Shown here piece by piece: positions 1 through 64,000 of a stretch of 64,000 nt of DNA; positions within the stretch are counted from its first letter, which is position 1; every line of letters starts with the position of its first letter. Below the pieces are notes generated by a model. That model did not search any database. It worked only from the letters and a program-made list of their open reading frames with translations, and was not told the DNA's origin. Position numbers and translations under genes: made by a program. Origin of the DNA: Pseudomonadota bacterium (lineage in GTDB: Bacteria > Pseudomonadota > Gammaproteobacteria > Xanthomonadales > Rhodanobacteraceae); assembly GCA_029561145.1 (NCBI GenBank), contig JAKQJM010000057.1:1-64000 (forward strand), in the 5' to 3' direction.

Positions 1-35
1 TCGGTGGCCGCGTGGCCGGTCGGATGCCGGTGCAG

Positions 36-2825
36 TCAGTCCAGGCGAGCCTTCAACGCATCCAGTTGCACGCGGGCAGGATGGGTTGGCAGGAGTTCGA
101 GGCCGAGTGCGGATTCCGCCCGGCCTGCATCGCTGACGGCGCCGTCAGGGTCGGCATGACGCAGGCGCCATTGCGCGCGCGCCAGCGTGACCTCGCCATA
201 GGCGAAGTGCCGGGTCAGAGCCAGGCGTTCGCACAGGGCGACGGCATGGTCGAGCAGGACGCCACCCTCGGCGTCGCGTCCTTGCGCGCGTCGCAGGTCG
301 GCGGCAACCGCGTAGCCGCGCGCGCCTTCCGAACACCCGAGTTGCTCGACGCTTTCGAGGCCGCGCGCGACCAGCGGTTCGGCAGTGGCGACGTTGCCTG
401 CTTCGAGCCTGATCCGTGCCTCGAGGAAATCGATGCGCGCCGGCGCCATGACCTGCGTGTCGCTGCGCGATGCCTGCCATCGACGGAATGCATCGATGTG
501 CGCCTGAGCCGCGGTCCGATCACCCCTGGCCAGCGCCACCCGCGCGAGGAGCAGATCCGGCTCGTGGCCTACCGCCGTGTCGGCGGCAATGTTGCGCCCG
601 ATGCGCTGTGCGGTCAGCGCGGTTTCGAGTGCGCCGTCGAGATCACCGCGGTTGCGCAACAGGTTGCTCAGGTTGATCCAGGTGTTGAGTCCGCTGCCCG
701 CTTCATCAACGCCGGTCACGTGGTCGGCCGCGAGTTTGCTCCGCAACAACGGCTCGGCTTCGCGCAGCTTGCCGACGCGGATCAGCAGGTTGGCGAGATT
801 GTTCCTGGACTGGCCGAGGGCAGGATGGTCGGCACCGAAAACGCGCGTGAGGATGTCTAGGCTTTCGCGCGAAACGGCTTCGGATTCGTCGGTCTTCTGC
901 AGGTGGGTCAGGCACAGCGAAAGGCCGGACAAGGCGCCGGCGGTTTCCATGTGGTTGTCGCCGTAAACCTCGCGCGCGAGCACCACCGATTTGCGCAGCA
1001 GGGGTTCGCCGCGTTCGCAATCGTCCGCCCGCCATAGCGCGATGCCGAAGCCATTGTTGGTTTGCGCGAGCAATGCGGTTGGCGCATCTGCGTGCGCTTC
1101 CTCGATAGCAAGCGCGCGCGCGTAGTCGGCGACGCCTTCGGTTTCCTGGCCGTTGGCGGCGCGTTGCTCGCCGCGTGCGACCAGGGTGCGCGCTACATCG
1201 AGTCCATCCGGATCACGCGCGGTCTGCAGGGCGAGTGCGGCATCGAAGTCGGCCATTGCCTCGGCAGACCTGCCGAGTCGGCCACGCAGTTCGCCGCGAC
1301 GCGACAGTGCGTTGGCATAGGCTTCGTCGTTGCGCGGCGACTGCTTCTGCAACAGGTCGACCGCTTCGTCGACCAGTTCGAGGGCGCGATCCTCGCGTTG
1401 CAGGGCGAGATGGATGTCACCGAGCACGGTCAGCATCTCGACCCGCGTTTCGGGTGATTGCGATCCTTCGGCCAATGCGGCACTGCGGCCGCGCTCGAGC
1501 AGGGTTGCGGTGTCGGGCAACTGGTCGGGAGGCAGGCCTGCACCCCCTGCCTCGAACACCGAGACGACGAAGTCACGCACGGCCTCCGCGCGCGCGAGCG
1601 CGGCCTTTGCACGATCCGCTTCCCGCGTCGCGCGCGCCTCCTCGCTGCGGGCGGCGTGCGCCTGCCAAAGCGCAACACCCGCGCTGACCAGAATCGCGAC
1701 AAGGAAAAGTGCGGTGGTCATCACGCTGCCGCGATGGCGCCGTACGAACTTGCGCGCCGCATAGAGTGTCGACGGAGGATGCGCCTGCACGGGGCGGGCC
1801 GACTGGAAACGCACGATGTCATCGTGCAGTTCCGCCGCATCGCGATAACGGCGTTGCGGATCGCTGTCGCACGCCTTGGTCGCGATCCAGACCAGTTCCA
1901 CCGGCAGGGTGAAGCGGGTAGGCAGGGGTTGCGTCTGCACGCCGCCAGGATCGGGTCGCGGAGTCTGGCCGGTCATCAACTGGCGCAGGATCACGCCGAG
2001 CGCGTAGACGTCGGTGGCCAGGGTGATCGGCCCGTTGCTGATCTGCTCGGGCGCGCCGTAGCCCGGTGTCATCATCGGCACCGCCGTGCGATCCGGGCTG
2101 TCCTCCTCGTCGAGCAGGCGAGCAATGCCGAAGTCGAGCACTTTCACCGAGCCGTCCATGGTCACGAGCACGTTGGCGGGCTTGAGATCGCGATGCACGA
2201 TCAGTGCGCGGTGTGCGCTCGACACGATCGCGCACAGGCGGCCGAACAGGACCAGGCGTTTCTCCAGGTCGGGCGCGCGGTGTTCGCACCACGCGTCGAT
2301 AGGCTCGCCATCGACCCGTTCCATGATCAGGTACGGCACGCCTTCGGCACTGACCCCGCCGTCGATCAGGCGCGCGATACCGGGATCGTCGAGACGCACC
2401 AGGATGTCGCGTTCGCGGCGGAAGCGACGGTACTCATGCGGATCGTGGATGCCACGGCGCAACAATTTCACGGCGACGGTTTGCGCGAAATCGCCTTCGA
2501 TCCGCTCGCCCTCGTACACCGTGCCCTGGCCGCCGCTGCCGATCAGCTTCTTCAGTTGAAAGGCGCCGTAGCGCATGCCGAGCAGCCGGGCAGGATTGAA
2601 GTCCTCGTCGCGCTTGTCCATGTTGCCGATCAGGTCGACCACGTCATGGCTCAGCAGCGCGCCCACGTTGGCGTCGGCGGCAAGCATGAGTCCGAGCTCG
2701 ATGCGCGTGGTGCTGTCGAGGTCCTCGCCGTCGAACCAGGTCTCGCGTTCGTCGGGGCTCATGTCCGCACAGCGCTCGAACAGGGCGCGCAGGCGGGTGT
2801 AGGAATCTTGATTGAAGGACTTCAT
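36..2825 (-). CDS. Ser/Thr protein kinase with C-terminal TPR repeats (module A)
   Basis: GSGGQGTVYEG, VAVKLL, HRDLKPANVLV and DFGIARLL kinase motifs; KFVRRHR then a TM segment (MTTALFLVAILVSAGVALWQA); TPR-like C-terminal half. Confidence 0.93.
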   Translation of the reverse strand: MKSFNQDSYTRLRALFERCADMSPDERETWFDGEDLDSTTRIELGLMLAADANVGALLSHDVVDLIGNMDKRDEDFNPARLLGMRYGAFQLKKLIGSGGQGTVYEGERIEGDFAQTVAVKLLRRGIHDPHEYRRFRRERDILVRLDDPGIARLIDGGVSAEGVPYLIMERVDGEPIDAWCEHRAPDLEKRLVLFGRLCAIVSSAHRALIVHRDLKPANVLVTMDGSVKVLDFGIARLLDEEDSPDRTAVPMMTPGYGAPEQISNGPITLATDVYALGVILRQLMTGQTPRPDPGGVQTQPLPTRFTLPVELVWIATKACDSDPQRRYRDAAELHDDIVRFQSARPVQAHPPSTLYAARKFVRRHRGSVMTTALFLVAILVSAGVALWQAHAARSEEARATREADRAKAALARAEAVRDFVVSVFEAGGAGLPPDQLPDTATLLERGRSAALAEGSQSPETRVEMLTVLGDIHLALQREDRALELVDEAVDLLQKQSPRNDEAYANALSRRGELRGRLGRSAEAMADFDAALALQTARDPDGLDVARTLVARGEQRAANGQETEGVADYARALAIEEAHADAPTALLAQTNNGFGIALWRADDCERGEPLLRKSVVLAREVYGDNHMETAGALSGLSLCLTHLQKTDESEAVSRESLDILTRVFGADHPALGQSRNNLANLLIRVGKLREAEPLLRSKLAADHVTGVDEAGSGLNTWINLSNLLRNRGDLDGALETALTAQRIGRNIAADTAVGHEPDLLLARVALARGDRTAAQAHIDAFRRWQASRSDTQVMAPARIDFLEARIRLEAGNVATAEPLVARGLESVEQLGCSEGARGYAVAADLRRAQGRDAEGGVLLDHAVALCERLALTRHFAYGEVTLARAQWRLRHADPDGAVSDAGRAESALGLELLPTHPARVQLDALKARLD

Positions 2826-2867
2826 GGCCCTACTCGACGCGGAAGCGGGTCGAACACCGACACGACC

Positions 2868-3410
2868 TCATCCTTCGAGTTCGCTCTGCAGCCAGGCGCG
2901 CGCAACACGCCAGTCGCGGTTCACGGTGCGATCGGACACGCCCAGCAGCTCCGCTATCCGCTCCAGTCCGAGGCCGGCAAAGAAATGCAGTTCGACGATG
3001 TTCGCCGCACGCGGATCGAGTCGGGCGAGGCGCGAGAGTGCCGAATCGAGCTCGATCGCCTGGCTGGCATCGACGCGCACGCCATCGATCGCTTCGGAAT
3101 CCAGCGCCGTGCGCTGAAGATCGCCGCCATGCTTGGGACGCAGGTAGCGACGTGCGTGGTCGATCAGCAGGTTGCGCATGGCACGCGCCGCGTAGCCGAA
3201 ATAATCCTGCACGGCGACCGCACTCTCGCGCTTGCAGATGTCGAGATACACCTCATGCACGAGCGCGGTCGTGTTGAACGTGTTGCTGGCATCAACGCGG
3301 CGTCGCTCGCGATGCGCGACGCGACGCAGGCGCTGATAGACCTCCTCGAATCCTGGCTCCTGCAAGTGTTCCGGCGCGGCTTCATCCACGGCACGTTCCT
3401 CCCGGCGCAA
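2868..3410 (-). CDS. ECF-type RNA polymerase sigma factor, TIGR02999-like (module A)
   Basis: NTTALVHEVYL sigma2 motif; VELHFFAGLGLERIAELLGVSDRTVNRDWRVARAWL sigma4 motif. True start may be GTG near 3389, preceded by GGGAGG. Confidence 0.9.
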   Translation of the reverse strand: MRREERAVDEAAPEHLQEPGFEEVYQRLRRVAHRERRRVDASNTFNTTALVHEVYLDICKRESAVAVQDYFGYAARAMRNLLIDHARRYLRPKHGGDLQRTALDSEAIDGVRVDASQAIELDSALSRLARLDPRAANIVELHFFAGLGLERIAELLGVSDRTVNRDWRVARAWLQSELEG

Positions 3411-3476
3411 CTGTACCGTGTTCGCGGCGGAAAGCGCGCCGTGTCTTCAGGCTCGCGCGGCCGTCGATCGTGCGCA

Positions 3477-3504
3477 TGTCGGTACTGGCCGCGCATCCGC
3501 GTCC
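3477..3504 (+). promoter_or_regulatory. Putative ECF-type promoter TGTCGGT-N16-CGTCC upstream of beta-helix gene 1
   Basis: TGTCGGT at 3477-3483, 16-nt spacer, CGTCC at 3500-3504; the same motif and spacing upstream of two paralogs. Confidence 0.45.
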
Positions 3505-3534
3505 TTGGGCTCGAACCTGCCAACGAGACCCGCC

Positions 3535-6500
3535 ATGCGCCGCCTTTCCGTTTTCCTGATTGCCGCAACTGCCTGTTTCGCTACACCGGCCTTTGCCAAC
3601 ATCTACACCGTAGGCAGCGGTGCCGGATGTACTCACGCCACGATACAGGCCGCGATCGACGCCGCCGATGCCGCGAGCAGCAATGTGGCCGATGAAATCC
3701 GGCTCAGCGGCGGGTCCTTCGTCAACCAGCAGTTGACCGTGCAGATCGAGGCCGCGCACGGTGCGCTCACCCTGGTCGGGGGGTTCGCGACCTGTGCCAG
3801 CGCGACCCCGACAGCGGGCGCACGTGCGGTGATTTCCGGTCAGAGCCCGGTGACCAGCAATCCCGTGATGCGCGTGGCGGACACGGCCGACCTGACCTTG
3901 CGCAACCTCGAAATCCGCCAGGGCAACGGTGGCGGCGGACTCGCGCTCGAGACCGGAGGTGGCACGGCAACGAGCTGGATCACCTTGATCGATACCTTCG
4001 TCGTCAACAACCTCGGAACCCAGGGTGGCGGAGTCCGCGTGGCCAACTTCAATCCCGCGACGCCGCCCGATCGCTTGCGTGTGGATCTGCTCGGCACCAC
4101 CAAGGTGGCCTACAACTTCGGCCAGGTGCGTGGTGGCGGGATGTACTGCCTCAACGCCAGGCTGAATGTCGAAGAAAACGCCGTGATCCGCGAAAACACG
4201 GCGGGCGTTGCGGGCTTTGCCGGAAATCTCGATGGCGGTGGCATCTATGCCGACAACTGTCATCTCAATATCACTTCGCAGGGCGACCCCGGCACAGGTG
4301 CGTTGTATTTCAATACCGCGGCGATGGCCGGCCGCGGCGGCGGACTCTACATTACCGGGTCGCAGGCGCAGGCCGACTTCTACCCGGTGGCCTCAGGCAT
4401 GTCGTTGCTCGTCTCTTTGAATCGGGCACGCGAAGGCGGCGGCATCGCGGCGGCCGGCGGCGCACAGGTACGGATGTTTGGCGAAACCGTACTGATCGAC
4501 AACATGGCCGATGTGCGCGGAGGAGCGCTGTGGGTCGCGCCGGGCGGGGCGGCCGGCGTGGATACGCGCGTGCTCGTGCAAAGCGCGATCGTCGGTGCGC
4601 CCGAAGACGCCGTGGCCTGCATCGTGCCCGAACTCTGCGCGCAGATCGTTCTCAATCGAGCCGAGGAGACCAGCGGCAATCCCGCTCCGGGTGCAGTGCT
4701 GGCGGTGGCCGATGGTTCGCCTGGAACCGCGCACGTGCAGTTGCGCGGTGCGCGCATCACCGCGAACGAGGGTTACAGCCTGATCACGCAGGGACTCGCG
4801 GACAGCCAGGTGGTGCTCGACGGCAGCCTGGTTGCCGACAACCTCATCGGCGGCGGCTTCGGTGCCTTCAGCGCCATCGGCACCGACAATGCGCTGGTCG
4901 TATCGGCAAGCACGATCACGGACAACATCTACACCGGGACCGGCTCGACAATATTTGGTACGCCGGTGACCTGCGATCCGCTCGATGACGAGGTCGGCAT
5001 CCATCTGCGCCGCAGCATCATCTGGGAGCCGGGCCACAGCCTGTTGTTCACCCTGTTCGATCCGCCGCAGGCCAGCTGTTTCACCCACCTGATCGCCAAT
5101 GATTTCGGCTGGTTGGGCGCTGCACCTGATCGCGTCGTTGCCGACCCGGCATTCGAGAACGCGGCCGCCGGGATCTACCGGCCCGGAGCAACTTCGCCCG
5201 CGCTCGACTTCGCACCGGCACATGCCACCGATGCCACGCTCGACCAGGGCGCCCGCGTGATCAACCTGCCCACCATCGCCGATCGCCTTGGTCCTCAGGA
5301 TCTCGGCGCCTATGAGCGTACTTTCTCGCCCACCGTGACCGCCAGCGTGGCAACCAGTGGCGGCACCGCCAACCCGGGCACGCAAAGCGTGCTGTTCGGC
5401 GGAGCGGCGCATGTCTCGGTGATTCCGAGCGGCAACTGGCACGCGGTCAGCTTGCCGGGGGGGAATTGCCCGCAAGGTACATGGGACCAGCACATCTACA
5501 CGACGGGTCCGATCACGGCCGATTGCGGCGTCGTGTTCTCGTTCATCCACGAGACCAGCATCGCGCTGAGCGCCAGCGCCAACCCGAGCGTGTACGGCCA
5601 GAACGTGACGTTTACCGCTACCCTGGTGGGAGCGGTCACACCCATCGGCAGCGTCACGTTTCGTGATGGCCCGAACGTATTGGGCAGCGTACCGATCAGT
5701 GGCATCGCCGCCAGCTTCTCGACCAGCACGCTGGAGCCGGGGACGCACGCGATCACCGCGCAATACGCGGGCGATGCACTCAACACGCCAGCCACCTCGG
5801 CGGTGCTCGATCCGATCGTCAACCGTGCTGCCACGGCCACGACGATTGCGCCGATTTCCACCATTCGCTTTGGCCAGAGCGCGACCGTCACGGCGACGGT
5901 CGCGGCGGCTCCGCCTGGCAACGGCACGCCAGGCGGCACGATCACGGTGGCCAGCGGCCCGGCCAGTTGCACGATCACCTTGCCGGCGACGAGCTGTGCG
6001 CTGACACCGACTGAATCCAGCGGCAGCTTGAGCGTGACCGCCAGCTATTCAGGCGACGCGCGATTCCAGGCCAGCAGCGGCACGCAAGGTCTGCAGGTGA
6101 TTGCGCAGTATCTCGGAGGCACGCTGAGTGGAGTCACCGCGTCAGGACTGGTGTTGCGGCTCGGCATCAACGGCGAGCCCGCCCAGATCAGCGCGATAGC
6201 AGTCGGCGCGACCAGCTTCGCGTTCCCCGCTGCGGTTCCGCTCGGTGCGAACTACGTCGTGACGGTGATGGCCCACCCTGCCGGATTGTTCTGCGAAGTC
6301 GGCAACGGCAGTGGCGTCATGCCAGCCGACGATGTCGGCAACGTCGCGATCGCCTGTTCGAATGGGCCGCACGCGGTGATTTCAGTAGCACTCGATGATG
6401 GAATCATCCACGCCCGCTACGGGCAGACCCTGAGCTACACGGCAACCCTGCGCAACGTCGGCAATGCGGCGACCAGCAGTGTCCCCGTGGCCGGTACCGC

Positions 6501-6765
6501 CAATGCCGCGCTCAATGCCGCGACCCTGGCCTGGACTTGCGTCGCGCAAGCCGGCGCGAGTTGCGGAGGTGGCGGAAGCGGTGCGCTCAACGACAGCGTG
6601 AACCTGCCGGTCGGCGGACAGGTGACCTACACGATCAGCGTGCCGGTGCGCACGACCACGGCGGAAAGCGTGGCCCTTTTCCGGATCAACGCCAACGACG
6701 ACGAGGCGAGCGCCAGTGACGCCGACATCCTCGTTCTGTTTCGCAATGGATTCGATCCGAACTGA
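3535..6765 (+). CDS. Secreted choice-of-anchor Q/right-handed beta-helix-like protein with Ig-like repeats
   Basis: Signal peptide MRRLSVFLIAATACFATPAFA; IYTVGSGAGCTHATIQAA; repeated GGG beta-helix coils; DLGAYE; Ig-like repeats; tail ADILVLFRNGFDPN. The 3418 start in the track is upstream of the likely start. Confidence 0.85.
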   Translation: MRRLSVFLIAATACFATPAFANIYTVGSGAGCTHATIQAAIDAADAASSNVADEIRLSGGSFVNQQLTVQIEAAHGALTLVGGFATCASATPTAGARAVISGQSPVTSNPVMRVADTADLTLRNLEIRQGNGGGGLALETGGGTATSWITLIDTFVVNNLGTQGGGVRVANFNPATPPDRLRVDLLGTTKVAYNFGQVRGGGMYCLNARLNVEENAVIRENTAGVAGFAGNLDGGGIYADNCHLNITSQGDPGTGALYFNTAAMAGRGGGLYITGSQAQADFYPVASGMSLLVSLNRAREGGGIAAAGGAQVRMFGETVLIDNMADVRGGALWVAPGGAAGVDTRVLVQSAIVGAPEDAVACIVPELCAQIVLNRAEETSGNPAPGAVLAVADGSPGTAHVQLRGARITANEGYSLITQGLADSQVVLDGSLVADNLIGGGFGAFSAIGTDNALVVSASTITDNIYTGTGSTIFGTPVTCDPLDDEVGIHLRRSIIWEPGHSLLFTLFDPPQASCFTHLIANDFGWLGAAPDRVVADPAFENAAAGIYRPGATSPALDFAPAHATDATLDQGARVINLPTIADRLGPQDLGAYERTFSPTVTASVATSGGTANPGTQSVLFGGAAHVSVIPSGNWHAVSLPGGNCPQGTWDQHIYTTGPITADCGVVFSFIHETSIALSASANPSVYGQNVTFTATLVGAVTPIGSVTFRDGPNVLGSVPISGIAASFSTSTLEPGTHAITAQYAGDALNTPATSAVLDPIVNRAATATTIAPISTIRFGQSATVTATVAAAPPGNGTPGGTITVASGPASCTITLPATSCALTPTESSGSLSVTASYSGDARFQASSGTQGLQVIAQYLGGTLSGVTASGLVLRLGINGEPAQISAIAVGATSFAFPAAVPLGANYVVTVMAHPAGLFCEVGNGSGVMPADDVGNVAIACSNGPHAVISVALDDGIIHARYGQTLSYTATLRNVGNAATSSVPVAGTANAALNAATLAWTCVAQAGASCGGGGSGALNDSVNLPVGGQVTYTISVPVRTTTAESVALFRINANDDEASASDADILVLFRNGFDPN

Positions 6766-6788
6766 GCGCGTGCCGCGACATTGCGCGC

Positions 6789-6816
6789 TGTCGGTGTTTG
6801 CGGTCCGGGCGCGTCC
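6789..6816 (+). promoter_or_regulatory. Putative ECF-type promoter TGTCGGT-N16-CGTCC upstream of beta-helix gene 2
   Basis: TGTCGGT at 6789-6795, 16-nt spacer, CGTCC at 6812-6816. Confidence 0.45.
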
Positions 6817-6850
6817 TTGTCGGCAGGAAACATCAAACGAGGGCAGCAAC

Positions 6851-8620
6851 ATGATTCGCTTCGCTTCCACGATTGTGGCGCTCGCCGGCCTGCTGTCGGC
6901 CGCGCCGGCGGCTGCGGCCATCTACCGGGTCGGCATCGGCGCGGGTTGCACGCATGCATCGATCCAGGGGGCCGTCGGCGCGGCTTTTTCCAGTGCCGAG
7001 GCCGATGTGATACGCATCAGCCAGACCCAGAGCTACACCCAGCAATCGATCCTGATCGATCAGGTGCAAGGCGCGCTCGTGCTCGCTGGCGGCTTTGCCA
7101 CCTGCCAGAGCAATGCGCCCACGCCCGGCGCGCGCACACAGTTGAACGGCAACGGCAATCTTTCGGTCGTGCGCATCAACGAGACCCGCACGGTCGAGCT
7201 GGATGACCTTGATATCCAGGGTGGCCGAGGCACCGGTAGCGGCGGCGGTGTTTACGTGACTGGAAGCGACGGCGCCGTACTGGCGCTCGGCAACACCCTG
7301 GTGCGCAGCAACCAGGGCGCTTCCGGTGGTGGCATCGCGGTGTTCAATACCGATGCCGACAGCGGGGTTGGCGCGATGCAATTGCTGCTGTTCGGCAGCT
7401 CGGCGGCTCTGAACAATTCGGCCATCATCGGCGGCGGCATCCAGTGCAGCGGCGCAACGGTCATGTTGTTCGATCAATCGCACGTTTCGTTCAATGCGAG
7501 CAGCGACAACGGCGGTGGCATTCATGCGCAGAATTGCCGGGTGGAACTGCGCTCGAGCGGCGTCAATGGCATCGTCCTGCTGTCGAACACCGCGAGCGGC
7601 AACGGCGGCGGGATGTATCTGGGCGGTGCGCGCAGCCAGGGCGATATCTACACGATCGATCCGTACAAGCCGGCGCGGATCTACAACAACAGCGCGCGCC
7701 AGGGCGGAGCTCTTGCCGTGGCCGACGATGCGCAACTGCGCCTGTTCGAAACCAGCATCGAGGAGAACACGGCCAGCGCAGGCGGGGGCGCCATCCTGCT
7801 GCAGCCTGGCGCGCACGCGACCGGTGATACGCGATTCCTGATGCAGGGAACGATCGCCGGTGCGCCCGCCGCCGCGGTCGAGTGCGCCGATCCCGAGGCC
7901 TGCAACAGGGTCTACGGCAATCGCGCGATGAATGGCAGTACGCCGCAACCAGGCAGCGCGATTCTCGTCGACGCAGCTGCGTCGACTTCCGCGCACGCGA
8001 CCTTTCGCGGCACGCGTCTGGAAATGAACAATGGCGAGACCTTGAGCCGGCATCTCGATGCACGTGGCCAGGTGTCGTTTGACGGTGCCCTGCTGGTCAG
8101 GAACATCGCGTCGGGTGTCCTGCTTGACGCCCGGGGTGCGGCGAACTCGCTGGTGGTCTCGGCCAGCACGATTGCGTGGAACAACATGATGTCCAACGGG
8201 CGGGGCGTGATCGCCGGCAGTGGCAGCTGCGACATCGACAACGACTATCTCGGCACGCACCTCTATCGCAGCATCATCTGGCAGGAGACGCACCCCTTGC
8301 TGGAGGCCATTGGTGGCATCCAGCCGGTGTGCTTCCGCTACCTGATCGGCAATGATTTCAGCGGCTTCCCGGCTTCAAGCGATCGCCTCGTCGCCAATCC
8401 GTCGCTGGCCAACCCGGTCGGCGCAAACTTCGAGCTCGCGCTGGATTCCCCGGCCCTGGATTTCGCGCCGGCGCAACCCATCAACTCGACGCGCAACGGC
8501 GGGCCGCGCGTGTTCGACATGGACGATCACGCCAATCGGCTCGGGCCACAGGACCTGGGTGCGTACGAATACGTCACCGACCTCATATTCGCGTCGGGTT
8601 TCGGTGCGGAGGACGAATGA
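6851..8620 (+). CDS. Secreted choice-of-anchor Q/right-handed beta-helix-like protein (tandem paralog 2)
   Basis: Signal peptide MIRFASTIVALAGLLSAAPAAAA; IYRVGIGAGCTHASIQGA; LGPQDLGAYEY; tail TDLIFASGFGAEDE. Confidence 0.87.
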   Translation: MIRFASTIVALAGLLSAAPAAAAIYRVGIGAGCTHASIQGAVGAAFSSAEADVIRISQTQSYTQQSILIDQVQGALVLAGGFATCQSNAPTPGARTQLNGNGNLSVVRINETRTVELDDLDIQGGRGTGSGGGVYVTGSDGAVLALGNTLVRSNQGASGGGIAVFNTDADSGVGAMQLLLFGSSAALNNSAIIGGGIQCSGATVMLFDQSHVSFNASSDNGGGIHAQNCRVELRSSGVNGIVLLSNTASGNGGGMYLGGARSQGDIYTIDPYKPARIYNNSARQGGALAVADDAQLRLFETSIEENTASAGGGAILLQPGAHATGDTRFLMQGTIAGAPAAAVECADPEACNRVYGNRAMNGSTPQPGSAILVDAAASTSAHATFRGTRLEMNNGETLSRHLDARGQVSFDGALLVRNIASGVLLDARGAANSLVVSASTIAWNNMMSNGRGVIAGSGSCDIDNDYLGTHLYRSIIWQETHPLLEAIGGIQPVCFRYLIGNDFSGFPASSDRLVANPSLANPVGANFELALDSPALDFAPAQPINSTRNGGPRVFDMDDHANRLGPQDLGAYEYVTDLIFASGFGAEDE

Positions 8621-8790
8621 CGCACGAACACGCGCGGGCCAGGCCCTGGATCCGATCGGGCGTGTCGTGTGCGTCGAGTCGAAGTCGGCGCAAGTCGCTG
8701 CCGTCATCCAGAGTCGATTCTTCGCGCCTCGATGCCGGCGTGCGCCGTCGCGCCTTCGGCGCATCACGCCGCTGGTTTCTCGCACGCGGA

Positions 8791-8818
8791 TGTCGGTAGG
8801 ACCGACCCAAGCGCGTCC
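8791..8818 (+). promoter_or_regulatory. Putative ECF-type promoter TGTCGGT-N16-CGTCC upstream of beta-helix gene 3
   Basis: TGTCGGT at 8791-8797, 16-nt spacer, CGTCC at 8814-8818. Confidence 0.45.
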
Positions 8819-8852
8819 TTGTGGGCAGGGAACATCAAACGAGGACGGAAAC

Positions 8853-10625
8853 ATGGTTCGCTTCGCTTCCACGATTTTTGCAATCGCAATGCTGCTTGTG
8901 ACCCCGCCGGCTGGCGCGGCGCTCTACCGGATAGGCACAGGGGCCGGTTGTACGCATGCCACGATCCAGGCGGCCGTGAATGCCGCCGCGGCCAGCGTCG
9001 AGGCCGATGAGCTGCGCATCAGCCAGACCCAGAACTACACCCAGCAGAACATCCTGATTGACCAGGCTATGGGTGTGATGGAACTCGCGGGCGGCTTTGC
9101 CACCTGCCAGAGCAATGCGCCGACAACTGGTGCGCGCACCCAGCTCAACGGCGGAGGCAGTCTGCCGGTGATCCGCATCAACAATACCGCCACGGTCAGG
9201 CTGTACGACCTCGATATCCAGGGCGGCAGCACCACATCCAGCGGTGGCGGCGTCTACGTGACCGGCAGCAACAACGCCGTGCTGGTGTTGTCCGATACCC
9301 TCGTTCGTTCCAACCGGGCTTTCAGCGGCGGCGGCATCGCGCTGCTCAACACCGATCCGGACAGCGGCAACGGGGCGATGCAATTGCTGATGTTCGGCCG
9401 CTCGGCGGTGCTCAGCAATTCGGCTGAGGTTGGCGGCGGCATCCACTGCTCGGGTGGCCGGGTCATGATGTTCGACCAGAGCCACGTTTCCTACAATTCC
9501 GCGCTCGAGCATGGCGGCGGCATCTTCGCCGACAACTGCAGCCTGGTTATCGGTTCGACCGGCGTGAATGGTGCGGTGGTGCTGAGCAACAACGCCGGAG
9601 GACATGGCGGCGGGCTGTATCTGGGCGGGACTGGCAGCATCGGCGACATGTACACGGTCGATCCACTGGTCCCGGCGGGCATTGTCGGCAATTCAGCACT
9701 GCGTGGCGGCGGAGTGGCCGTCGCCAATGGTGCGCAGTTGTACATGTACAACGCGAATATCGAACTGAACAACGCGAGTGCAGGTGGCGGCGGTGCGTTG
9801 CTGGCCGGTGCGGCCGGCGCGGGATCGAACAGCGTGCTCTACATGACGAACATGATGGAGGGCGGACCCGCCGCCGCAGTCACGTGTGCGGATCCCGAAG
9901 CCTGCAATCTCGTGCGCGGCAATCGTGCGATCGACGATGGCGACGGTGAGCGCGCCCCTGGCGCCGCCGTCATCGTCGATGCGCCGAGCGCCTACTCGGC
10001 GCATGCGATATTCCGTGGCACGCGGATCGAGTCCAATCTCGGCACTTCGCTCAGCCGGCACATCGGCAACTTCGGGCAAGTGTCGTTCAATGGCGCGCTG
10101 ATCGTGCGCAACGACGTCAGCGGTGTCCTGCTCGATGCACCCGGTACGGCAAACTCGTTGGTCCTGCTAGCCAGCACGGTCGCTTCCAACCTGATGGGCA
10201 CGGGACGTGGCGTGCTGAAGGGAGCCGGCGGTTGTGATCCGAACGATGACGTGCGTGGAAGCTATGTCTGGCGCAGCATCGTCTGGCAGCCCTCGCATCC
10301 GCTGATCGAAGCCGCTTCGACGCCTGTGCCCGGGTGTTTCCGCTATTTGATCGGCAACGACTTTGCCGGCCTGCCCGCGGCGGCAGATCGCGTCGTCATC
10401 AATCCGTTGTTCCGGGATATCAACTCGGCGGACTTTCGGCTCTCGCTGGGATCGTCAGCTATCGACTTCGCGCCTGCCGAAACCGCCAACGTCACACGTG
10501 ACGGCGGGCCGCGCGTGTTCGACTTCGATGTGGAAGCCAACCTGTTCGGCGAGCAGGACCTGGGTGCCTACGAATACGCGCTTGATCGGATCTTCAGCGA
10601 CGGGTTCGAGGACGGCAATCAATGA
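8853..10625 (+). CDS. Secreted choice-of-anchor Q/right-handed beta-helix-like protein (tandem paralog 3)
   Basis: Signal peptide MVRFASTIFAIAMLLVTPPAGAA; LYRIGTGAGCTHATIQAA; EQDLGAYEY; tail LDRIFSDGFEDGNQ. Confidence 0.87.
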   Translation: MVRFASTIFAIAMLLVTPPAGAALYRIGTGAGCTHATIQAAVNAAAASVEADELRISQTQNYTQQNILIDQAMGVMELAGGFATCQSNAPTTGARTQLNGGGSLPVIRINNTATVRLYDLDIQGGSTTSSGGGVYVTGSNNAVLVLSDTLVRSNRAFSGGGIALLNTDPDSGNGAMQLLMFGRSAVLSNSAEVGGGIHCSGGRVMMFDQSHVSYNSALEHGGGIFADNCSLVIGSTGVNGAVVLSNNAGGHGGGLYLGGTGSIGDMYTVDPLVPAGIVGNSALRGGGVAVANGAQLYMYNANIELNNASAGGGGALLAGAAGAGSNSVLYMTNMMEGGPAAAVTCADPEACNLVRGNRAIDDGDGERAPGAAVIVDAPSAYSAHAIFRGTRIESNLGTSLSRHIGNFGQVSFNGALIVRNDVSGVLLDAPGTANSLVLLASTVASNLMGTGRGVLKGAGGCDPNDDVRGSYVWRSIVWQPSHPLIEAASTPVPGCFRYLIGNDFAGLPAAADRVVINPLFRDINSADFRLSLGSSAIDFAPAETANVTRDGGPRVFDFDVEANLFGEQDLGAYEYALDRIFSDGFEDGNQ

Positions 10626-10759
10626 ACCGGGCGCTGCAACGATGAGGCAGGCTTGCCTTGTGCAAGCCTCGCTGGCTCACCTCGGAGGGGCACCACGCGC
10701 TGGCCCGGCCAGGCCCTGGTGTCATGACGAAGCGCAGTTCCGCTTCGGCGCCACGCATT

Positions 10760-10782
10760 CCCCGCAGCGATGCGGGGTTTTT
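10760..10782 (+). terminator. Rho-independent terminator
   Basis: CCCCGCA-gcga-TGCGGGG followed by TTTTT, downstream of the beta-helix cluster. Confidence 0.8.
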
Positions 10783-11029
10783 CGTTGCGCGGACCGGGTC
10801 GGGGGCAGGGTCGATGCGCAACGCCTGGCCGGACCTGCCCGTCGCCGGGTCCGGACCCGGCATGGCGAAGTCGATCGTCCCGAATCCCGATCGGATTTTT
10901 GTACCGTTCCCGGAGCTGCAGCGACGGCACGCGCAAGCGCCGCACCCGGCGGGTTGCATCGAACGCGTCCTGCCGTCGATTTGATACCGCACAGCGCACG
11001 TGGCAACGTAGCGGCGAACCGGGGGCGGC

Positions 11030-11581
11030 ATGACAGAGATCACCGAACTGATTGGACAGGCACGGGCTGGCGAGCAGGCAGCGTCCGAGCGCGTGTTCGC
11101 CTTGCTCTACGACGAACTGCGTCGCCTGGCCGCCGGACAATTGCGCGGCGAAGTGGCGATGCGGGCGACCTCGCTGGTCCATGAGGCGTATCTCAAGCTG
11201 GCCAATCACGGTGCGCTCGAAGTCAACGATCGCGGGCATTTTTTTGCCGTATCGGCACGCGTCATGCGCCAGATCGTGATCGACCATGTGCGCGCACGGG
11301 CGGCACTGCGCCGCGGCGGTGGCATCCATTTCGCGCCTCTCGACACGACGGCCATGCAGGCCGCCGCGCAGGATCGCGGCGCGGAGGTGCTGGCCCTCGA
11401 TGCTGCGCTGGGGCGTCTCGGCGAAGTCGACGCGCCGTTGGCGAACCTGGTCGAGATGCGTTTCTACGCCGGACTGGAGCTGGCCGAGATCGCCGTCGTG
11501 CAGGATCGTTCGGAGCGCTCGCTGAAACGGGATTGGCGTCGTGCCCGGGCCTTCCTGCAGCGCGAGATGACGACCGTCTAG
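11030..11581 (+). CDS. ECF-type RNA polymerase sigma factor, TIGR02999-like (module B)
   Basis: MRATSLVHEAYLKL; NLVEMRFYAGLELAEIAVVQDRSERSLKRDWRRARAFL. Confidence 0.92.
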   Translation: MTEITELIGQARAGEQAASERVFALLYDELRRLAAGQLRGEVAMRATSLVHEAYLKLANHGALEVNDRGHFFAVSARVMRQIVIDHVRARAALRRGGGIHFAPLDTTAMQAAAQDRGAEVLALDAALGRLGEVDAPLANLVEMRFYAGLELAEIAVVQDRSERSLKRDWRRARAFLQREMTTV

Positions 11582-11583
11582 CG

Positions 11584-14490
11584 ATGTCGACGCGATCCGA
11601 ACGCTGGTCGCTCGTTTCGACGCTGTTCGATGAATTGGTCGAACTCGACGAGTCTCGTCGTGCCGAACGCCTGAGCGTGATTGCGGCGACCGACGAAGCC
11701 CTGGCCGATGAAGTGCGCGCGCTGCTCGCTGCCGACGAAGCGGATAGTGGCCTGCTTGATGGCGATGCAGCAGGTGCGCTTCCCGCGGTACTGGATCGAG
11801 ACCGGGATGCCGCGCCTGCGGACGGCATGGCAGGGCCGTATCGACTGCTGCGGATGCTCGGCGAGGGTGGCATGGGCGTGGTTTGGCTTGGCGAGCGCAT
11901 CGATGGCGCGTACGAGCAGCAGGTCGCGGTCAAGGTGCTCAAGCGCGGCATGGACACGAACGCGATCCTGCGACGTTTCCTGCAGGAACGGCGCATCCTC
12001 GCGCGCCTGCATCACCCGCACATCGTGAAGCTCGTGGACGGTGGCATGACGACGGATGGCCGCCCGTTCTATGTCATGGAACATGTCGATGGCCTGTCGA
12101 TCACGGCGCACGCCAGGCAGGGTGCGCTGGGCGTGCGCGCGCGAGTGCACCTGATCGCCAAGGTCGCTGATGCGGTCGCGCAGGCGCACACGCAATTGGT
12201 CGTGCACCGTGACCTGAAACCCTCGAACGTACTCGTCGACGCTGCGGGCGAACCACGCGTGCTCGACTTCGGCATCGCCAAGCTCATCGAGGAAAGCGGC
12301 GAGCAGACCCTGACCGGCACCGCCATGCGTGTGCTGTCCCCGGTCTACGCGGCACCTGAGCAGATCCTCGGCGAGGCGATCGGCACTTCGACCGACGTCT
12401 ATGCGCTCGGCCTGATGCTCTGCGAGTTGCTGACCGGACGACTGCCGCGCCAGCGTCGTGGCGCGACGCCCGCGCAACTGGCGCTCGATGCCAGGCAGGA
12501 GGTCGCCGATCGCGCGAGCACGCTCGTCGCCAGGCTCAATGCGGAACAACTGCGCGAGGTGTATGGCGAGGAAGTCGACGCGCATCAACTCGTCCGCAGT
12601 CTTTCCGGCGATCTCGATCTGATCATCGCCACGGCCCTGCAGCGCGAACCGGCAAGGCGCTATGCGACGGCAGCCGCATTCGCCGACGACCTGCGCCGAT
12701 GGCTTGACGGGCGACCGATCGCGGCACGCTCCGATTCCGCGGCCTACCGCCTCAACAAGTTCGTGCGTCGCCATCGGGTCGGTGTCGCCGCGTCTGCGAT
12801 CATCGCTCTTTCACTGGTGGCGGGCCTCGTTGCGGCGTTGTGGCAGGCGAACATTGCCCGCAACGAGGCGCATCGTGCCGATGCCGAGCGCGCCAATGCA
12901 GAGCGCCAATTGGCGCGCAGCGAGCGGGTCAAGGAGTTCATCCTGACCCTTTTCCGCGAGCAGGATCCGATCAGCCGGGCCAGCGCGAAGGCGCGCACCC
13001 CGTCAACACTGATCCGCAATGGCGTGAGCGCTGTCGAGGCGAACCTCTCGGGCGAGCCCGAATTGCAGGCGCAGCTGTTCAAGGATCTCGGTGAAATCCA
13101 GGTCAGTCTCGATGACCGGGAGGCGGCGCAGGCGACCCTCGAGCGCGCCTGGAAAATGCATTCGGCGCTGAGCGGTGCCAACAGCATCGCTGCGGCCGAA
13201 GCCCTAGCGGCCTATGCGGATGCCGTGTACGCCTTCGGTGACGTGGCGAAAGCCGAGCCGTTGCTGCGTGATGCCCTCAGGATATTGCGAGACGCCGGTG
13301 CGGGCGACATGCCACGAACGGCTCTCGCCGAATCGACGCTCGCAAACATTGAATTGGTGGCGGGGCGCAACGCCGAGGCCGAGGCGCTTGCGCGTCACGG
13401 CGTTGATGTGTTTCGCGCCATCTACGGCGAATCGGATGTTCGGCTTGCATCGCGCCTCGGCGTACTCGGAAAAGTCCAGCAGGAGGCGGGGCGTTATCCG
13501 GATGCCCTGGAAAGTTACCGGAAAGCCGTTGCAATTGTCGCCAGGAGCGATGGCGAGGAGCACGTGCGCACGGCGATGCTGCGGGCGAACATCGGCGATG
13601 TCCTGCGCGTGCAGCGCAAGTACGGCGAAGCATTGAAACAATACGAGACGGCCCTGCGCGTTGAACGCGCGGCGCTTCCTGCCGATCACCTGTATGTGGG
13701 CGGCACCCTGCTCCGTCTCGGCGACCTGCAGCGACGCATGGGCAATTACGATGCGGCGGAGCAAAGCTTCAAGGAGTCGCTCGCGATCCTCGGCAAGACG
13801 CCTTCGGGCCAGTATGCGCAGGCGTTGCAGACCTATGCTTCACTGGCCCGAGCCCAGGGCAAGTTTGATGTTGCCGTCGAACGTTATCGAAGGTCGTTCG
13901 AGGTTTTTCACGCAACGACAGGCGACAGCGTCTACACGTGGCTGACCGCATTGCTCGAGGTTGCGGCCCTTGCTGATGCCGGGCGCTATGCGGAAGCCGA
14001 TGTGCGCGTCGAGGAAGCAGTCGCTGCGCTCGTTCGATTGGCACCCGGCGACAGCTACAACACCACGTATGCGGCCTCGGTGATCGGCAGCTTGCGCCAG
14101 GCGGAAGGTCGCCACCTCGATGCGATCCAGAACTTCCGCCGCGCCCTTGAAGGCGTCACGAAAATCTACGAGGCGGATCATGTCGAAATCGCACAGGTGC
14201 GCGTCGCGCTGGCTTCGAGTCTGTTGGCCAGCCAGGATCCCGACGCCCTCGACGAGGCCGAATCGCTGATCAAGTCGGCCTTCGATGCATTGGGGCGAAA
14301 TCGTGAAGCCGAGAACGAGGCGACGCTCGGAATGGCTTATCTCGAACGCGGACGACTTGATCTCGCCCGCGGCAATCGAGACGCTGCGCGTGCAGCGGTT
14401 GGCGAAGCGCTGGCGCGACTTGATGCACCGGAATCCCTGCCCAGGCGACGCCAGGCTGAAGCACTCGCGCGCAAGCTCGCTGCGCGCTGA
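11584..14490 (+). CDS. Ser/Thr protein kinase with C-terminal TPR repeats (module B)
   Basis: GEGGMGVVWLGE, VAVKVLKRG, HRDLKPSNVLV, DFGIAKL; KFVRRHR plus TM; TPR-like C-terminal half; starts 2 nt after the sigma stop. Confidence 0.93.
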   Translation: MSTRSERWSLVSTLFDELVELDESRRAERLSVIAATDEALADEVRALLAADEADSGLLDGDAAGALPAVLDRDRDAAPADGMAGPYRLLRMLGEGGMGVVWLGERIDGAYEQQVAVKVLKRGMDTNAILRRFLQERRILARLHHPHIVKLVDGGMTTDGRPFYVMEHVDGLSITAHARQGALGVRARVHLIAKVADAVAQAHTQLVVHRDLKPSNVLVDAAGEPRVLDFGIAKLIEESGEQTLTGTAMRVLSPVYAAPEQILGEAIGTSTDVYALGLMLCELLTGRLPRQRRGATPAQLALDARQEVADRASTLVARLNAEQLREVYGEEVDAHQLVRSLSGDLDLIIATALQREPARRYATAAAFADDLRRWLDGRPIAARSDSAAYRLNKFVRRHRVGVAASAIIALSLVAGLVAALWQANIARNEAHRADAERANAERQLARSERVKEFILTLFREQDPISRASAKARTPSTLIRNGVSAVEANLSGEPELQAQLFKDLGEIQVSLDDREAAQATLERAWKMHSALSGANSIAAAEALAAYADAVYAFGDVAKAEPLLRDALRILRDAGAGDMPRTALAESTLANIELVAGRNAEAEALARHGVDVFRAIYGESDVRLASRLGVLGKVQQEAGRYPDALESYRKAVAIVARSDGEEHVRTAMLRANIGDVLRVQRKYGEALKQYETALRVERAALPADHLYVGGTLLRLGDLQRRMGNYDAAEQSFKESLAILGKTPSGQYAQALQTYASLARAQGKFDVAVERYRRSFEVFHATTGDSVYTWLTALLEVAALADAGRYAEADVRVEEAVAALVRLAPGDSYNTTYAASVIGSLRQAEGRHLDAIQNFRRALEGVTKIYEADHVEIAQVRVALASSLLASQDPDALDEAESLIKSAFDALGRNREAENEATLGMAYLERGRLDLARGNRDAARAAVGEALARLDAPESLPRRRQAEALARKLAAR

Positions 14491-14924
14491 GATCGTCCTC
14501 GCCAGGCAGTCGTCGATCAGGCAAGTGTTGCCGCTCGATCCAAACCGTCGACGAAGATCGGATCGGTCTGACGGCGCGCCTGCACCGGGCCCGCATCCTC
14601 GTCCTCGGCGTCATCGTGGTTGCAGGCTCCGATTGCAGGATCTGTGCGGCTGTCGTCGTTGATTCACCGATGGCCAGTTGTCCGCCGGTACATTCATTGC
14701 CGTGCGGGTGCCATCGATCCGCATCGCTGCCTGCGGCCAACTGGAGGCGTCGGTTTCGATTTCGGCGCGGCAGAAGCTGGCGCGCCACTGGATCGGGTCT
14801 TCGCCAACGACTTCGGATTGATCAATCGATGCGGGATTCCCGATGCGCCGGTTGTCCCCTTGCGTGGCCGTTTGCCGTGGATCTCATGCATCCCGGGTAG
14901 TCCGGCACGCGACAGGTTGAGGAC

Positions 14925-17285
14925 ATGGCCATGTTCCCGTTTCCGCTGATCCGCACACTGATCGGTATCCTCATGGCGTGCATGGCATTGCCTGCCGCTG
15001 CGTCCGACTACGCCATCGTCCAGCAGCTCAGTGCAGTCGCGTCCGGCCAGGGTGAAGCACACGGCTTTTTCGGCTGGTCGGTCGCCGTCGATGGCGATCT
15101 CGCGGTCGCGGCAGAACTGCGCCAGTCCGCCGGCCTGCCGGCGCGCATCCGCACCTACGCGCGTAGCGGTTCGAGCTGGCTCTACCAGTCCGGGAAGGAC
15201 ATCGAGATCCCGGGAGATTCCGCCGCAAAACTCTCGTTGAACGACGGCACGCTGGCGCTCACGGCGTTCTCATCCACGACGTCTCGCGGCTATGTTCAGA
15301 TCTTGCGCTGGTCGGGCTCGAACTGGATCCAGGAAGCGGGCATCTCATCGACGACGGCGTTCTTCGACGCGGTAGCCACCAACAGCCAGTTTGCGGTCGC
15401 CGGAGAATGGAGCTACGACGGCGCGGCCGGCACCAACCAGGGCCGGATCCGGATCCTGCGACGTCAAGCCAACGGAAGCTGGAACTCGCAGACCCTGACG
15501 CCGACCACGCCACAGGCGGGCGCGCTGTTCGGCTGGTCGGTGGCAATCGTCTCCGGTGCGATCGTGGTCGGCGCGCCGTACGAAACGGTCACCGACGGCG
15601 CCGGCACACACACGCGTGCCGGCGCCGCCTATGTCTACGAGCTGACCATCGACACGTGGAATCAAGTCGCGCGGCTGGTCGAGGCGCCAAGTGGCAGCCA
15701 TGCACAGAACCAGTTCGGCTATGTCGTCGCGATCAGCGGGGCGGATCCCGGGACGCCGGACCGGCTACTGGTCGGTCGGGCCTCGAATGCGTCGAACGGG
15801 CGTATCGGCATCGTGCGCGGTTATCGGCGCGTGGCGGGCACCTGGACACCGGGCCTGACAATTTCCGCGTCGGTGCCGAGCACCGCGGACCAGTATGGTT
15901 GCTCGTTGGCCATGGATGGTGACTGGGCGGTGATCGGCGTTTGCGCCAGCGCCAGCGCGGGCATCAACGCCGGCGCAGTCATCGCGGCGCATTTCAACAG
16001 CACTTTCACATCCGTGAGTGGAATGGTCCAGCACACCGACCCGCAAGGAAGTGCGGACGAGTTCCTCGGCAGCAGTGTCGCGATCGATCGGGATGGCCCG
16101 ACCTTGATGGTGGGCAATATCAGCGCCGACTTGTACGGCAACGCAGACCAGGGCGTCGTACTGATCTCGCGCAGCCCGATCAACGTGGCGCCGTCGCTCG
16201 TGCGTGCGATCGATCTCGGCCAGGGCCTCACCGATGCGCGCGCTTCCGAAGTCGCGGCAGACGGTGACACGATGATCATCGGTGCGCGCGGCGAGAATGT
16301 CGGCATCCAGCACGCGCGCGGCGCCGCCTACGTCTACCGGCGTCAAACCAGCGGCCTGTATGAACTCGAATCCCGTTTGCTCGCTCCGGATGGCACGGCG
16401 TTCGACATGTTCGGTACCCGCGTCGCCCTGAAAGGTGACGTCGCCCTGGTCAGTGCGACGGGCTACTCGACGCAGGGACAGGAAGCGGCTGGCGCGGTGT
16501 ACGCGTTTCATCGCGAGGGCAGCGTGTGGACGCTTGAAGCGCAATTCCTGCCGCCGGCACCCGTGGAAAATGGCTCGTTCGGGCTGGGCCTTGCTTTCGA
16601 TGGCGGCAGTGCGTTGATTGGCGAGTTCGACGCGAACACCGCGGTGATCGAGCGCTCGGCCGGCGGCGTGTGGACACCGATGCAGGATCTTCCGCATCGC
16701 GGCTGGAACGTGCAGGTGGACGGCACCACGGCGATGCTCGGCGACTCGCTCGCCAACGGCAACATCGGCGAAGTCGCAATCTACTCGAGGGTTGGCGGAA
16801 CCTGGCAGCCTGCCGGCACCCTGTCCGGGTTCAATGCCAATCAGGGTTTTGGTACCGATGTTGCGCTTGATGGCGATCACGCGGCAGTCGCCAGCAGCGC
16901 TGCCACCGCGCCGATGCAGGTCTATCGCCGCAATGGCACGACGTGGTTGCCCGAAGCGAGCCTGCTGCCAAATGATGCGACGGCGGACACCCAATGCTAT
17001 CGCGCGGCGTTGCGCGGGCCGACGTTGGCAATGGGTTGCTGGAATCCCTCGGGCAGCCGAGAGGGCGCGGCCTATGTATTCGAGAGAAACGGAACAAGCT
17101 GGTCGCAAGCGCAGAAGCTGACCTTGTCCGGTGCGAAGCCTTTCGATCAGTTCGGTGTCGACGTCTCGTTCGGTGACAATGATTCGCTGCTCGTCGGCGC
17201 TTACCGCCGCGACATCGATTTCATGGACCAGGGCGCGGTGTACGTGTTTCGGGACGATGTCCTGTTCGAGGACGGCTTCGACTAG
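14925..17285 (+). CDS. Secreted FG-GAP/beta-propeller-like repeat protein
   Basis: Signal peptide MAMFPFPLIRTLIGILMACMALPAAA; repeated FGWSVAVDGDLAV / FGTRVALKGDVALV blades; tail RDDVLFEDGFD. Confidence 0.82.
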   Translation: MAMFPFPLIRTLIGILMACMALPAAASDYAIVQQLSAVASGQGEAHGFFGWSVAVDGDLAVAAELRQSAGLPARIRTYARSGSSWLYQSGKDIEIPGDSAAKLSLNDGTLALTAFSSTTSRGYVQILRWSGSNWIQEAGISSTTAFFDAVATNSQFAVAGEWSYDGAAGTNQGRIRILRRQANGSWNSQTLTPTTPQAGALFGWSVAIVSGAIVVGAPYETVTDGAGTHTRAGAAYVYELTIDTWNQVARLVEAPSGSHAQNQFGYVVAISGADPGTPDRLLVGRASNASNGRIGIVRGYRRVAGTWTPGLTISASVPSTADQYGCSLAMDGDWAVIGVCASASAGINAGAVIAAHFNSTFTSVSGMVQHTDPQGSADEFLGSSVAIDRDGPTLMVGNISADLYGNADQGVVLISRSPINVAPSLVRAIDLGQGLTDARASEVAADGDTMIIGARGENVGIQHARGAAYVYRRQTSGLYELESRLLAPDGTAFDMFGTRVALKGDVALVSATGYSTQGQEAAGAVYAFHREGSVWTLEAQFLPPAPVENGSFGLGLAFDGGSALIGEFDANTAVIERSAGGVWTPMQDLPHRGWNVQVDGTTAMLGDSLANGNIGEVAIYSRVGGTWQPAGTLSGFNANQGFGTDVALDGDHAAVASSAATAPMQVYRRNGTTWLPEASLLPNDATADTQCYRAALRGPTLAMGCWNPSGSREGAAYVFERNGTSWSQAQKLTLSGAKPFDQFGVDVSFGDNDSLLVGAYRRDIDFMDQGAVYVFRDDVLFEDGFD

Positions 17286-17761
17286 TCGCTCTTCGCAACG
17301 GCAGTCGCAGCCATCGGCAGTGTCAGTGGCTGCCGCGGTTGCAGCGAATGTTGTGCTGGTCGGACATCGAGAAGTCCATCCGGCCCTGCGCTCGAGATCA
17401 ATCCTGTCGATCGAATGGCTTGATCCGCATCGCGTCGAACCCGATCAGCGCCGACGTGCCTGATCCAGCGATCCTGGATGTGCCGGCCGGAAGATCCGCT
17501 GCATCGACACGCAGCCTGGGGGCATCACCGACCACGCTGCCGCTGCCCGCCCGATGGCGATGCCCTGATCGGCAAGATCGAACTTGCCACGCTTAGCGGC
17601 CCATCGGGCCCGTCGATGGTCTGGCCGGCTTCCGCTGTGCCGCCTGCCGGGTATTCACGTGCGAAGCAAGCAGGGTGAAAGCGAACGGAATCGCTGCGCG
17701 AATCAGGGTGGAAGTGCTGTAACGGGTCATCGGGTGTGCTCAGGGTGGACGCAAGGGCCGC

Positions 17762-19159
17762 TCAGTCGAAGTCGTCCGCGAAAATGGCATCGGAGTTCAG
17801 GCGAAGAACGGCGCTGTAAGAGCGTGGCATGGTGTTGTTGTAGGCTGCGCCGATCACGACCGGGCGCTGCGCGGAGAGCAGCATTTTCGCCACGCTGTCG
17901 TAGGTCGTACCGACCGGCTCGAGCTCATAACGCGCGACGCCGTTGCCATCGAAGGTCGGATCAGGATTCCCGCTGAAGTCCATGCGTGCGACGTAGACAT
18001 CGGTGCCGGTTCCGCTGCCGTTCGGATCGATGAAACCGGCGGCGACGAGGCGCTGGTCGTCGCGCATCGCAAGGGCGGTGATGCGCGAACCTTCCTCGCG
18101 CGAGAGATCGACGAGGCCATCGTCGCCGAACGTCGTGGCCAGTGTGCCGTTGTCGTTGATCGCGGCGATCGCCGTGCGATTCGGCGAGGAGGCCGAGATC
18201 GCCAGGAACAGGCGGCGCGCGCCAAAGCCGCCGTTGACGATGCGTCTTGTCGCAACGATGGCGCGCGCCGTCCAGTCGCCTTGCAGATCCTCGAGCACGC
18301 GTGCGCCATCACCATATTGCCCGAAGCTGTTGTCCGGCTCGCCGGCAGCGGAAATACGGAAGACCACGGGACGATCCCCGGCGGAGGCGGCGGCGCGGCC
18401 GGCGATGAGGATGCGGCCGATGTCGTCGAACGCGATCGCCTCGGGTACCCAGTCGTAGGCAGAAAGACCGCCGAGCTCCCTCCAGCCGTCGCTGCTGAAG
18501 CTGGTATCGAGACTGCCGTCGGGCAGGATGCGACCGACGGCGACGTTGTAGGAGTCCGGATAGATATTGATGCCGGCCATGACGATCTTGCCGTCCGGCT
18601 GCATCGCCGCAGTGCGCATGGAGACATCGGAATCGGTCCAACGTGAGAGATCGATCGCGCGCATGCCGCCGGGTCCGAATGTCGTGTCAAGCGTGCCGTT
18701 CGCGCGCACGGAGACAAGCACCGGCCGGAATTGCATCTGGCCCGGATTCTGTATGCCGGCCAGCATCAGCAGGCTGTGATCCGCGCGTGGGAAGACGGCG
18801 TAGAGGGTCTCGTTGATCTGCGGCGCGGGATCCAGGTCGAATTTGGCAAGTCCATTGACGCCGAAGCCCGGATCCGGCGTTCCGTCTCTGCGGTAGCGCA
18901 GCACGGTCGTCGCGAACTGCTGCTGGCCCGACGGATAGCTGATCCAGCCCGCGGCGATGACGCTGCCATCGGCCTCGACGGCACCTGTCGTGGTTTCCGC
19001 CTGGATCGTGTCGGCAGGCCATTCGTGAAGTGCCAGGCCGTCGCTGGAAAACGTCGGATCGGGGTCGCCGTCCCCGGCGTGGGCGACGGTCGTGGCCATG
19101 AGCAGGAGGACGAGGCAGCGCCGGCTGGCGCGCGCGCGGAACGCGACAGGGTTTCGCAT
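17762..19159 (-). CDS. Secreted delta-60 repeat-type beta-propeller protein
   Basis: MRNPVAFRARASRRCLVLLLMATTVAHA signal; repeats of the type GDPDPTFSSDGLA, DGSLDTSFSSDGW, ATTFGDDGLV; tail NSDAIFADDFD. Confidence 0.82.
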   Translation of the reverse strand: MRNPVAFRARASRRCLVLLLMATTVAHAGDGDPDPTFSSDGLALHEWPADTIQAETTTGAVEADGSVIAAGWISYPSGQQQFATTVLRYRRDGTPDPGFGVNGLAKFDLDPAPQINETLYAVFPRADHSLLMLAGIQNPGQMQFRPVLVSVRANGTLDTTFGPGGMRAIDLSRWTDSDVSMRTAAMQPDGKIVMAGINIYPDSYNVAVGRILPDGSLDTSFSSDGWRELGGLSAYDWVPEAIAFDDIGRILIAGRAAASAGDRPVVFRISAAGEPDNSFGQYGDGARVLEDLQGDWTARAIVATRRIVNGGFGARRLFLAISASSPNRTAIAAINDNGTLATTFGDDGLVDLSREEGSRITALAMRDDQRLVAAGFIDPNGSGTGTDVYVARMDFSGNPDPTFDGNGVARYELEPVGTTYDSVAKMLLSAQRPVVIGAAYNNTMPRSYSAVLRLNSDAIFADDFD

Positions 19160-19357
19160 GGACGTGATCCGGGAAGAGGCTGTGCACATTCCAACGGGAA
19201 AGCGCGTCCTCAGGGGCCAGCGATTCCGGGTGCAAGGCGCGTGCGCCCATCGGCGAGTCCGCTGCGGATGCGCCGCGAGGGCTGGTCCGTGGCGCCGGGA
19301 AAGCCGGTAGTCGATACTGCCGTACGTGGACTGGAACGCCGGATGGGGAGAGAAAAC

Positions 19358-20965
19358 ATGGCTCGTACTGCATTGGTGGATTTGTTGCGTCGCGCGGCGG
19401 CGATCTCGGTGGTCGCAGCAAGGTCGGGTGAGTCGCTCGACGAAGCGATCGATCGCGATCTCGCCTTGCGCACCGATCTGTCCCGACGGCGCTTCCTGCG
19501 CCAATCAATGGCGGCATCGACGGCGCTGATGGTCGGCGCCTGCGCGCCTGCACGCCTGATGCGCACGGAAAACGTCGATGATGTGATCGTCGTCGGTGCC
19601 GGCGTGGCCGGTTTGACCGCCGCCTGGCGGCTGCGCCAGGCCGGCGTCGGCGTGAGGCTCTACGAGGCGCAGTCGCGGGTCGGCGGGCGCATGCTCAGCC
19701 TGCGCGATCATTTCGCCGATGGCCAGGTCTGCGAACTCGGCGGCGAGCTGATCGATACCGGTCATGCGCGCATCCGCGCATTGGCCGCCGAGCTCGGTCT
19801 TGCCCTCGACGACCTGTCGGAGGATCCGACCCATGCCTTCGGCGATATCTGGTTCTGCGATGGCAGGCGTTACAGCGAAGCCGAAATCCTGCGCGCGTTC
19901 GCGCCGCTGGCCGAGGCGATCCGGCGTGATGCCGACGCGCTGCCCGATGAGGAGATCACCTATTCGACGCCGGGCGGTTGCGAGGCGCTCGATCGCGAGA
20001 CGATGAGCCATTGGCTCGATCGCAACGGCGCATCGGGCTGGCTGCGCAAGCTGATCGAGATCGCCTACACGACCGAGATGGGACTGGAGTGCGAGGAACA
20101 GTCCGCACTCAATTTCCTCACCTTCATCGATCCGGGTACGGACGCATTCCGCATCTTCGGCGAGAGCGATGAGCGCTTTCACGTCCGCGGCGGCAACGAC
20201 TCGGTCGTCAAGGCGCTCGGTGCAAGGCTCGATGACGCGATCCAGAGCGATTGCGTACTCGAAGCGTTGCGCCAATCGGCCGATGGCCGCTACCGGCTGA
20301 GCTTCAAACGCGGAGCAGCAGCGTTCGATGCGAGCGCAAGCCGTGTCGTCCTGGCGATGCCGTTCACCACGTTGCGCAGGGTCCGGCTCGATCTCGAACT
20401 GCCGGCGGCCAAACGACTCGCCATCAATGAACTCGGTTATGGCAGCAACGCCAAACTCATGATCGGTTTCAACGAGCGCATCTGGCGCACGCGCCATTCG
20501 CTGGGTGGAGCGACCTACAGCGACCTGCCGTTGCAGACGACCTGGGAAACCAGCCGCATGCAGGCCGGCGCGGCCGGCATCCTGACCAACTTCGTCGGCG
20601 GCCGGCATGGTCTCGACATCGGCGACGGCTCATCGAAGGAACAGGCCGATCGCGCCGCGCAGCAGCTCGATGCAATCTTTCCCGGGGTGTCGTCTGCACG
20701 CGCCGGAATGCGCGAAGCGCGCATGCACTGGCCGACCCATCCATGGACGCTCGGCAGCTACGCCTGCTTCCGGCCCGGCCAATGGACCACATTGCGCGGA
20801 GCGATCAGCGAACGCGTCGGCAATCTGCATTTCGCCGGCGAGCATTGCGCCTTCGACAACCAGGGCTTCATGGAAGGCGGTGTTGAAACCGGCGAGTGGG
20901 CGGCGCAGGCGATCCTCGGAAAGTCCGTCGCCCATGCGGCGCAGGAACGCTCTGGAGCATCCTGA
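19358..20965 (+). CDS. Flavin-dependent amine oxidase with Tat-type N-terminus
   Basis: SRRRFLRQSMAASTALMVGAC; VIVVGAGVAGLTAAWRLRQAGVGVRLYEAQSRVGGRM FAD-binding motif; C-terminal HFAGEHC..GFMEGGVETGEWAA. Confidence 0.9.
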   Translation: MARTALVDLLRRAAAISVVAARSGESLDEAIDRDLALRTDLSRRRFLRQSMAASTALMVGACAPARLMRTENVDDVIVVGAGVAGLTAAWRLRQAGVGVRLYEAQSRVGGRMLSLRDHFADGQVCELGGELIDTGHARIRALAAELGLALDDLSEDPTHAFGDIWFCDGRRYSEAEILRAFAPLAEAIRRDADALPDEEITYSTPGGCEALDRETMSHWLDRNGASGWLRKLIEIAYTTEMGLECEEQSALNFLTFIDPGTDAFRIFGESDERFHVRGGNDSVVKALGARLDDAIQSDCVLEALRQSADGRYRLSFKRGAAAFDASASRVVLAMPFTTLRRVRLDLELPAAKRLAINELGYGSNAKLMIGFNERIWRTRHSLGGATYSDLPLQTTWETSRMQAGAAGILTNFVGGRHGLDIGDGSSKEQADRAAQQLDAIFPGVSSARAGMREARMHWPTHPWTLGSYACFRPGQWTTLRGAISERVGNLHFAGEHCAFDNQGFMEGGVETGEWAAQAILGKSVAHAAQERSGAS

Positions 20966-21045
20966 TCGCGGCTGAGCGGCTGCTGCGAAACCCCCTGCAT
21001 TGCAGAAGCCGCTTCATCCGCCATGCCCGGTGTCCTGGCCATGTC

Positions 21046-21702
21046 TCAGGGCAAGGCCGCAAGGTCCGGTGCCTCGAAACCATTGGCAAAAATGCGATCC
21101 TGATCGAACACGCGCACGGCGTCGATATTGCCTTCGAGCAGACCGGCGCCGGCATCCTTCTCGATGCCGAGCGAGACGTCCAGATAGTTAATTCCGGCAT
21201 TCAGGGCCACGCTCGCGGTTCCATGCGTCCAGGCGCCATTGCTTTGCAAAAAATAGCCGCCTGCTGAACCGGTACCGCCACTGCAGTCCGCGGCTGCGTG
21301 GGAACCGTAGCTGACGACGAGTCGCCCGCCCGGATGTCCCGCCGCAAGAAAGCCATCGGCTTCGATGACAAAGGTCCCGGGTCCGGCAAGGGCAATGCAT
21401 TGACGCAACGGATAGACGCGCGCGTTGGCTTGCGCCTCGGCATTGGAGAGCCCGGCCGACCCGGAAGCGGCGTTGCCTGCGTGGTCGATGGTCGACCAGA
21501 CGGCGGGCGGCGTGCCCGACGGGATCCACCCCGCGAGGTTTGAATCAAAATCGCCGTTCGCCAATCCGGCTGCACCTGCGCTTGCCGTTGGCGCCACGAC
21601 CACGCTAATCGCGGCGGCCCGCAGCAGGCGCAGCCAGCGCCGCGGCATCGGCAGCAACGTCGCAAGCGCGTCGCGTGTGTCGATCGTTCGCGCAACGCTC
21701 AT
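21046..21702 (-). CDS. Secreted protein with carbohydrate-binding-module-like fold
   Basis: Hydrophobic N-terminus (LRAAAISVVVAPTASA); LANGDFDSNLAGW start typical of CBM-like jelly rolls; tail DQDRIFANGFEAPDLAALP. Confidence 0.65.
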   Translation of the reverse strand: MSVARTIDTRDALATLLPMPRRWLRLLRAAAISVVVAPTASAGAAGLANGDFDSNLAGWIPSGTPPAVWSTIDHAGNAASGSAGLSNAEAQANARVYPLRQCIALAGPGTFVIEADGFLAAGHPGGRLVVSYGSHAAADCSGGTGSAGGYFLQSNGAWTHGTASVALNAGINYLDVSLGIEKDAGAGLLEGNIDAVRVFDQDRIFANGFEAPDLAALP

Positions 21703-22088
21703 GGCGAGTCGCAGAGCATCGACATGAACGCGTCGCCGCTCACGCGCGCGCCGCCACCCGAGTTCACGGCGATGTTGTTGTCGATGTGCGTGTTGCCGAG
21801 CACCACCGTCCGGGCGAATCCGCCATTGCCATTGAAGTGGATGCCGCCGCCATCGGTATTCGCCGCGCGGTCGATGATGTCGTTGTCCGTGCACCGGTTG
21901 TCGATGGCGGTTTTGCCGATATGGCGCGCGTAGAAGATCGGCAGGCGATCGGCCCGTGCAACCTCGATACACGGCACGGTCAGTACGACGCCAATCGACG
22001 ACGACGCGGAACGACGTATGGATACTTGCATCGCGAGATCCTCGGGACATGCCCATGAGCGGGCTGTTCCGGGAAACGTCGTTTTCAC
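21699..22088 (-). pseudogene. Short beta-helix-like ORF, probable remnant of a choice-of-anchor paralog
   Basis: DIIDRAANTDGGGIHFNGNGGFARTVVLGNTHIDNNIAVNSGGGARVSG resembles beta-helix coils but lacks the rest of the fold; stop overlaps the start of the 21702 ORF (ATGA). Confidence 0.4.
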
Positions 22089-22124
22089 GCCGGTTTGGAC
22101 ATCGCTTGCTGCCGACGTGATCGA

Positions 22125-24956
22125 TCAGGGCTTTGCGATCGTATCGGCGATCCCCGCCACGAAGGCCTGCAACGTTGTGGAGAGGCGTCCTTGCGCGGCC
22201 GCGCTCTCGCCGAGGGCCTGGTCGATCAGGACGCGCGCGGCGCGGTCGTCGCCACGTCGATGGAGGATCCCGGCGAGGCCTGCGCGCGCTTCAATGCGAT
22301 CGGGCGAGACGTGGTCCTGCGGTGTCGACACATTGTCCAGCGCCGCTTTGAAGGCATCGGCCGCGCGCTCGTCCTCGCCGAGTTCCAGCAAGGACCGGCC
22401 GAGACCGTTCAGACTGACCACGCGCCACGCCGTCGGTGCGTCGGGCAATTTCTCTTCGTAGGTGCGGATCGATTCGCCGAACGTGGCGACCGCGGCTCTG
22501 GCGTCGCCGGATGCCCGTTGCAAGGCACCGAGCTTTTCGAGCGCCGAACAAATCTGGTCGTAATCGGGTTCGGGCAAGCCGCGCAGGGTCTCGATCGCCG
22601 TGCGCACGAGCTGCATGCCCTGGTCCAGATCGCCGCTGCGACCGACGCTGACACCGAGGTTCGAGCGGTAGATCGCGCTGCGGCGCTGGTTGTCCGGAAT
22701 CCCTTCGGAGATCGCGAGTGCCGCGCGATAGTGTTCGATTGCTTGCGGGAACTTGTTGTCCATCATGTAGGTGAAGCCGAGCGTGTTCTGGTTCGTCGCC
22801 AAGCCGGGATGCGCGGGCCCGAGCGTGGCCGCGTCCATCGCGATGATGCGTTGGCCAAGGGTTTCGGCCTCGTCGAACGCACGCGTGTCGATGAGGACCT
22901 GGCGCAGCGTATCGAGTGCATCGCTGCGCCGCACATGCGGATCCGGAACGCTGGCTTCGACGATGGCGAGCGAGTCGCGCGCCAGCGCTTCGGCACGGTC
23001 GAGCTGGCCGAGGCGCCGATAGGCCCGCGACAGTCCCTGTTCGTTGTCGGCGATATCGATGTGCGGCCCGACGTGGAGCACCCGCTGCGCGCGCAAGGCA
23101 TCCTCCATGATCGCAATCGCCGCTGCATCCTGCTGGAATCCAGCCAGAACATTCCCGCGCGCGAGCAGTGCGTTGATTCGCGTTGCCTCGGTGCAGGCAT
23201 CGCCGACGCATGTCTTGATCGCGGCTTCCGATTCGGTCATTGCGCGTTCGCGTTCGAAACGGTCGACCGCGAGCAGTGCCGAGGCGGCAAGCAGGCTGGA
23301 ATGCAGATCAGGATCGACGTGACCGTCGTCCTGCAGCAATTGATCGAACAGCGCGCGAGCTTCCTTTCTCTTTCCGGCATCGACCAACGCGCGGGCCAGG
23401 TTCAACCCGGCATTCAGGGTGATCGCGTCCGAACGGCCAAACCGCGTCGTCGCATCCCTGAAATTGGCATCGAGGATGCCGATGCTCTCGTCGACTTTCC
23501 CTTGCGTACGCAGCACATTGCCCAATGCGCCGAGCAGTTCGATGCGAACGTTTGGATACAGCGACGAGGATCGCCTGGCATCATCGATCGAAATGCGCAC
23601 CACATCGACCACCGAGGGCGGGGCAAGGCGAGGGCCGGCCGGCTCGGCGGCGCTGAATACACGCAACAGGAAGTCGCGCACGCTGGTTGCACGCTGCGCC
23701 TCGGCGCGCGCGACTCCGCCTTGCCAGAGCGCGATACCGAGCGAGGTCAGGATGGCGAGTACGAAGAGCGCCGTGGTCAGCACTCCGCCGCGATGCCGTC
23801 CGACGAACTTGCGCGCGCGATAGAGACGCGATGGCGGGTGCGCAGCAACCGGTTGTCCGGCCAGGTGACGCGCGATGTCGTCGGCGAGCGCTCCGGCCGA
23901 GGCGTAGCGCCGCTCGGGCTCGAGCGCCGTCGCGCGGAGCACGATGGTGTCGAGATCGCCGCGCAGTTTCCGGCGCAGTCCCGAGCTCGACAAGGCGCGC
24001 GCCTGCTCGACCATGTCTTCGGTGATTTGCGATGAAGGAGTGCGCAAATCGCCCGGCTCGCGCCTCTGCCCGGTGATCAGTTCGCCGAGCACGACACCGA
24101 GTGCGTAGACGTCGGTCGCGGTGGTGATCTGTCCACGCGCGAATTGCTCGGGTGCCGCGTAGGCCGGCGTCATCGGGGTGTGCTGCGTCGACGATTCCTC
24201 GTCTTCGAGGTCGCCCTCGCCATCGAGCAGTTTGGCGATGCCGAAATCGAGCAGCTTGACATCGCCGGCCGCTGTCACGAGCACGTTCGAGGGCTTGAGG
24301 TCGCGGTGCACGATAAGGGCCCGATGTGCCGATTCGACCGCTCGGCAAACCTCGATGAACAATTCGAGCCGATCACGCAGGCCGAGTCGCTGCGCACGCG
24401 CATGCTCGACGATGCTTTGTCCTTCGATCAGTTCCAGCGCGATGTAGGGGATGCCGCTGTCGGTGATCCCGCCTTCGATCAGGCGGGCAATGCCGGGATG
24501 CTGGAGTTGGGCCAGCGCGCGACGTTCATCGCGAAATCGGCGTTGCTCATCGGCGCTGTGCAGGCCACGACGGAGCAGCTTCAGCGCAACACGCTGGCGC
24601 ACCCCGGCCTGTTCGCGTTCGGCGCGAAAGACGATCGAGGAACCGCCCTCGCCGAGCGTGTCGATCAGGGTGAACGGACCGATGCAGGTGCCGTGCGGCG
24701 GCAGGTCTCCGGCCGGGTCGGCAATACGCTCGAGCAACTGGTCGAACGGCTCCCCGAGCAACTCGGCATCGGCGTTCTGGTCGGCCGCCAGCATGCGTTC
24801 GACGTTCAGGCGCCGATCCGGGTCGGCGCAGCGGGCTTCGAGGAAAGCCCGGCGCTCGGCAGGCGCCAGGACGAGCGCCTGTTCGAACAGGTCCCGCAGG
24901 CTAGGCAAGGATTCGCTCACGAGGATTCTCCGATCGGCCGGCTGCGCGCTCGACAC
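22125..24956 (-). CDS. Ser/Thr protein kinase with C-terminal TPR repeats (module C)
   Basis: GEGGSSIVFRAERE, VALKLLRRG, HRDLKPSNVLV, DFGIAKLL; KFVGRHR plus TM; TPR-like C-terminal half. Confidence 0.93.
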   Translation of the reverse strand: MSSAQPADRRILVSESLPSLRDLFEQALVLAPAERRAFLEARCADPDRRLNVERMLAADQNADAELLGEPFDQLLERIADPAGDLPPHGTCIGPFTLIDTLGEGGSSIVFRAEREQAGVRQRVALKLLRRGLHSADEQRRFRDERRALAQLQHPGIARLIEGGITDSGIPYIALELIEGQSIVEHARAQRLGLRDRLELFIEVCRAVESAHRALIVHRDLKPSNVLVTAAGDVKLLDFGIAKLLDGEGDLEDEESSTQHTPMTPAYAAPEQFARGQITTATDVYALGVVLGELITGQRREPGDLRTPSSQITEDMVEQARALSSSGLRRKLRGDLDTIVLRATALEPERRYASAGALADDIARHLAGQPVAAHPPSRLYRARKFVGRHRGGVLTTALFVLAILTSLGIALWQGGVARAEAQRATSVRDFLLRVFSAAEPAGPRLAPPSVVDVVRISIDDARRSSSLYPNVRIELLGALGNVLRTQGKVDESIGILDANFRDATTRFGRSDAITLNAGLNLARALVDAGKRKEARALFDQLLQDDGHVDPDLHSSLLAASALLAVDRFERERAMTESEAAIKTCVGDACTEATRINALLARGNVLAGFQQDAAAIAIMEDALRAQRVLHVGPHIDIADNEQGLSRAYRRLGQLDRAEALARDSLAIVEASVPDPHVRRSDALDTLRQVLIDTRAFDEAETLGQRIIAMDAATLGPAHPGLATNQNTLGFTYMMDNKFPQAIEHYRAALAISEGIPDNQRRSAIYRSNLGVSVGRSGDLDQGMQLVRTAIETLRGLPEPDYDQICSALEKLGALQRASGDARAAVATFGESIRTYEEKLPDAPTAWRVVSLNGLGRSLLELGEDERAADAFKAALDNVSTPQDHVSPDRIEARAGLAGILHRRGDDRAARVLIDQALGESAAAQGRLSTTLQAFVAGIADTIAKP

Positions 24957-24987
24957 GAAGAACGTCGAATGCGGTGATACCCGGACA

Positions 24988-25548
24988 TCAATCGATGGCG
25001 GCGTGCAGAAATGCGCTCGCGTAGCGCCAATCGCGATCGACCGTGCGCCGGGTCACCTTGAGCAGCTCGGCGATCTGGTCTGCCGACAGCCCGGCGAAAT
25101 AGCGCAGTTCGACCACTCTCGCGGCGCGTGCGTCGGTCAGTTCGAGCCGGTTGAGCGCCTCGTCGAGAGCGAGTACCTGTTCGGCGCTGTCGATGGCTGG
25201 CACGGAATCGGCGTTGGCGGTGAATGTGACCCGCATCCATTCGCCGCCGGCCTTGTGGCGCATGCGCGCGCGGGCGTGGTCGATCAGGACATGGCGCATG
25301 GCGCGTGCCGCATAGGCGAAGAACTGAGCCGAATGTTCGAACGACAGGTTGCGTGCGGATTCGAATCTGAGCCAGGCCTCGTGCACGAGGGCCGTGGTAT
25401 CGAGCGTGTTGCGCGCACCGCGTCCAAGCTGGCGGCTGGCCATGGCCTTCAGGCGATCGTAGACCGCATCGAACGAAACCGCCGGCGACGCGGCTTCGGG
25501 GGCATCGCTGGCATGCGGGTAGGGCACGGCGGCGGAATTCCTCGGCAA
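24988..25548 (-). CDS. ECF-type RNA polymerase sigma factor, TIGR02999-like (module C)
   Basis: LDTTALVHEAWLRF; RVVELRYFAGLSADQIAELLKVTRRTVDRDWRYASAFL. Confidence 0.9.
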   Translation of the reverse strand: MPRNSAAVPYPHASDAPEAASPAVSFDAVYDRLKAMASRQLGRGARNTLDTTALVHEAWLRFESARNLSFEHSAQFFAYAARAMRHVLIDHARARMRHKAGGEWMRVTFTANADSVPAIDSAEQVLALDEALNRLELTDARAARVVELRYFAGLSADQIAELLKVTRRTVDRDWRYASAFLHAAID

Positions 25549-25813
25549 TCCGGCGCTAGTCTAGCTCCGCCCTGCGTTATCGATGTGCGGAACGTTTCTC
25601 GCCCCGCGATGTGACGCGGCGTTTGGCTGCAGGCACGACGACATGCCGATTCAGCGCGGCCGGGCCGGATCGCGACTTTCCCTTGGCGTCGCGAAACGGA
25701 ACTCCGGTTCAGCGCTGCCAGCCCGATGCGGCAATGCTGCGCTGCGGCGTGGCAACCGTCGAAAAATCATTAGTATTGCGTTATCACGTGCAAAGGCTCG
25801 TGGGGAGGGAGAA

Positions 25814-25847
25814 CCCGCCGTGGCAGCAATGCCCGGCGGGTTTTTTT
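25814..25847 (+). terminator. Strong intrinsic terminator, + polarity, no obvious upstream + CDS
   Basis: CCCGCCG-N13-CGGCGGG followed by TTTTTTT. Confidence 0.7.
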
Positions 25848-25895
25848 ATTGCCAGGAAGGGCATGTATGCCAGCAATGCAGGAGCAATTGCTGGT

Positions 25896-27737
25896 CTATG
25901 GCGCTACGGTCGAATCCCAGCCCGGCTCCGGACCATCGAGGACGCTGTCGATGACCGGCTCCAGTTCACTGCGGAAACGCAACTGGCCGAGCGCTCGCAG
26001 CTCGCTCGGCCACTGGCTTGACGATGCCATGACGTCAGGCGAAACCTGGTCGCGGAGCGCACTGAGCGTCGCGAAATAGCGATCGCCGCCGATGCCGGCG
26101 CTCTCAAGCAGGATGCCGGGCAGCATCCAGGATGTCGTGTTCATCGGCTCCGATTGGTCCAGCTTGCGACCGTTGTCGATCAGCAACCATGGCACTGGCT
26201 GGCTCTTCGGGCCCTTTCCGTCGGCGAAACCGATTTCCTCGTAGACCGGCGGCAGAGCCGGCAGATGATCGCCATAGAACAGCAGCAAGGTGCGTCGCTT
26301 GCGGTGCTGCAGGGCCTCCGCGAGGCGGCCAAGCTCGTGGTCCGCGTCTTCGAGCAGATACAGATAGTTGCGCAGCCAGTACTTGCCGCCCTCTTCGAGG
26401 CCGGCGGGCAATGGAAGGCTCGCAAGCCGCTCCTGGTCGAGGCCGGGACGCCAGTCGAACGGACCGTGGTTTTCCATGCTGACCGCGAACACGAGTTGCG
26501 GCGGGCCGTCCTGGTCGAGTTGTTCGAGGACGCGGTCGGTCAGCGCGGCATCGCCAGTGAACAGGCCGACAATGTCGTCCTTCGAGAAATCCTTCTCGTC
26601 GACAAACTCGTCGAAGCCGATCTGCTTGTAGGCCTGGTTGCGGTTCCAGAACACGCCGCTGTTCGGATGGATTGCCGTCGTGCGATAGCCCTGGCGGGAA
26701 AGTGTGCGCACGATGCCCGGGATCGGGCGGTCGGCGATCTCGAAATACGGATACTGGATGCCGGGGAAGAATTCGAGCGCGAGCCCGGTCAGTACTTCGA
26801 ACTCGGTGCGGATCGTGCCGCCGGCGTATGTCGGCACCTTCATTTCGCCGGACAGGCCGCGCTTGGCCAGGCGATGGAAATTCGGCAGGTAGGTGTTCGC
26901 CGGCGCATTCTTCAGGCGTGCCGGATCGAACAGCGATTCGCTTTGCACGATGACGATATCAGGCAGGGTGCCGCTCGGCATCGCGAGGGCCGAACTGTTC
27001 GGGTTCAGCCGCGCGCGCAACGCATCGCTGTTGTCACGCAGCAGCCGGGTCGCGGCCGCGCGATCCGGTCGCAGTTCCTGGCGCTTGGCCAGCTCCCAGT
27101 TGTACAGCACGAGAGTGCCGACCATGCCGGCGCTCCTGGCGCTGTCGACCACCGACCATGGCGCGAAATGCAGTCGCTCGGCACTGTAGATCGTGCGCCA
27201 CGGTGCCCAGCCCTGGACGAGTCCGGCGCCGAGTGCGACTGTCGCCAACGCCACGCCAAGGCGCGGCCAGCCGCGCATCGCCGGCCACGGCGTTTCGCGA
27301 GTCAGTGCGAAGGTCATGACCACGACCGCGACTGCAACCAGGAGCGGCACGATGCTCGCGCCCAGGTAGTGCGTGAACAAGGGCAGGGCCGAACCGATTT
27401 CCTCGAGGAAATGGAAATCGCCAGGCAGCAGCGGCATCTCGAGTTGCTCGACCTTGATCGCATTCGCCGCGTAGCTGGCAACCAGCAACAGCATGCCTAT
27501 CCAGCTCGACAACAGGACCCGGCGGGTCAGCGCGCACAGCAACAGCACGATCAGCAGGAACGGCACGACGCTGAGCGCGGCCAGTTCCCAGGACGGATGT
27601 GCTCCGCCAAGCCAGGGCCACGCCATTGCCGGATCGAGCGAGCTGACGGCGATCCCGAACATCACGACGAGCAGGCCCAGCCAGACCACGCTGAGCAGGT
27701 TGCGATTCAGCGCGGCGGATTGCGAAATTGCGGTCAT
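25896..27737 (-). CDS. LTA synthase/phosphoglycerol transferase family sulfatase-like membrane protein
   Basis: Five hydrophobic N-terminal segments; PDIVIVQSESLFDP, GGTIRTEFEVLTGL, AIHPNSGVFWNRN, FYGDHLPAL motifs. Confidence 0.88.
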   Translation of the reverse strand: MTAISQSAALNRNLLSVVWLGLLVVMFGIAVSSLDPAMAWPWLGGAHPSWELAALSVVPFLLIVLLLCALTRRVLLSSWIGMLLLVASYAANAIKVEQLEMPLLPGDFHFLEEIGSALPLFTHYLGASIVPLLVAVAVVVMTFALTRETPWPAMRGWPRLGVALATVALGAGLVQGWAPWRTIYSAERLHFAPWSVVDSARSAGMVGTLVLYNWELAKRQELRPDRAAATRLLRDNSDALRARLNPNSSALAMPSGTLPDIVIVQSESLFDPARLKNAPANTYLPNFHRLAKRGLSGEMKVPTYAGGTIRTEFEVLTGLALEFFPGIQYPYFEIADRPIPGIVRTLSRQGYRTTAIHPNSGVFWNRNQAYKQIGFDEFVDEKDFSKDDIVGLFTGDAALTDRVLEQLDQDGPPQLVFAVSMENHGPFDWRPGLDQERLASLPLPAGLEEGGKYWLRNYLYLLEDADHELGRLAEALQHRKRRTLLLFYGDHLPALPPVYEEIGFADGKGPKSQPVPWLLIDNGRKLDQSEPMNTTSWMLPGILLESAGIGGDRYFATLSALRDQVSPDVMASSSQWPSELRALGQLRFRSELEPVIDSVLDGPEPGWDSTVAP

Positions 27738-27898
27738 CGGGTTCGTCGGTGGGAAGGGGGCTTCGAAACGGCGTAATGATCCTCAAACCTGCTGAGTATA
27801 CGGTGAACATGGCCAGCCATGCCCGCGCCGGACAATTGCCCTGGCGGTCACCGGATTGGCGGGTGGTTGCCGATTCAAGGGGATGCCAGAATCGACGC

Positions 27899-30757
27899 AT
27901 GCCCATCTCCGTCCGGCCTCGGGCCATCGACATCCTTCTCGATTCGCGATTGTCCCGTCTCGAATCGCTGTGTCGCGAAGCCGGCGTGCCGTTCTACGAC
28001 GATGCCGGCGTCGACAGCCACCTCGATCGTGTCCTGCTGGCCAGCGACTACGCCTATGAGAGTTTCGTCCAGGATCCCCAGTTGCTCGGGCCGGAGCTGG
28101 TTCGCCTGATGAACGATCCTCGCCACGCCGATGCGCGCGTGGCGCCGTTCTCGTCCAGCTTGCCGGACAGCGAGTTTCGCAGCGAGCTGCGGCGCTTCCG
28201 TCGACGCGAATCGATACGCCTGATCTGGCGTGATGTGAACAATGTTGACAAGGTCGAGACGACCCTGACCGGCGCGAGTGTGCTCGCCGAAGTCTGCCTC
28301 GAGGCGGCCCTGCGTCATGCCGAGCGTCAACTGGTCGAGCGGCACGGAAATGTTCGCGCGGCTTCGGGCGAGATCCAGCGACTGGTCGTGCTCGCGCTCG
28401 GGAAACTCGGCGGCGGCGAGCTCAATTTCTCCTCCGATGTCGATCTGGTGCTGGCCTACGACGAGCCTGGCGCGAGCGATGGCGCGCGCCCGCTCGATGC
28501 CGAGATCTGGTATTCGCGCTTGAGCCAGCACCTGATTTCGCTGCTCGCTGATCGAACGCCGGATGGCTATGTGTATCGCGTCGATCTGCGCCTGCGGCCG
28601 TTCGGCAATGTCGGCCGCGTCGCGCTTTCGTTCTCGGCGATGGAGCAGTACTACCAGCGTGAAGGTCGCGACTGGGAGCGCTACGCCTGGATCAAGGCGC
28701 GTCCGGTTGCTGGCGACAAGGCCGCCGGCGCGCGCCTGCTCGCGACACTGCGGCCTTTCGTGTTCCGTCGCTATTTCGACTACACCGCGTTTGCCGGCCT
28801 GCGCGAGATGAAGGGTCTGATCGATGCCGAGGTCGCGCGCAAGGATCTTGCTGAGCATCTCAAGCTCGGCCCCGGCGGCATCCGCGAAATCGAATTCATT
28901 GTCCAGCTCATGCAATTGATCCGTGGCGGTCGCGAATCGGCACTGCGCGTGCGCGGGCTGTTGAGTGCCCTGTCCGCCTGCGAGCAACTCGGCCTGATCA
29001 GCGCCAAGCGCGCCAGGGCTCTGGGCGACGCCTATCGCCTGCTGCGACGCGTCGAGAATCGCGTGCAGATGTTTGCCGACCAGCAGACCCACGAACTACC
29101 CGCCGACGAGAGCCAGCGGACCCGCATCGCGCTGGCGCTCGGCCATGCCGACAGTGCGGCATTGAATGCCGAACTGGATCGTCACCGCGCCGCGGTCAGC
29201 GAAGAATTCAACAACCTGATGGCGCCGGCCCGGCGCGCGCGCAGTTCGGAGTCGACGGCGGAGTGGAACGCGGTATGGGCCCGCTGCGTTGGAGAGGGCG
29301 TTCACGCCGAAGCGTTCGCCGATGCCGGTTTCGATCCCGTCGAGCCGGTGGTCGCGGCACTTGAAGGCCTGATCGGCAGCCCGATCCTGCGCGCGGCCTC
29401 GGTGCGATCGCGTGAACGAATCGATCGGGTCATGCCGGCACTTTTCGCTGCAGCAGCCGAGAGCGCGGCGCCGGGAGCCTGTCTGGTCCGCCTGATCGGA
29501 CTCGTGCATGCGGTCGCGCGCCGGTCAGCCTACCTGGCCCTGCTCGACGAGCAGCCCGCGGCGCTCAAGCGCCTGACGGCCGTGTTCGCGGCGAGTGCCC
29601 TGCTTGCCGAGCGCGTGATCGCGTACCCGCTCCTGCTCGACGAGCTGTTCGACGAGCGCAGCGAAGGGCTGCCGCCGGGTCGCGACGAGGTCGAGGCCGA
29701 GATGCTGCGCCGCCTGGCTTCGATGCACGATCACGATCTCGAGCGCGAGATCGAGCTGGTCCAGGAGCAGCGACTGGCTGCCGTATTCCGCCTCGGCCTG
29801 GCGTTTCTCGGCAAGCGTATCGATGCCGTGCGCGTTGCACGCAATCTGGCCGATGTTGCTGAAGCGGTACTCGGCACGGTCCTGCGTATCGCCGAGCGCG
29901 ACCTGGTCGCCGCGCACGGACGCATCGGCGACCGTCCTGGCGAAGGCGCGGCAATGGCCGTGATCGGCTATGGCAGCCTGGGGGGAATCGAACTCGGATT
30001 CGGCTCCGATCTCGATCTCGTGTTTGTCTACGACAGCAGCCACGCCCACCTCGAATCGGACGGTGAAAAGCCTCTCGAAGGGGCACGCTACTACGCGCGC
30101 CTCGCGCAGCGCTTTGTTCATCTGCTGACGATGCTGACGCGCTCGGGGCGACTCTACGAGATTGACGTGCGCCTGCGTCCCGATGGGGGCAAGGGCGTGC
30201 TCGTCACCACCCTTGATGCCTATGCGGCCTATCAGCACGAGCGAGCCTGGACCTGGGAGCACCAGGCACTGGTGCGTGCCCGCGCGGTTGCCGGCGATGT
30301 CAACGTGTGTCGACGATTCGCCGAGACGCGGGCCGCGGCGCTGGAAGCGCGCGTCGATGCGAACGAACTGCGTCGGCAGATCGTCGACATGCGCTCGCGC
30401 TGGCGCAGGGAAAGTGATCGCTCGGACGAACAGATGCTCGATCTCAAGCAGGGCCTTGGCGCCCTCGTCGATATCGAGTTCCTGATGCAGGCGCTCGTGC
30501 TTGAGCACGCATCGGCGTGTCCGCGCCTGCTCACGGTGACCAACACGGTCGATCTCATCGAGACCGCGGAACAGGGGGGCCTGCTCGACGCATCGCAGTC
30601 CACCGGGCTGCGCGACGCGCACACACACATCCTCGGCCGGTCGCTCGCGGCGACGCTCGACGCGCGGCCGCGCGTGGTGCTGCGTGATGCGGAAGTCGAG
30701 CAGTCGGCGCGCGACGTGTTGCGCATTGCCCGGGAACTCGATCTTGCCTTCGACTGA
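27899..30757 (+). CDS. glnE: Bifunctional glutamine synthetase adenylyltransferase/deadenylase
   Basis: LVVLALGKLGGGELNFSSDVDLV and AVIGYGSLGGIELGFGSDLDLVFVYD duplicated nucleotidyltransferase motifs; full GlnE-like length. Confidence 0.95.
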   Translation: MPISVRPRAIDILLDSRLSRLESLCREAGVPFYDDAGVDSHLDRVLLASDYAYESFVQDPQLLGPELVRLMNDPRHADARVAPFSSSLPDSEFRSELRRFRRRESIRLIWRDVNNVDKVETTLTGASVLAEVCLEAALRHAERQLVERHGNVRAASGEIQRLVVLALGKLGGGELNFSSDVDLVLAYDEPGASDGARPLDAEIWYSRLSQHLISLLADRTPDGYVYRVDLRLRPFGNVGRVALSFSAMEQYYQREGRDWERYAWIKARPVAGDKAAGARLLATLRPFVFRRYFDYTAFAGLREMKGLIDAEVARKDLAEHLKLGPGGIREIEFIVQLMQLIRGGRESALRVRGLLSALSACEQLGLISAKRARALGDAYRLLRRVENRVQMFADQQTHELPADESQRTRIALALGHADSAALNAELDRHRAAVSEEFNNLMAPARRARSSESTAEWNAVWARCVGEGVHAEAFADAGFDPVEPVVAALEGLIGSPILRAASVRSRERIDRVMPALFAAAAESAAPGACLVRLIGLVHAVARRSAYLALLDEQPAALKRLTAVFAASALLAERVIAYPLLLDELFDERSEGLPPGRDEVEAEMLRRLASMHDHDLEREIELVQEQRLAAVFRLGLAFLGKRIDAVRVARNLADVAEAVLGTVLRIAERDLVAAHGRIGDRPGEGAAMAVIGYGSLGGIELGFGSDLDLVFVYDSSHAHLESDGEKPLEGARYYARLAQRFVHLLTMLTRSGRLYEIDVRLRPDGGKGVLVTTLDAYAAYQHERAWTWEHQALVRARAVAGDVNVCRRFAETRAAALEARVDANELRRQIVDMRSRWRRESDRSDEQMLDLKQGLGALVDIEFLMQALVLEHASACPRLLTVTNTVDLIETAEQGGLLDASQSTGLRDAHTHILGRSLAATLDARPRVVLRDAEVEQSARDVLRIARELDLAFD

Positions 30758-30850
30758 TCGATTGCCCGGCGACGCGCTGTCCCGGACGAAGCACCGTGCC
30801 GGCATGTTTGCCGCCGACCGCCGATTGTGGCAGCTTGCCGCCATCGCTTG

Positions 30851-31447
30851 ATGGGGCGCCCAGTGGCCCAGCTCACTCAACTGATCGTTGCAGCACGGGA
30901 TGGCGACAAGCGTTCGGCAGAAATGCTGTATCGCGCCGTCTACGACGACCTGCATCGGCTCGCCGCGCGCCAGGTGGCGCGTGGCGAAGGCGGCGGCCTC
31001 GGTGGTACCTCCCTGGTCCACGAAGTGTATTTGCGCCTCGCCAAGCCCGAAGCGCTGGTCCTGAACGACAGCCAGCACTTCTTTGCGGTGGCCGCGCGTG
31101 CGATGCGCCAGATCGCCGTGGACCATGCGCGCGAACGCCTTGCCGCGAAACGTGGCGGAGGCGCGCCGGCGACGACGCTTGGCGCAGCGGAACAGGTCTC
31201 GACCGGTGACGAGTTGCGCCATCAGCAGTTGTTCGTCCTGAACGAGGCGATGGAGGCGCTCGAAGCCGTCGAGCCACGCATGGCGCGACTCGTCGAATTG
31301 CGTTTTTTTGGTGGCCTCAAGCTCGAGGAGGCCGGTGAACTGCTGGGCTTGTCGCCGCGAACGCTCAAACGCGATTTCCGTCGCGCGCGCGCTTTCCTGC
31401 ATGCACGTCTGGGCGACGGTGGTTTGCCGCATGACGCCGCAGACTGA
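30851..31447 (+). CDS. ECF-type RNA polymerase sigma factor, TIGR02999-like (module D)
   Basis: LGGTSLVHEVYLRL; RLVELRFFGGLKLEEAGELLGLSPRTLKRDFRRARAFL. Confidence 0.92.
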   Translation: MGRPVAQLTQLIVAARDGDKRSAEMLYRAVYDDLHRLAARQVARGEGGGLGGTSLVHEVYLRLAKPEALVLNDSQHFFAVAARAMRQIAVDHARERLAAKRGGGAPATTLGAAEQVSTGDELRHQQLFVLNEAMEALEAVEPRMARLVELRFFGGLKLEEAGELLGLSPRTLKRDFRRARAFLHARLGDGGLPHDAAD

Positions 31448-34178
31448 GCGGGCCGCACGCGCCCTCGGCCTGTTCGACGAGTTGCTCGATCTGGACTCGG
31501 CGCAGCAGGAGCGCCGCCTGCACGCGGTGCGCGCCGACGAACCCGAGTTGGCCGATGAAGTCGCGCGCATGCTCGCGGCCGATGCGAACGCCAGTGGCGT
31601 GATCGATCGGGGACTTGCCGGACTCGCAGCGACTCTCGCACCTGATATCGGCGATGGCAGTGTCGGCCCCGCTGCGCAGGGGCGACGAATCGGACCGTTT
31701 GTCCTGATGCGCCTGCTCGGTCGTGGCGGCATGGGTGAGGTCTGGCTCGCGCAACGCAAGGACGGCGACTTCTCGCAGGAAGTCGCGCTGAAGCTGTGCA
31801 GGCGAGGAATGGACAGCGAGGACATGCTGCGCCGTTTCGTGCAGGAGCGCCGCATCCTCGCCGATCTCTCGCATCCGGGCATCGCCCGATTCATCGACGG
31901 CGGCGTCGGTGACCAGGGAGCCCCTTGGTACGCGATGGAATACGTCGACGGCATGAGCCTGACCGAGCATGCCCGCGCGCATGGCTTCGGCGTGCGCCAG
32001 CGCATCGCATTGATGGCCGACGTCGTCGAGGTGGTGGCGTATGCGCAGACCCGGCTCGTGGTGCATCGCGACCTCAAGCCGTCGAACATCCTCGTCGACA
32101 AGGCAGGTCGGGTGCGTCTGCTCGACTTCGGCATTGCCAAGCTGCTGCAGGACGATCGCGACGTGGGCGCGACTGCGACTGGCCTGCGCGCGATGTCGCC
32201 CGCCTATGCGGCACCCGAGCAGATTCTCGATGAGCCGATCAGCACGGCAACGGATGTCTACGCGCTCGGCGTCGTGCTGCACGAGTTGCTGACCGGATCC
32301 CTGCCGCATCAGCGCGGCAGTGGAAACCTCGAAGGACTGGTCGACAAGCTGCGTCACGAAGTCACCCAACGACCGAGTGCACGCCTGCGCCAGTCCGATG
32401 CTTCGCTTGCACAGACGCTCGGCGTAGACAGTGGAGGCGTGCAGCGTTTCTCCCGTTCGGTTGCAGGCGAACTCGATACGATCGTGCTGACTGCGCTGCG
32501 CCACGAACCTGCGCGACGCTACGCATCGGCAGCGGCCCTGGCCGACGACCTGCGTCGCTGGCTGGACGGTCGCCCGGTCGCTGCGCAACCGGATTCCACG
32601 ACCTATCGCATGCGCAAGTTCGTCAGCCGCCATCGTCTCGCCGTGGCCAGCGCGTGTGGCGTGCTGCTCGCATTGATCGCTGGCCTTGCTGCCACGTTGT
32701 GGCAGGCGAGCGTCGCGCGCGAGGCCGCACAGCGCGCCGATGCGGAGGCCGAAAGCAGTGGGCGGATCGCGAACTTCGCGCTTGCAATGGTGCGCGAGCA
32801 ATATGTCTTCGGTCGCAAGACCACCGAGCCACGAACTCCAAGCGAGATGGTGGCTGCGAGCGTCGAATCGGCGCGCAAGGAACTCAAGGACGACGATCGC
32901 GCGCGCGCAACGATCCTGAGCAAGCTTGGCGAATTGCAAGCGGTGATCGACAGCCCGGCGCGCGCGGAGCCGGCAGTGGCCGAAGCACTGCAGATAACGC
33001 GCAAGCTGCGTGGCGACGCCGACCCGGAAACCGGCGACGCACTGGTCGCGCTCGCGACCGTCAGGGACCAGGGCGATCAATTGGTCGAAGCCGAATCCCT
33101 GCTGCGCGAGGCACTGCAGGTATATGCGCGCAGTCCGGGCAATCAACAGGCGATCGTCATGACCCGTTCGCGGTTGGCCAGCATCCTGCGCCGCACGAAT
33201 CGCATCGATGAAGCGATCGCGGAACTCGATCTGGCGCGCGGCATCGCCGCCGAAGCGTATGGCGCCGACCATCCGAACACGATCGAATTGACCGGTAACA
33301 GTGCGATCCTGCTCGAGCAGATCGACCGGCTGGGCGAGGCCGAGGCCGGCTATCGCAACGCGATTGCCGGGTACCAGCGCATCGACAAGGATTTTCCGCG
33401 GATGATCAATCCGCTTTTCAACCTCGGCATGCTGCTCGGGCGCACCGGGCGCTACGCCGAGGCGAGGGCGTCGGCCCAGCGCGCCCTCGATGTCGGTCGT
33501 CGCCAGGCGGGCGCGGCGGACCCACGCGTATTGTTCATGGAAATCCGTTACGCCGAACTGCTGCGGCGGATCGGCGAGACTGCGGCGGCCGAGCATGAGC
33601 GCGACGCGATCGATGCAGCACCTTTGCTGGATCGCCCGGTGCAGCACAGTCGCCTGATCCAGCTCAACGCACAACTGCTTGCGGATCGTGCCCGCCACGA
33701 CGAGGCGCTGGTCGAACTCGACAAGGCCGCAAGCACGCTGGACGGTGCGGCCGGCGAACTTGTCGACTCGCTTGCCGGGCTGGACATCCAGCGTGCCGAC
33801 ATCCTGATTGCGGCGGGTCGCTGGGCCGACGCCTCGATCGCGAGCCAGCGCGCACGACAACGCCTCGACGGAGAGGAAAGGTCCCCGGTGGACCTGCGCG
33901 CGGAACTGGCGCGCATCGAGGCGCAGATCGCCGCCCACGACAATCGCCTTGCCGATGCCCATTCGATGCTCGCCGCGGCCATCCGCACGCTGACGGCAGT
34001 CACCGGCGCCGATACCGTCGAAATCGTGCGACTGGAACTGGATCTTGCCGGCGTGCTCGAAAAAACACCCGGCCGGGGCGATCAGGCGGCGCGGACGCGG
34101 GTCCAGGCGCGGGCACGTCTCGATGCGCTGGGGGTCGATCCGCTGTGGGCACGGCCAGCGATCGCATCCGGAGCCTGA
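31431..34178 (+). CDS. Ser/Thr protein kinase with C-terminal TPR repeats (module D)
   Basis: GRGGMGEVWLAQ, VALKLCRRG, HRDLKPSNILV, DFGIAKLL; KFVSRHR plus TM; TPR-like C-terminus; overlaps the sigma gene by 17 nt. Confidence 0.92.
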   Translation: MTPQTERAARALGLFDELLDLDSAQQERRLHAVRADEPELADEVARMLAADANASGVIDRGLAGLAATLAPDIGDGSVGPAAQGRRIGPFVLMRLLGRGGMGEVWLAQRKDGDFSQEVALKLCRRGMDSEDMLRRFVQERRILADLSHPGIARFIDGGVGDQGAPWYAMEYVDGMSLTEHARAHGFGVRQRIALMADVVEVVAYAQTRLVVHRDLKPSNILVDKAGRVRLLDFGIAKLLQDDRDVGATATGLRAMSPAYAAPEQILDEPISTATDVYALGVVLHELLTGSLPHQRGSGNLEGLVDKLRHEVTQRPSARLRQSDASLAQTLGVDSGGVQRFSRSVAGELDTIVLTALRHEPARRYASAAALADDLRRWLDGRPVAAQPDSTTYRMRKFVSRHRLAVASACGVLLALIAGLAATLWQASVAREAAQRADAEAESSGRIANFALAMVREQYVFGRKTTEPRTPSEMVAASVESARKELKDDDRARATILSKLGELQAVIDSPARAEPAVAEALQITRKLRGDADPETGDALVALATVRDQGDQLVEAESLLREALQVYARSPGNQQAIVMTRSRLASILRRTNRIDEAIAELDLARGIAAEAYGADHPNTIELTGNSAILLEQIDRLGEAEAGYRNAIAGYQRIDKDFPRMINPLFNLGMLLGRTGRYAEARASAQRALDVGRRQAGAADPRVLFMEIRYAELLRRIGETAAAEHERDAIDAAPLLDRPVQHSRLIQLNAQLLADRARHDEALVELDKAASTLDGAAGELVDSLAGLDIQRADILIAAGRWADASIASQRARQRLDGEERSPVDLRAELARIEAQIAAHDNRLADAHSMLAAAIRTLTAVTGADTVEIVRLELDLAGVLEKTPGRGDQAARTRVQARARLDALGVDPLWARPAIASGA

Positions 34179-34288
34179 ACAGGATTGTTCATTCGGCGCG
34201 GATGGCGCCCCGATTTGCTGCGAAACCCCGGATCACGGCGGAGCCGACACCGTGATCGGAAAGCCGGCCGAGCGCAGTCTGGGCGCAA

Positions 34289-35296
34289 TCAGCCAGTGCG
34301 AAGACGATGCGATTGCCAGAAAACCTGCACACGTCGCGCAAGTTCGTCGAGCTCGCGCAGCGGCGCCGCTGCGGTGCCCGGCTCGAAATCGATCGACGAC
34401 AGGTGGCCCGCTCGCATCAAGGCGTCGTGGAACGCGCCGAGCTTGCCCGGGATCCTCCGCGGCGCGAACACATGCACGGGTTTGCCGGTCGCGCAGGCCT
34501 CGGAAACCATGTTGACCGAATCGGCCGTGACGACGAAGCGGTCGGCCCAGCCGAGGATGCCCATGTAGGGATTCTCGCCTTGTTCGGCGCCGGTCCAGAC
34601 CAGGCCGGGCCAGGCGGAGAAGTCGCGACGCAGCCGCTGGGCGAGATCGACCGGCGTCCGCCGCGACGTGCTGACGAGGAAGCTGCCACCTTCCTCGACG
34701 TGACGACGACCGAGCATGCGCAACAGCGCCGCGAAATACTCTTCGTCGAGAGCCTGGGCCGGGTGTGTCGCGCCGATCAGCACGCCGGTCCGTGGAGCCG
34801 GCAGGTCGCCCAGTTGCGTGAAGCGCGCCCTGCCTTCGGCGAGCCGCGCATCATCGATTGCATGGAGCCCGCCGATCGTCCCGAGCACATTGCTCCCGGC
34901 GAGCTGATCGTGATGCGGTGCGACGACGACGTCGAACAGGTCAGGTGACACGCGCGGATCGAGGATCTGCACGGTGAAGCTGCGACCTTCGCTGCAAGCG
35001 CGCAGGCAGCGTGTCAGCAAGGCGGCCTTGCGACCGCAACCGATCGCGATATCGGGCCATGGCGCTGCAATGGCCTGGCCGTCCTCTGCGCGCATCGCAT
35101 GCATCGCGCCGAGGTCCAGGCGGGGTGCGAACCAATCCCACGGATGGCTGAGCCGGAGGCGGATGATCCGCGGCGACAGGCCGAGCGCCGTGGCCAGCGC
35201 GAGCGCCTGGCGCTCGTTGCCGGCTGCACCGTCGCTGACCACCCAGCAACTGCGATTGGATTGCTCAGATGTCAAACCGGCTTCCTTCGCTATCAT
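34289..35296 (-). CDS. ELM1/GtrOC1-like family protein (DUF1022-type glycosyltransferase fold)
   Basis: CWVVSDGAAGNERQALALATALG; FVVTADSVNMVSEACATGKPVHVF. Confidence 0.82.
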   Translation of the reverse strand: MIAKEAGLTSEQSNRSCWVVSDGAAGNERQALALATALGLSPRIIRLRLSHPWDWFAPRLDLGAMHAMRAEDGQAIAAPWPDIAIGCGRKAALLTRCLRACSEGRSFTVQILDPRVSPDLFDVVVAPHHDQLAGSNVLGTIGGLHAIDDARLAEGRARFTQLGDLPAPRTGVLIGATHPAQALDEEYFAALLRMLGRRHVEEGGSFLVSTSRRTPVDLAQRLRRDFSAWPGLVWTGAEQGENPYMGILGWADRFVVTADSVNMVSEACATGKPVHVFAPRRIPGKLGAFHDALMRAGHLSSIDFEPGTAAAPLRELDELARRVQVFWQSHRLRTG

Positions 35297-35453
35297 GCAC
35301 GACCCTTTCCGATCTCCGTCACGGCCGATCGAAAGGCGTCCATTGTCCACCATGCAGCAGCAATCCGTTGTCATTGTTCGCGTTGATTGCCGGCCATGCA
35401 TCCCTAGATCATGCTGCGACCAGCGATGAAGACGCGACACCTAAGGAGTTTCC

Positions 35454-36056
35454 ATGAAGAATCGGCTGGACGACCCGGCGCTTGACCAGATATTCCGTAC
35501 CGCGCGGACCTACCGACGCTCGGCGGATGCCTGGCTTGATGCGCCGGTCAGCGACGCGTTGCTGAAGCAGGCCTATGATCTGGCCAAGATGGGCCCGACG
35601 AGTGCCAATGCACAGCCCTTGCGCGTGGTCTTCGTGCGCAGCGCAGCGGCCAAGGAAAAGCTGCGCCAGGCGCTTTCCGAGAGCAATGTCGAGCAGACCA
35701 TGGCGGCCCCGGTCACGGCGATCGTTGCGGCGGATCATGCGTTCTACCGGCATCTTCCCCGGCTCTACAAGGAGGAGGACGCGACACCCTGGTTCGAGGG
35801 CAAGCCGGATGCGATCGCGGCGACAGCGTTTCGCAACTCGAGCCTGCAGGGCGCCTACCTGATCATCGCGCTGCGCGCACTGGGCCTTGATTGCGGTCCG
35901 ATGTCCGGCTTCAGCAATCCACGTGTCGACGAGGCATTTTTCGCTGGCACCGAAATCAAATCGAATTTCCTCATCAATATCGGCCACGGCAATCCGGCCA
36001 ACCCCCGGCCACGCGAAGAGCGGTTCACCTTCGACGAAGCCTGTCAGATCCTTTGA
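35454..36056 (+). CDS. Malonic semialdehyde reductase/nitroreductase family protein (RutE/HadB-like)
   Basis: RTARTYRRSADAWLD..., AKMGPTSANAQPLRVVFVRS; NFLINIGHGNP. Confidence 0.88.
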   Translation: MKNRLDDPALDQIFRTARTYRRSADAWLDAPVSDALLKQAYDLAKMGPTSANAQPLRVVFVRSAAAKEKLRQALSESNVEQTMAAPVTAIVAADHAFYRHLPRLYKEEDATPWFEGKPDAIAATAFRNSSLQGAYLIIALRALGLDCGPMSGFSNPRVDEAFFAGTEIKSNFLINIGHGNPANPRPREERFTFDEACQIL

Positions 36057-36079
36057 ACCCACCGACTGCGGAGTAACCC

Positions 36080-36670
36080 ATGTTCAAGAAGACCCTGTTT
36101 GCGACGGCCCTGATGCTGTCCTCGGCCTCGACGTTTGCAGCGACCGAAGCCTATGTCATCGATGGTTCGCATACCCAGACCGAATTCAGCTGGAACCATT
36201 TCGGATTCTCCAATCCGAGCGCGAATTTCGACAAGATCGAAGGAACGATCAACTACGACGCCGCCGATCCGACGAAGTCGTCGGTCGACGTCACGATCGC
36301 GATCGACAGCATCAACAGCCATGTCACGAAACTCGATGAACATCTGCAGAGTGCGGACTTCTTCGATGCAGCCCAGTTCCCGACCGCCACCTTCAAGAGC
36401 ACGAAGATTGCCAAAGGGACCGCGAAGGACGAGTTCAAGGTGACCGGCGACCTGACCATCCATGGCGTGACCAAGGCGGTCACGCTCGATGCCACGCTCA
36501 ACCGTGCCGGCGCGCACCCGATGTCGAAAGCGCTGACCGTCGGATTCGATGCCAAGGTGGTGATCAAGCGCAGTGAATTCGGCGTCGGCAACTACGTGCC
36601 GAACGTCAGCGATGACGTCAAGATCCATATCACCACGGAAGCCAGCGTGCCGAAGCAGGCCGCGAAGTAA
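36080..36670 (+). CDS. YceI family periplasmic protein
   Basis: Signal peptide; YVIDGSHTQTEFSWNHFGFSNPSANF; FKVTGDLTIHGVTKAVTLDATLN. Confidence 0.93.
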   Translation: MFKKTLFATALMLSSASTFAATEAYVIDGSHTQTEFSWNHFGFSNPSANFDKIEGTINYDAADPTKSSVDVTIAIDSINSHVTKLDEHLQSADFFDAAQFPTATFKSTKIAKGTAKDEFKVTGDLTIHGVTKAVTLDATLNRAGAHPMSKALTVGFDAKVVIKRSEFGVGNYVPNVSDDVKIHITTEASVPKQAAK

Positions 36671-36676
36671 GCAGTT

Positions 36677-36712
36677 CGAACGATCACCGGTGCTTATGCC
36701 GGTGGTCGTTCG
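36677..36712. terminator. Hairpin between convergent genes (bidirectional terminator-like, no T-run)
   Basis: CGAACGATCACCGG-tgcttatg-CCGGTGGTCGTTCG, 14-bp stem with one G-U. Confidence 0.5.
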
Positions 36713-36757
36713 ATCGATCCGCGAGCGGGTTGCCGGATCTCCCCGGCGTGACGTCGG

Positions 36758-38017
36758 TCAGCCCTGCTTGACGCCCTGATTCTTCAGGCTCTCGAGGCCG
36801 GCCAGATCCAGCGATGTCAGCGCGGACTTGAGCACGGCCATGTCGAGCCCCTCGCCGTTGCCGCTCAGCTTCACCGAGAAGCGGTCGCCGAGAATGATGC
36901 CGAACTCGCCACTGTGGCTGTTGCTGTCCCAGCGTTCGTTGACCAGGCGGCCATCCTGCTTGTAGGTCTTCTCGTAGCCGTATTCGGTCTGCTTCTCCGA
37001 CTCGATTCCGGCAAAGCCAGCCAGGGCCATGATGCCCTTGGCACCACCCATGTCGGTGACTTCGAGTTGCAATTCGTTGTTGTCCGCATCGCGATAACTC
37101 GCATGACCGGTGCTGACCTGTACACCCATCGCACCATTGCGCTCGACCGAAATCGATGAACGCTTGAATCCCGCCAGCTTCTCGGGCAGGAAAGGCTTGA
37201 TCGCATCGGGCGGCAGCGCTTCGACCTGATCACCGCCGCCGAGCATCGAGCCGAGCATCGCGGTTGCCGCTTCGGCCTGGGCATTGGAATCGCCGCTCTT
37301 CTCGGCCGCTTCCATCTTCTTCCCCTGCTGCTCCATCTTCTGGCCAAGCGCGGCGAGCTTGCCGAGGGCGCTGTCGGTATCCACCGTCACGCTGCTGCTG
37401 GTGCTGGTGCCCATGCTGAGCGCGCTGGCGGCGCTGCCGGCTGCAGTGATGCCGCCAACAACCATGCCAACCACGATACTGAGCACGAAGCCGATGACAA
37501 TGACGACGGCGGTGTAGCCGACCGACTTGTCCGGCGGACTGCGCATGGTGTGCGGAAGGCCGACGTAGAGCAGGTAGATGCCATAGATCGCGCCGGCCAG
37601 GACAACCAGCCAGCCAATCCACGGAATGATCGTGGCAATGCCGGCGACCCAGCTTGCCGTGTAGGTATACGCCGACGTCTTGAGCGCCTGGACGATGTTT
37701 TTCTCGCCGCCAAAACTCGGTGCCAGCGCATCGATGATCAAGGCGACGAGATAGACGATACCGAGCGTCAGTGCATAGCTGACCAGCATGCCGATGATGC
37801 CGCTGACCATCGGCGTGCGCACCGTGATGCCGAACAGGCTGAATCCAATCAGGCTGCCCTTGATGAATCCTGCGATTGCGGGAATCGCGGCGAGCACGAG
37901 GATGTAGTTCTTGTACAGGTTGGCGACCGTTTCAGGCTCGGCCGCGATGACCGGCCATTCGGTCCTGGGCGACAACAGAATGGCCTTGGCACGGGCGATG
38001 AGTTTTGCGAAATCCAT
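36758..38017 (-). CDS. Yip1 domain membrane protein
   Basis: N-terminal LIARAKAILLSPRTEWPVIAAEP followed by five hydrophobic segments, Yip1-like. Confidence 0.82.
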   Translation of the reverse strand: MDFAKLIARAKAILLSPRTEWPVIAAEPETVANLYKNYILVLAAIPAIAGFIKGSLIGFSLFGITVRTPMVSGIIGMLVSYALTLGIVYLVALIIDALAPSFGGEKNIVQALKTSAYTYTASWVAGIATIIPWIGWLVVLAGAIYGIYLLYVGLPHTMRSPPDKSVGYTAVVIVIGFVLSIVVGMVVGGITAAGSAASALSMGTSTSSSVTVDTDSALGKLAALGQKMEQQGKKMEAAEKSGDSNAQAEAATAMLGSMLGGGDQVEALPPDAIKPFLPEKLAGFKRSSISVERNGAMGVQVSTGHASYRDADNNELQLEVTDMGGAKGIMALAGFAGIESEKQTEYGYEKTYKQDGRLVNERWDSNSHSGEFGIILGDRFSVKLSGNGEGLDMAVLKSALTSLDLAGLESLKNQGVKQG

Positions 38018-38212
38018 GGTGTCTCCCCTACGTGATGAGTTGAAGCGCTGCGAGCGCGGTCGAACAGTCGCATTCTAGGCCACCGCAGCACGCAAGGATG
38101 GCCATCTACCCATTCCCGCATTGCGAACCGTTCGGCGGGACAAGTGTGACCTGCTTGGCATAATCCGTGCTGCTAAACTGCATGGCTATCGTCATTCCGG
38201 GAGTCTCGAGGT

Positions 38213-38431
38213 ATGTCATCGCGTAATCCTGCAGCCGAAGCGCGTATTCCGGCCAATGCAGAAAACCGCTACCGGGTCGGTCGTGCAGACCTGCCGTTGA
38301 GCTGTCCGATGCCCGCCATGTCGCTGTGGAACTCGCATCCGAAGGTCTACCTGCCGATCGAGGAACAGGGCGGCAAGGCGAAATGTCCGTACTGCGGAGC
38401 TGAATACGAACTCGAAGACGGATCGAATTGA
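38213..38431 (+). CDS. Zinc-finger domain-containing protein (zf-CHCC-like)
   Basis: LPLSCPMPAMSLWNSHPKVYLPIEEQGGKAKCPYCGAEYEL. Confidence 0.88.
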   Translation: MSSRNPAAEARIPANAENRYRVGRADLPLSCPMPAMSLWNSHPKVYLPIEEQGGKAKCPYCGAEYELEDGSN

Positions 38432-38464
38432 CACGCCCGCCCCCTAGCTGACGCCGAGGCCGCT

Positions 38465-39625
38465 TTGTCCGATCAAGGTTCCAATGTGACACGCCGGCGC
38501 CTTTGCGTCGTGCAGCTTGTGCCTGCTCTGGTGTCCGGGGGTGCCGAACGCTCAACCCTGGAGATCGGCAGGGCACTGGTCGAAGCCGGACATGAGTCGA
38601 TTGTCATTTCGGGCGGTGGAAGGCTGGTCGCGCGCCTGACCGCGGAGGGCAGCCGTCACATCGAATTGCCGATCGGAAGGAAATCCCTGCGAACCCCGTT
38701 TCTCGTGCCACGACTGCGTGCGATCCTCGCCGAGGCCAAGCCCGATATCGTGCATGCGCGGTCGCGCATGCCAGCCTGGCTGGGCTGGTACGCCTTGCGC
38801 GGGCTTGCCGCGCCACGCCCCCATTTCGTGACCACCGTGCACGGCCTGAACTCGCCGGGCTGGTACAGCGGCATCATGGCCCGCGGCGATCGCGTGATCT
38901 GCGTCTCCAATCTCGTTCGCGACCATGTGCTGCGTCACTATCGCCATACGAATCCGGCCCGCCTCGTGCTGATCCCGCGTGGCGTCGATTCGCTCGAATT
39001 TCCGTATGGCCATCAGCCGGACGACGAATGGCGCACGCGTTTTCTCGCCGACTATCCCGCGCTGGATGGTGCGCCGTTGCTGACACTGCCGGCACGCGGA
39101 ACGCGACTCAAGGGGCATTCCGACGCGATCGAACTGCTCGCCGATCTCAACGCGCGCGGGGTTGATTCCCGCTTGCTGCTGCTCGGTGCGCGTGAACCCG
39201 GCCGCGAGTCCTACGTGGCCGAACTCGAGACGCTGGCGGTCAAGCTCGGTGTATCCGACAAGCTCGTGATCAGCCCGCCGCGCGCCGACGTGCGCGACGT
39301 CATGGCGATCTCGACCTTGATCCTGCAGCTCAGCACGCAGCGTGAATCGTTCGGTCGCACCGTGATCGAAGCGCTTTCGCTGTGTCGACCGGTGCTCGGA
39401 TATGCGCATGGTGGTGTTGGCGAGTTGTTGACCGATCTCTATCCGATGGGCCGGGTGCCGCCCGGTGACCGTGCGCGCCTCGCCGAGCGCGCCGCCGAGC
39501 TGATGCGCGCGGCGCCGGCGATCCAGCCATTGACGCGCTATCGACTGGTCGACATGCAGGAAGCCACGCTCGCCCTGTATGCCGAGCTTGCCAACGAACC
39601 GCGTCGCCGACGCAGCGATCAATGA
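38465..39625 (+). CDS. Glycosyltransferase family 4-like protein
   Basis: VVQLVPALVSGGAERSTLEIGRALVEAGH; ESFGRTVIEALSLCRPVLGYAHGGVGELL; TTG start. Confidence 0.88.
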   Translation: MSDQGSNVTRRRLCVVQLVPALVSGGAERSTLEIGRALVEAGHESIVISGGGRLVARLTAEGSRHIELPIGRKSLRTPFLVPRLRAILAEAKPDIVHARSRMPAWLGWYALRGLAAPRPHFVTTVHGLNSPGWYSGIMARGDRVICVSNLVRDHVLRHYRHTNPARLVLIPRGVDSLEFPYGHQPDDEWRTRFLADYPALDGAPLLTLPARGTRLKGHSDAIELLADLNARGVDSRLLLLGAREPGRESYVAELETLAVKLGVSDKLVISPPRADVRDVMAISTLILQLSTQRESFGRTVIEALSLCRPVLGYAHGGVGELLTDLYPMGRVPPGDRARLAERAAELMRAAPAIQPLTRYRLVDMQEATLALYAELANEPRRRRSDQ

Positions 39626-40905
39626 GCGAGCTTCGCCGCGGCGAACTGGCCGCCCTGTTGGTCGTACTCGGTGTGCTGGTGTTGCTGCCGATTGGTCGCA
39701 GTTCGGAACTGCCGATCCTGATCGGCGCAGTTGGGGGTCTCGTTCTGATCCTGCGCCATCGGATGGCGCCGCTGATCGATCCCGGCGTGCGCCTGGCCGT
39801 CCTGTTGTTCGTCTGCTACTGGTTGCCGATCGTGGTATCCGGGGTGGCTGCCGTCGCACCCGCGAAGACCTGGATGACGGCGCTCGACAGCCTGCGTTTC
39901 CTGCCGTTTGCGTTGTTCGTGCTGTGGGCCTTGCGCAAACCGGCGTTCTGGCCACCGTTTGTATTTGCGATCGCGGTGGTTACCGGACTCTGGTTGATCG
40001 ATGCCTGGTTGCAGTTGCTGACCGGGTACAGCCTCGGTGGTGCGCCGGAGATCGAACGCCTCTCCGGCATTTTTGGTGCCGACAACCTCAAGCTCGGGCC
40101 TGTGCTGGCAATCCTTTCACCGTTCGTGCTGCTGGTCGCTCGCGAGCGCGGCGGGCGGGTCGGCCTGCTGCTGGCGTTCGTGCTCGTGCTCGTGCCCGTG
40201 TTGATGGCAGGGTCGCGCGCCGCGTGGTTGTCGTTTGCGCTGGTGACGATGGTCTTCGGCTGGCGCGAGACGCGCAGTTTCCGACGTTTTCTTCCGCTGA
40301 TCCTCGGCGCGTTGCTTGGCGTCGCCTTCAGCGTCGGCATGGTCCTGCGTGATTCCGACGGGTTCGATGCGCGCATCGAGAGAACCCTGCTCGTGTTCAA
40401 GGGCACCGAGCAGGCCGTCGATGATGCCTCGGCGGGCCGCCTGCGCATCTGGCATGCCGCGGCGGACATGATCCGCGCGCATCCGTTCACCGGGGTCGGC
40501 GCGCGCGGCTTTCGCCATGACTACGCCGAACACGCGTCAGCCGGCGATCGGTTCGTCGATCCACAGAGCGGGCAGGGTGCCTCGCATGCGCATCAGGTCG
40601 TGCTGGAAGTGCTGAGCGAGACCGGAGTGTTTGGCTTGCTGCTGTGGATATCCGGCGCCGTGCTTGCAATCCGCTGCTGGCGGCGCGCGGCTGCCGACCA
40701 ACGTGCCCGTGCGTTCGCGCCGGGCGTCGCCCTGGCCGTGATGTGCTTCCCGTTGAACACCCACTTCGCCTTCTATTCGGCGTGGTGGGGCCTATTCTTC
40801 TGGTGGTTGCTGGCGATCTTCTGCGCCGCCCTGGCGATCCCCGCGCAGCAGGGCCAGGGCCAGACTGCCGACGACCGCCGCCGCAAGGATCAGGACGGCC
40901 CATAG
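39622..40905 (+). CDS. O-antigen ligase family membrane protein
   Basis: Multiple TM segments; HPFTGVGARGFRHDYAEH..ASHAHQVVLEVLSETGVFGLLLW Wzy/WaaL-type motif; 4-nt overlap with the upstream gene. Confidence 0.88.
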   Translation: MSELRRGELAALLVVLGVLVLLPIGRSSELPILIGAVGGLVLILRHRMAPLIDPGVRLAVLLFVCYWLPIVVSGVAAVAPAKTWMTALDSLRFLPFALFVLWALRKPAFWPPFVFAIAVVTGLWLIDAWLQLLTGYSLGGAPEIERLSGIFGADNLKLGPVLAILSPFVLLVARERGGRVGLLLAFVLVLVPVLMAGSRAAWLSFALVTMVFGWRETRSFRRFLPLILGALLGVAFSVGMVLRDSDGFDARIERTLLVFKGTEQAVDDASAGRLRIWHAAADMIRAHPFTGVGARGFRHDYAEHASAGDRFVDPQSGQGASHAHQVVLEVLSETGVFGLLLWISGAVLAIRCWRRAAADQRARAFAPGVALAVMCFPLNTHFAFYSAWWGLFFWWLLAIFCAALAIPAQQGQGQTADDRRRKDQDGP

Positions 40906-42207
40906 CAGTCCGCGCTTCCATCCCGGTGATTCCTTTTTCACTTCGGGCGGCGCTATGGCGCTTGCGCCCGCACTGGTCTGCAGCGCGCCGAGGCGGGCCG
41001 TCTGCGGCTCCCAGTTCGAACTGACCCGCAAACGGCCGATGGCCGTGGCGATCGGATAATCGGGATGGCGTGCGACGCGGCTGCCGACGGCAAGCAGGTA
41101 GGGCGCGTCGCCTTCGGCAAGAAAGACGATGCGTTTCGGACGATAACCTGCACTGATGCGTGGGGGTTGTGCGAGCGGCGTGGTCGAATCGAGGCGTACG
41201 TTGCGCGTGCGTGATCCGGATGAAAGCGCGATTTCCGGATTCTCGATCAGATCGTCGCCGCGCCGCAGCCGATAGGCGGTGGTCTGGCCGCGCGGGTACC
41301 AGCGCATGCTGCCATCACTGGCAGCGGCACCGGTCAGCACCTGCAGATTGGCGAGCGCATTGTCGTCGGACAGGCCGAGCCGGATCTGACTGACCGGCAA
41401 CGCGGCCGGCAGCTCGTAGCGCCACTGGATCTCGTGCGTCGCGTCATCAGTGACCATGCTGCGATACGTGGCATCGACCCACTGCAGCGGCGCGGGTGCG
41501 CCTGCCTGCTCGTAGCGGCCACTGATTTCGGCGTGCAGGCCGATCAGGTCGGGGCCGTCATCGGTACGGACCAGGCGCAGATAGGACAGTCCCGGGCGAT
41601 CCAGCCGGATGTCGCGACGATCGATGCGCGTGCCATCTTCCTCGAGCAGCAGGACGCTCGCCCCGCGCCGCGCGTAGATCCATGACTCGAGGTCGCTGCT
41701 GCCGTGGACGTCGAAACGGGCCACGACGCCCGACGTGGGCGACTCCCAGTCGAGGCTGATCGTGTCGACACCGACGTTCAGGTTGCCGGTATCGATCAAC
41801 CATTCGCGATTCGGCCGGGAACCGGTGGTCGATCGGACTTCCACCGCCTGTACTTCACGCCGCTTGCCGCGATCGTTGCCGGAGACAAAACGCACGCTTT
41901 GCAATTGCCTGGGAACGATGACTCTCGGCAGGCTCAGCAGCGCCACTGGTTCGCGATCCTCGAAGACCTGGACCGGCGTGATCTCGTTCCACGGGCCGAG
42001 CGGAACCGGATTTCCCGCGGCGTTGAAGATCGCGATGTCGCGCAGGTCCTCATCCTGCGACCAGCGGTAGGCATCGATGTCGAGATCCACCAGCCAGGCG
42101 GCCTGATCGCCGGTGGTCGTGATCGGAAAGACCGCAGCATAGTCGGCAGGACCGGTCGCCCTCGCGGCGCCCGCGGCAAGCAACGCCAACACGATCCATC
42201 GCCTCAT
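40792..42207 (-). CDS. DUF3999 family protein
   Basis: Signal peptide, GPADYAAVFPITTTGDQAAWLVDLDIDAY; C-terminal TM; coupled to a DUF2339 gene. Confidence 0.75.
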   Translation of the reverse strand: MRRWIVLALLAAGAARATGPADYAAVFPITTTGDQAAWLVDLDIDAYRWSQDEDLRDIAIFNAAGNPVPLGPWNEITPVQVFEDREPVALLSLPRVIVPRQLQSVRFVSGNDRGKRREVQAVEVRSTTGSRPNREWLIDTGNLNVGVDTISLDWESPTSGVVARFDVHGSSDLESWIYARRGASVLLLEEDGTRIDRRDIRLDRPGLSYLRLVRTDDGPDLIGLHAEISGRYEQAGAPAPLQWVDATYRSMVTDDATHEIQWRYELPAALPVSQIRLGLSDDNALANLQVLTGAAASDGSMRWYPRGQTTAYRLRRGDDLIENPEIALSSGSRTRNVRLDSTTPLAQPPRISAGYRPKRIVFLAEGDAPYLLAVGSRVARHPDYPIATAIGRLRVSSNWEPQTARLGALQTSAGASAIAPPEVKKESPGWKRGLLWAVLILAAAVVGSLALALLRGDRQGGAEDRQQPPEE

Positions 42208-44897
42208 GCGTTGTCACCTTGTGCATTTTGGCGCGGGGGCGCCGGTGCGAGGTAGCCGACCAGGGTGCAGAGCAATCCGTAGGCGATGAACGAGGCGATG
42301 CCGAACAGGTTGCCGAGATGCTGGCGATCGATCAGCAGCAGCTTGATCAGGACCACGCCCATGAGCACGGCGCTGGCCAGCCACAGTGGCCGATTGCCGC
42401 GTCGGGAACCGATCACCCATCCGGCCACGCCGAGTATGCTCCAGACCACGGCCAGGCTGGTCTGCGACAGGCTCGCGCTGAGCAACCCGCCATCCCAGGG
42501 GATGCCGCCCAGATGATGGGCGCTGCGCAAGGTGGCCGCGGTGATCAGGACGAAGCCGCTGAACGAAAGGAGTGCGGGACGGTGCGAGCGAAAGAATGCG
42601 GATGCATCCTCGTCGCGCGTCGCAATGGCCAGCGCGATCAGTCCCGCGAACTGGAACAGCTCCAGTGGATTGAACAGCGGAATGAAGCCGAGCGGAGCGG
42701 AGTCGCCGGGATGGAACAGGCCGATCGTCATCAGTAGGCCGAGCACGATCAACTGGGAACCCAGCATGGCTGACCGATAGCGCGGAAATTCCCGCGACAG
42801 GGGCGGCGCTATCCAGTCGGGACGGCGCAGCACGAACAGGTGCGCGATCAGCAACGGCAAGCCGAGCATCGCGACCAGCCAGCCGTTGCCCAGCCCGGAG
42901 TGGATCGCGAATTCGCGCAGGCTCATTGCGGCGACCAGCGTCCATACCCACAACCAGCCAAGGTGGGCGGTGGTTTGCGCGGAATCGGCGCTGCCACGCA
43001 GGCAAAGCAACGCGCGCCAGCCGAAGACGAAAAAGGCCAGGTGGGCGAGCAGGCTCCAGGTCGAGAACAACTGGTTGTCGGTGTTGATCAGGATGCTGGT
43101 CGGCACGACCAGCCAGAACAGGATCGCCGTGGTCCAGGCCAGCGCGAGTCGACGCCATGCACGCTCCGCCTCGGCGGCCAGCCACGCGGTTCCCGCGATC
43201 AGGCCGAGGATCGCGGGCAACTCGTGGGTCGAGGCCACATGACGCATGATCTCGATCAGCCAGGCGCCGAACCACCAGGCCAGTCCCCACAGGTACAGGA
43301 GCAGGCCCAGTCCGCTGGACGCGCGGGCACGCTGATAGAGCCAGGCGGAAATCAGTGCGGCGGCGGCGATCAGGATCGCGCCGACGAAGGCGCCATTGGC
43401 AATCGGCAATTCCTCGATCGGGCGCGGCGACCAGGCAAAGGCGAAGGCGCCGGCAGCGAGCACTTGCAGAAGCAGCCCGATCCAGCGTGGCAGGCGGCGT
43501 TGCTGGCGCAGGCCAAGCCAGAGCAGGGCCGCGCCTTCGAGTGCAAACAGGCAGCCGGTGGTGCGCGCCGACAAGGCCAGCGGAATGGCCAGGGTCGAGA
43601 AGCCGAGCGCGAGCACGGCGTATGCCTCGCCGAGCACGCGGACGCGACGGATCAACGCCCAGGCAAGCACGATGTAGATCACTCCGAGGACCAGCGCCGA
43701 AATTGCCAGCGGGATGCGCTCGCCCTGCAGCAGGGCCGCCTGCAGCGAGAACGCTATCAGCGGATTGGCGAAGATCAGCGAGCCATCGACGGCATCGGGG
43801 CGCTCACGCCCGAGCTTGAGCGCGTACAGGGCCGGGATCGCGAGATAGATCGCGAAATACAGCAACAGGAACGGTTCGGTGCTGTCGAACAGCTCGGGTT
43901 TGTAGGACAGCACGCCCCAGATCGTGCCGATCGCGAACGTGAAGAAGAAGCCGAGCAGGTTGAGGATGCGCCAGGCGCGCGTCCAGGCGATCGCGAAGAT
44001 CGCGATGTTGAGCAGCGCGTAGTAGGAAAACAGCACGACATGGTTGCCGCTGCCGGTCGATATCAGGATCGGTGCGGCGAAGCCGGCGAGGATGCCGAGC
44101 ACAGCAAGCGCGAGTGCATCCTGCAGGACGGCAAGCACGCAGACGCCAGCCACGAGTACGAGCATCAAGGCGAACGCGGCAGTCGCCGGCAGCAGATGGT
44201 AAAGGCGGAACGCGGCGAACACGGTGAGCAGGAGGATGCCGATGGCGCCGCCCTGCAGGCTCAACGAAAAGCCCCGCTTGGCGTGGCGCTGGCGCCAGGC
44301 GAAAACCAGCGCGGCGACCGAAGCGAGGGCGATGCCGGTCAGGCGAAACTCGATCGGGAAGGTGAACCAGCCTTCGTCGGCGGCGTACTTGAGCAGGGCG
44401 GCGACGCCGGCGAACAACACCAGCATGCCGACCTTCACCGGGACATTGCCTTCGGTGAACCATGATTTGATCGAGCCGAGCAGGCGTTCGCCGAAATCCT
44501 CGCGATACGGCTCGGCTTCGGCAGCCGCGACCGGTCGCGGCGTTTCCGCCCAGACCGCGTCGACCCGCGGTGGCGGCGGCACCGCCGGCACGCTGTCAAT
44601 GACGAACGGCTCCGCTGCCTCGGTGATGACGGGTGTCGCGCTGCGCAGATCGAGCACGGCGCCCGGCATCGCGACCGGATCAGGACTTGCCACTGGCGTC
44701 GGCATGGCGAGCGTGCCTGATTGGGCCAGTCGCTTCTCGATGTGGCGCACGCGCGCGCCCAGATCGGCCGAGCGCCAGGTCAGGTAGCCGCACGCGGCAC
44801 CGCCGAGCAAACCGAGGATCGCTGTCGAATCGTCGGCGATCGTCGCACCGAGAATCGCACCAAACAACGCGCCGAGCACGCCCCAGACCCATCCCAT
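42204..44897 (-). CDS. DUF2339 family polytopic membrane protein
   Basis: Very hydrophobic, many TM segments; VKVGMLVLFAGVAALLKYAADEGWF typical of DUF2339. Confidence 0.82.
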   Translation of the reverse strand: MGWVWGVLGALFGAILGATIADDSTAILGLLGGAACGYLTWRSADLGARVRHIEKRLAQSGTLAMPTPVASPDPVAMPGAVLDLRSATPVITEAAEPFVIDSVPAVPPPPRVDAVWAETPRPVAAAEAEPYREDFGERLLGSIKSWFTEGNVPVKVGMLVLFAGVAALLKYAADEGWFTFPIEFRLTGIALASVAALVFAWRQRHAKRGFSLSLQGGAIGILLLTVFAAFRLYHLLPATAAFALMLVLVAGVCVLAVLQDALALAVLGILAGFAAPILISTGSGNHVVLFSYYALLNIAIFAIAWTRAWRILNLLGFFFTFAIGTIWGVLSYKPELFDSTEPFLLLYFAIYLAIPALYALKLGRERPDAVDGSLIFANPLIAFSLQAALLQGERIPLAISALVLGVIYIVLAWALIRRVRVLGEAYAVLALGFSTLAIPLALSARTTGCLFALEGAALLWLGLRQQRRLPRWIGLLLQVLAAGAFAFAWSPRPIEELPIANGAFVGAILIAAAALISAWLYQRARASSGLGLLLYLWGLAWWFGAWLIEIMRHVASTHELPAILGLIAGTAWLAAEAERAWRRLALAWTTAILFWLVVPTSILINTDNQLFSTWSLLAHLAFFVFGWRALLCLRGSADSAQTTAHLGWLWVWTLVAAMSLREFAIHSGLGNGWLVAMLGLPLLIAHLFVLRRPDWIAPPLSREFPRYRSAMLGSQLIVLGLLMTIGLFHPGDSAPLGFIPLFNPLELFQFAGLIALAIATRDEDASAFFRSHRPALLSFSGFVLITAATLRSAHHLGGIPWDGGLLSASLSQTSLAVVWSILGVAGWVIGSRRGNRPLWLASAVLMGVVLIKLLLIDRQHLGNLFGIASFIAYGLLCTLVGYLAPAPPRQNAQGDNA

Positions 44898-44929
44898 GCA
44901 CTGCACTCCCCTGATTCGTCCACGAACGA

Positions 44930-45880
44930 CTATCGGTAAAGGGACTCCTGTCCCGCTGGTCGGCTCTTGAAGCGCCGGTGTATCCAAAGGTACTGGCTAG
45001 GCGCTTCGCGCACCATGCGTTCGATCATCGCATTGATTCGAGCGGTATCAGTGGTTACGTCGGCGCCCGGGAAACCGGCGAGCGGCGCTTCGAGGCGCAA
45101 TGCATAGCCACCGTCGGGCAGGCGCCGATGAAAGAACGGAATCACGCAGGCGCCGGACAGGCGCGCCAGATGATGGGTTGCCGTCAGCGTCGACGCCGGC
45201 ACCCCGAAGAACGGCACGAAGACGGTGTCCTTGCCGCGCATGTCCTGGTCCGGTGCGTACCAGATGCACCCGCCGGCTTTCATGTAGCGGACGCACGCAC
45301 GCACTTCGTTCTTCGTGAACATCGTCGCCGCATACTTCTGGCGCGAGCGTCGGATCGCCCATTCGAAAGCGGCATCACCGTGCTCGCGATACATGCCGGC
45401 GAGCTCGATCCCGCCGCGTTCGACGAGCAGGCGTCCGGCCAGTTCAAGATGGGAAAAATGCGCGCCGGTGAGCAGCACGCCTTGTCCGCGAGCCGTGGCT
45501 GCAGCGACATGCTCGATGCCTTCGATCGTCACCGGAACACGGGCAATGGCCCGGCTCGAACCCATCCAGGCAAGCGCGAACTCGGCGAGCATGAGGCCGA
45601 CGTCGCGCAGGTTCTGCTCGAGCAGGCGTGCCTGCTGCACGGTATCGAGCCCGGGAAAGCACAGCGCGATATTGCGTTGCGCGATGCGCCGGCGCGAACC
45701 CGGAAGCCACGCAATCAACCCGCCCAGACATCGACCGGCAGCCATCAGCGCGCGATAGGGCAGCCGCGACAGCAGCCACAGCACGCCGATGCCGATCCAG
45801 GCGGGCCAATGCAATGGGCTGAGCAAGCCGGGCTGGAAGCGCGCTGCGGCGGAATTCATGGCGCCGATTATGGCGGCCAA
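44930..45880 (-). CDS. Lipid A biosynthesis acyltransferase (LpxL/HtrB-like)
   Basis: RRRIAQRNIALCFPGL; GVLLTGAHFSHLELAGRLL; WYAPDQDMRGKDTVFVPFFGVPA. Confidence 0.9.
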   Translation of the reverse strand: MAAIIGAMNSAAARFQPGLLSPLHWPAWIGIGVLWLLSRLPYRALMAAGRCLGGLIAWLPGSRRRIAQRNIALCFPGLDTVQQARLLEQNLRDVGLMLAEFALAWMGSSRAIARVPVTIEGIEHVAAATARGQGVLLTGAHFSHLELAGRLLVERGGIELAGMYREHGDAAFEWAIRRSRQKYAATMFTKNEVRACVRYMKAGGCIWYAPDQDMRGKDTVFVPFFGVPASTLTATHHLARLSGACVIPFFHRRLPDGGYALRLEAPLAGFPGADVTTDTARINAMIERMVREAPSQYLWIHRRFKSRPAGQESLYR

Positions 45881-45965
45881 GCCGGATTCTGCCTACGCGG
45901 CCTATACTGCCGGGCCTTTTTCGAATGCGGGTTCCGGTTTGCTGCGCCTGCTCTACACCTTGACC

Positions 45966-47222
45966 ATGTATCTGCTCACGCCGGTGATCCTGTATCGGCT
46001 GGCGGCGCGCGGTTTGCGCTATCGACGCTATCTGTCGCGCTGGAAGGAGCGCTACGGATTCTTTCCCGCCCCGGGTTTCGAGAACAGCAGCTGGGTGCAC
46101 GCCGTATCGGTCGGCGAGGTGAATGCGGCGGTGCCTTTGATCGAAGCGTTGATGCGGCGCTATCCCGATGCGCCGATGGTCGTGACCACCGTCACGCCGA
46201 CCGGCTCGGAGCGCGTGCAGAGGTTGTTCGGCGACCGCGTCTTCCACGTCTATCTCCCCTACGACCTGCCTGCCTCGGTCAAGCGCTTCCTCGATCGCAT
46301 CCGGCCGCGCTTCGCGGTGATCATGGAGACCGAGATCTGGCCCAACCTGTTCATCACCTGTCGCGAACGGGATATCCCGATCGTGGTGACGAATGCACGC
46401 CTTTCCGAGCGCAGCTTGCGTGGCTACGGGCCGGTTCGGCCGCTGGCCCGACGTGCAATCCGCTGCGCGAGCTTCGTTGCGGCGCAATCACCGGTCGATG
46501 CCGAGCGCCTGCGCCTGCTCGGCGCGGCGGTGACGCGCCTGGCTGTGATCGGCAACCTCAAGTTCGACATGCCGGTGCCGGCGAGCCTGGCCGATGCCGG
46601 TGCGGAATTGCGGAGTAGCTGGGGCGTTCGCCGACCTGTATGGATTGCCGCAAGCACGCATGAAGGCGAGGAACTGCCGGTGTTGAAGGCACACAGCGCG
46701 GTGCTGCAACGGTTTCCCGATGCCCTGTTGCTGATCGCGCCGCGTCATCCGGAACGATTCAAGCCGGTGGTCGGGGCATGTCGCTCGCTCGGCTTCACGA
46801 CGCGTGTGCGCAGCGAGGATGTCGCTGCCGATGAGCGTTGCCAGTGCTTCGTCGTCGACACGATGGGCGAGTTGCTGCATTTCTATGCGGCGGCCGACAT
46901 CGCTTTCGTCGGCGGCAGTCTCGAACCGATCGGTGGCCACAACCTGCTGGAGCCGGCCGCGCTCGGCAAGCCGGTCATCGTCGGTCCACATACCTTCAAT
47001 ACCGAAGAAGTGGCGACGAGCCTGATCGAGGCGCGCGCGGTGCTGCGCGTTGCCGACGAGATCGAGCTTGGCGTGGCCGTGATCCGGCTGCTCGCCCAGG
47101 AGGGCGAGCGTCACGCAATGGGGCAGGCCGCGCAAAGCGTGCTCGAACGCGAACGCGGCGCCGTCCAGCGGACCTTGCACATCGTCGAGCAGGTGCTCGC
47201 GAAGCAGCCGGTCACACTCTAG
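45966..47222 (+). CDS. waaA: 3-deoxy-D-manno-octulosonic acid transferase
   Basis: ERYGFFPAPG..WVHAVSVGEVNAA; METEIWPNLF; FVGGSLEPIGGHNLLEPAALGKPVIVGPH; start chosen at MYLLTPVILYRLA. Confidence 0.92.
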   Translation: MYLLTPVILYRLAARGLRYRRYLSRWKERYGFFPAPGFENSSWVHAVSVGEVNAAVPLIEALMRRYPDAPMVVTTVTPTGSERVQRLFGDRVFHVYLPYDLPASVKRFLDRIRPRFAVIMETEIWPNLFITCRERDIPIVVTNARLSERSLRGYGPVRPLARRAIRCASFVAAQSPVDAERLRLLGAAVTRLAVIGNLKFDMPVPASLADAGAELRSSWGVRRPVWIAASTHEGEELPVLKAHSAVLQRFPDALLLIAPRHPERFKPVVGACRSLGFTTRVRSEDVAADERCQCFVVDTMGELLHFYAAADIAFVGGSLEPIGGHNLLEPAALGKPVIVGPHTFNTEEVATSLIEARAVLRVADEIELGVAVIRLLAQEGERHAMGQAAQSVLERERGAVQRTLHIVEQVLAKQPVTL

Positions 47223-47233
47223 GGAAACGATCC

Positions 47234-48619
47234 CTATTCGAGCAGGGCGTTGACGCTCTCGAGATCCTTGACCTCGATGATGCCGGCCGCCTGCTTGAGG
47301 CGAAGGCCGTTCAGCACGAACGCATGGCGTGCCTGGGAATAGCTGCTCTGCGCGGAAAGCAACTGCTGCTGGCTGATCAGCACGTCGACGATCGTGCGCG
47401 TGCCCACCTCGTATCCGGCCTGGGTCGCGTCGAGCGAACTCTGCGCCGACACGACGGCCTGTCCGGTCGCCTCGACCTGGCTGGCGCCGGCGATCACGGC
47501 GCGGTAGCTGTTGCGCGTGCTGCGCTCGATCAGGCGCTTCTGCAGCTCGAACTGGTCCTGCGCGGCATCGCGGTTGTGGATCGACTGGCGCACGCGCGAT
47601 TGCGTGTAGCCGCCGGCAAAGATCGGCACGTTGAGGCTCAGTCCGACCGTGGTCGACCAGCTCTCGCTGTTGGTATGGAACGACTGGTTGATGCTGGACG
47701 AGCTGTTGTCGCTCCAGCTCGGGTTCTTCGAATACAGCACCTGGCCGCTGATCGTCGGCAGATGCGCCGCACGCGCGGTGTTGATGTTCGCGTTGGCTGC
47801 TTCGAGCTGGTACTCGTAGGAGCTCAGTGTCGGATTCTGCTCGACCGCCACGGACACCCAGCTTTCGGGATCTTCCGGACTGGGCTTGTCCAGCGGCAAC
47901 TTGTCACGCAACTTCTTCAGCTCGCCGGGTTCCTTGTTGGTCAGCTGACGCAAGGCCTCCTCGTTGTCATCCAGCGTGTTCTGCGCGGAGATCACGTTGG
48001 CCACGGCAGTGTCGTGCTGCGCCTTGGCGTCGTTGACGTCGGTGATTGCCGAAAGGCCGACCTCGAAGCGTTGCTGGGCCTGCTCCATCTGCCGGTTGAG
48101 AGCCTGCTCGTTGGCCTGGGCGAACTTGAGCGCGTCCTCGGCGGTCAACGCATCGAAGTAGGCCGTGGCAACGCGGATCAGCAAGTCCTGCTGGGCGGCA
48201 TCGTAGGTTGCATCCCCGGCCTTGGCGGTTGCGCGCGCGGATTTCAGCGTCGTCCACTTGCTCAGGTCGAGGATGCTCTGGTCGAGACGACCGCTCAGGG
48301 TACGACCGTAGGAATCGGAGGAGGTCGAAACATTGACCAGGCTCTGCGTTCCATCCTCGTTGGTCACGAACTGCGGCCCACCGCGGCTGCCGTGGCTCTT
48401 CGAGTAGTCCAGCGAAGCGCCGATCTGCGGAAGCAGGGCAGAGCGTGCCTGGTCGACGTTCTCGCCGGTGGCGTAGTGGGTCGCTTCGGCGCCGGCCAAC
48501 TGCGGATCGGAGGCGCGCGCTTCACCGTAGATCTGGATCAGATCGTCGGCGTGGACCCAGGCGGGGCTTGCGCACAACACCAGGGACAGGGCGAGCGACA
48601 AGGGGCGGATACGGATCAT
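47234..48619 (-). CDS. tolC: TolC family outer membrane efflux protein
   Basis: Signal peptide; DLIQIYGEARASDPQLAGAEA; YEVGTRTIVDVLISQQQLLSAQ. Confidence 0.9.
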   Translation of the reverse strand: MIRIRPLSLALSLVLCASPAWVHADDLIQIYGEARASDPQLAGAEATHYATGENVDQARSALLPQIGASLDYSKSHGSRGGPQFVTNEDGTQSLVNVSTSSDSYGRTLSGRLDQSILDLSKWTTLKSARATAKAGDATYDAAQQDLLIRVATAYFDALTAEDALKFAQANEQALNRQMEQAQQRFEVGLSAITDVNDAKAQHDTAVANVISAQNTLDDNEEALRQLTNKEPGELKKLRDKLPLDKPSPEDPESWVSVAVEQNPTLSSYEYQLEAANANINTARAAHLPTISGQVLYSKNPSWSDNSSSSINQSFHTNSESWSTTVGLSLNVPIFAGGYTQSRVRQSIHNRDAAQDQFELQKRLIERSTRNSYRAVIAGASQVEATGQAVVSAQSSLDATQAGYEVGTRTIVDVLISQQQLLSAQSSYSQARHAFVLNGLRLKQAAGIIEVKDLESVNALLE

Positions 48620-48662
48620 TGATGATTCCTCGGGGGTTCTGCGCTGCCTCGCCGATTCCATG

Positions 48663-49322
48663 TCACAGCGTGAAGCGACGCGGCGGCTCGGCATGGGTAA
48701 GGTACGGAATATCGGTTTCGAACAGGCTTTCAGTCTGCCAGTGGGTCGCATCGGTGCGCGTGTGCAATAAGGCCTGCATTGCCGGCGATTCACCGGAGAT
48801 CGCGAACAGGCGTCCGCCAGGGGCGACCCAGCGCTTGAACTGCTCCGGTAACGCAAAAACCGCGCCAGTCAGCACAACGCAATCGAAGGATGCATTCGGA
48901 TCGAAGCCTGCAAGTGCGTCGGCGGTTTCGACGCGGACCCGCGAAAGACCGGCCGCCCGAAGCTTGACGCGCGCCGTCTCGGCCAGGTCCGCGTGCTGTT
49001 CGACACTGCTGACCTCGGCGCCGAGTTCGGCCAGGCATGCACTGAGGAAGCCCGAGCCGGTGCCGATTTCGAGCACTCGCTGTCCGCTTTCGATCGCCAG
49101 TGCCTGCAGAATGCGGCCCTCGATCACCGGCTTCATCATCACTTCCCCATGGCCCAGCGGCAGTTCGACGTCGACGAAAGCCATGTCGCGATAACGCTCA
49201 GGCACGAAATCCTCGCGCTTCAGACGACCGAGTACGCCCAGAACGCGCGGATCGAGTACTTCCCAGGTCCGAATCTGGTTCTCGACCATGTTGTCGCGGG
49301 CGAGTTCGAGGTTCATCGTCAT
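48663..49322 (-). CDS. Protein-L-isoaspartate O-methyltransferase family protein
   Basis: MVENQIRTWEVLDPRVL; VLEIGTGSGFLSACLAELGAEVSSVE. Confidence 0.9.
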   Translation of the reverse strand: MTMNLELARDNMVENQIRTWEVLDPRVLGVLGRLKREDFVPERYRDMAFVDVELPLGHGEVMMKPVIEGRILQALAIESGQRVLEIGTGSGFLSACLAELGAEVSSVEQHADLAETARVKLRAAGLSRVRVETADALAGFDPNASFDCVVLTGAVFALPEQFKRWVAPGGRLFAISGESPAMQALLHTRTDATHWQTESLFETDIPYLTHAEPPRRFTL

Positions 49323-49386
49323 TTCGGCTTTCCGGGTTTCGGCAAAAGGGGCAAAAGCATAGAAGGTCTGCCGATGGCCGGCAAAC

Positions 49387-49752
49387 TCAGGCAGCGACTT
49401 CCATGACCGGCGGTCGGTCCACGATCCGCGCGCGCGCGCGCGGGATGCGCTGGCGCACGGCGCCGGCCAGAGGCGTGTCGATCGTGGCTAGGATGCCAAG
49501 CTGGTTCGACGGCATCGTGGCCGGCCGGGTGGCCAGTTGCACTGAAAGCCAGTCTTCGAACAGTCCGCGGTCGTCCGCAGACAGTGCGGACAACGCCGCT
49601 CGCGCCGTGGCGCGCAGCCCGCCGACGCCGAATCCGCCATGGTGCTGCGCTTGATCGAGAACGGCCGCGAAGGCCCGCTGGGCCAGTCTCAGGGGCCAGG
49701 GATCATGGCCGCGTGCCGCATCAATGCCGAAATCCAGTGCTGCCTCACCCAT
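49387..49752 (-). CDS. Hypothetical protein
   Basis: ORF MGEAALDFGIDAARGHDPWPLRLAQRAFAAVLDQAQHHGG... in the gap between pcm-like and RND genes; no recognised family. Confidence 0.5.
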   Translation of the reverse strand: MGEAALDFGIDAARGHDPWPLRLAQRAFAAVLDQAQHHGGFGVGGLRATARAALSALSADDRGLFEDWLSVQLATRPATMPSNQLGILATIDTPLAGAVRQRIPRARARIVDRPPVMEVAA

Positions 49753-49824
49753 GTCGCTACTCCGCTGTTGCGATCGTTGCCAGGGAAATGCCGGCGCCGA
49801 CGTGGATCCACAAGAAATCATTCT

Positions 49825-52800
49825 TCAATGGACAGTTTGCAATTCCGGGGCCAATTCAACTGCCGGTGTATCGCGATGGATGCGGAACCACGCGGCGTAC
49901 AGGGCCGGCAGGAACAGCAGGGTCAGCGCCGTGGCAACCGTCAGTCCACCCATGATCGCCACCGCCATCGGTCCGAAGAACGCGCTGCGCGACAGCGGAA
50001 TCATGGCCAGAATCGCCGCAGCCGCGGTCAATACGATGGGGCGAAAGCGTCGAACGGTTGCATCGACGATCGCGTCCCAGGGTCGATGGCCGGCGCCGAT
50101 GTCATGCTCGATCTGGTCGACCAGGATCACGGAGTTGCGCATGATCATGCCGAACATAGCGATTGTACCGAGCATCGCCACGAAGCCGAACGGCACGCGG
50201 AACACGAGCAGGAACAGGACCACGCCGATCAGGCCGAGCGGCGCTGTCAGCACGACCAGGAGCACGCGCTGGAAGCTGCGCAACTGCAGCATGAGTACCG
50301 TGACGACGACGCCGAGAAAAAGCGGGAATCCGGCGTTGACCGATCCCTGACCCTTTGCCGATTCCTCGACCGAGCCGCCGGTTTCGAGACGATAGCCTTC
50401 CGGCAGGTCGGCGCGGATCTTGGCCAGGGTCGGACTGATCTGCGCATCGACGGTTGCCGGCTGCAGCGTGCCCTCGATATCGGCACGCACGGTCACCGTC
50501 GGCAGGCGGCCACGGCGCCAGATGATGCCTTCCTCGAATTCGTACTGGATCGTCGCGATATGGCCGAGTGGAACGCTCCGGCCCGACGCAGTCGGTACCG
50601 AGAGGCTCTGTAGCAGGCTCATCCTGGCGCGTTCGTCGGCGGGCCCGCGCAGCAACACGCCGATCAGCTGATCACGTTCGCGATAGGTCGCGATCGGCAC
50701 GCCGTTGAGCGAGCTCTGCATGAAATTGGCGACATCCTCGGAGCTGACGCCGAGCACGCGGGCGCGATCCTGGTCGATCGCGAGGCGGATGACCTTGCTT
50801 GGCTCTTCCCAGTCGAGATTGACATTGCGCGCGTTGGCGTTGGTCCGAACTACGTCGGCAACCTTTCGCGCAAGCGCGCGCGCGGTCTGGATGTCGGGTC
50901 CGGAAATCCGGTATTGCAACGGGTAGCCGACCGGCGGACCGTTCTCGAGGCGGATCACGCGCGCGCGCAACTCGGGAAAATCAACCTCGAACAACCGGAG
51001 CAGGTCGTCGCGCAGGTTTTCCCGCTCGACCTTGCCGTGGGTCAGCAGGACGAACTGGGCGAAGCCAGCCTGTGGCAACTGCTGATCGAGCGGCAGGTAG
51101 AAGCGTGGCGATCCCGAACCGACATAGCTGACGTAGTTTTCCAGCTCGGCGCGCTTCGCCAGCCAGGCTTCGAGCTTCTCGACCTGGGCCTTGGTGGCAT
51201 TCAGCGATGAGCCTTCGCTCAGTTTGAGATCGATCAGCAATTCCGGGCGCGTCGAGTCCGGAAAGAACTGCTGCTGGACAAAACGAAAGCCGAAGATCGC
51301 CAGTCCGAAGATCAGCACGGTCGTGCCGATGACGATGTAACGATGCTCGACGCAGGCGCCGACCAGCGCCCGGAAGCGGCGATAGAACGGCGACGCATAC
51401 GGATCGTGGGAACCATCGGCCGGTCTCTCTGCAATGCCGCCGAACCAGGCCGGCAAGCGGCGCCGCACCGCTTCCACGCGCTTGCCCAGGGCACTGCTGG
51501 GCAGTGCCCTGGGCGCGTGGTTCGGGTCGGGCAACAGCTTGTAGCCAAGGTAGGGAATGAACACGACGGCGGCGATCCACGACAGCAGCAGCGAGATCGT
51601 GACGACTTCGAAGATCGCGCGCGTGTATTCGCCGGTGCCGGATTTCGCGGTTGCGATCGGCAGGAATCCGGCTGCCGTGACCAGGGTACCGGTCAGCATT
51701 GGAAAGGCGGTCGAGGTGTAGGCGAACGCGGCCGCGCTGACGCGGTCCATGCCTTGCTCCATCTTGATCGCCATCATCTCGACGGCAATGATCGCGTCAT
51801 CGACGAGCAGGCCGAGTCCAAGCACGAGCGCGCCGAGCGAGATCTTGTGCAGGCCGATGCCGAAATAGTTCATCGCCGCGAACGTCATCGCGAGCACGAG
51901 CGGAATCGACACCGCGACGACGAATCCGCTGCGCAGTCCGAGCGAGAAAAAGCTGACCAGCAGGACGATGAGCACGGCCTCACCGAGGGTGCGCACGAAC
52001 TCACCGATCGAGCGGCTGACGGCGGCGGGCTGATCGGCAACCTTGTGCAGGTCGAGGCCGAGCGGGAGAGTCTTGCCGATCCGGGTCGTGGCCGCTTCCA
52101 GGTCGTGGCCCAATGCAATGATGTCGCCGCCGCTGCGCATCGAGACCGCGATGCCGATCGCCTCGCTGCCCTTGAAACGCATGCGCGGCTGCGGCGGATC
52201 GATGAAGCCGCGGCGTACGTCGGCGATATCGCCAAGGCGGAACAGGCGTCCGTTGCTGCCGCGGATGCTGAGGTCGCGGATCGCTTCGACCGAATCGAGC
52301 GCGCCGGTGGTGCGCAGGTAGATGCGATCGGACGCGGTTTCGAAGCTGCCACCCGGGACGACGGCGTTCTGCGACGCCAGGGTCTGCTGCAGTTCGGCAA
52401 AACTGACGCCGAGGGTCGCCAGCTTGGCGTTCGATGCCTCGACGTAGATCTTCGGTTCCTGGCGGCCGATCAACTCGATCTTGGCGACGTTCGGCACGCG
52501 CAGCAGTTCAAGCTTGACGCGCTCGGCGTAGTCGCGCAGGTCCTCATCATCGAAGCCCTCGCCACTCAATGCGTAGATGTTGCCGAAGGTGTCGCCGAAC
52601 TCGTCATTGAAGAACGGGCCGCGGATATCCGGCGGCAAGGTGTAGCGGACATCGCCGACCTTCTTGCGCACCTGATACCAGACATCGGGGACGCGAGTCG
52701 GATCGATCGAATCCTTGACCACGAAGAAGACCTGCGATTCGCCGGGTCGCGAATAACTGCGCAGATAGTCGAGCTCCGGAATTTCCTGGAGCTTCTTCTC

Positions 52801-53010
52801 GATCGTCTCGGTGACCTTCTCGGAAATCTCGAGCGCCGTGGCGCCTGGCCATTGGGTCTGCACGACCATGACCTTGAACGTGAATGGCGGGTCTTCGGCT
52901 TGCCCGAGCCCGCGATACGACCAGATGCCGACGATGGCGAACAGGATGATCGAATAGAGCATCAGCGCCTGATTGCGCAGCGCCCATGACGAGAGATTGA
53001 ATGATGTCAT
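49825..53010 (-). CDS. Efflux RND transporter permease subunit
   Basis: AcrB/MexB-type motifs: GLLVDDAIIAVEMMAIKMEQG, MIMRNSVILVDQIEHD, AMIPLSRSAFFGPMAVAIMGGL. Confidence 0.93.
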   Translation of the reverse strand: MTSFNLSSWALRNQALMLYSIILFAIVGIWSYRGLGQAEDPPFTFKVMVVQTQWPGATALEISEKVTETIEKKLQEIPELDYLRSYSRPGESQVFFVVKDSIDPTRVPDVWYQVRKKVGDVRYTLPPDIRGPFFNDEFGDTFGNIYALSGEGFDDEDLRDYAERVKLELLRVPNVAKIELIGRQEPKIYVEASNAKLATLGVSFAELQQTLASQNAVVPGGSFETASDRIYLRTTGALDSVEAIRDLSIRGSNGRLFRLGDIADVRRGFIDPPQPRMRFKGSEAIGIAVSMRSGGDIIALGHDLEAATTRIGKTLPLGLDLHKVADQPAAVSRSIGEFVRTLGEAVLIVLLVSFFSLGLRSGFVVAVSIPLVLAMTFAAMNYFGIGLHKISLGALVLGLGLLVDDAIIAVEMMAIKMEQGMDRVSAAAFAYTSTAFPMLTGTLVTAAGFLPIATAKSGTGEYTRAIFEVVTISLLLSWIAAVVFIPYLGYKLLPDPNHAPRALPSSALGKRVEAVRRRLPAWFGGIAERPADGSHDPYASPFYRRFRALVGACVEHRYIVIGTTVLIFGLAIFGFRFVQQQFFPDSTRPELLIDLKLSEGSSLNATKAQVEKLEAWLAKRAELENYVSYVGSGSPRFYLPLDQQLPQAGFAQFVLLTHGKVERENLRDDLLRLFEVDFPELRARVIRLENGPPVGYPLQYRISGPDIQTARALARKVADVVRTNANARNVNLDWEEPSKVIRLAIDQDRARVLGVSSEDVANFMQSSLNGVPIATYRERDQLIGVLLRGPADERARMSLLQSLSVPTASGRSVPLGHIATIQYEFEEGIIWRRGRLPTVTVRADIEGTLQPATVDAQISPTLAKIRADLPEGYRLETGGSVEESAKGQGSVNAGFPLFLGVVVTVLMLQLRSFQRVLLVVLTAPLGLIGVVLFLLVFRVPFGFVAMLGTIAMFGMIMRNSVILVDQIEHDIGAGHRPWDAIVDATVRRFRPIVLTAAAAILAMIPLSRSAFFGPMAVAIMGGLTVATALTLLFLPALYAAWFRIHRDTPAVELAPELQTVH

Positions 53011-53150
53011 CGATCCGTTTCTCAAGGCTGCGCAACCCGGCCGTGCGTTGCTCCGCCGGCGCGGACCGTCAAATCACACAAGGGTCCTCTCCACTGTGCT
53101 GCCGGCGGGGAGGGGGAGGATCTCCGGCAGCACAGGAAGAGGGTTTGAAG

Positions 53151-54254
53151 TCAGAACGAAACGCGGCGGTTCAGATCGTCGATCGGGTTGACCACTTCGC
53201 CTTCGCGCAGGCGATGCACGCCGGCTGTCACGATCCAGTCGCTGGCAGCCAGTCCCTGGTCGATCAGGGCGCCCGCCTCGCCGTAGTTTGCGACCGACAC
53301 CTGTGAGAGGCGGACCCGATGCGTCTTGCCATCGACCTGCCAGATCGCCGGCTTGCCTTCCTTTTCGTACAGCGCGCTGAGCGGGACGAGGAACTGGCCA
53401 TCCGATGCCGCCGAAGCAAAGTAGACGCGTGCGGTCTGGCCGAGGCGCGGATTGGCGGCCGGATCATCGAAGGCGACGCGGACGCGATAGGTGCGGGTCG
53501 TTGCATCGGCTCCCGGCGCGATCTCGCGAACCACGGCATCGTGCTGTCTGCCGCTCTCGGTCCACAGTTCGACATGCGCGGACGCGCCGATCTTCAATTC
53601 CGCAATCGCCTGCTCGGGTACGTTGATCTCCACTTCGCTGGTACCGTCGTGGGCCAGGGTCATGATCGCCTGACCGGAACCGACGACTTGACCCGCTTCG
53701 CCGGAGATCGCAGTGATCACGCCATCCGCGTCGGCACGCAGCTCGGCATATCCGGCCTGGTTTTGCGATGTCTGCAATGCCGCGCGCGCCTCGGCGACAT
53801 GGGCGCGTGCCGCCTCGAGCGCATTCAGCTTGGCTTCCAGGTCGAACTGACTGACGAAGTTGCGCTGATGCAGGGTGCTGTAGCGATCGTGCTCCGATTT
53901 TGCCAACTGGAAGGCGGCCTGCGCCGAAGCGAGGCTGGCCTTGGCGCTCGAGCTGGCGAGTTCCAGATCGCGCGGATCGAGTTCGGCCAGGATCTGGCCC
54001 TTGCTGACATGGGCACCAATATCCACACGACGCGTGTTGATCTTGCCGGCGACGCGGAAGCCCAGCGCACTCTCGTAGCGGGCATGTACCTCACCCGGAT
54101 AGACCTCGATGGCCTGGAGGCTGGCCGGCTCTACCTTGGCGACGCGCGCGACGCGTTCCGGTTCCGCCACTCCGGCCTGGGAGCTGCACGCAGCGAGACT
54201 TGCCGCGAACAACAAGACGGAGACTGTTTTGCCAGCGTGGATTGGGCGCATCAT
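53151..54254 (-). CDS. Efflux RND transporter periplasmic adaptor subunit
   Basis: Lipoprotein-type signal LFAASLAACSS; VAGKINTRRVDIGAHVSKGQILAELDPRD. Confidence 0.93.
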   Translation of the reverse strand: MMRPIHAGKTVSVLLFAASLAACSSQAGVAEPERVARVAKVEPASLQAIEVYPGEVHARYESALGFRVAGKINTRRVDIGAHVSKGQILAELDPRDLELASSSAKASLASAQAAFQLAKSEHDRYSTLHQRNFVSQFDLEAKLNALEAARAHVAEARAALQTSQNQAGYAELRADADGVITAISGEAGQVVGSGQAIMTLAHDGTSEVEINVPEQAIAELKIGASAHVELWTESGRQHDAVVREIAPGADATTRTYRVRVAFDDPAANPRLGQTARVYFASAASDGQFLVPLSALYEKEGKPAIWQVDGKTHRVRLSQVSVANYGEAGALIDQGLAASDWIVTAGVHRLREGEVVNPIDDLNRRVSF

Positions 54255-54334
54255 TGCGGTCTCGGGGTGGCGACAGTTAGTAAACTCCGTGGTATAGTAA
54301 TCAGGCGAAACTCACGAGTCCAGTAATTTTTTCA

Positions 54335-55000
54335 ATGAACCCTGCAAGCGCAAAATCCTGCGGACCCGGGCGTCCGAAAGATCTCGAGAAGCGGGCCGCC
54401 ATCCTTCAGGCGGCGAAGCAGCTGTTCCCGGAACACGGCTTCGACGGCACGAGCATGGACACGATCGCCGCCCTGGCGGGCGTGTCGAAGCTGACTGTCT
54501 ACAGCCACTTCGTCGACAAGGAACGCTTGTTCATCGAGGCAGTTCGCGAGAAATGCGCCGAGCAGATGCCGTTCGAGTTGTTCGATGTCGACGTCAGCGG
54601 CCCGATCCGCGAGCAGTTGATGGCAATCGCGCGTGCCTTCTTTGCCCTGGTCACGAGCGAGGAATCGATCTCCCTGCATCGCTTGCTGACTACCGGCGCT
54701 GGTGGCTCGGGCAAGCTCGCGCAAATGTTCTGGGAAGCCGGGCCGCAGACCCTGCAAGCCGAATTTGCCGGTTTCCTGAAGCGCGAGGTCGAAGCCGGTC
54801 AGCTCGAGATTGCCGATATCGAGCGCGCAGCCGCGCAGTTCTTCTGCCTGCTCAAGGGTGAACTGCATGCGCGCCAGCTCTGTGGCTGCAGTGCCGCTCC
54901 GATCACCCAACTGGAAATCGATCGACATCTAACCGCGACGGTCGAATTCTTCCTGCGTGCCTACGCATCCCGCAGGAGTGCCGTCGGGCTCAGTCCTTGA
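54335..55000 (+). CDS. TetR/AcrR family transcriptional regulator
   Basis: RAAILQAAKQLFPEHGFDGTSMDTIAALAGVSKLTVYSHFVDKERLF. Confidence 0.93.
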   Translation: MNPASAKSCGPGRPKDLEKRAAILQAAKQLFPEHGFDGTSMDTIAALAGVSKLTVYSHFVDKERLFIEAVREKCAEQMPFELFDVDVSGPIREQLMAIARAFFALVTSEESISLHRLLTTGAGGSGKLAQMFWEAGPQTLQAEFAGFLKREVEAGQLEIADIERAAAQFFCLLKGELHARQLCGCSAAPITQLEIDRHLTATVEFFLRAYASRRSAVGLSP

Positions 55001-55328
55001 GGTCGCCGAGCCATGACTCGATCGTCTCGAGATCGCGGTCGGAAATATCGATGAAGTGGAAACCGGCCCAGTACTGTCCCGGCACGTTGGCGTTTTCCGC
55101 CCACATTTCCTGAACGCCCACTTCGATGGTCTGCGGATGGCCATGTCCGTTGACCAACTCGAAACCAAGCTGGAACAGTGCGCCCTCGGCAATGTTCTCA
55201 TCGCAGACGAGCAACATGCCATCGGCTGAAAGATTGCCGATGCGGCCGATGATCTGGCCGGTCATCTTGTTTGTCACCGGGATCGTGACGAAGGCGGATT
55301 TGCGCGGAGAGCGCCTGTATTCGTTCAT
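54990..55328 (-). CDS. PilZ domain-containing protein
   Basis: RRSPRKSAFVTIPVTNKMTGQIIGRIGNLSADGMLLVCD. Confidence 0.88.
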   Translation of the reverse strand: MNEYRRSPRKSAFVTIPVTNKMTGQIIGRIGNLSADGMLLVCDENIAEGALFQLGFELVNGHGHPQTIEVGVQEMWAENANVPGQYWAGFHFIDISDRDLETIESWLGDLKD

Positions 55329-55338
55329 CGTCTGATCC

Positions 55339-57687
55339 TCATGCCGGTGCGGGCTGGCTGGATTGACCGGTGAACTGCTGAAGCTTGCCCATGATTGCCT
55401 TCCAGGCGCGGTCGATGAGGTTTTCCGATTCCTGCTTGTAGATGCGCACCTGGCCGCGGATCAGATCCCTCGCCAACTGCTCGATGGTCTTTTCATCCGC
55501 ACGTGCGCCGCGCTGGTTGACGAACAGGCAACGTCCCGTCACGGTCGAGAACCAGGCCAGCTTGCGACGTACCGCGCTGCCTTGTTGATTGGTCACGAAT
55601 TCGAACCACGTACCGAATGGCAAGGTACGGATCCGCTGGATCATTTCCTTCTCTTCGCTGGTCAGTGGCGTCGACTGCTCGGCCTTGGCCGAATCGCCGG
55701 TTGATTTTGCCGGTGTGGCGGATTCGCTGCCGAGTCGGGGTTTGCTCTTCAGGGTCATCGCCAGTTCGGTATGACTGGTCTTCTTCTCCACCGATGCGGG
55801 ATCGAACAGCTTGTTGACGACACCGTCTACTTCGTCGACATGCAGGCCGACCTGGAGCAGGCCGCTGCGGACTTCCTCGCGAACCTTCTGGTCGACCTTG
55901 CTGACGTCCGAACTCACGCCGATCTGCATGAGCTGGTCGGCGACCGCGAGACATCGCCGGTACGCCTGGCTGTCCTCGCCCTGGCGCAGCAAGGTCAGCG
56001 ACAGCACATCGGTCCAGGCCTGTTCGAGAACGGCACGCACCATCGGCGCCGGCTTGCCGCGCTTGAGCAGCCGCGCGATGGCCGCATTCGCCTGTTCGCG
56101 CGAGAGATCCAGTCGCTCGCGTCCCTTTGCCGCATCGATATGCCGACGTTCGGCAATCTCGGCGCGCCGGGTGACCTGCGACATGTAGCGCCCGAGATCG
56201 TCCAGCAACGATTCCATCAGCGACAGGTCGCCGTTGAATTCGTTGGTCACGCGATCGACCATCGAGGTCATCGTGTCGACCATTCCGCTGTCGGTTTCAT
56301 CGTCGACCAGCCACGTCGAGGTGGCCTCGGCGACGCTGTTGAGCAATTGGCGTGCCGGATGGTTGCGTTGCGTGAAGAAGTGCTTGTCGCTGATCGCGCT
56401 GCGCAGCACCGGAACCTGGAGTTTGGCGATCAGCTCGCGACTGCTGCCGTGCGACGAGAGATTCTGGCCGATGTAGTCGAACAGCATGCCGACCAGGTCG
56501 ATCGTGTCGGAGTCCTCTTCGGCGATTATCGGCGTCTGGCCTTCAGGGCTGTTCGCGCGAAGCTGGTTGAGCAGGTCCTGTTTGAGGTGGCCAATGCTGC
56601 GCGAAACGGTTTTGCCGTTCTGCTGGAAACTCGCGACGGGAGTCGCCTGCAGGCCACCGAGTACCGTTTGCAGGTCTTCGCGGGTCGCCATGTAACTGGC
56701 AGCCGGCGCCGCTGCCGGCGCGATGTTCAGGGCACGCCGACGTTCCGCCAGGAGCCCGCGCAAGGAGGAAAACAATTCGGAATCGCGTTCGGCGTCGGCA
56801 GCTGCCAGTCCGTTGGCGGGATCGGCTCCGTGCGCCATCGGCGTGGAACGATTCGGGCGGGTCGCGGCGGGTCGGGCTGTACCGACCGAGCTCGCGCGTG
56901 CCGGCGCTGCGGTCGCGGACGGCTCGGCCTTGGTCTCCTCGGCCGGTTCGGAGGCCTCCGCTTTGCGCGCGCCACCATTCTTCGGCGTTGCCGTCTTGTG
57001 GGCATGCACCTGCAGGTGCGGCAGAACCCCTTGCTCGCTGAGATAGCGGTTGAGCGTTTCGTAGAACGGCCCGATCGCGTTCATGACCACGTTGTCGAAA
57101 TCGTGGAACACGTGGATGCGATCGCCCTGCTCGAGATCGAGATCGCTCAAGGCATATTGCAGCGCCCGGGCCAGCGCAAGCGGCCCCAGCGGCAGGTTCT
57201 CGGTTTCGAACGGCGGCCGACCGGCGAGCACGCCGAGCCGATGGCCAAGCATGTACAACGCGGTTGTGTGCCGGATTTCGGACTTGTTGCCGATGTCCTG
57301 GATCGCCAGGGAAATCTCGAGATCGCGCGAATCGACCAGTTCCAGCTTGGTCGGGTTGCGATCCTTGTGGCTGGCATCGGCGGGTTCAGCTTGGCCGACT
57401 TCGTTGAGCAAGGCGAGGCTCGATTCGAGATGCATGAGGAAGCGCGGAACGATGTCGGCCTTTCCGCGCTTGATTTCACGTATCGCCTCGAACAGTCGCG
57501 CCTGCTGCTCGTTGCTGCGGGCACAATCGGCCTGCTTGAACAGGCGCTGCTCGACCTCATCGAACAATTGACCGAGCGCCGCCTCGAAATAGGCGGTCCG
57601 TTCCTGCAGGCCATCGAGCAGGAATCGCACGCGTCGCGGAAACGACCGTTCCGCGAGTCGCACGAGGCGAGTCCTGCTCTCGGCCAT
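55339..57687 (-). CDS. DUF1631 family protein
   Basis: Long soluble protein with PFGTWFEFVTNQQGSAVRRKLAWFSTVTGRCLFVNQRG C-terminus; adjacent PilZ. Confidence 0.82.
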   Translation of the reverse strand: MAESRTRLVRLAERSFPRRVRFLLDGLQERTAYFEAALGQLFDEVEQRLFKQADCARSNEQQARLFEAIREIKRGKADIVPRFLMHLESSLALLNEVGQAEPADASHKDRNPTKLELVDSRDLEISLAIQDIGNKSEIRHTTALYMLGHRLGVLAGRPPFETENLPLGPLALARALQYALSDLDLEQGDRIHVFHDFDNVVMNAIGPFYETLNRYLSEQGVLPHLQVHAHKTATPKNGGARKAEASEPAEETKAEPSATAAPARASSVGTARPAATRPNRSTPMAHGADPANGLAAADAERDSELFSSLRGLLAERRRALNIAPAAAPAASYMATREDLQTVLGGLQATPVASFQQNGKTVSRSIGHLKQDLLNQLRANSPEGQTPIIAEEDSDTIDLVGMLFDYIGQNLSSHGSSRELIAKLQVPVLRSAISDKHFFTQRNHPARQLLNSVAEATSTWLVDDETDSGMVDTMTSMVDRVTNEFNGDLSLMESLLDDLGRYMSQVTRRAEIAERRHIDAAKGRERLDLSREQANAAIARLLKRGKPAPMVRAVLEQAWTDVLSLTLLRQGEDSQAYRRCLAVADQLMQIGVSSDVSKVDQKVREEVRSGLLQVGLHVDEVDGVVNKLFDPASVEKKTSHTELAMTLKSKPRLGSESATPAKSTGDSAKAEQSTPLTSEEKEMIQRIRTLPFGTWFEFVTNQQGSAVRRKLAWFSTVTGRCLFVNQRGARADEKTIEQLARDLIRGQVRIYKQESENLIDRAWKAIMGKLQQFTGQSSQPAPA

Positions 57688-57809
57688 TTGCAATGATCTT
57701 TTTCCAGCGTCGCTCACGGTGTCCCCCAACCGCACCCAGTCGTCATTCTTGCATGATGACGAAAACTGCGACAGGTGTGGCTTGACAGTGAGGGAAAAAT
57801 ACCGCTGGA

Positions 57810-59594
57810 TCAGTGCGCCGACCAGACCACCTCGACGAATCCCGAACGCTCCGGCGTGTTGTAGCCATAGGCCAGCTCGTAGTCCTTGTCGGTCAGGTTC
57901 TCGATACGGGCGAGCAGCTTCCACTCGGGAGTCAGTACCCAGCTGGCGCGCAGGTTGAGCAGGGTGTAACCCGGCAATTCGATGCCGCCCACGTCGACAC
58001 GCTTGCCCGAGCGGACGAGTTCGGCGCCGGCGCGGATCGTTTCGCCGAATGAGCGTTCGACGCTGCCGCTGAACTTCTGCCTCGGGCGGCGCAACAACTG
58101 CGCATCGGTGTCTTCATTGCGCGGATCCTGCCACGTGAAGGCAGTGTCGAAGCGCCACGCCCCGACGGTCCTGTCGTAGCCGAACTCTGCTCCCTTGATG
58201 CGCGCGCGCGCGACGTTCTCGGCCTGGAAGTCGATGCCGCTGAAACTGATCAGGTTGCGTATGCGCGTCTCGTAGAAGTTGGCCTTGAGGTGCTGGTCTT
58301 GTCCCGGAATGAACTCGAAGCCGACTTCGCTGCTGCGCGAGGTTTCCGGATCGAGACCGGGATTGCCGGCGAACATGCCGCCGAAACCGGGCGAATACAG
58401 CTCGTTGAGTGTCGGCCCGCGGAATCCCTGGCCGTGGCTTGCGTAGGCGCGCGCGGCATCGTTGAAACGCCAGCCCGCAGCGACCGAGCCCGTCGAGTGG
58501 TTGCCGAACACGCTGTTGTGGTCGCTGCGCAGGGACACCTCGCTGTCGAATGCACCCACGCCGATTTGCCAGCCGGCATAGATGCCGGTGTTGCTGCGGC
58601 TTTCCTTGTAGTTATCGCGATTCTCGCCACGTTCGTGCAGCGATTCGATGCCGAGGACTAGATGCTGTTCCCGTGAAAGTGCGATCTCGTTCTGCCAGCC
58701 CAATGAGGTGCGGCGCGATTCATAGGCGCCGAAGTAGGCTGGCGTTGCGTAGTCTTCGCTGCTGCCGCCGAGCATGAGGCGATGCTGCCAGACCGGTGTG
58801 ACCGATCCGCTGAGGGCGAGGTTGAAAGCCTGTTCGGTGAAATCCGAATAGCCGCCGGCGAACTCGGTCGTGCCCTGGCTGCGGATCAGTGCGCCCTCCA
58901 GCCTCTGTTCGCCCCAGCGTTGATCGGCGCGCGCCGCGAGATGACGGTTGCGCAGGCCGTGGTCCTTGTCTTCGTAGCCGAAGCCGTTCTCGTTCTGGCT
59001 CGGGAATCCGTCTTCGTCCCGCGCACCGAGCTGGACGCTGAAACCGCCGCTTTCACCGCGATGGCCGACACCGACATCAGCCTTGGCATCGCCGTAGCTG
59101 CCATAGCCCACGGCCACGCGCGGTCCGTCGAGGCTGCGCGTGAAGATCTGGATGACGCCGCCGATCGCATCGGAACCCCAGTAGCTTGCGCGCGGGCCTC
59201 GCACGATCTCGATGCGTTCGATCGTTGCGAGCGGCAGGGTTTCCCAGGTGAATACACCGGTGCCCAGCGCCGAGACTCGGACACCGTCGATCAGGACGAG
59301 GACGTGATTGTTGTTGGTGCCACGCAGGAACACCGAAGTCTGGCCGCCGGGCCCGCCGGTGCGGGCGATGTCGACGCCGGCTTGAAGGCGCAGCAGATCG
59401 CTGATGTCGCGCGTTGCGCTGGCCTCGATCTGCGCGCGGGTGATCACACTGACATCGGCGAGCGTGTCATCGACCGTCTGCGTGACGCGAGTCGCGGTCA
59501 CGATGACGTCGGGTTGCAGGGTCGCCTCGTCGGCGAAGGCGGACGCGCTGAAAACGGCAAGCATGCCGAGGCACAACAGGGAAGATCGACGCAT
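57810..59594 (-). CDS. btuB: TonB-dependent receptor, BtuB-like (cobalamin)
   Basis: DVIVTATRVTQTVDDTLADVSVITRAQIE plug; SVFLRGTNNNHVLVLIDGVRV; cobalamin riboswitch upstream. Confidence 0.92.
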   Translation of the reverse strand: MRRSSLLCLGMLAVFSASAFADEATLQPDVIVTATRVTQTVDDTLADVSVITRAQIEASATRDISDLLRLQAGVDIARTGGPGGQTSVFLRGTNNNHVLVLIDGVRVSALGTGVFTWETLPLATIERIEIVRGPRASYWGSDAIGGVIQIFTRSLDGPRVAVGYGSYGDAKADVGVGHRGESGGFSVQLGARDEDGFPSQNENGFGYEDKDHGLRNRHLAARADQRWGEQRLEGALIRSQGTTEFAGGYSDFTEQAFNLALSGSVTPVWQHRLMLGGSSEDYATPAYFGAYESRRTSLGWQNEIALSREQHLVLGIESLHERGENRDNYKESRSNTGIYAGWQIGVGAFDSEVSLRSDHNSVFGNHSTGSVAAGWRFNDAARAYASHGQGFRGPTLNELYSPGFGGMFAGNPGLDPETSRSSEVGFEFIPGQDQHLKANFYETRIRNLISFSGIDFQAENVARARIKGAEFGYDRTVGAWRFDTAFTWQDPRNEDTDAQLLRRPRQKFSGSVERSFGETIRAGAELVRSGKRVDVGGIELPGYTLLNLRASWVLTPEWKLLARIENLTDKDYELAYGYNTPERSGFVEVVWSAH

Positions 59595-59724
59595 GATGGA
59601 TACTCCGGACGCACACCCGCGAAAACCAGGTGATTGCTCGGGCCAACAAGCGCGCATGGACGTAGCCATGAATGCCCGTCCGTTGCCCGCCGCAACGCCT
59701 GGAACTGTCGACGTCTTCGACGTC

Positions 59725-59910
59725 AGCCACGGGCCGGTCTCCGGGCTTGCAAGCGATGCCGGGGCATCGGCCTGATCACCTTCCCGTGCGCACGGCACAG
59801 TGGTCAATCGATCAGGTTTGGCTTGCCTACCGTTGCGGGGGCAGCGCCGGAATTGCGATGGATTGCGGACCGGCTTCCCGTTTCACCCGATCAAACGATC
59901 AGGCACCTGT
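59725..59910 (-). promoter_or_regulatory. Cobalamin riboswitch
   Basis: Minus strand reads GGTGCC...GTGAAACGGGAAGCCGGTCC...GGCGCTGCCCCCGCAACGGTA...CCACTG...GGGAAGG...GCAAGCCCGGAGACCGGCC, 130 nt upstream of btuB. Confidence 0.9.
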
Positions 59911-60012
59911 GGCGCGCGCAGTGTACCGGAAAGTCGCGGCTACGGACCGGGCGGGGATCGGAAATCGGGAGGCTTCCCGCTGTCGTGTCGCGCGGTCTCC
60001 CGGTCACCCGCT

Positions 60013-61188
60013 TCATCGCGCCAGATAACGCATCGCATCGGCCAGGCCGTGCGGCGTCAGCGGATACATCTTGTCGTCGACCAGCTCACGCACGAAATCG
60101 GTCGACGGTGTGTAGCGCCAGCGCTCGATCGGTGTCGGATTGATCCAGACAAGCTTGCGGAAACGCTCCTTGAGGCGCTGGAACCAGATCGAGCCGGGTT
60201 CCTCGTTCCAGTATTCGACGCTGCCGCCGGCATGCGTGATTTCGTATGGGCCCATTGCCGCATCGCCGACAAAGACGACCTTGTGATCCGGGTTGTAGCG
60301 GCGCAGCACTTCGCGCGTCGATGTCGCCTCGCTGCTGCGGCGCAGGTTGTCGCGCCAGACGTGGTCATAGATGAAATTGTGGAAGTAGAAATGTTCGAGT
60401 CGCTTGAACTCGGATCGTGCGGCGCCGAACAAGGCCTCGCAGGCGTAGACGTGCTCGTCCATCGAGCCACCGACATCGAGAAACAGCAGGACCTTGACCG
60501 CATTGTGGCGCTCCGGGCGCAGGCGGATATCAAGCATGCCGCCTTCGCGCGCCGTGGCGGCGATGGTGCCATCGAGATCGAGTTCCTCGGCTGCTCCTTC
60601 GCGTGCGAAACGGCGCAGCCGGCGCAGGGCGATCTTGAGATTGCGCGGGCCGAGTTCGGCGTCGGCATCGAGATTGCGGTAGACGCGCTGGTCCCAGACC
60701 TTCGCTGCCATGCGCCCACCGCCTTGCGTGCCGACCCGGATTCCGCCGGGATGGAAGCCGCCCGCTCCGAACGGGCTCGTGCCGCCCGTGCCGATCCAGC
60801 GGTTGCCGCCGGAATGACGCTCCTTCTGCTCCTCGAGACGCCGGCGGAATTCCTCCATGAGTCGGTCGAGGCCACCGAGCGATTCGATCTTCGCCTTCTC
60901 CTCGTCGGTCAGCAGGCGCTGCAGGCTCTGGCGCAGCCATTCATCAGGCACCGCGGCCAGTTGCTCGGGTGCAATCGTCTCGATGCCGCCGAGATACTGG
61001 CCGAAGGCGCGATCAAACCGATCGAAATGACGCTCATCCTTGACCAGGATCGTGCGAGCCAGCGCGTGCAGGGCATCGTGGTCGGCAAAGGCGAAGTCGG
61101 CTTCGAGCGCGGCCATCAGGTCGAGCCACTCGCGCAGGCTCACCGGTACGCGGGCAGCGCGCAGGGCCTCGAACAGTCCGATCAGCAT
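60013..61188 (-). CDS. VWA domain-containing protein (CoxE-like)
   Basis: VKVLLFLDVGGSMDEHVYACEALF; located downstream of MoxR-type ATPase. Confidence 0.87.
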   Translation of the reverse strand: MLIGLFEALRAARVPVSLREWLDLMAALEADFAFADHDALHALARTILVKDERHFDRFDRAFGQYLGGIETIAPEQLAAVPDEWLRQSLQRLLTDEEKAKIESLGGLDRLMEEFRRRLEEQKERHSGGNRWIGTGGTSPFGAGGFHPGGIRVGTQGGGRMAAKVWDQRVYRNLDADAELGPRNLKIALRRLRRFAREGAAEELDLDGTIAATAREGGMLDIRLRPERHNAVKVLLFLDVGGSMDEHVYACEALFGAARSEFKRLEHFYFHNFIYDHVWRDNLRRSSEATSTREVLRRYNPDHKVVFVGDAAMGPYEITHAGGSVEYWNEEPGSIWFQRLKERFRKLVWINPTPIERWRYTPSTDFVRELVDDKMYPLTPHGLADAMRYLAR

Positions 61189-61193
61189 GACGG

Positions 61194-62069
61194 TCAGCCG
61201 CGGCTCTGGCGCCGATGCATGAAGGCCAGGCGCTCAAGCAACTGGACGTCCTGTTCGTTCTTGATCAACGCGCCGTACAACGGCGGGATCGCCTTGGCGG
61301 CATCGCGCTCGCGCAAGACCGCAAGCGGGATCTGGTCGGCAAGCAGGAGCTTGAGCCAGTCGATCAACTCGGAGGTCGAGGGTTTTTTCTTCAATCCTGG
61401 AATCTCGCGCAATTCGAAGAACATCTCGAGGGCGCGTGCGACGAGATCCTCGGCGATCTTCGGAAAATGCACGGCGACGATGCTTTCCAGCGTGGCCCGG
61501 TCAGGGAACGCGATGTAGTGGAAGAAGCAGCGGCGCAGGAACGCGTCAGGCAGCTCCTTCTCGTTGTTCGAGGTGATCACGATGATCGGCCGCTGGCGTG
61601 CACGCACGGTCGCGCCGGTTTCGTAGACATGGAATTCCATGCGATCGAGTTCGAGCAGCAGGTCATTCGGAAACTCGATGTCGGCCTTGTCGATCTCGTC
61701 GATCAGCAACACTGCGCGACGATCGCAATCGAATGCGTCCCACATCTTGCCGCGCCGGATGTAGTTGCCGACGTCCTGCACGCGCGGATCGCCAAGCTGG
61801 GAATCGCGCAGGCGGCTGACCGCGTCGTATTCGTAGAGCCCCTGTTGCGCCTTGGTCGTCGATTTGACGTGCCAGGTGAACAACGGCGCATCGATCGCGC
61901 GCGCCACTTCCTCTGCCAGCAAGGTCTTGCCGGTGCCGGGTTCGCCCTTGATCAGCAGGGGGCGCTCCAGCGTGATCGCCGCGTTGACGGCGAGCTTCAG
62001 TTCATCGGTGGCGACATAACGGTCGGTGCCGGAAAATTTCATTGCAGGGGCTTCCTGGTTGTTCGTCAT
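61194..62069 (-). CDS. MoxR-family AAA ATPase
   Basis: RPLLIKGEPGTGKTLLAEEVA Walker A; VLLIDEIDKAD Walker B. Confidence 0.93.
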   Translation of the reverse strand: MTNNQEAPAMKFSGTDRYVATDELKLAVNAAITLERPLLIKGEPGTGKTLLAEEVARAIDAPLFTWHVKSTTKAQQGLYEYDAVSRLRDSQLGDPRVQDVGNYIRRGKMWDAFDCDRRAVLLIDEIDKADIEFPNDLLLELDRMEFHVYETGATVRARQRPIIVITSNNEKELPDAFLRRCFFHYIAFPDRATLESIVAVHFPKIAEDLVARALEMFFELREIPGLKKKPSTSELIDWLKLLLADQIPLAVLRERDAAKAIPPLYGALIKNEQDVQLLERLAFMHRRQSRG

Positions 62070-62136
62070 TGCGTCGATTCCGCAGCAGGCGTCCAAGATA
62101 TTTTTGGGGTGCGATCCGAAACTGCGTGAATCGCTC

Positions 62137-62340
62137 CTACTCGCGATCGGTCGTGGTATTCACGTCGGTCAATTCGCCGGCATCGTCGATACGCAGACGC
62201 ACCTCGATCGGACGACAGCAGATCGCGCAGTCCTCGACATAGGCCTGGCTGCCAGCCGAGCAGTCGACCGTGGTCTCGAAGGCCTCGCCACAATACGGGC
62301 AATGCAGGGTTACTGACTCAAGCACTTGGCCTCCGGCCAT
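62137..62340 (-). CDS. CPXCG motif-containing cysteine-rich protein
   Basis: LHCPYCGEAFETTVDCSAGSQAYVEDCAICCRPIEV. Confidence 0.92.
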   Translation of the reverse strand: MAGGQVLESVTLHCPYCGEAFETTVDCSAGSQAYVEDCAICCRPIEVRLRIDDAGELTDVNTTTDRE

Positions 62341-63511
62341 CGTCGGCAGGAGCTGGCAGGAACATCGCGATCACGTCGTTGAGGAAGCGCTGGCCTTCGT
62401 CCGTCGCGCGAAGGATCTCGAGTCCTTCGCGGATCCAGCCCTGCTTCCTCGCCGCTGCGAGTGTCGACGCGATCGCTTCGATGCCAAGTCCGGTACGTTG
62501 CGGAAATTCGTTCATCGGCACGCCATCGACCAGGCGCAATGCATTCATCATGTATTCGAAGGGTAGATCCAGCGACGCGATTTCGACGGTACTGGCGGTC
62601 GCGCGTGGTGCCCCGGCGTGGTCGAGATAGGCGCGCGGCGTTCGTTGCTTGGCGCGTCGTCGAATCGTTCCGCTCGCCGCATCGGTCAGCTTGCCATGTG
62701 CGCCTGCGCCAATGCCCAGATAGTCGCCGAATTCCCAGTAGTTGAGGTTGTGCGTCGAGCGTCGGCCCGCCTGGGCGTATGCCGAGATCTCGTATTGCGC
62801 GTAGCCGGCATCGGCGAGCATCTGCTGGCAATGCTCCTGCATGTCCCAGGCAGCGTCGCTGTCGGGGAGAGTCGGCGGACGCGCCGCGAACAACGTATTC
62901 GGTTCGATCGTGAGTTGGTAGTGCGAGATGTGCGTCGGTGCGAGTGCGATCGCCTGCTCGATATCACGTGCCGCGCCAGCGAGATCCTGATCCGGCAATG
63001 CATACATCAGATCGATGTTGAAATTGTCGAAACCGGCCTCGCGCGCCTCGCCGACGACGCGTGCCGCGTCGCTGGCCGAGTGGATGCGTCCGAGTCGATG
63101 CAGTTTTTCGTCGTCGAAACTCTGCACGCCGAAACTGATGCGATTGACCCCGGCGCCGCGATAGCCGTCGAAACGGCCATGCTCGACCGTGCCCGGATTG
63201 GTTTCAAGCGTGATCTCGATGTCGCGATCGAAGGACAGTCGCTTGCCGACCCCATCGAGGATCCGCGCAATCGCATCCGGCGAGAACAGGCTCGGCGTGC
63301 CGCCACCGAAGAAAATGCTGCGCAGGGGCCGATCCGCCAGCGCCTCGCCGAAGTCCGCGAGGTCGCGATCCAGGTCGGCGAGCAGCGCGGTCACATAGGC
63401 GTCCTGCGGCAATCCACCGACCTGCGCGTGCGAATTGAAATCGCAGTACGGACATTTCTTCACGCACCAGGGGATGTGGATATAGAGCGACAGGGGCGGG
63501 GCGATCAGCAT
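62318..63511 (-). CDS. hemW: Radical SAM family heme chaperone HemW
   Basis: SLYIHIPWCVKKCPYCDFNSH; RSIFFGGGTPSLFSPDAI; INRISFGVQSFDDEKL. Confidence 0.94.
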   Translation of the reverse strand: MLIAPPLSLYIHIPWCVKKCPYCDFNSHAQVGGLPQDAYVTALLADLDRDLADFGEALADRPLRSIFFGGGTPSLFSPDAIARILDGVGKRLSFDRDIEITLETNPGTVEHGRFDGYRGAGVNRISFGVQSFDDEKLHRLGRIHSASDAARVVGEAREAGFDNFNIDLMYALPDQDLAGAARDIEQAIALAPTHISHYQLTIEPNTLFAARPPTLPDSDAAWDMQEHCQQMLADAGYAQYEISAYAQAGRRSTHNLNYWEFGDYLGIGAGAHGKLTDAASGTIRRRAKQRTPRAYLDHAGAPRATASTVEIASLDLPFEYMMNALRLVDGVPMNEFPQRTGLGIEAIASTLAAARKQGWIREGLEILRATDEGQRFLNDVIAMFLPAPADDGRRPSA

Positions 63512-63649
63512 CCGCACATTGTAGTCGCCGCGTTGCCGGGCAGCGCATCGGATGAGGCGGGAACCTGTGGGATGTTCGAGCGTTCGTTCAGGCAGATCGT
63601 GCATTTCCGCCAGCAGCGCTCACTCGAAGCGCGCTCGGGATCGCGTTCC

Positions 63650-63769
63650 GTTGATTTCCGATTTCCGCAAGCGACAGGATGCGCTGGATGATCCGTTTGA
63701 CGTCATGTGTCGGAAAGCTCGCAGGTCCTTGGCTACGGATTTCCTGAAGGCCAGCTCAAAGCTGTCCAT
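63650..63769 (-). pseudogene. Frameshifted and truncated RelE/ParE-family toxin remnant
   Basis: Frame 1 MDSFELAFRKSVAKDLRA, then after a single-base slip PTHDVKRIIQRILSLAE; no C-terminal half found. Confidence 0.5.
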
Positions 63770-63890
63770 GCGCCTTCGGATCCTTGTGCAGCGCCTTGCA
63801 GGGGATGACAGGTTTCGCAACACGATCCTCGAAAACCTGGAGATCCTCCTGGCCTTCGCGCAGCGCCAACCGGATGACGTCGTTGAACAT
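63756..63890 (-). CDS. Short antitoxin-like ORF (44 aa)
   Basis: MFNDVIRLALREGQEDLQVFEDRVAKPVIPCKALHKDPKAHGQL; strong SD AAGGAGACAAATG; stop overlaps the start of a RelE-like reading frame. Confidence 0.5.
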   Translation of the reverse strand: MFNDVIRLALREGQEDLQVFEDRVAKPVIPCKALHKDPKAHGQL

Positions 63891-64000
63891 TTGTCTCCTT
63901 GCCAGACGTAGCCGGCACGATAGCTGACCCGACGCCGGATCGATGGGCATGCCGCGTGCCTCGCTGTGCGGCCATGGGTTGTCGCAAACACTGAGATGGA

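Follow-up and report, generated by a model that had tools for sequence, protein, structure and literature searches.

The analysed locus encodes an ECF sigma factor, an adjoining Ser/Thr kinase and three tandem genes for predicted beta-helix proteins. It lies in a 64-kb stretch of a Rhodanobacteraceae genome (contig JAKQJM010000057.1), referred to here as the window, and its features are listed in the table below. Sigma A matches the kinase-linked sigma profiles TIGR02999 (164.1 bits, cut-off 126.15) and PF07638 (140.9 bits), and 42 bases separate its stop codon from the start of the kinase A gene, whose product contains a hydrophobic stretch spotted by eye. Region 2.2 of sigma A reads NTTA, as in all seven aligned orthologues, and its region 4.2 has the sequence SDRTVNRDWRVARAWL. 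From the profile matches, the adjoining kinase and the replacement of the acidic core-binding motif by NTTA, we infer that sigma A is of the ECF43 type. The proteins of beta-helix genes 2 and 3 are 62% identical, making these genes paralogues, and gene 1 is a paralogue of gene 3 (40% identity). All three proteins carry a C-terminal [IL]F..GF tail and appear to be secreted, judging by signal-like N termini read by eye. Foldseek searches with an AlphaFold2 model of the gene 3 product (mean pLDDT 80.4, pTM 0.83) returned beta-helix proteins as top matches, all with low TM-scores and including lacto-N-biosidase LnbX, YbhC, PL6 lyases and Rhombotarget A; these matches support the predicted fold class but not any function.

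Features of the sigma A locus and of the second module in the window. Dyads are given as -35 half, spacer and -10 half.
Feature	Position	Strand	Remarks
Kinase A	36..2825	-	Hanks-type Ser/Thr kinase domain and TPR repeats (PF00069 and TPR matches)
Dyad TGTCGGT-N16-CGTC	2836..2862	-	fourth copy, in the sigma A-kinase A gap; 10 nt to kinase ATG
Sigma A	2868..3410	-	ECF sigma factor, kinase-linked TIGR02999/PF07638 type (profile matches)
Dyad TGTCGGT-N16-CGTC, then CTTG	3477..3503	+	exact match; 31 nt to beta-helix gene 1 ATG
Beta-helix gene 1	3535..6765	+	Big_3_5 Ig-like repeats; C-terminal ...LFRNGFDPN
Dyad TGTCGGT-N16-CGTC, then CTTG	6789..6815	+	exact match; 35 nt to beta-helix gene 2 ATG
Beta-helix gene 2	6851..8620	+	C-terminal ...IFASGFGAEDE
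Dyad TGTCGGT-N16-CGTC, then CTTG	8791..8817	+	exact match; 35 nt to beta-helix gene 3 ATG
Beta-helix gene 3	8853..10625	+	predicted right-handed beta-helix; C-terminal ...RIFSDGFEDGNQ
Dyad TGTCCAA-N16-CGTT	22075..22101	-	directly after kinase C gene, before secreted-protein region
Kinase C	22125..24956
Dyad TGTCCGG-N16-CGTT	24961..24987	-	between sigma C and kinase C
Sigma C	24988..25548

Copies of a bipartite promoter-like motif precede the three beta-helix genes and the kinase A gene. A sequence-only reading had proposed TGTCGGT-N16-CGTCC upstream of the beta-helix genes, and its three sites at 3477, 6789 and 8791 are all exact, with 16 nt between the halves and TTG after CGTCC in each. The distance to the ATG that it gave, 35-39 nt, holds when counted from the start of CGTCC, but the interval between CGTC and the ATG is 31, 35 and 35 nt. 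Its inventory of three missed a fourth copy, which comes to light when the last base is relaxed and lies upstream of the kinase gene. The final C of CGTCC and the TTG behind it, which that reading had noted at all three of its sites, are not shared by relatives, which carry CGTCGATG, CGTCGAGG and others; because these positions vary, the core is TGTCGGT-N16-CGTC. The four copies of this core fall inside 6 kb, with TGTCGGT as the -35 half in 4/4. In shuffled windows the chance expectation for TGTCGGT-N16-CGTCC is 0.04, and 0/100 shuffles attain three copies. A dyad scan of the window found none upstream of sigma A or the other sigma genes. Sigma C and kinase C form another ECF43 module in the window with its own -35 letters and CGTT as -10; the last frame of the secreted-protein region that follows its second dyad has the GF tail at its end.

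Outside the sigma A loci, the dyad is hardly enriched in the genome. Our whole-genome statements are based on pattern searches in 3.6 Mb distributed over 149 contigs. A scan for TGTCGGTN14-18CGTCC, similar to one suggested in the sequence-only reading, recovered the three window sites, but none of the eight other matches stands before comparable genes; the majority fall within long reading frames, and the spacer is 16 nt in just two of them. The relaxed TGTCGGT-N16-CGTC likewise has only two further matches in the genome, both remote from kinase- or beta-helix-type genes. With the sigma A loci excepted, the genome-wide search gave little excess over a reversed-pattern control, and since the excess is confined to these loci, the regulon looks local.

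The dyad is conserved in related genomes with a constant spacer length of 16 nt and differing spacer letters. In G087, G122, G110 and G121, all of which possess a sigma A orthologue, it is found upstream of both kinase and beta-helix genes, the kinase site of G087 being the variant TGTCGGC. Contig 3 of G111 has a dyad upstream of a kinase, G074 has one upstream of a beta-helix gene, and G115 carries the forms TGTCGTC and TGTCGTT. Across the sigma A clade, CGTC is 9-10 nt from the kinase ATG. The sigma-kinase gap of G074 contains no dyad, one beta-helix gene of G111 has none upstream, and the site on G111:C303, read by eye, has one mismatch. The dyad is present in 16/16 chosen sigma A-clade regions compared with at most 4 in shuffles, a count that is non-independent evidence because most regions were picked after the motif had been seen; independent evidence comes from the unselected scans of sigma-downstream gaps and beta-helix upstream regions.

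Scans without motif-based selection reveal the same spacing across the family. In the DNA just past the stop codons of 47 TIGR02999 sigma genes of Rhodanobacteraceae, TGTC-N19-CGT occurs in 21/47 gaps while no other spacing from 10 to 29 exceeds 3, and the top four-letter dyads reach 13 as against 5-6 in shuffles. An unselected scan of regions upstream of family beta-helix genes detected TGTC-N19-CGT in 27/63 (other spacings at most 5), the remaining 36/63 being without it. The ECF43/TIGR02999 sigma-kinase gaps of the family also harbor the sister dyads TGTCGCA-N16-CGTT and nGTCGCA-N16-GGTT, with equal spacing. In further genera, GTCGCA-N17-GTT (16-nt geometry, GGTT as -10) is present in 17/20 gaps with other spacings at most 1; its letters were read off the gaps before the spacing was profiled and many of the 20 sigmas are close orthologues, so the letters are chosen post hoc, but the spacing contrast stands nonetheless. 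The three scans thus each show one sharply preferred spacing, with about 16 nt between -35 and -10, which is the layout of ECF-type promoters. TIGR02999 sigma-downstream gaps of other phyla contain the dyad in only 1/57 cases, which is no enrichment, and we rejected the idea that it is general to all TIGR02999 sigmas. Enrichment within the family and its lack elsewhere identify the dyad as a family-level feature.

The letters of the dyads vary together with region 4.2 of the neighboring sigma factor. N-type region 4.2 sequences (S[DE]RT[VI]NRDWR[VA]ARAWL) pair with TGTCG[GT][TC] and CGTC, D-type sequences (RRT[VI]DRDWR[FY]ARAFL) mostly with TGTCGCA and CGTT. When the kinase-gap site and the beta-helix site of the same module are compared, the -10 type agrees in 12/12 modules and the -35 triplet in 9/12 (permutation p 0.00014), a value that is indicative only, since the table was compiled by hand and counts related modules as independent; it includes the one-mismatch G111 gap site and the paired site of G000:C105, behind which the gene is ambiguous. 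The clearest natural experiment is contig 67 of G122, where a 16-kb stretch holds both module types side by side and the beta-helix genes match the dyad of their own sigma. G087 has two module types on one contig and shows the same matching pattern. In these comparisons the motif letters follow sigma region 4.2, which helps to tie TGTCGGT-N16-CGTC to sigma A.

Could the likeness of the sites be a functionless relic of a recent duplication of upstream DNA? The paralogy of beta-helix genes 2 and 3 speaks for this possibility, as do the 34/40 nt that these two alone have in common downstream of the motif, beginning 6 nt past CGTC; that downstream likeness follows from their being paralogues. Yet their spacers agree at only 7/16 positions and their upstream 60 nt at 14/60, as in unrelated DNA, and the gene 1 and kinase sites have essentially just the halves in common with the others. 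The flank comparison by which the sequence-only reading would have been refuted went against duplication, the flanks being far less alike than the halves, and its remark that spacers differ while halves match was borne out: when the four window copies are compared in all six pairings, the halves are identical at 11/11 positions, the spacers at 4-10/16 and the upstream 60 nt at 13-26/60. As spacers and upstream DNA are unrelated among the window copies, and the dyad is moreover retained in other genera, recent duplication is no explanation; we dropped it and give it almost no credence. It is very improbable, too, that a repressor or activator, instead of a sigma factor, recognizes the dyad. A regulator touching two major grooves could likewise account for the exact spacing and the strong halves, but the halves form neither an inverted nor a direct repeat, their letters track sigma region 4.2, and the proximity to the ATG, the fixed 16-nt spacer and the CGTC/CGTT -10 suit an ECF promoter (compare PMC3426412).

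If the dyad is an ECF promoter, its reader could be an ECF41 sigma, an ECF42 sigma or another TIGR02999 sigma, which we consider unlikely. ECF42 sigma factors use a -35 element of the TGTCG type, and a single ECF42-type gene is present in the genome, along with 12 further TIGR02999 sigmas above cut-off. Searches for ECF42 (PF20239) gave a match in this genome as well as in G111 and G115, and none in G087, G122, G074, G110 and G121; its absence from 5/7 of the motif-bearing relatives examined makes this reader unlikely; G087, G074, G110 and G121 are 99-100% complete, yet the dyad is present in them. Among the published motifs that we found, TGTCACA-n16-CGTC of ECF41 promoters comes nearest; it has the same layout, 16-nt spacer and CGTC -10 and a -35 that also begins with TGTC, but ends in ACA instead of GGT (PMC3426412). 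The genome contains no TIGR02957 match above cut-off (12 weak sigma matches, best 51.5 vs 323 bits), and the predicted sigma A targets, unlike the ECF41 regulon, are no COE genes; lacking a family match above cut-off and having a -35 other than TGTCGGT, ECF41 was dropped as reader. Against any of these sigmas, the dyads are concentrated around sigma A and its orthologues, and the letters of other modules differ, following their own sigma.

All in all, sigma A very probably recognizes TGTCGGT-N16-CGTC as its -35/-10 promoter and, activated by its kinase, drives kinase A and the beta-helix genes. The conserved dyad, its fixed spacing and the match to region 4.2 lend comparative support to the ECF promoter proposed in the sequence-only reading, and sigma A, the reader it had favored, is supported by the site in the sigma A-kinase A gap, the conservation of this site in relatives and the region 4.2 match. 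Autoregulated ECF promoters typically combine a local regulon with feedback onto signalling genes, and the sigma A locus resembles them in both respects, but its site lies between sigma and kinase and none precedes the sigma genes of the window. Feedback would consequently act on the activating kinase. In the proposed circuit, kinase A would sense an envelope or external signal and phosphorylate the NTTA threonine of sigma A, as the sequence and the EcfP/PknT and EcfK/PknS systems suggest. Phosphorylated sigma A would then join RNA polymerase, and this holoenzyme would start from the dyad that follows sigma A to transcribe the kinase gene, and from the other three dyads to transcribe the genes for the secreted beta-helix proteins. 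ECF transcription usually starts several nt past the -10 element; with the kinase ATG 9-10 nt past CGTC, the kinase mRNA may lack a leader and start near the ATG. The comparison with related genomes indicates that the four dyads are read by the neighboring kinase-activated sigma, which would make up a small, local and self-reinforcing circuit.

Two known systems pair an ECF43 sigma with a Hanks kinase, EcfP/PknT of Vibrio parahaemolyticus and EcfK/PknS of Xanthomonas citri (PMC8999054, PMC13147305). Their phosphorylated sigmas have QTTA or STTA in region 2.2 replacing acidic DAED, the kinases have transmembrane and TPR parts, and the known outputs comprise resistance to polymyxin and a type VI secretion system. 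Sigma A is similar in having a Thr motif (NTTA) for DAED and an adjoining Hanks kinase with TPR repeats and, by eye, a hydrophobic stretch, and dissimilar in that it seems to act on its own kinase gene and on genes for secreted beta-helix proteins. The searched parts of the two papers gave no promoter motif. Nor did we find one for ECF43 in the literature searched, whose coverage is partial, so that an earlier description is possible.

ECF43 is a kinase-switched sigma group whose target promoters are undefined in that literature. TGTCGGT-N16-CGTC supplies a concrete motif for the group, together with predicted secreted targets and a loop predicted to reinforce itself. We lean somewhat towards a broader picture of many parallel local circuits built on the ECF43 sigmas of Rhodanobacteraceae, in which every circuit has its own 16-nt-spaced letters co-evolving with region 4.2, feedback through the kinase (in the sigma A clade from a leaderless kinase mRNA) and a secreted beta-helix output. 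Differing -35/-10 letters would insulate the parallel modules of one genome, providing separate phospho-sigma channels within a cell. The sister modules with altered letters would offer a natural test of how region 4.2 controls promoter specificity.

The genome encodes 13 TIGR02999 sigma factors above the cut-off, and the two-part putative ECF promoter (the dyad) is missing downstream of several of their genes. Within the window, the dyad (TGTC-N19-CGT) is absent downstream of sigma B, whose region 4.2 deviates (SERSLKRDWRRARAFL). Downstream of kinase C, the kinase of a further sigma-kinase module, an apparently disrupted reading frame carries beta-helix-like repeats out of frame and is followed by a short, GF-tailed secreted protein.

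Modules and sigma loci in the window and in the genome as a whole
Feature	Location	Strand	Remarks
Sigma B and its kinase	window 11030-14490	plus	
FG-GAP repeat protein	14925-17285		GF tail; next after the sigma B/kinase pair
Further ECF43 sigma-kinase module	window 22125-25548	minus	putative sites TGTCCGG/TGTCCAA-N16-CGTT
TIGR02999 sigmas of the genome (examples)	contigs C84, C141 (193633), C17, C48, C97, C62		

In other genera of Rhodanobacteraceae, gaps downstream of sigma genes (regions L294-L309 and L124) contain nGTCGCA-N16-GGTTTAT, which would represent a third promoter form with unchanged spacing. Contig 66 of genome G046 (L057) carries 6-7 tandem beta-helix genes with GF-type tails. 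TGTC-N19-CGT is found at none of these genes, which are predicted to be regulated in another mode.

Nearly all beta-helix proteins of Rhodanobacteraceae, including those encoded at 6851-10625 of the window and their homologues, end in an [IL]F..GF[DE]-type C-terminal tail, possibly a sorting signal.
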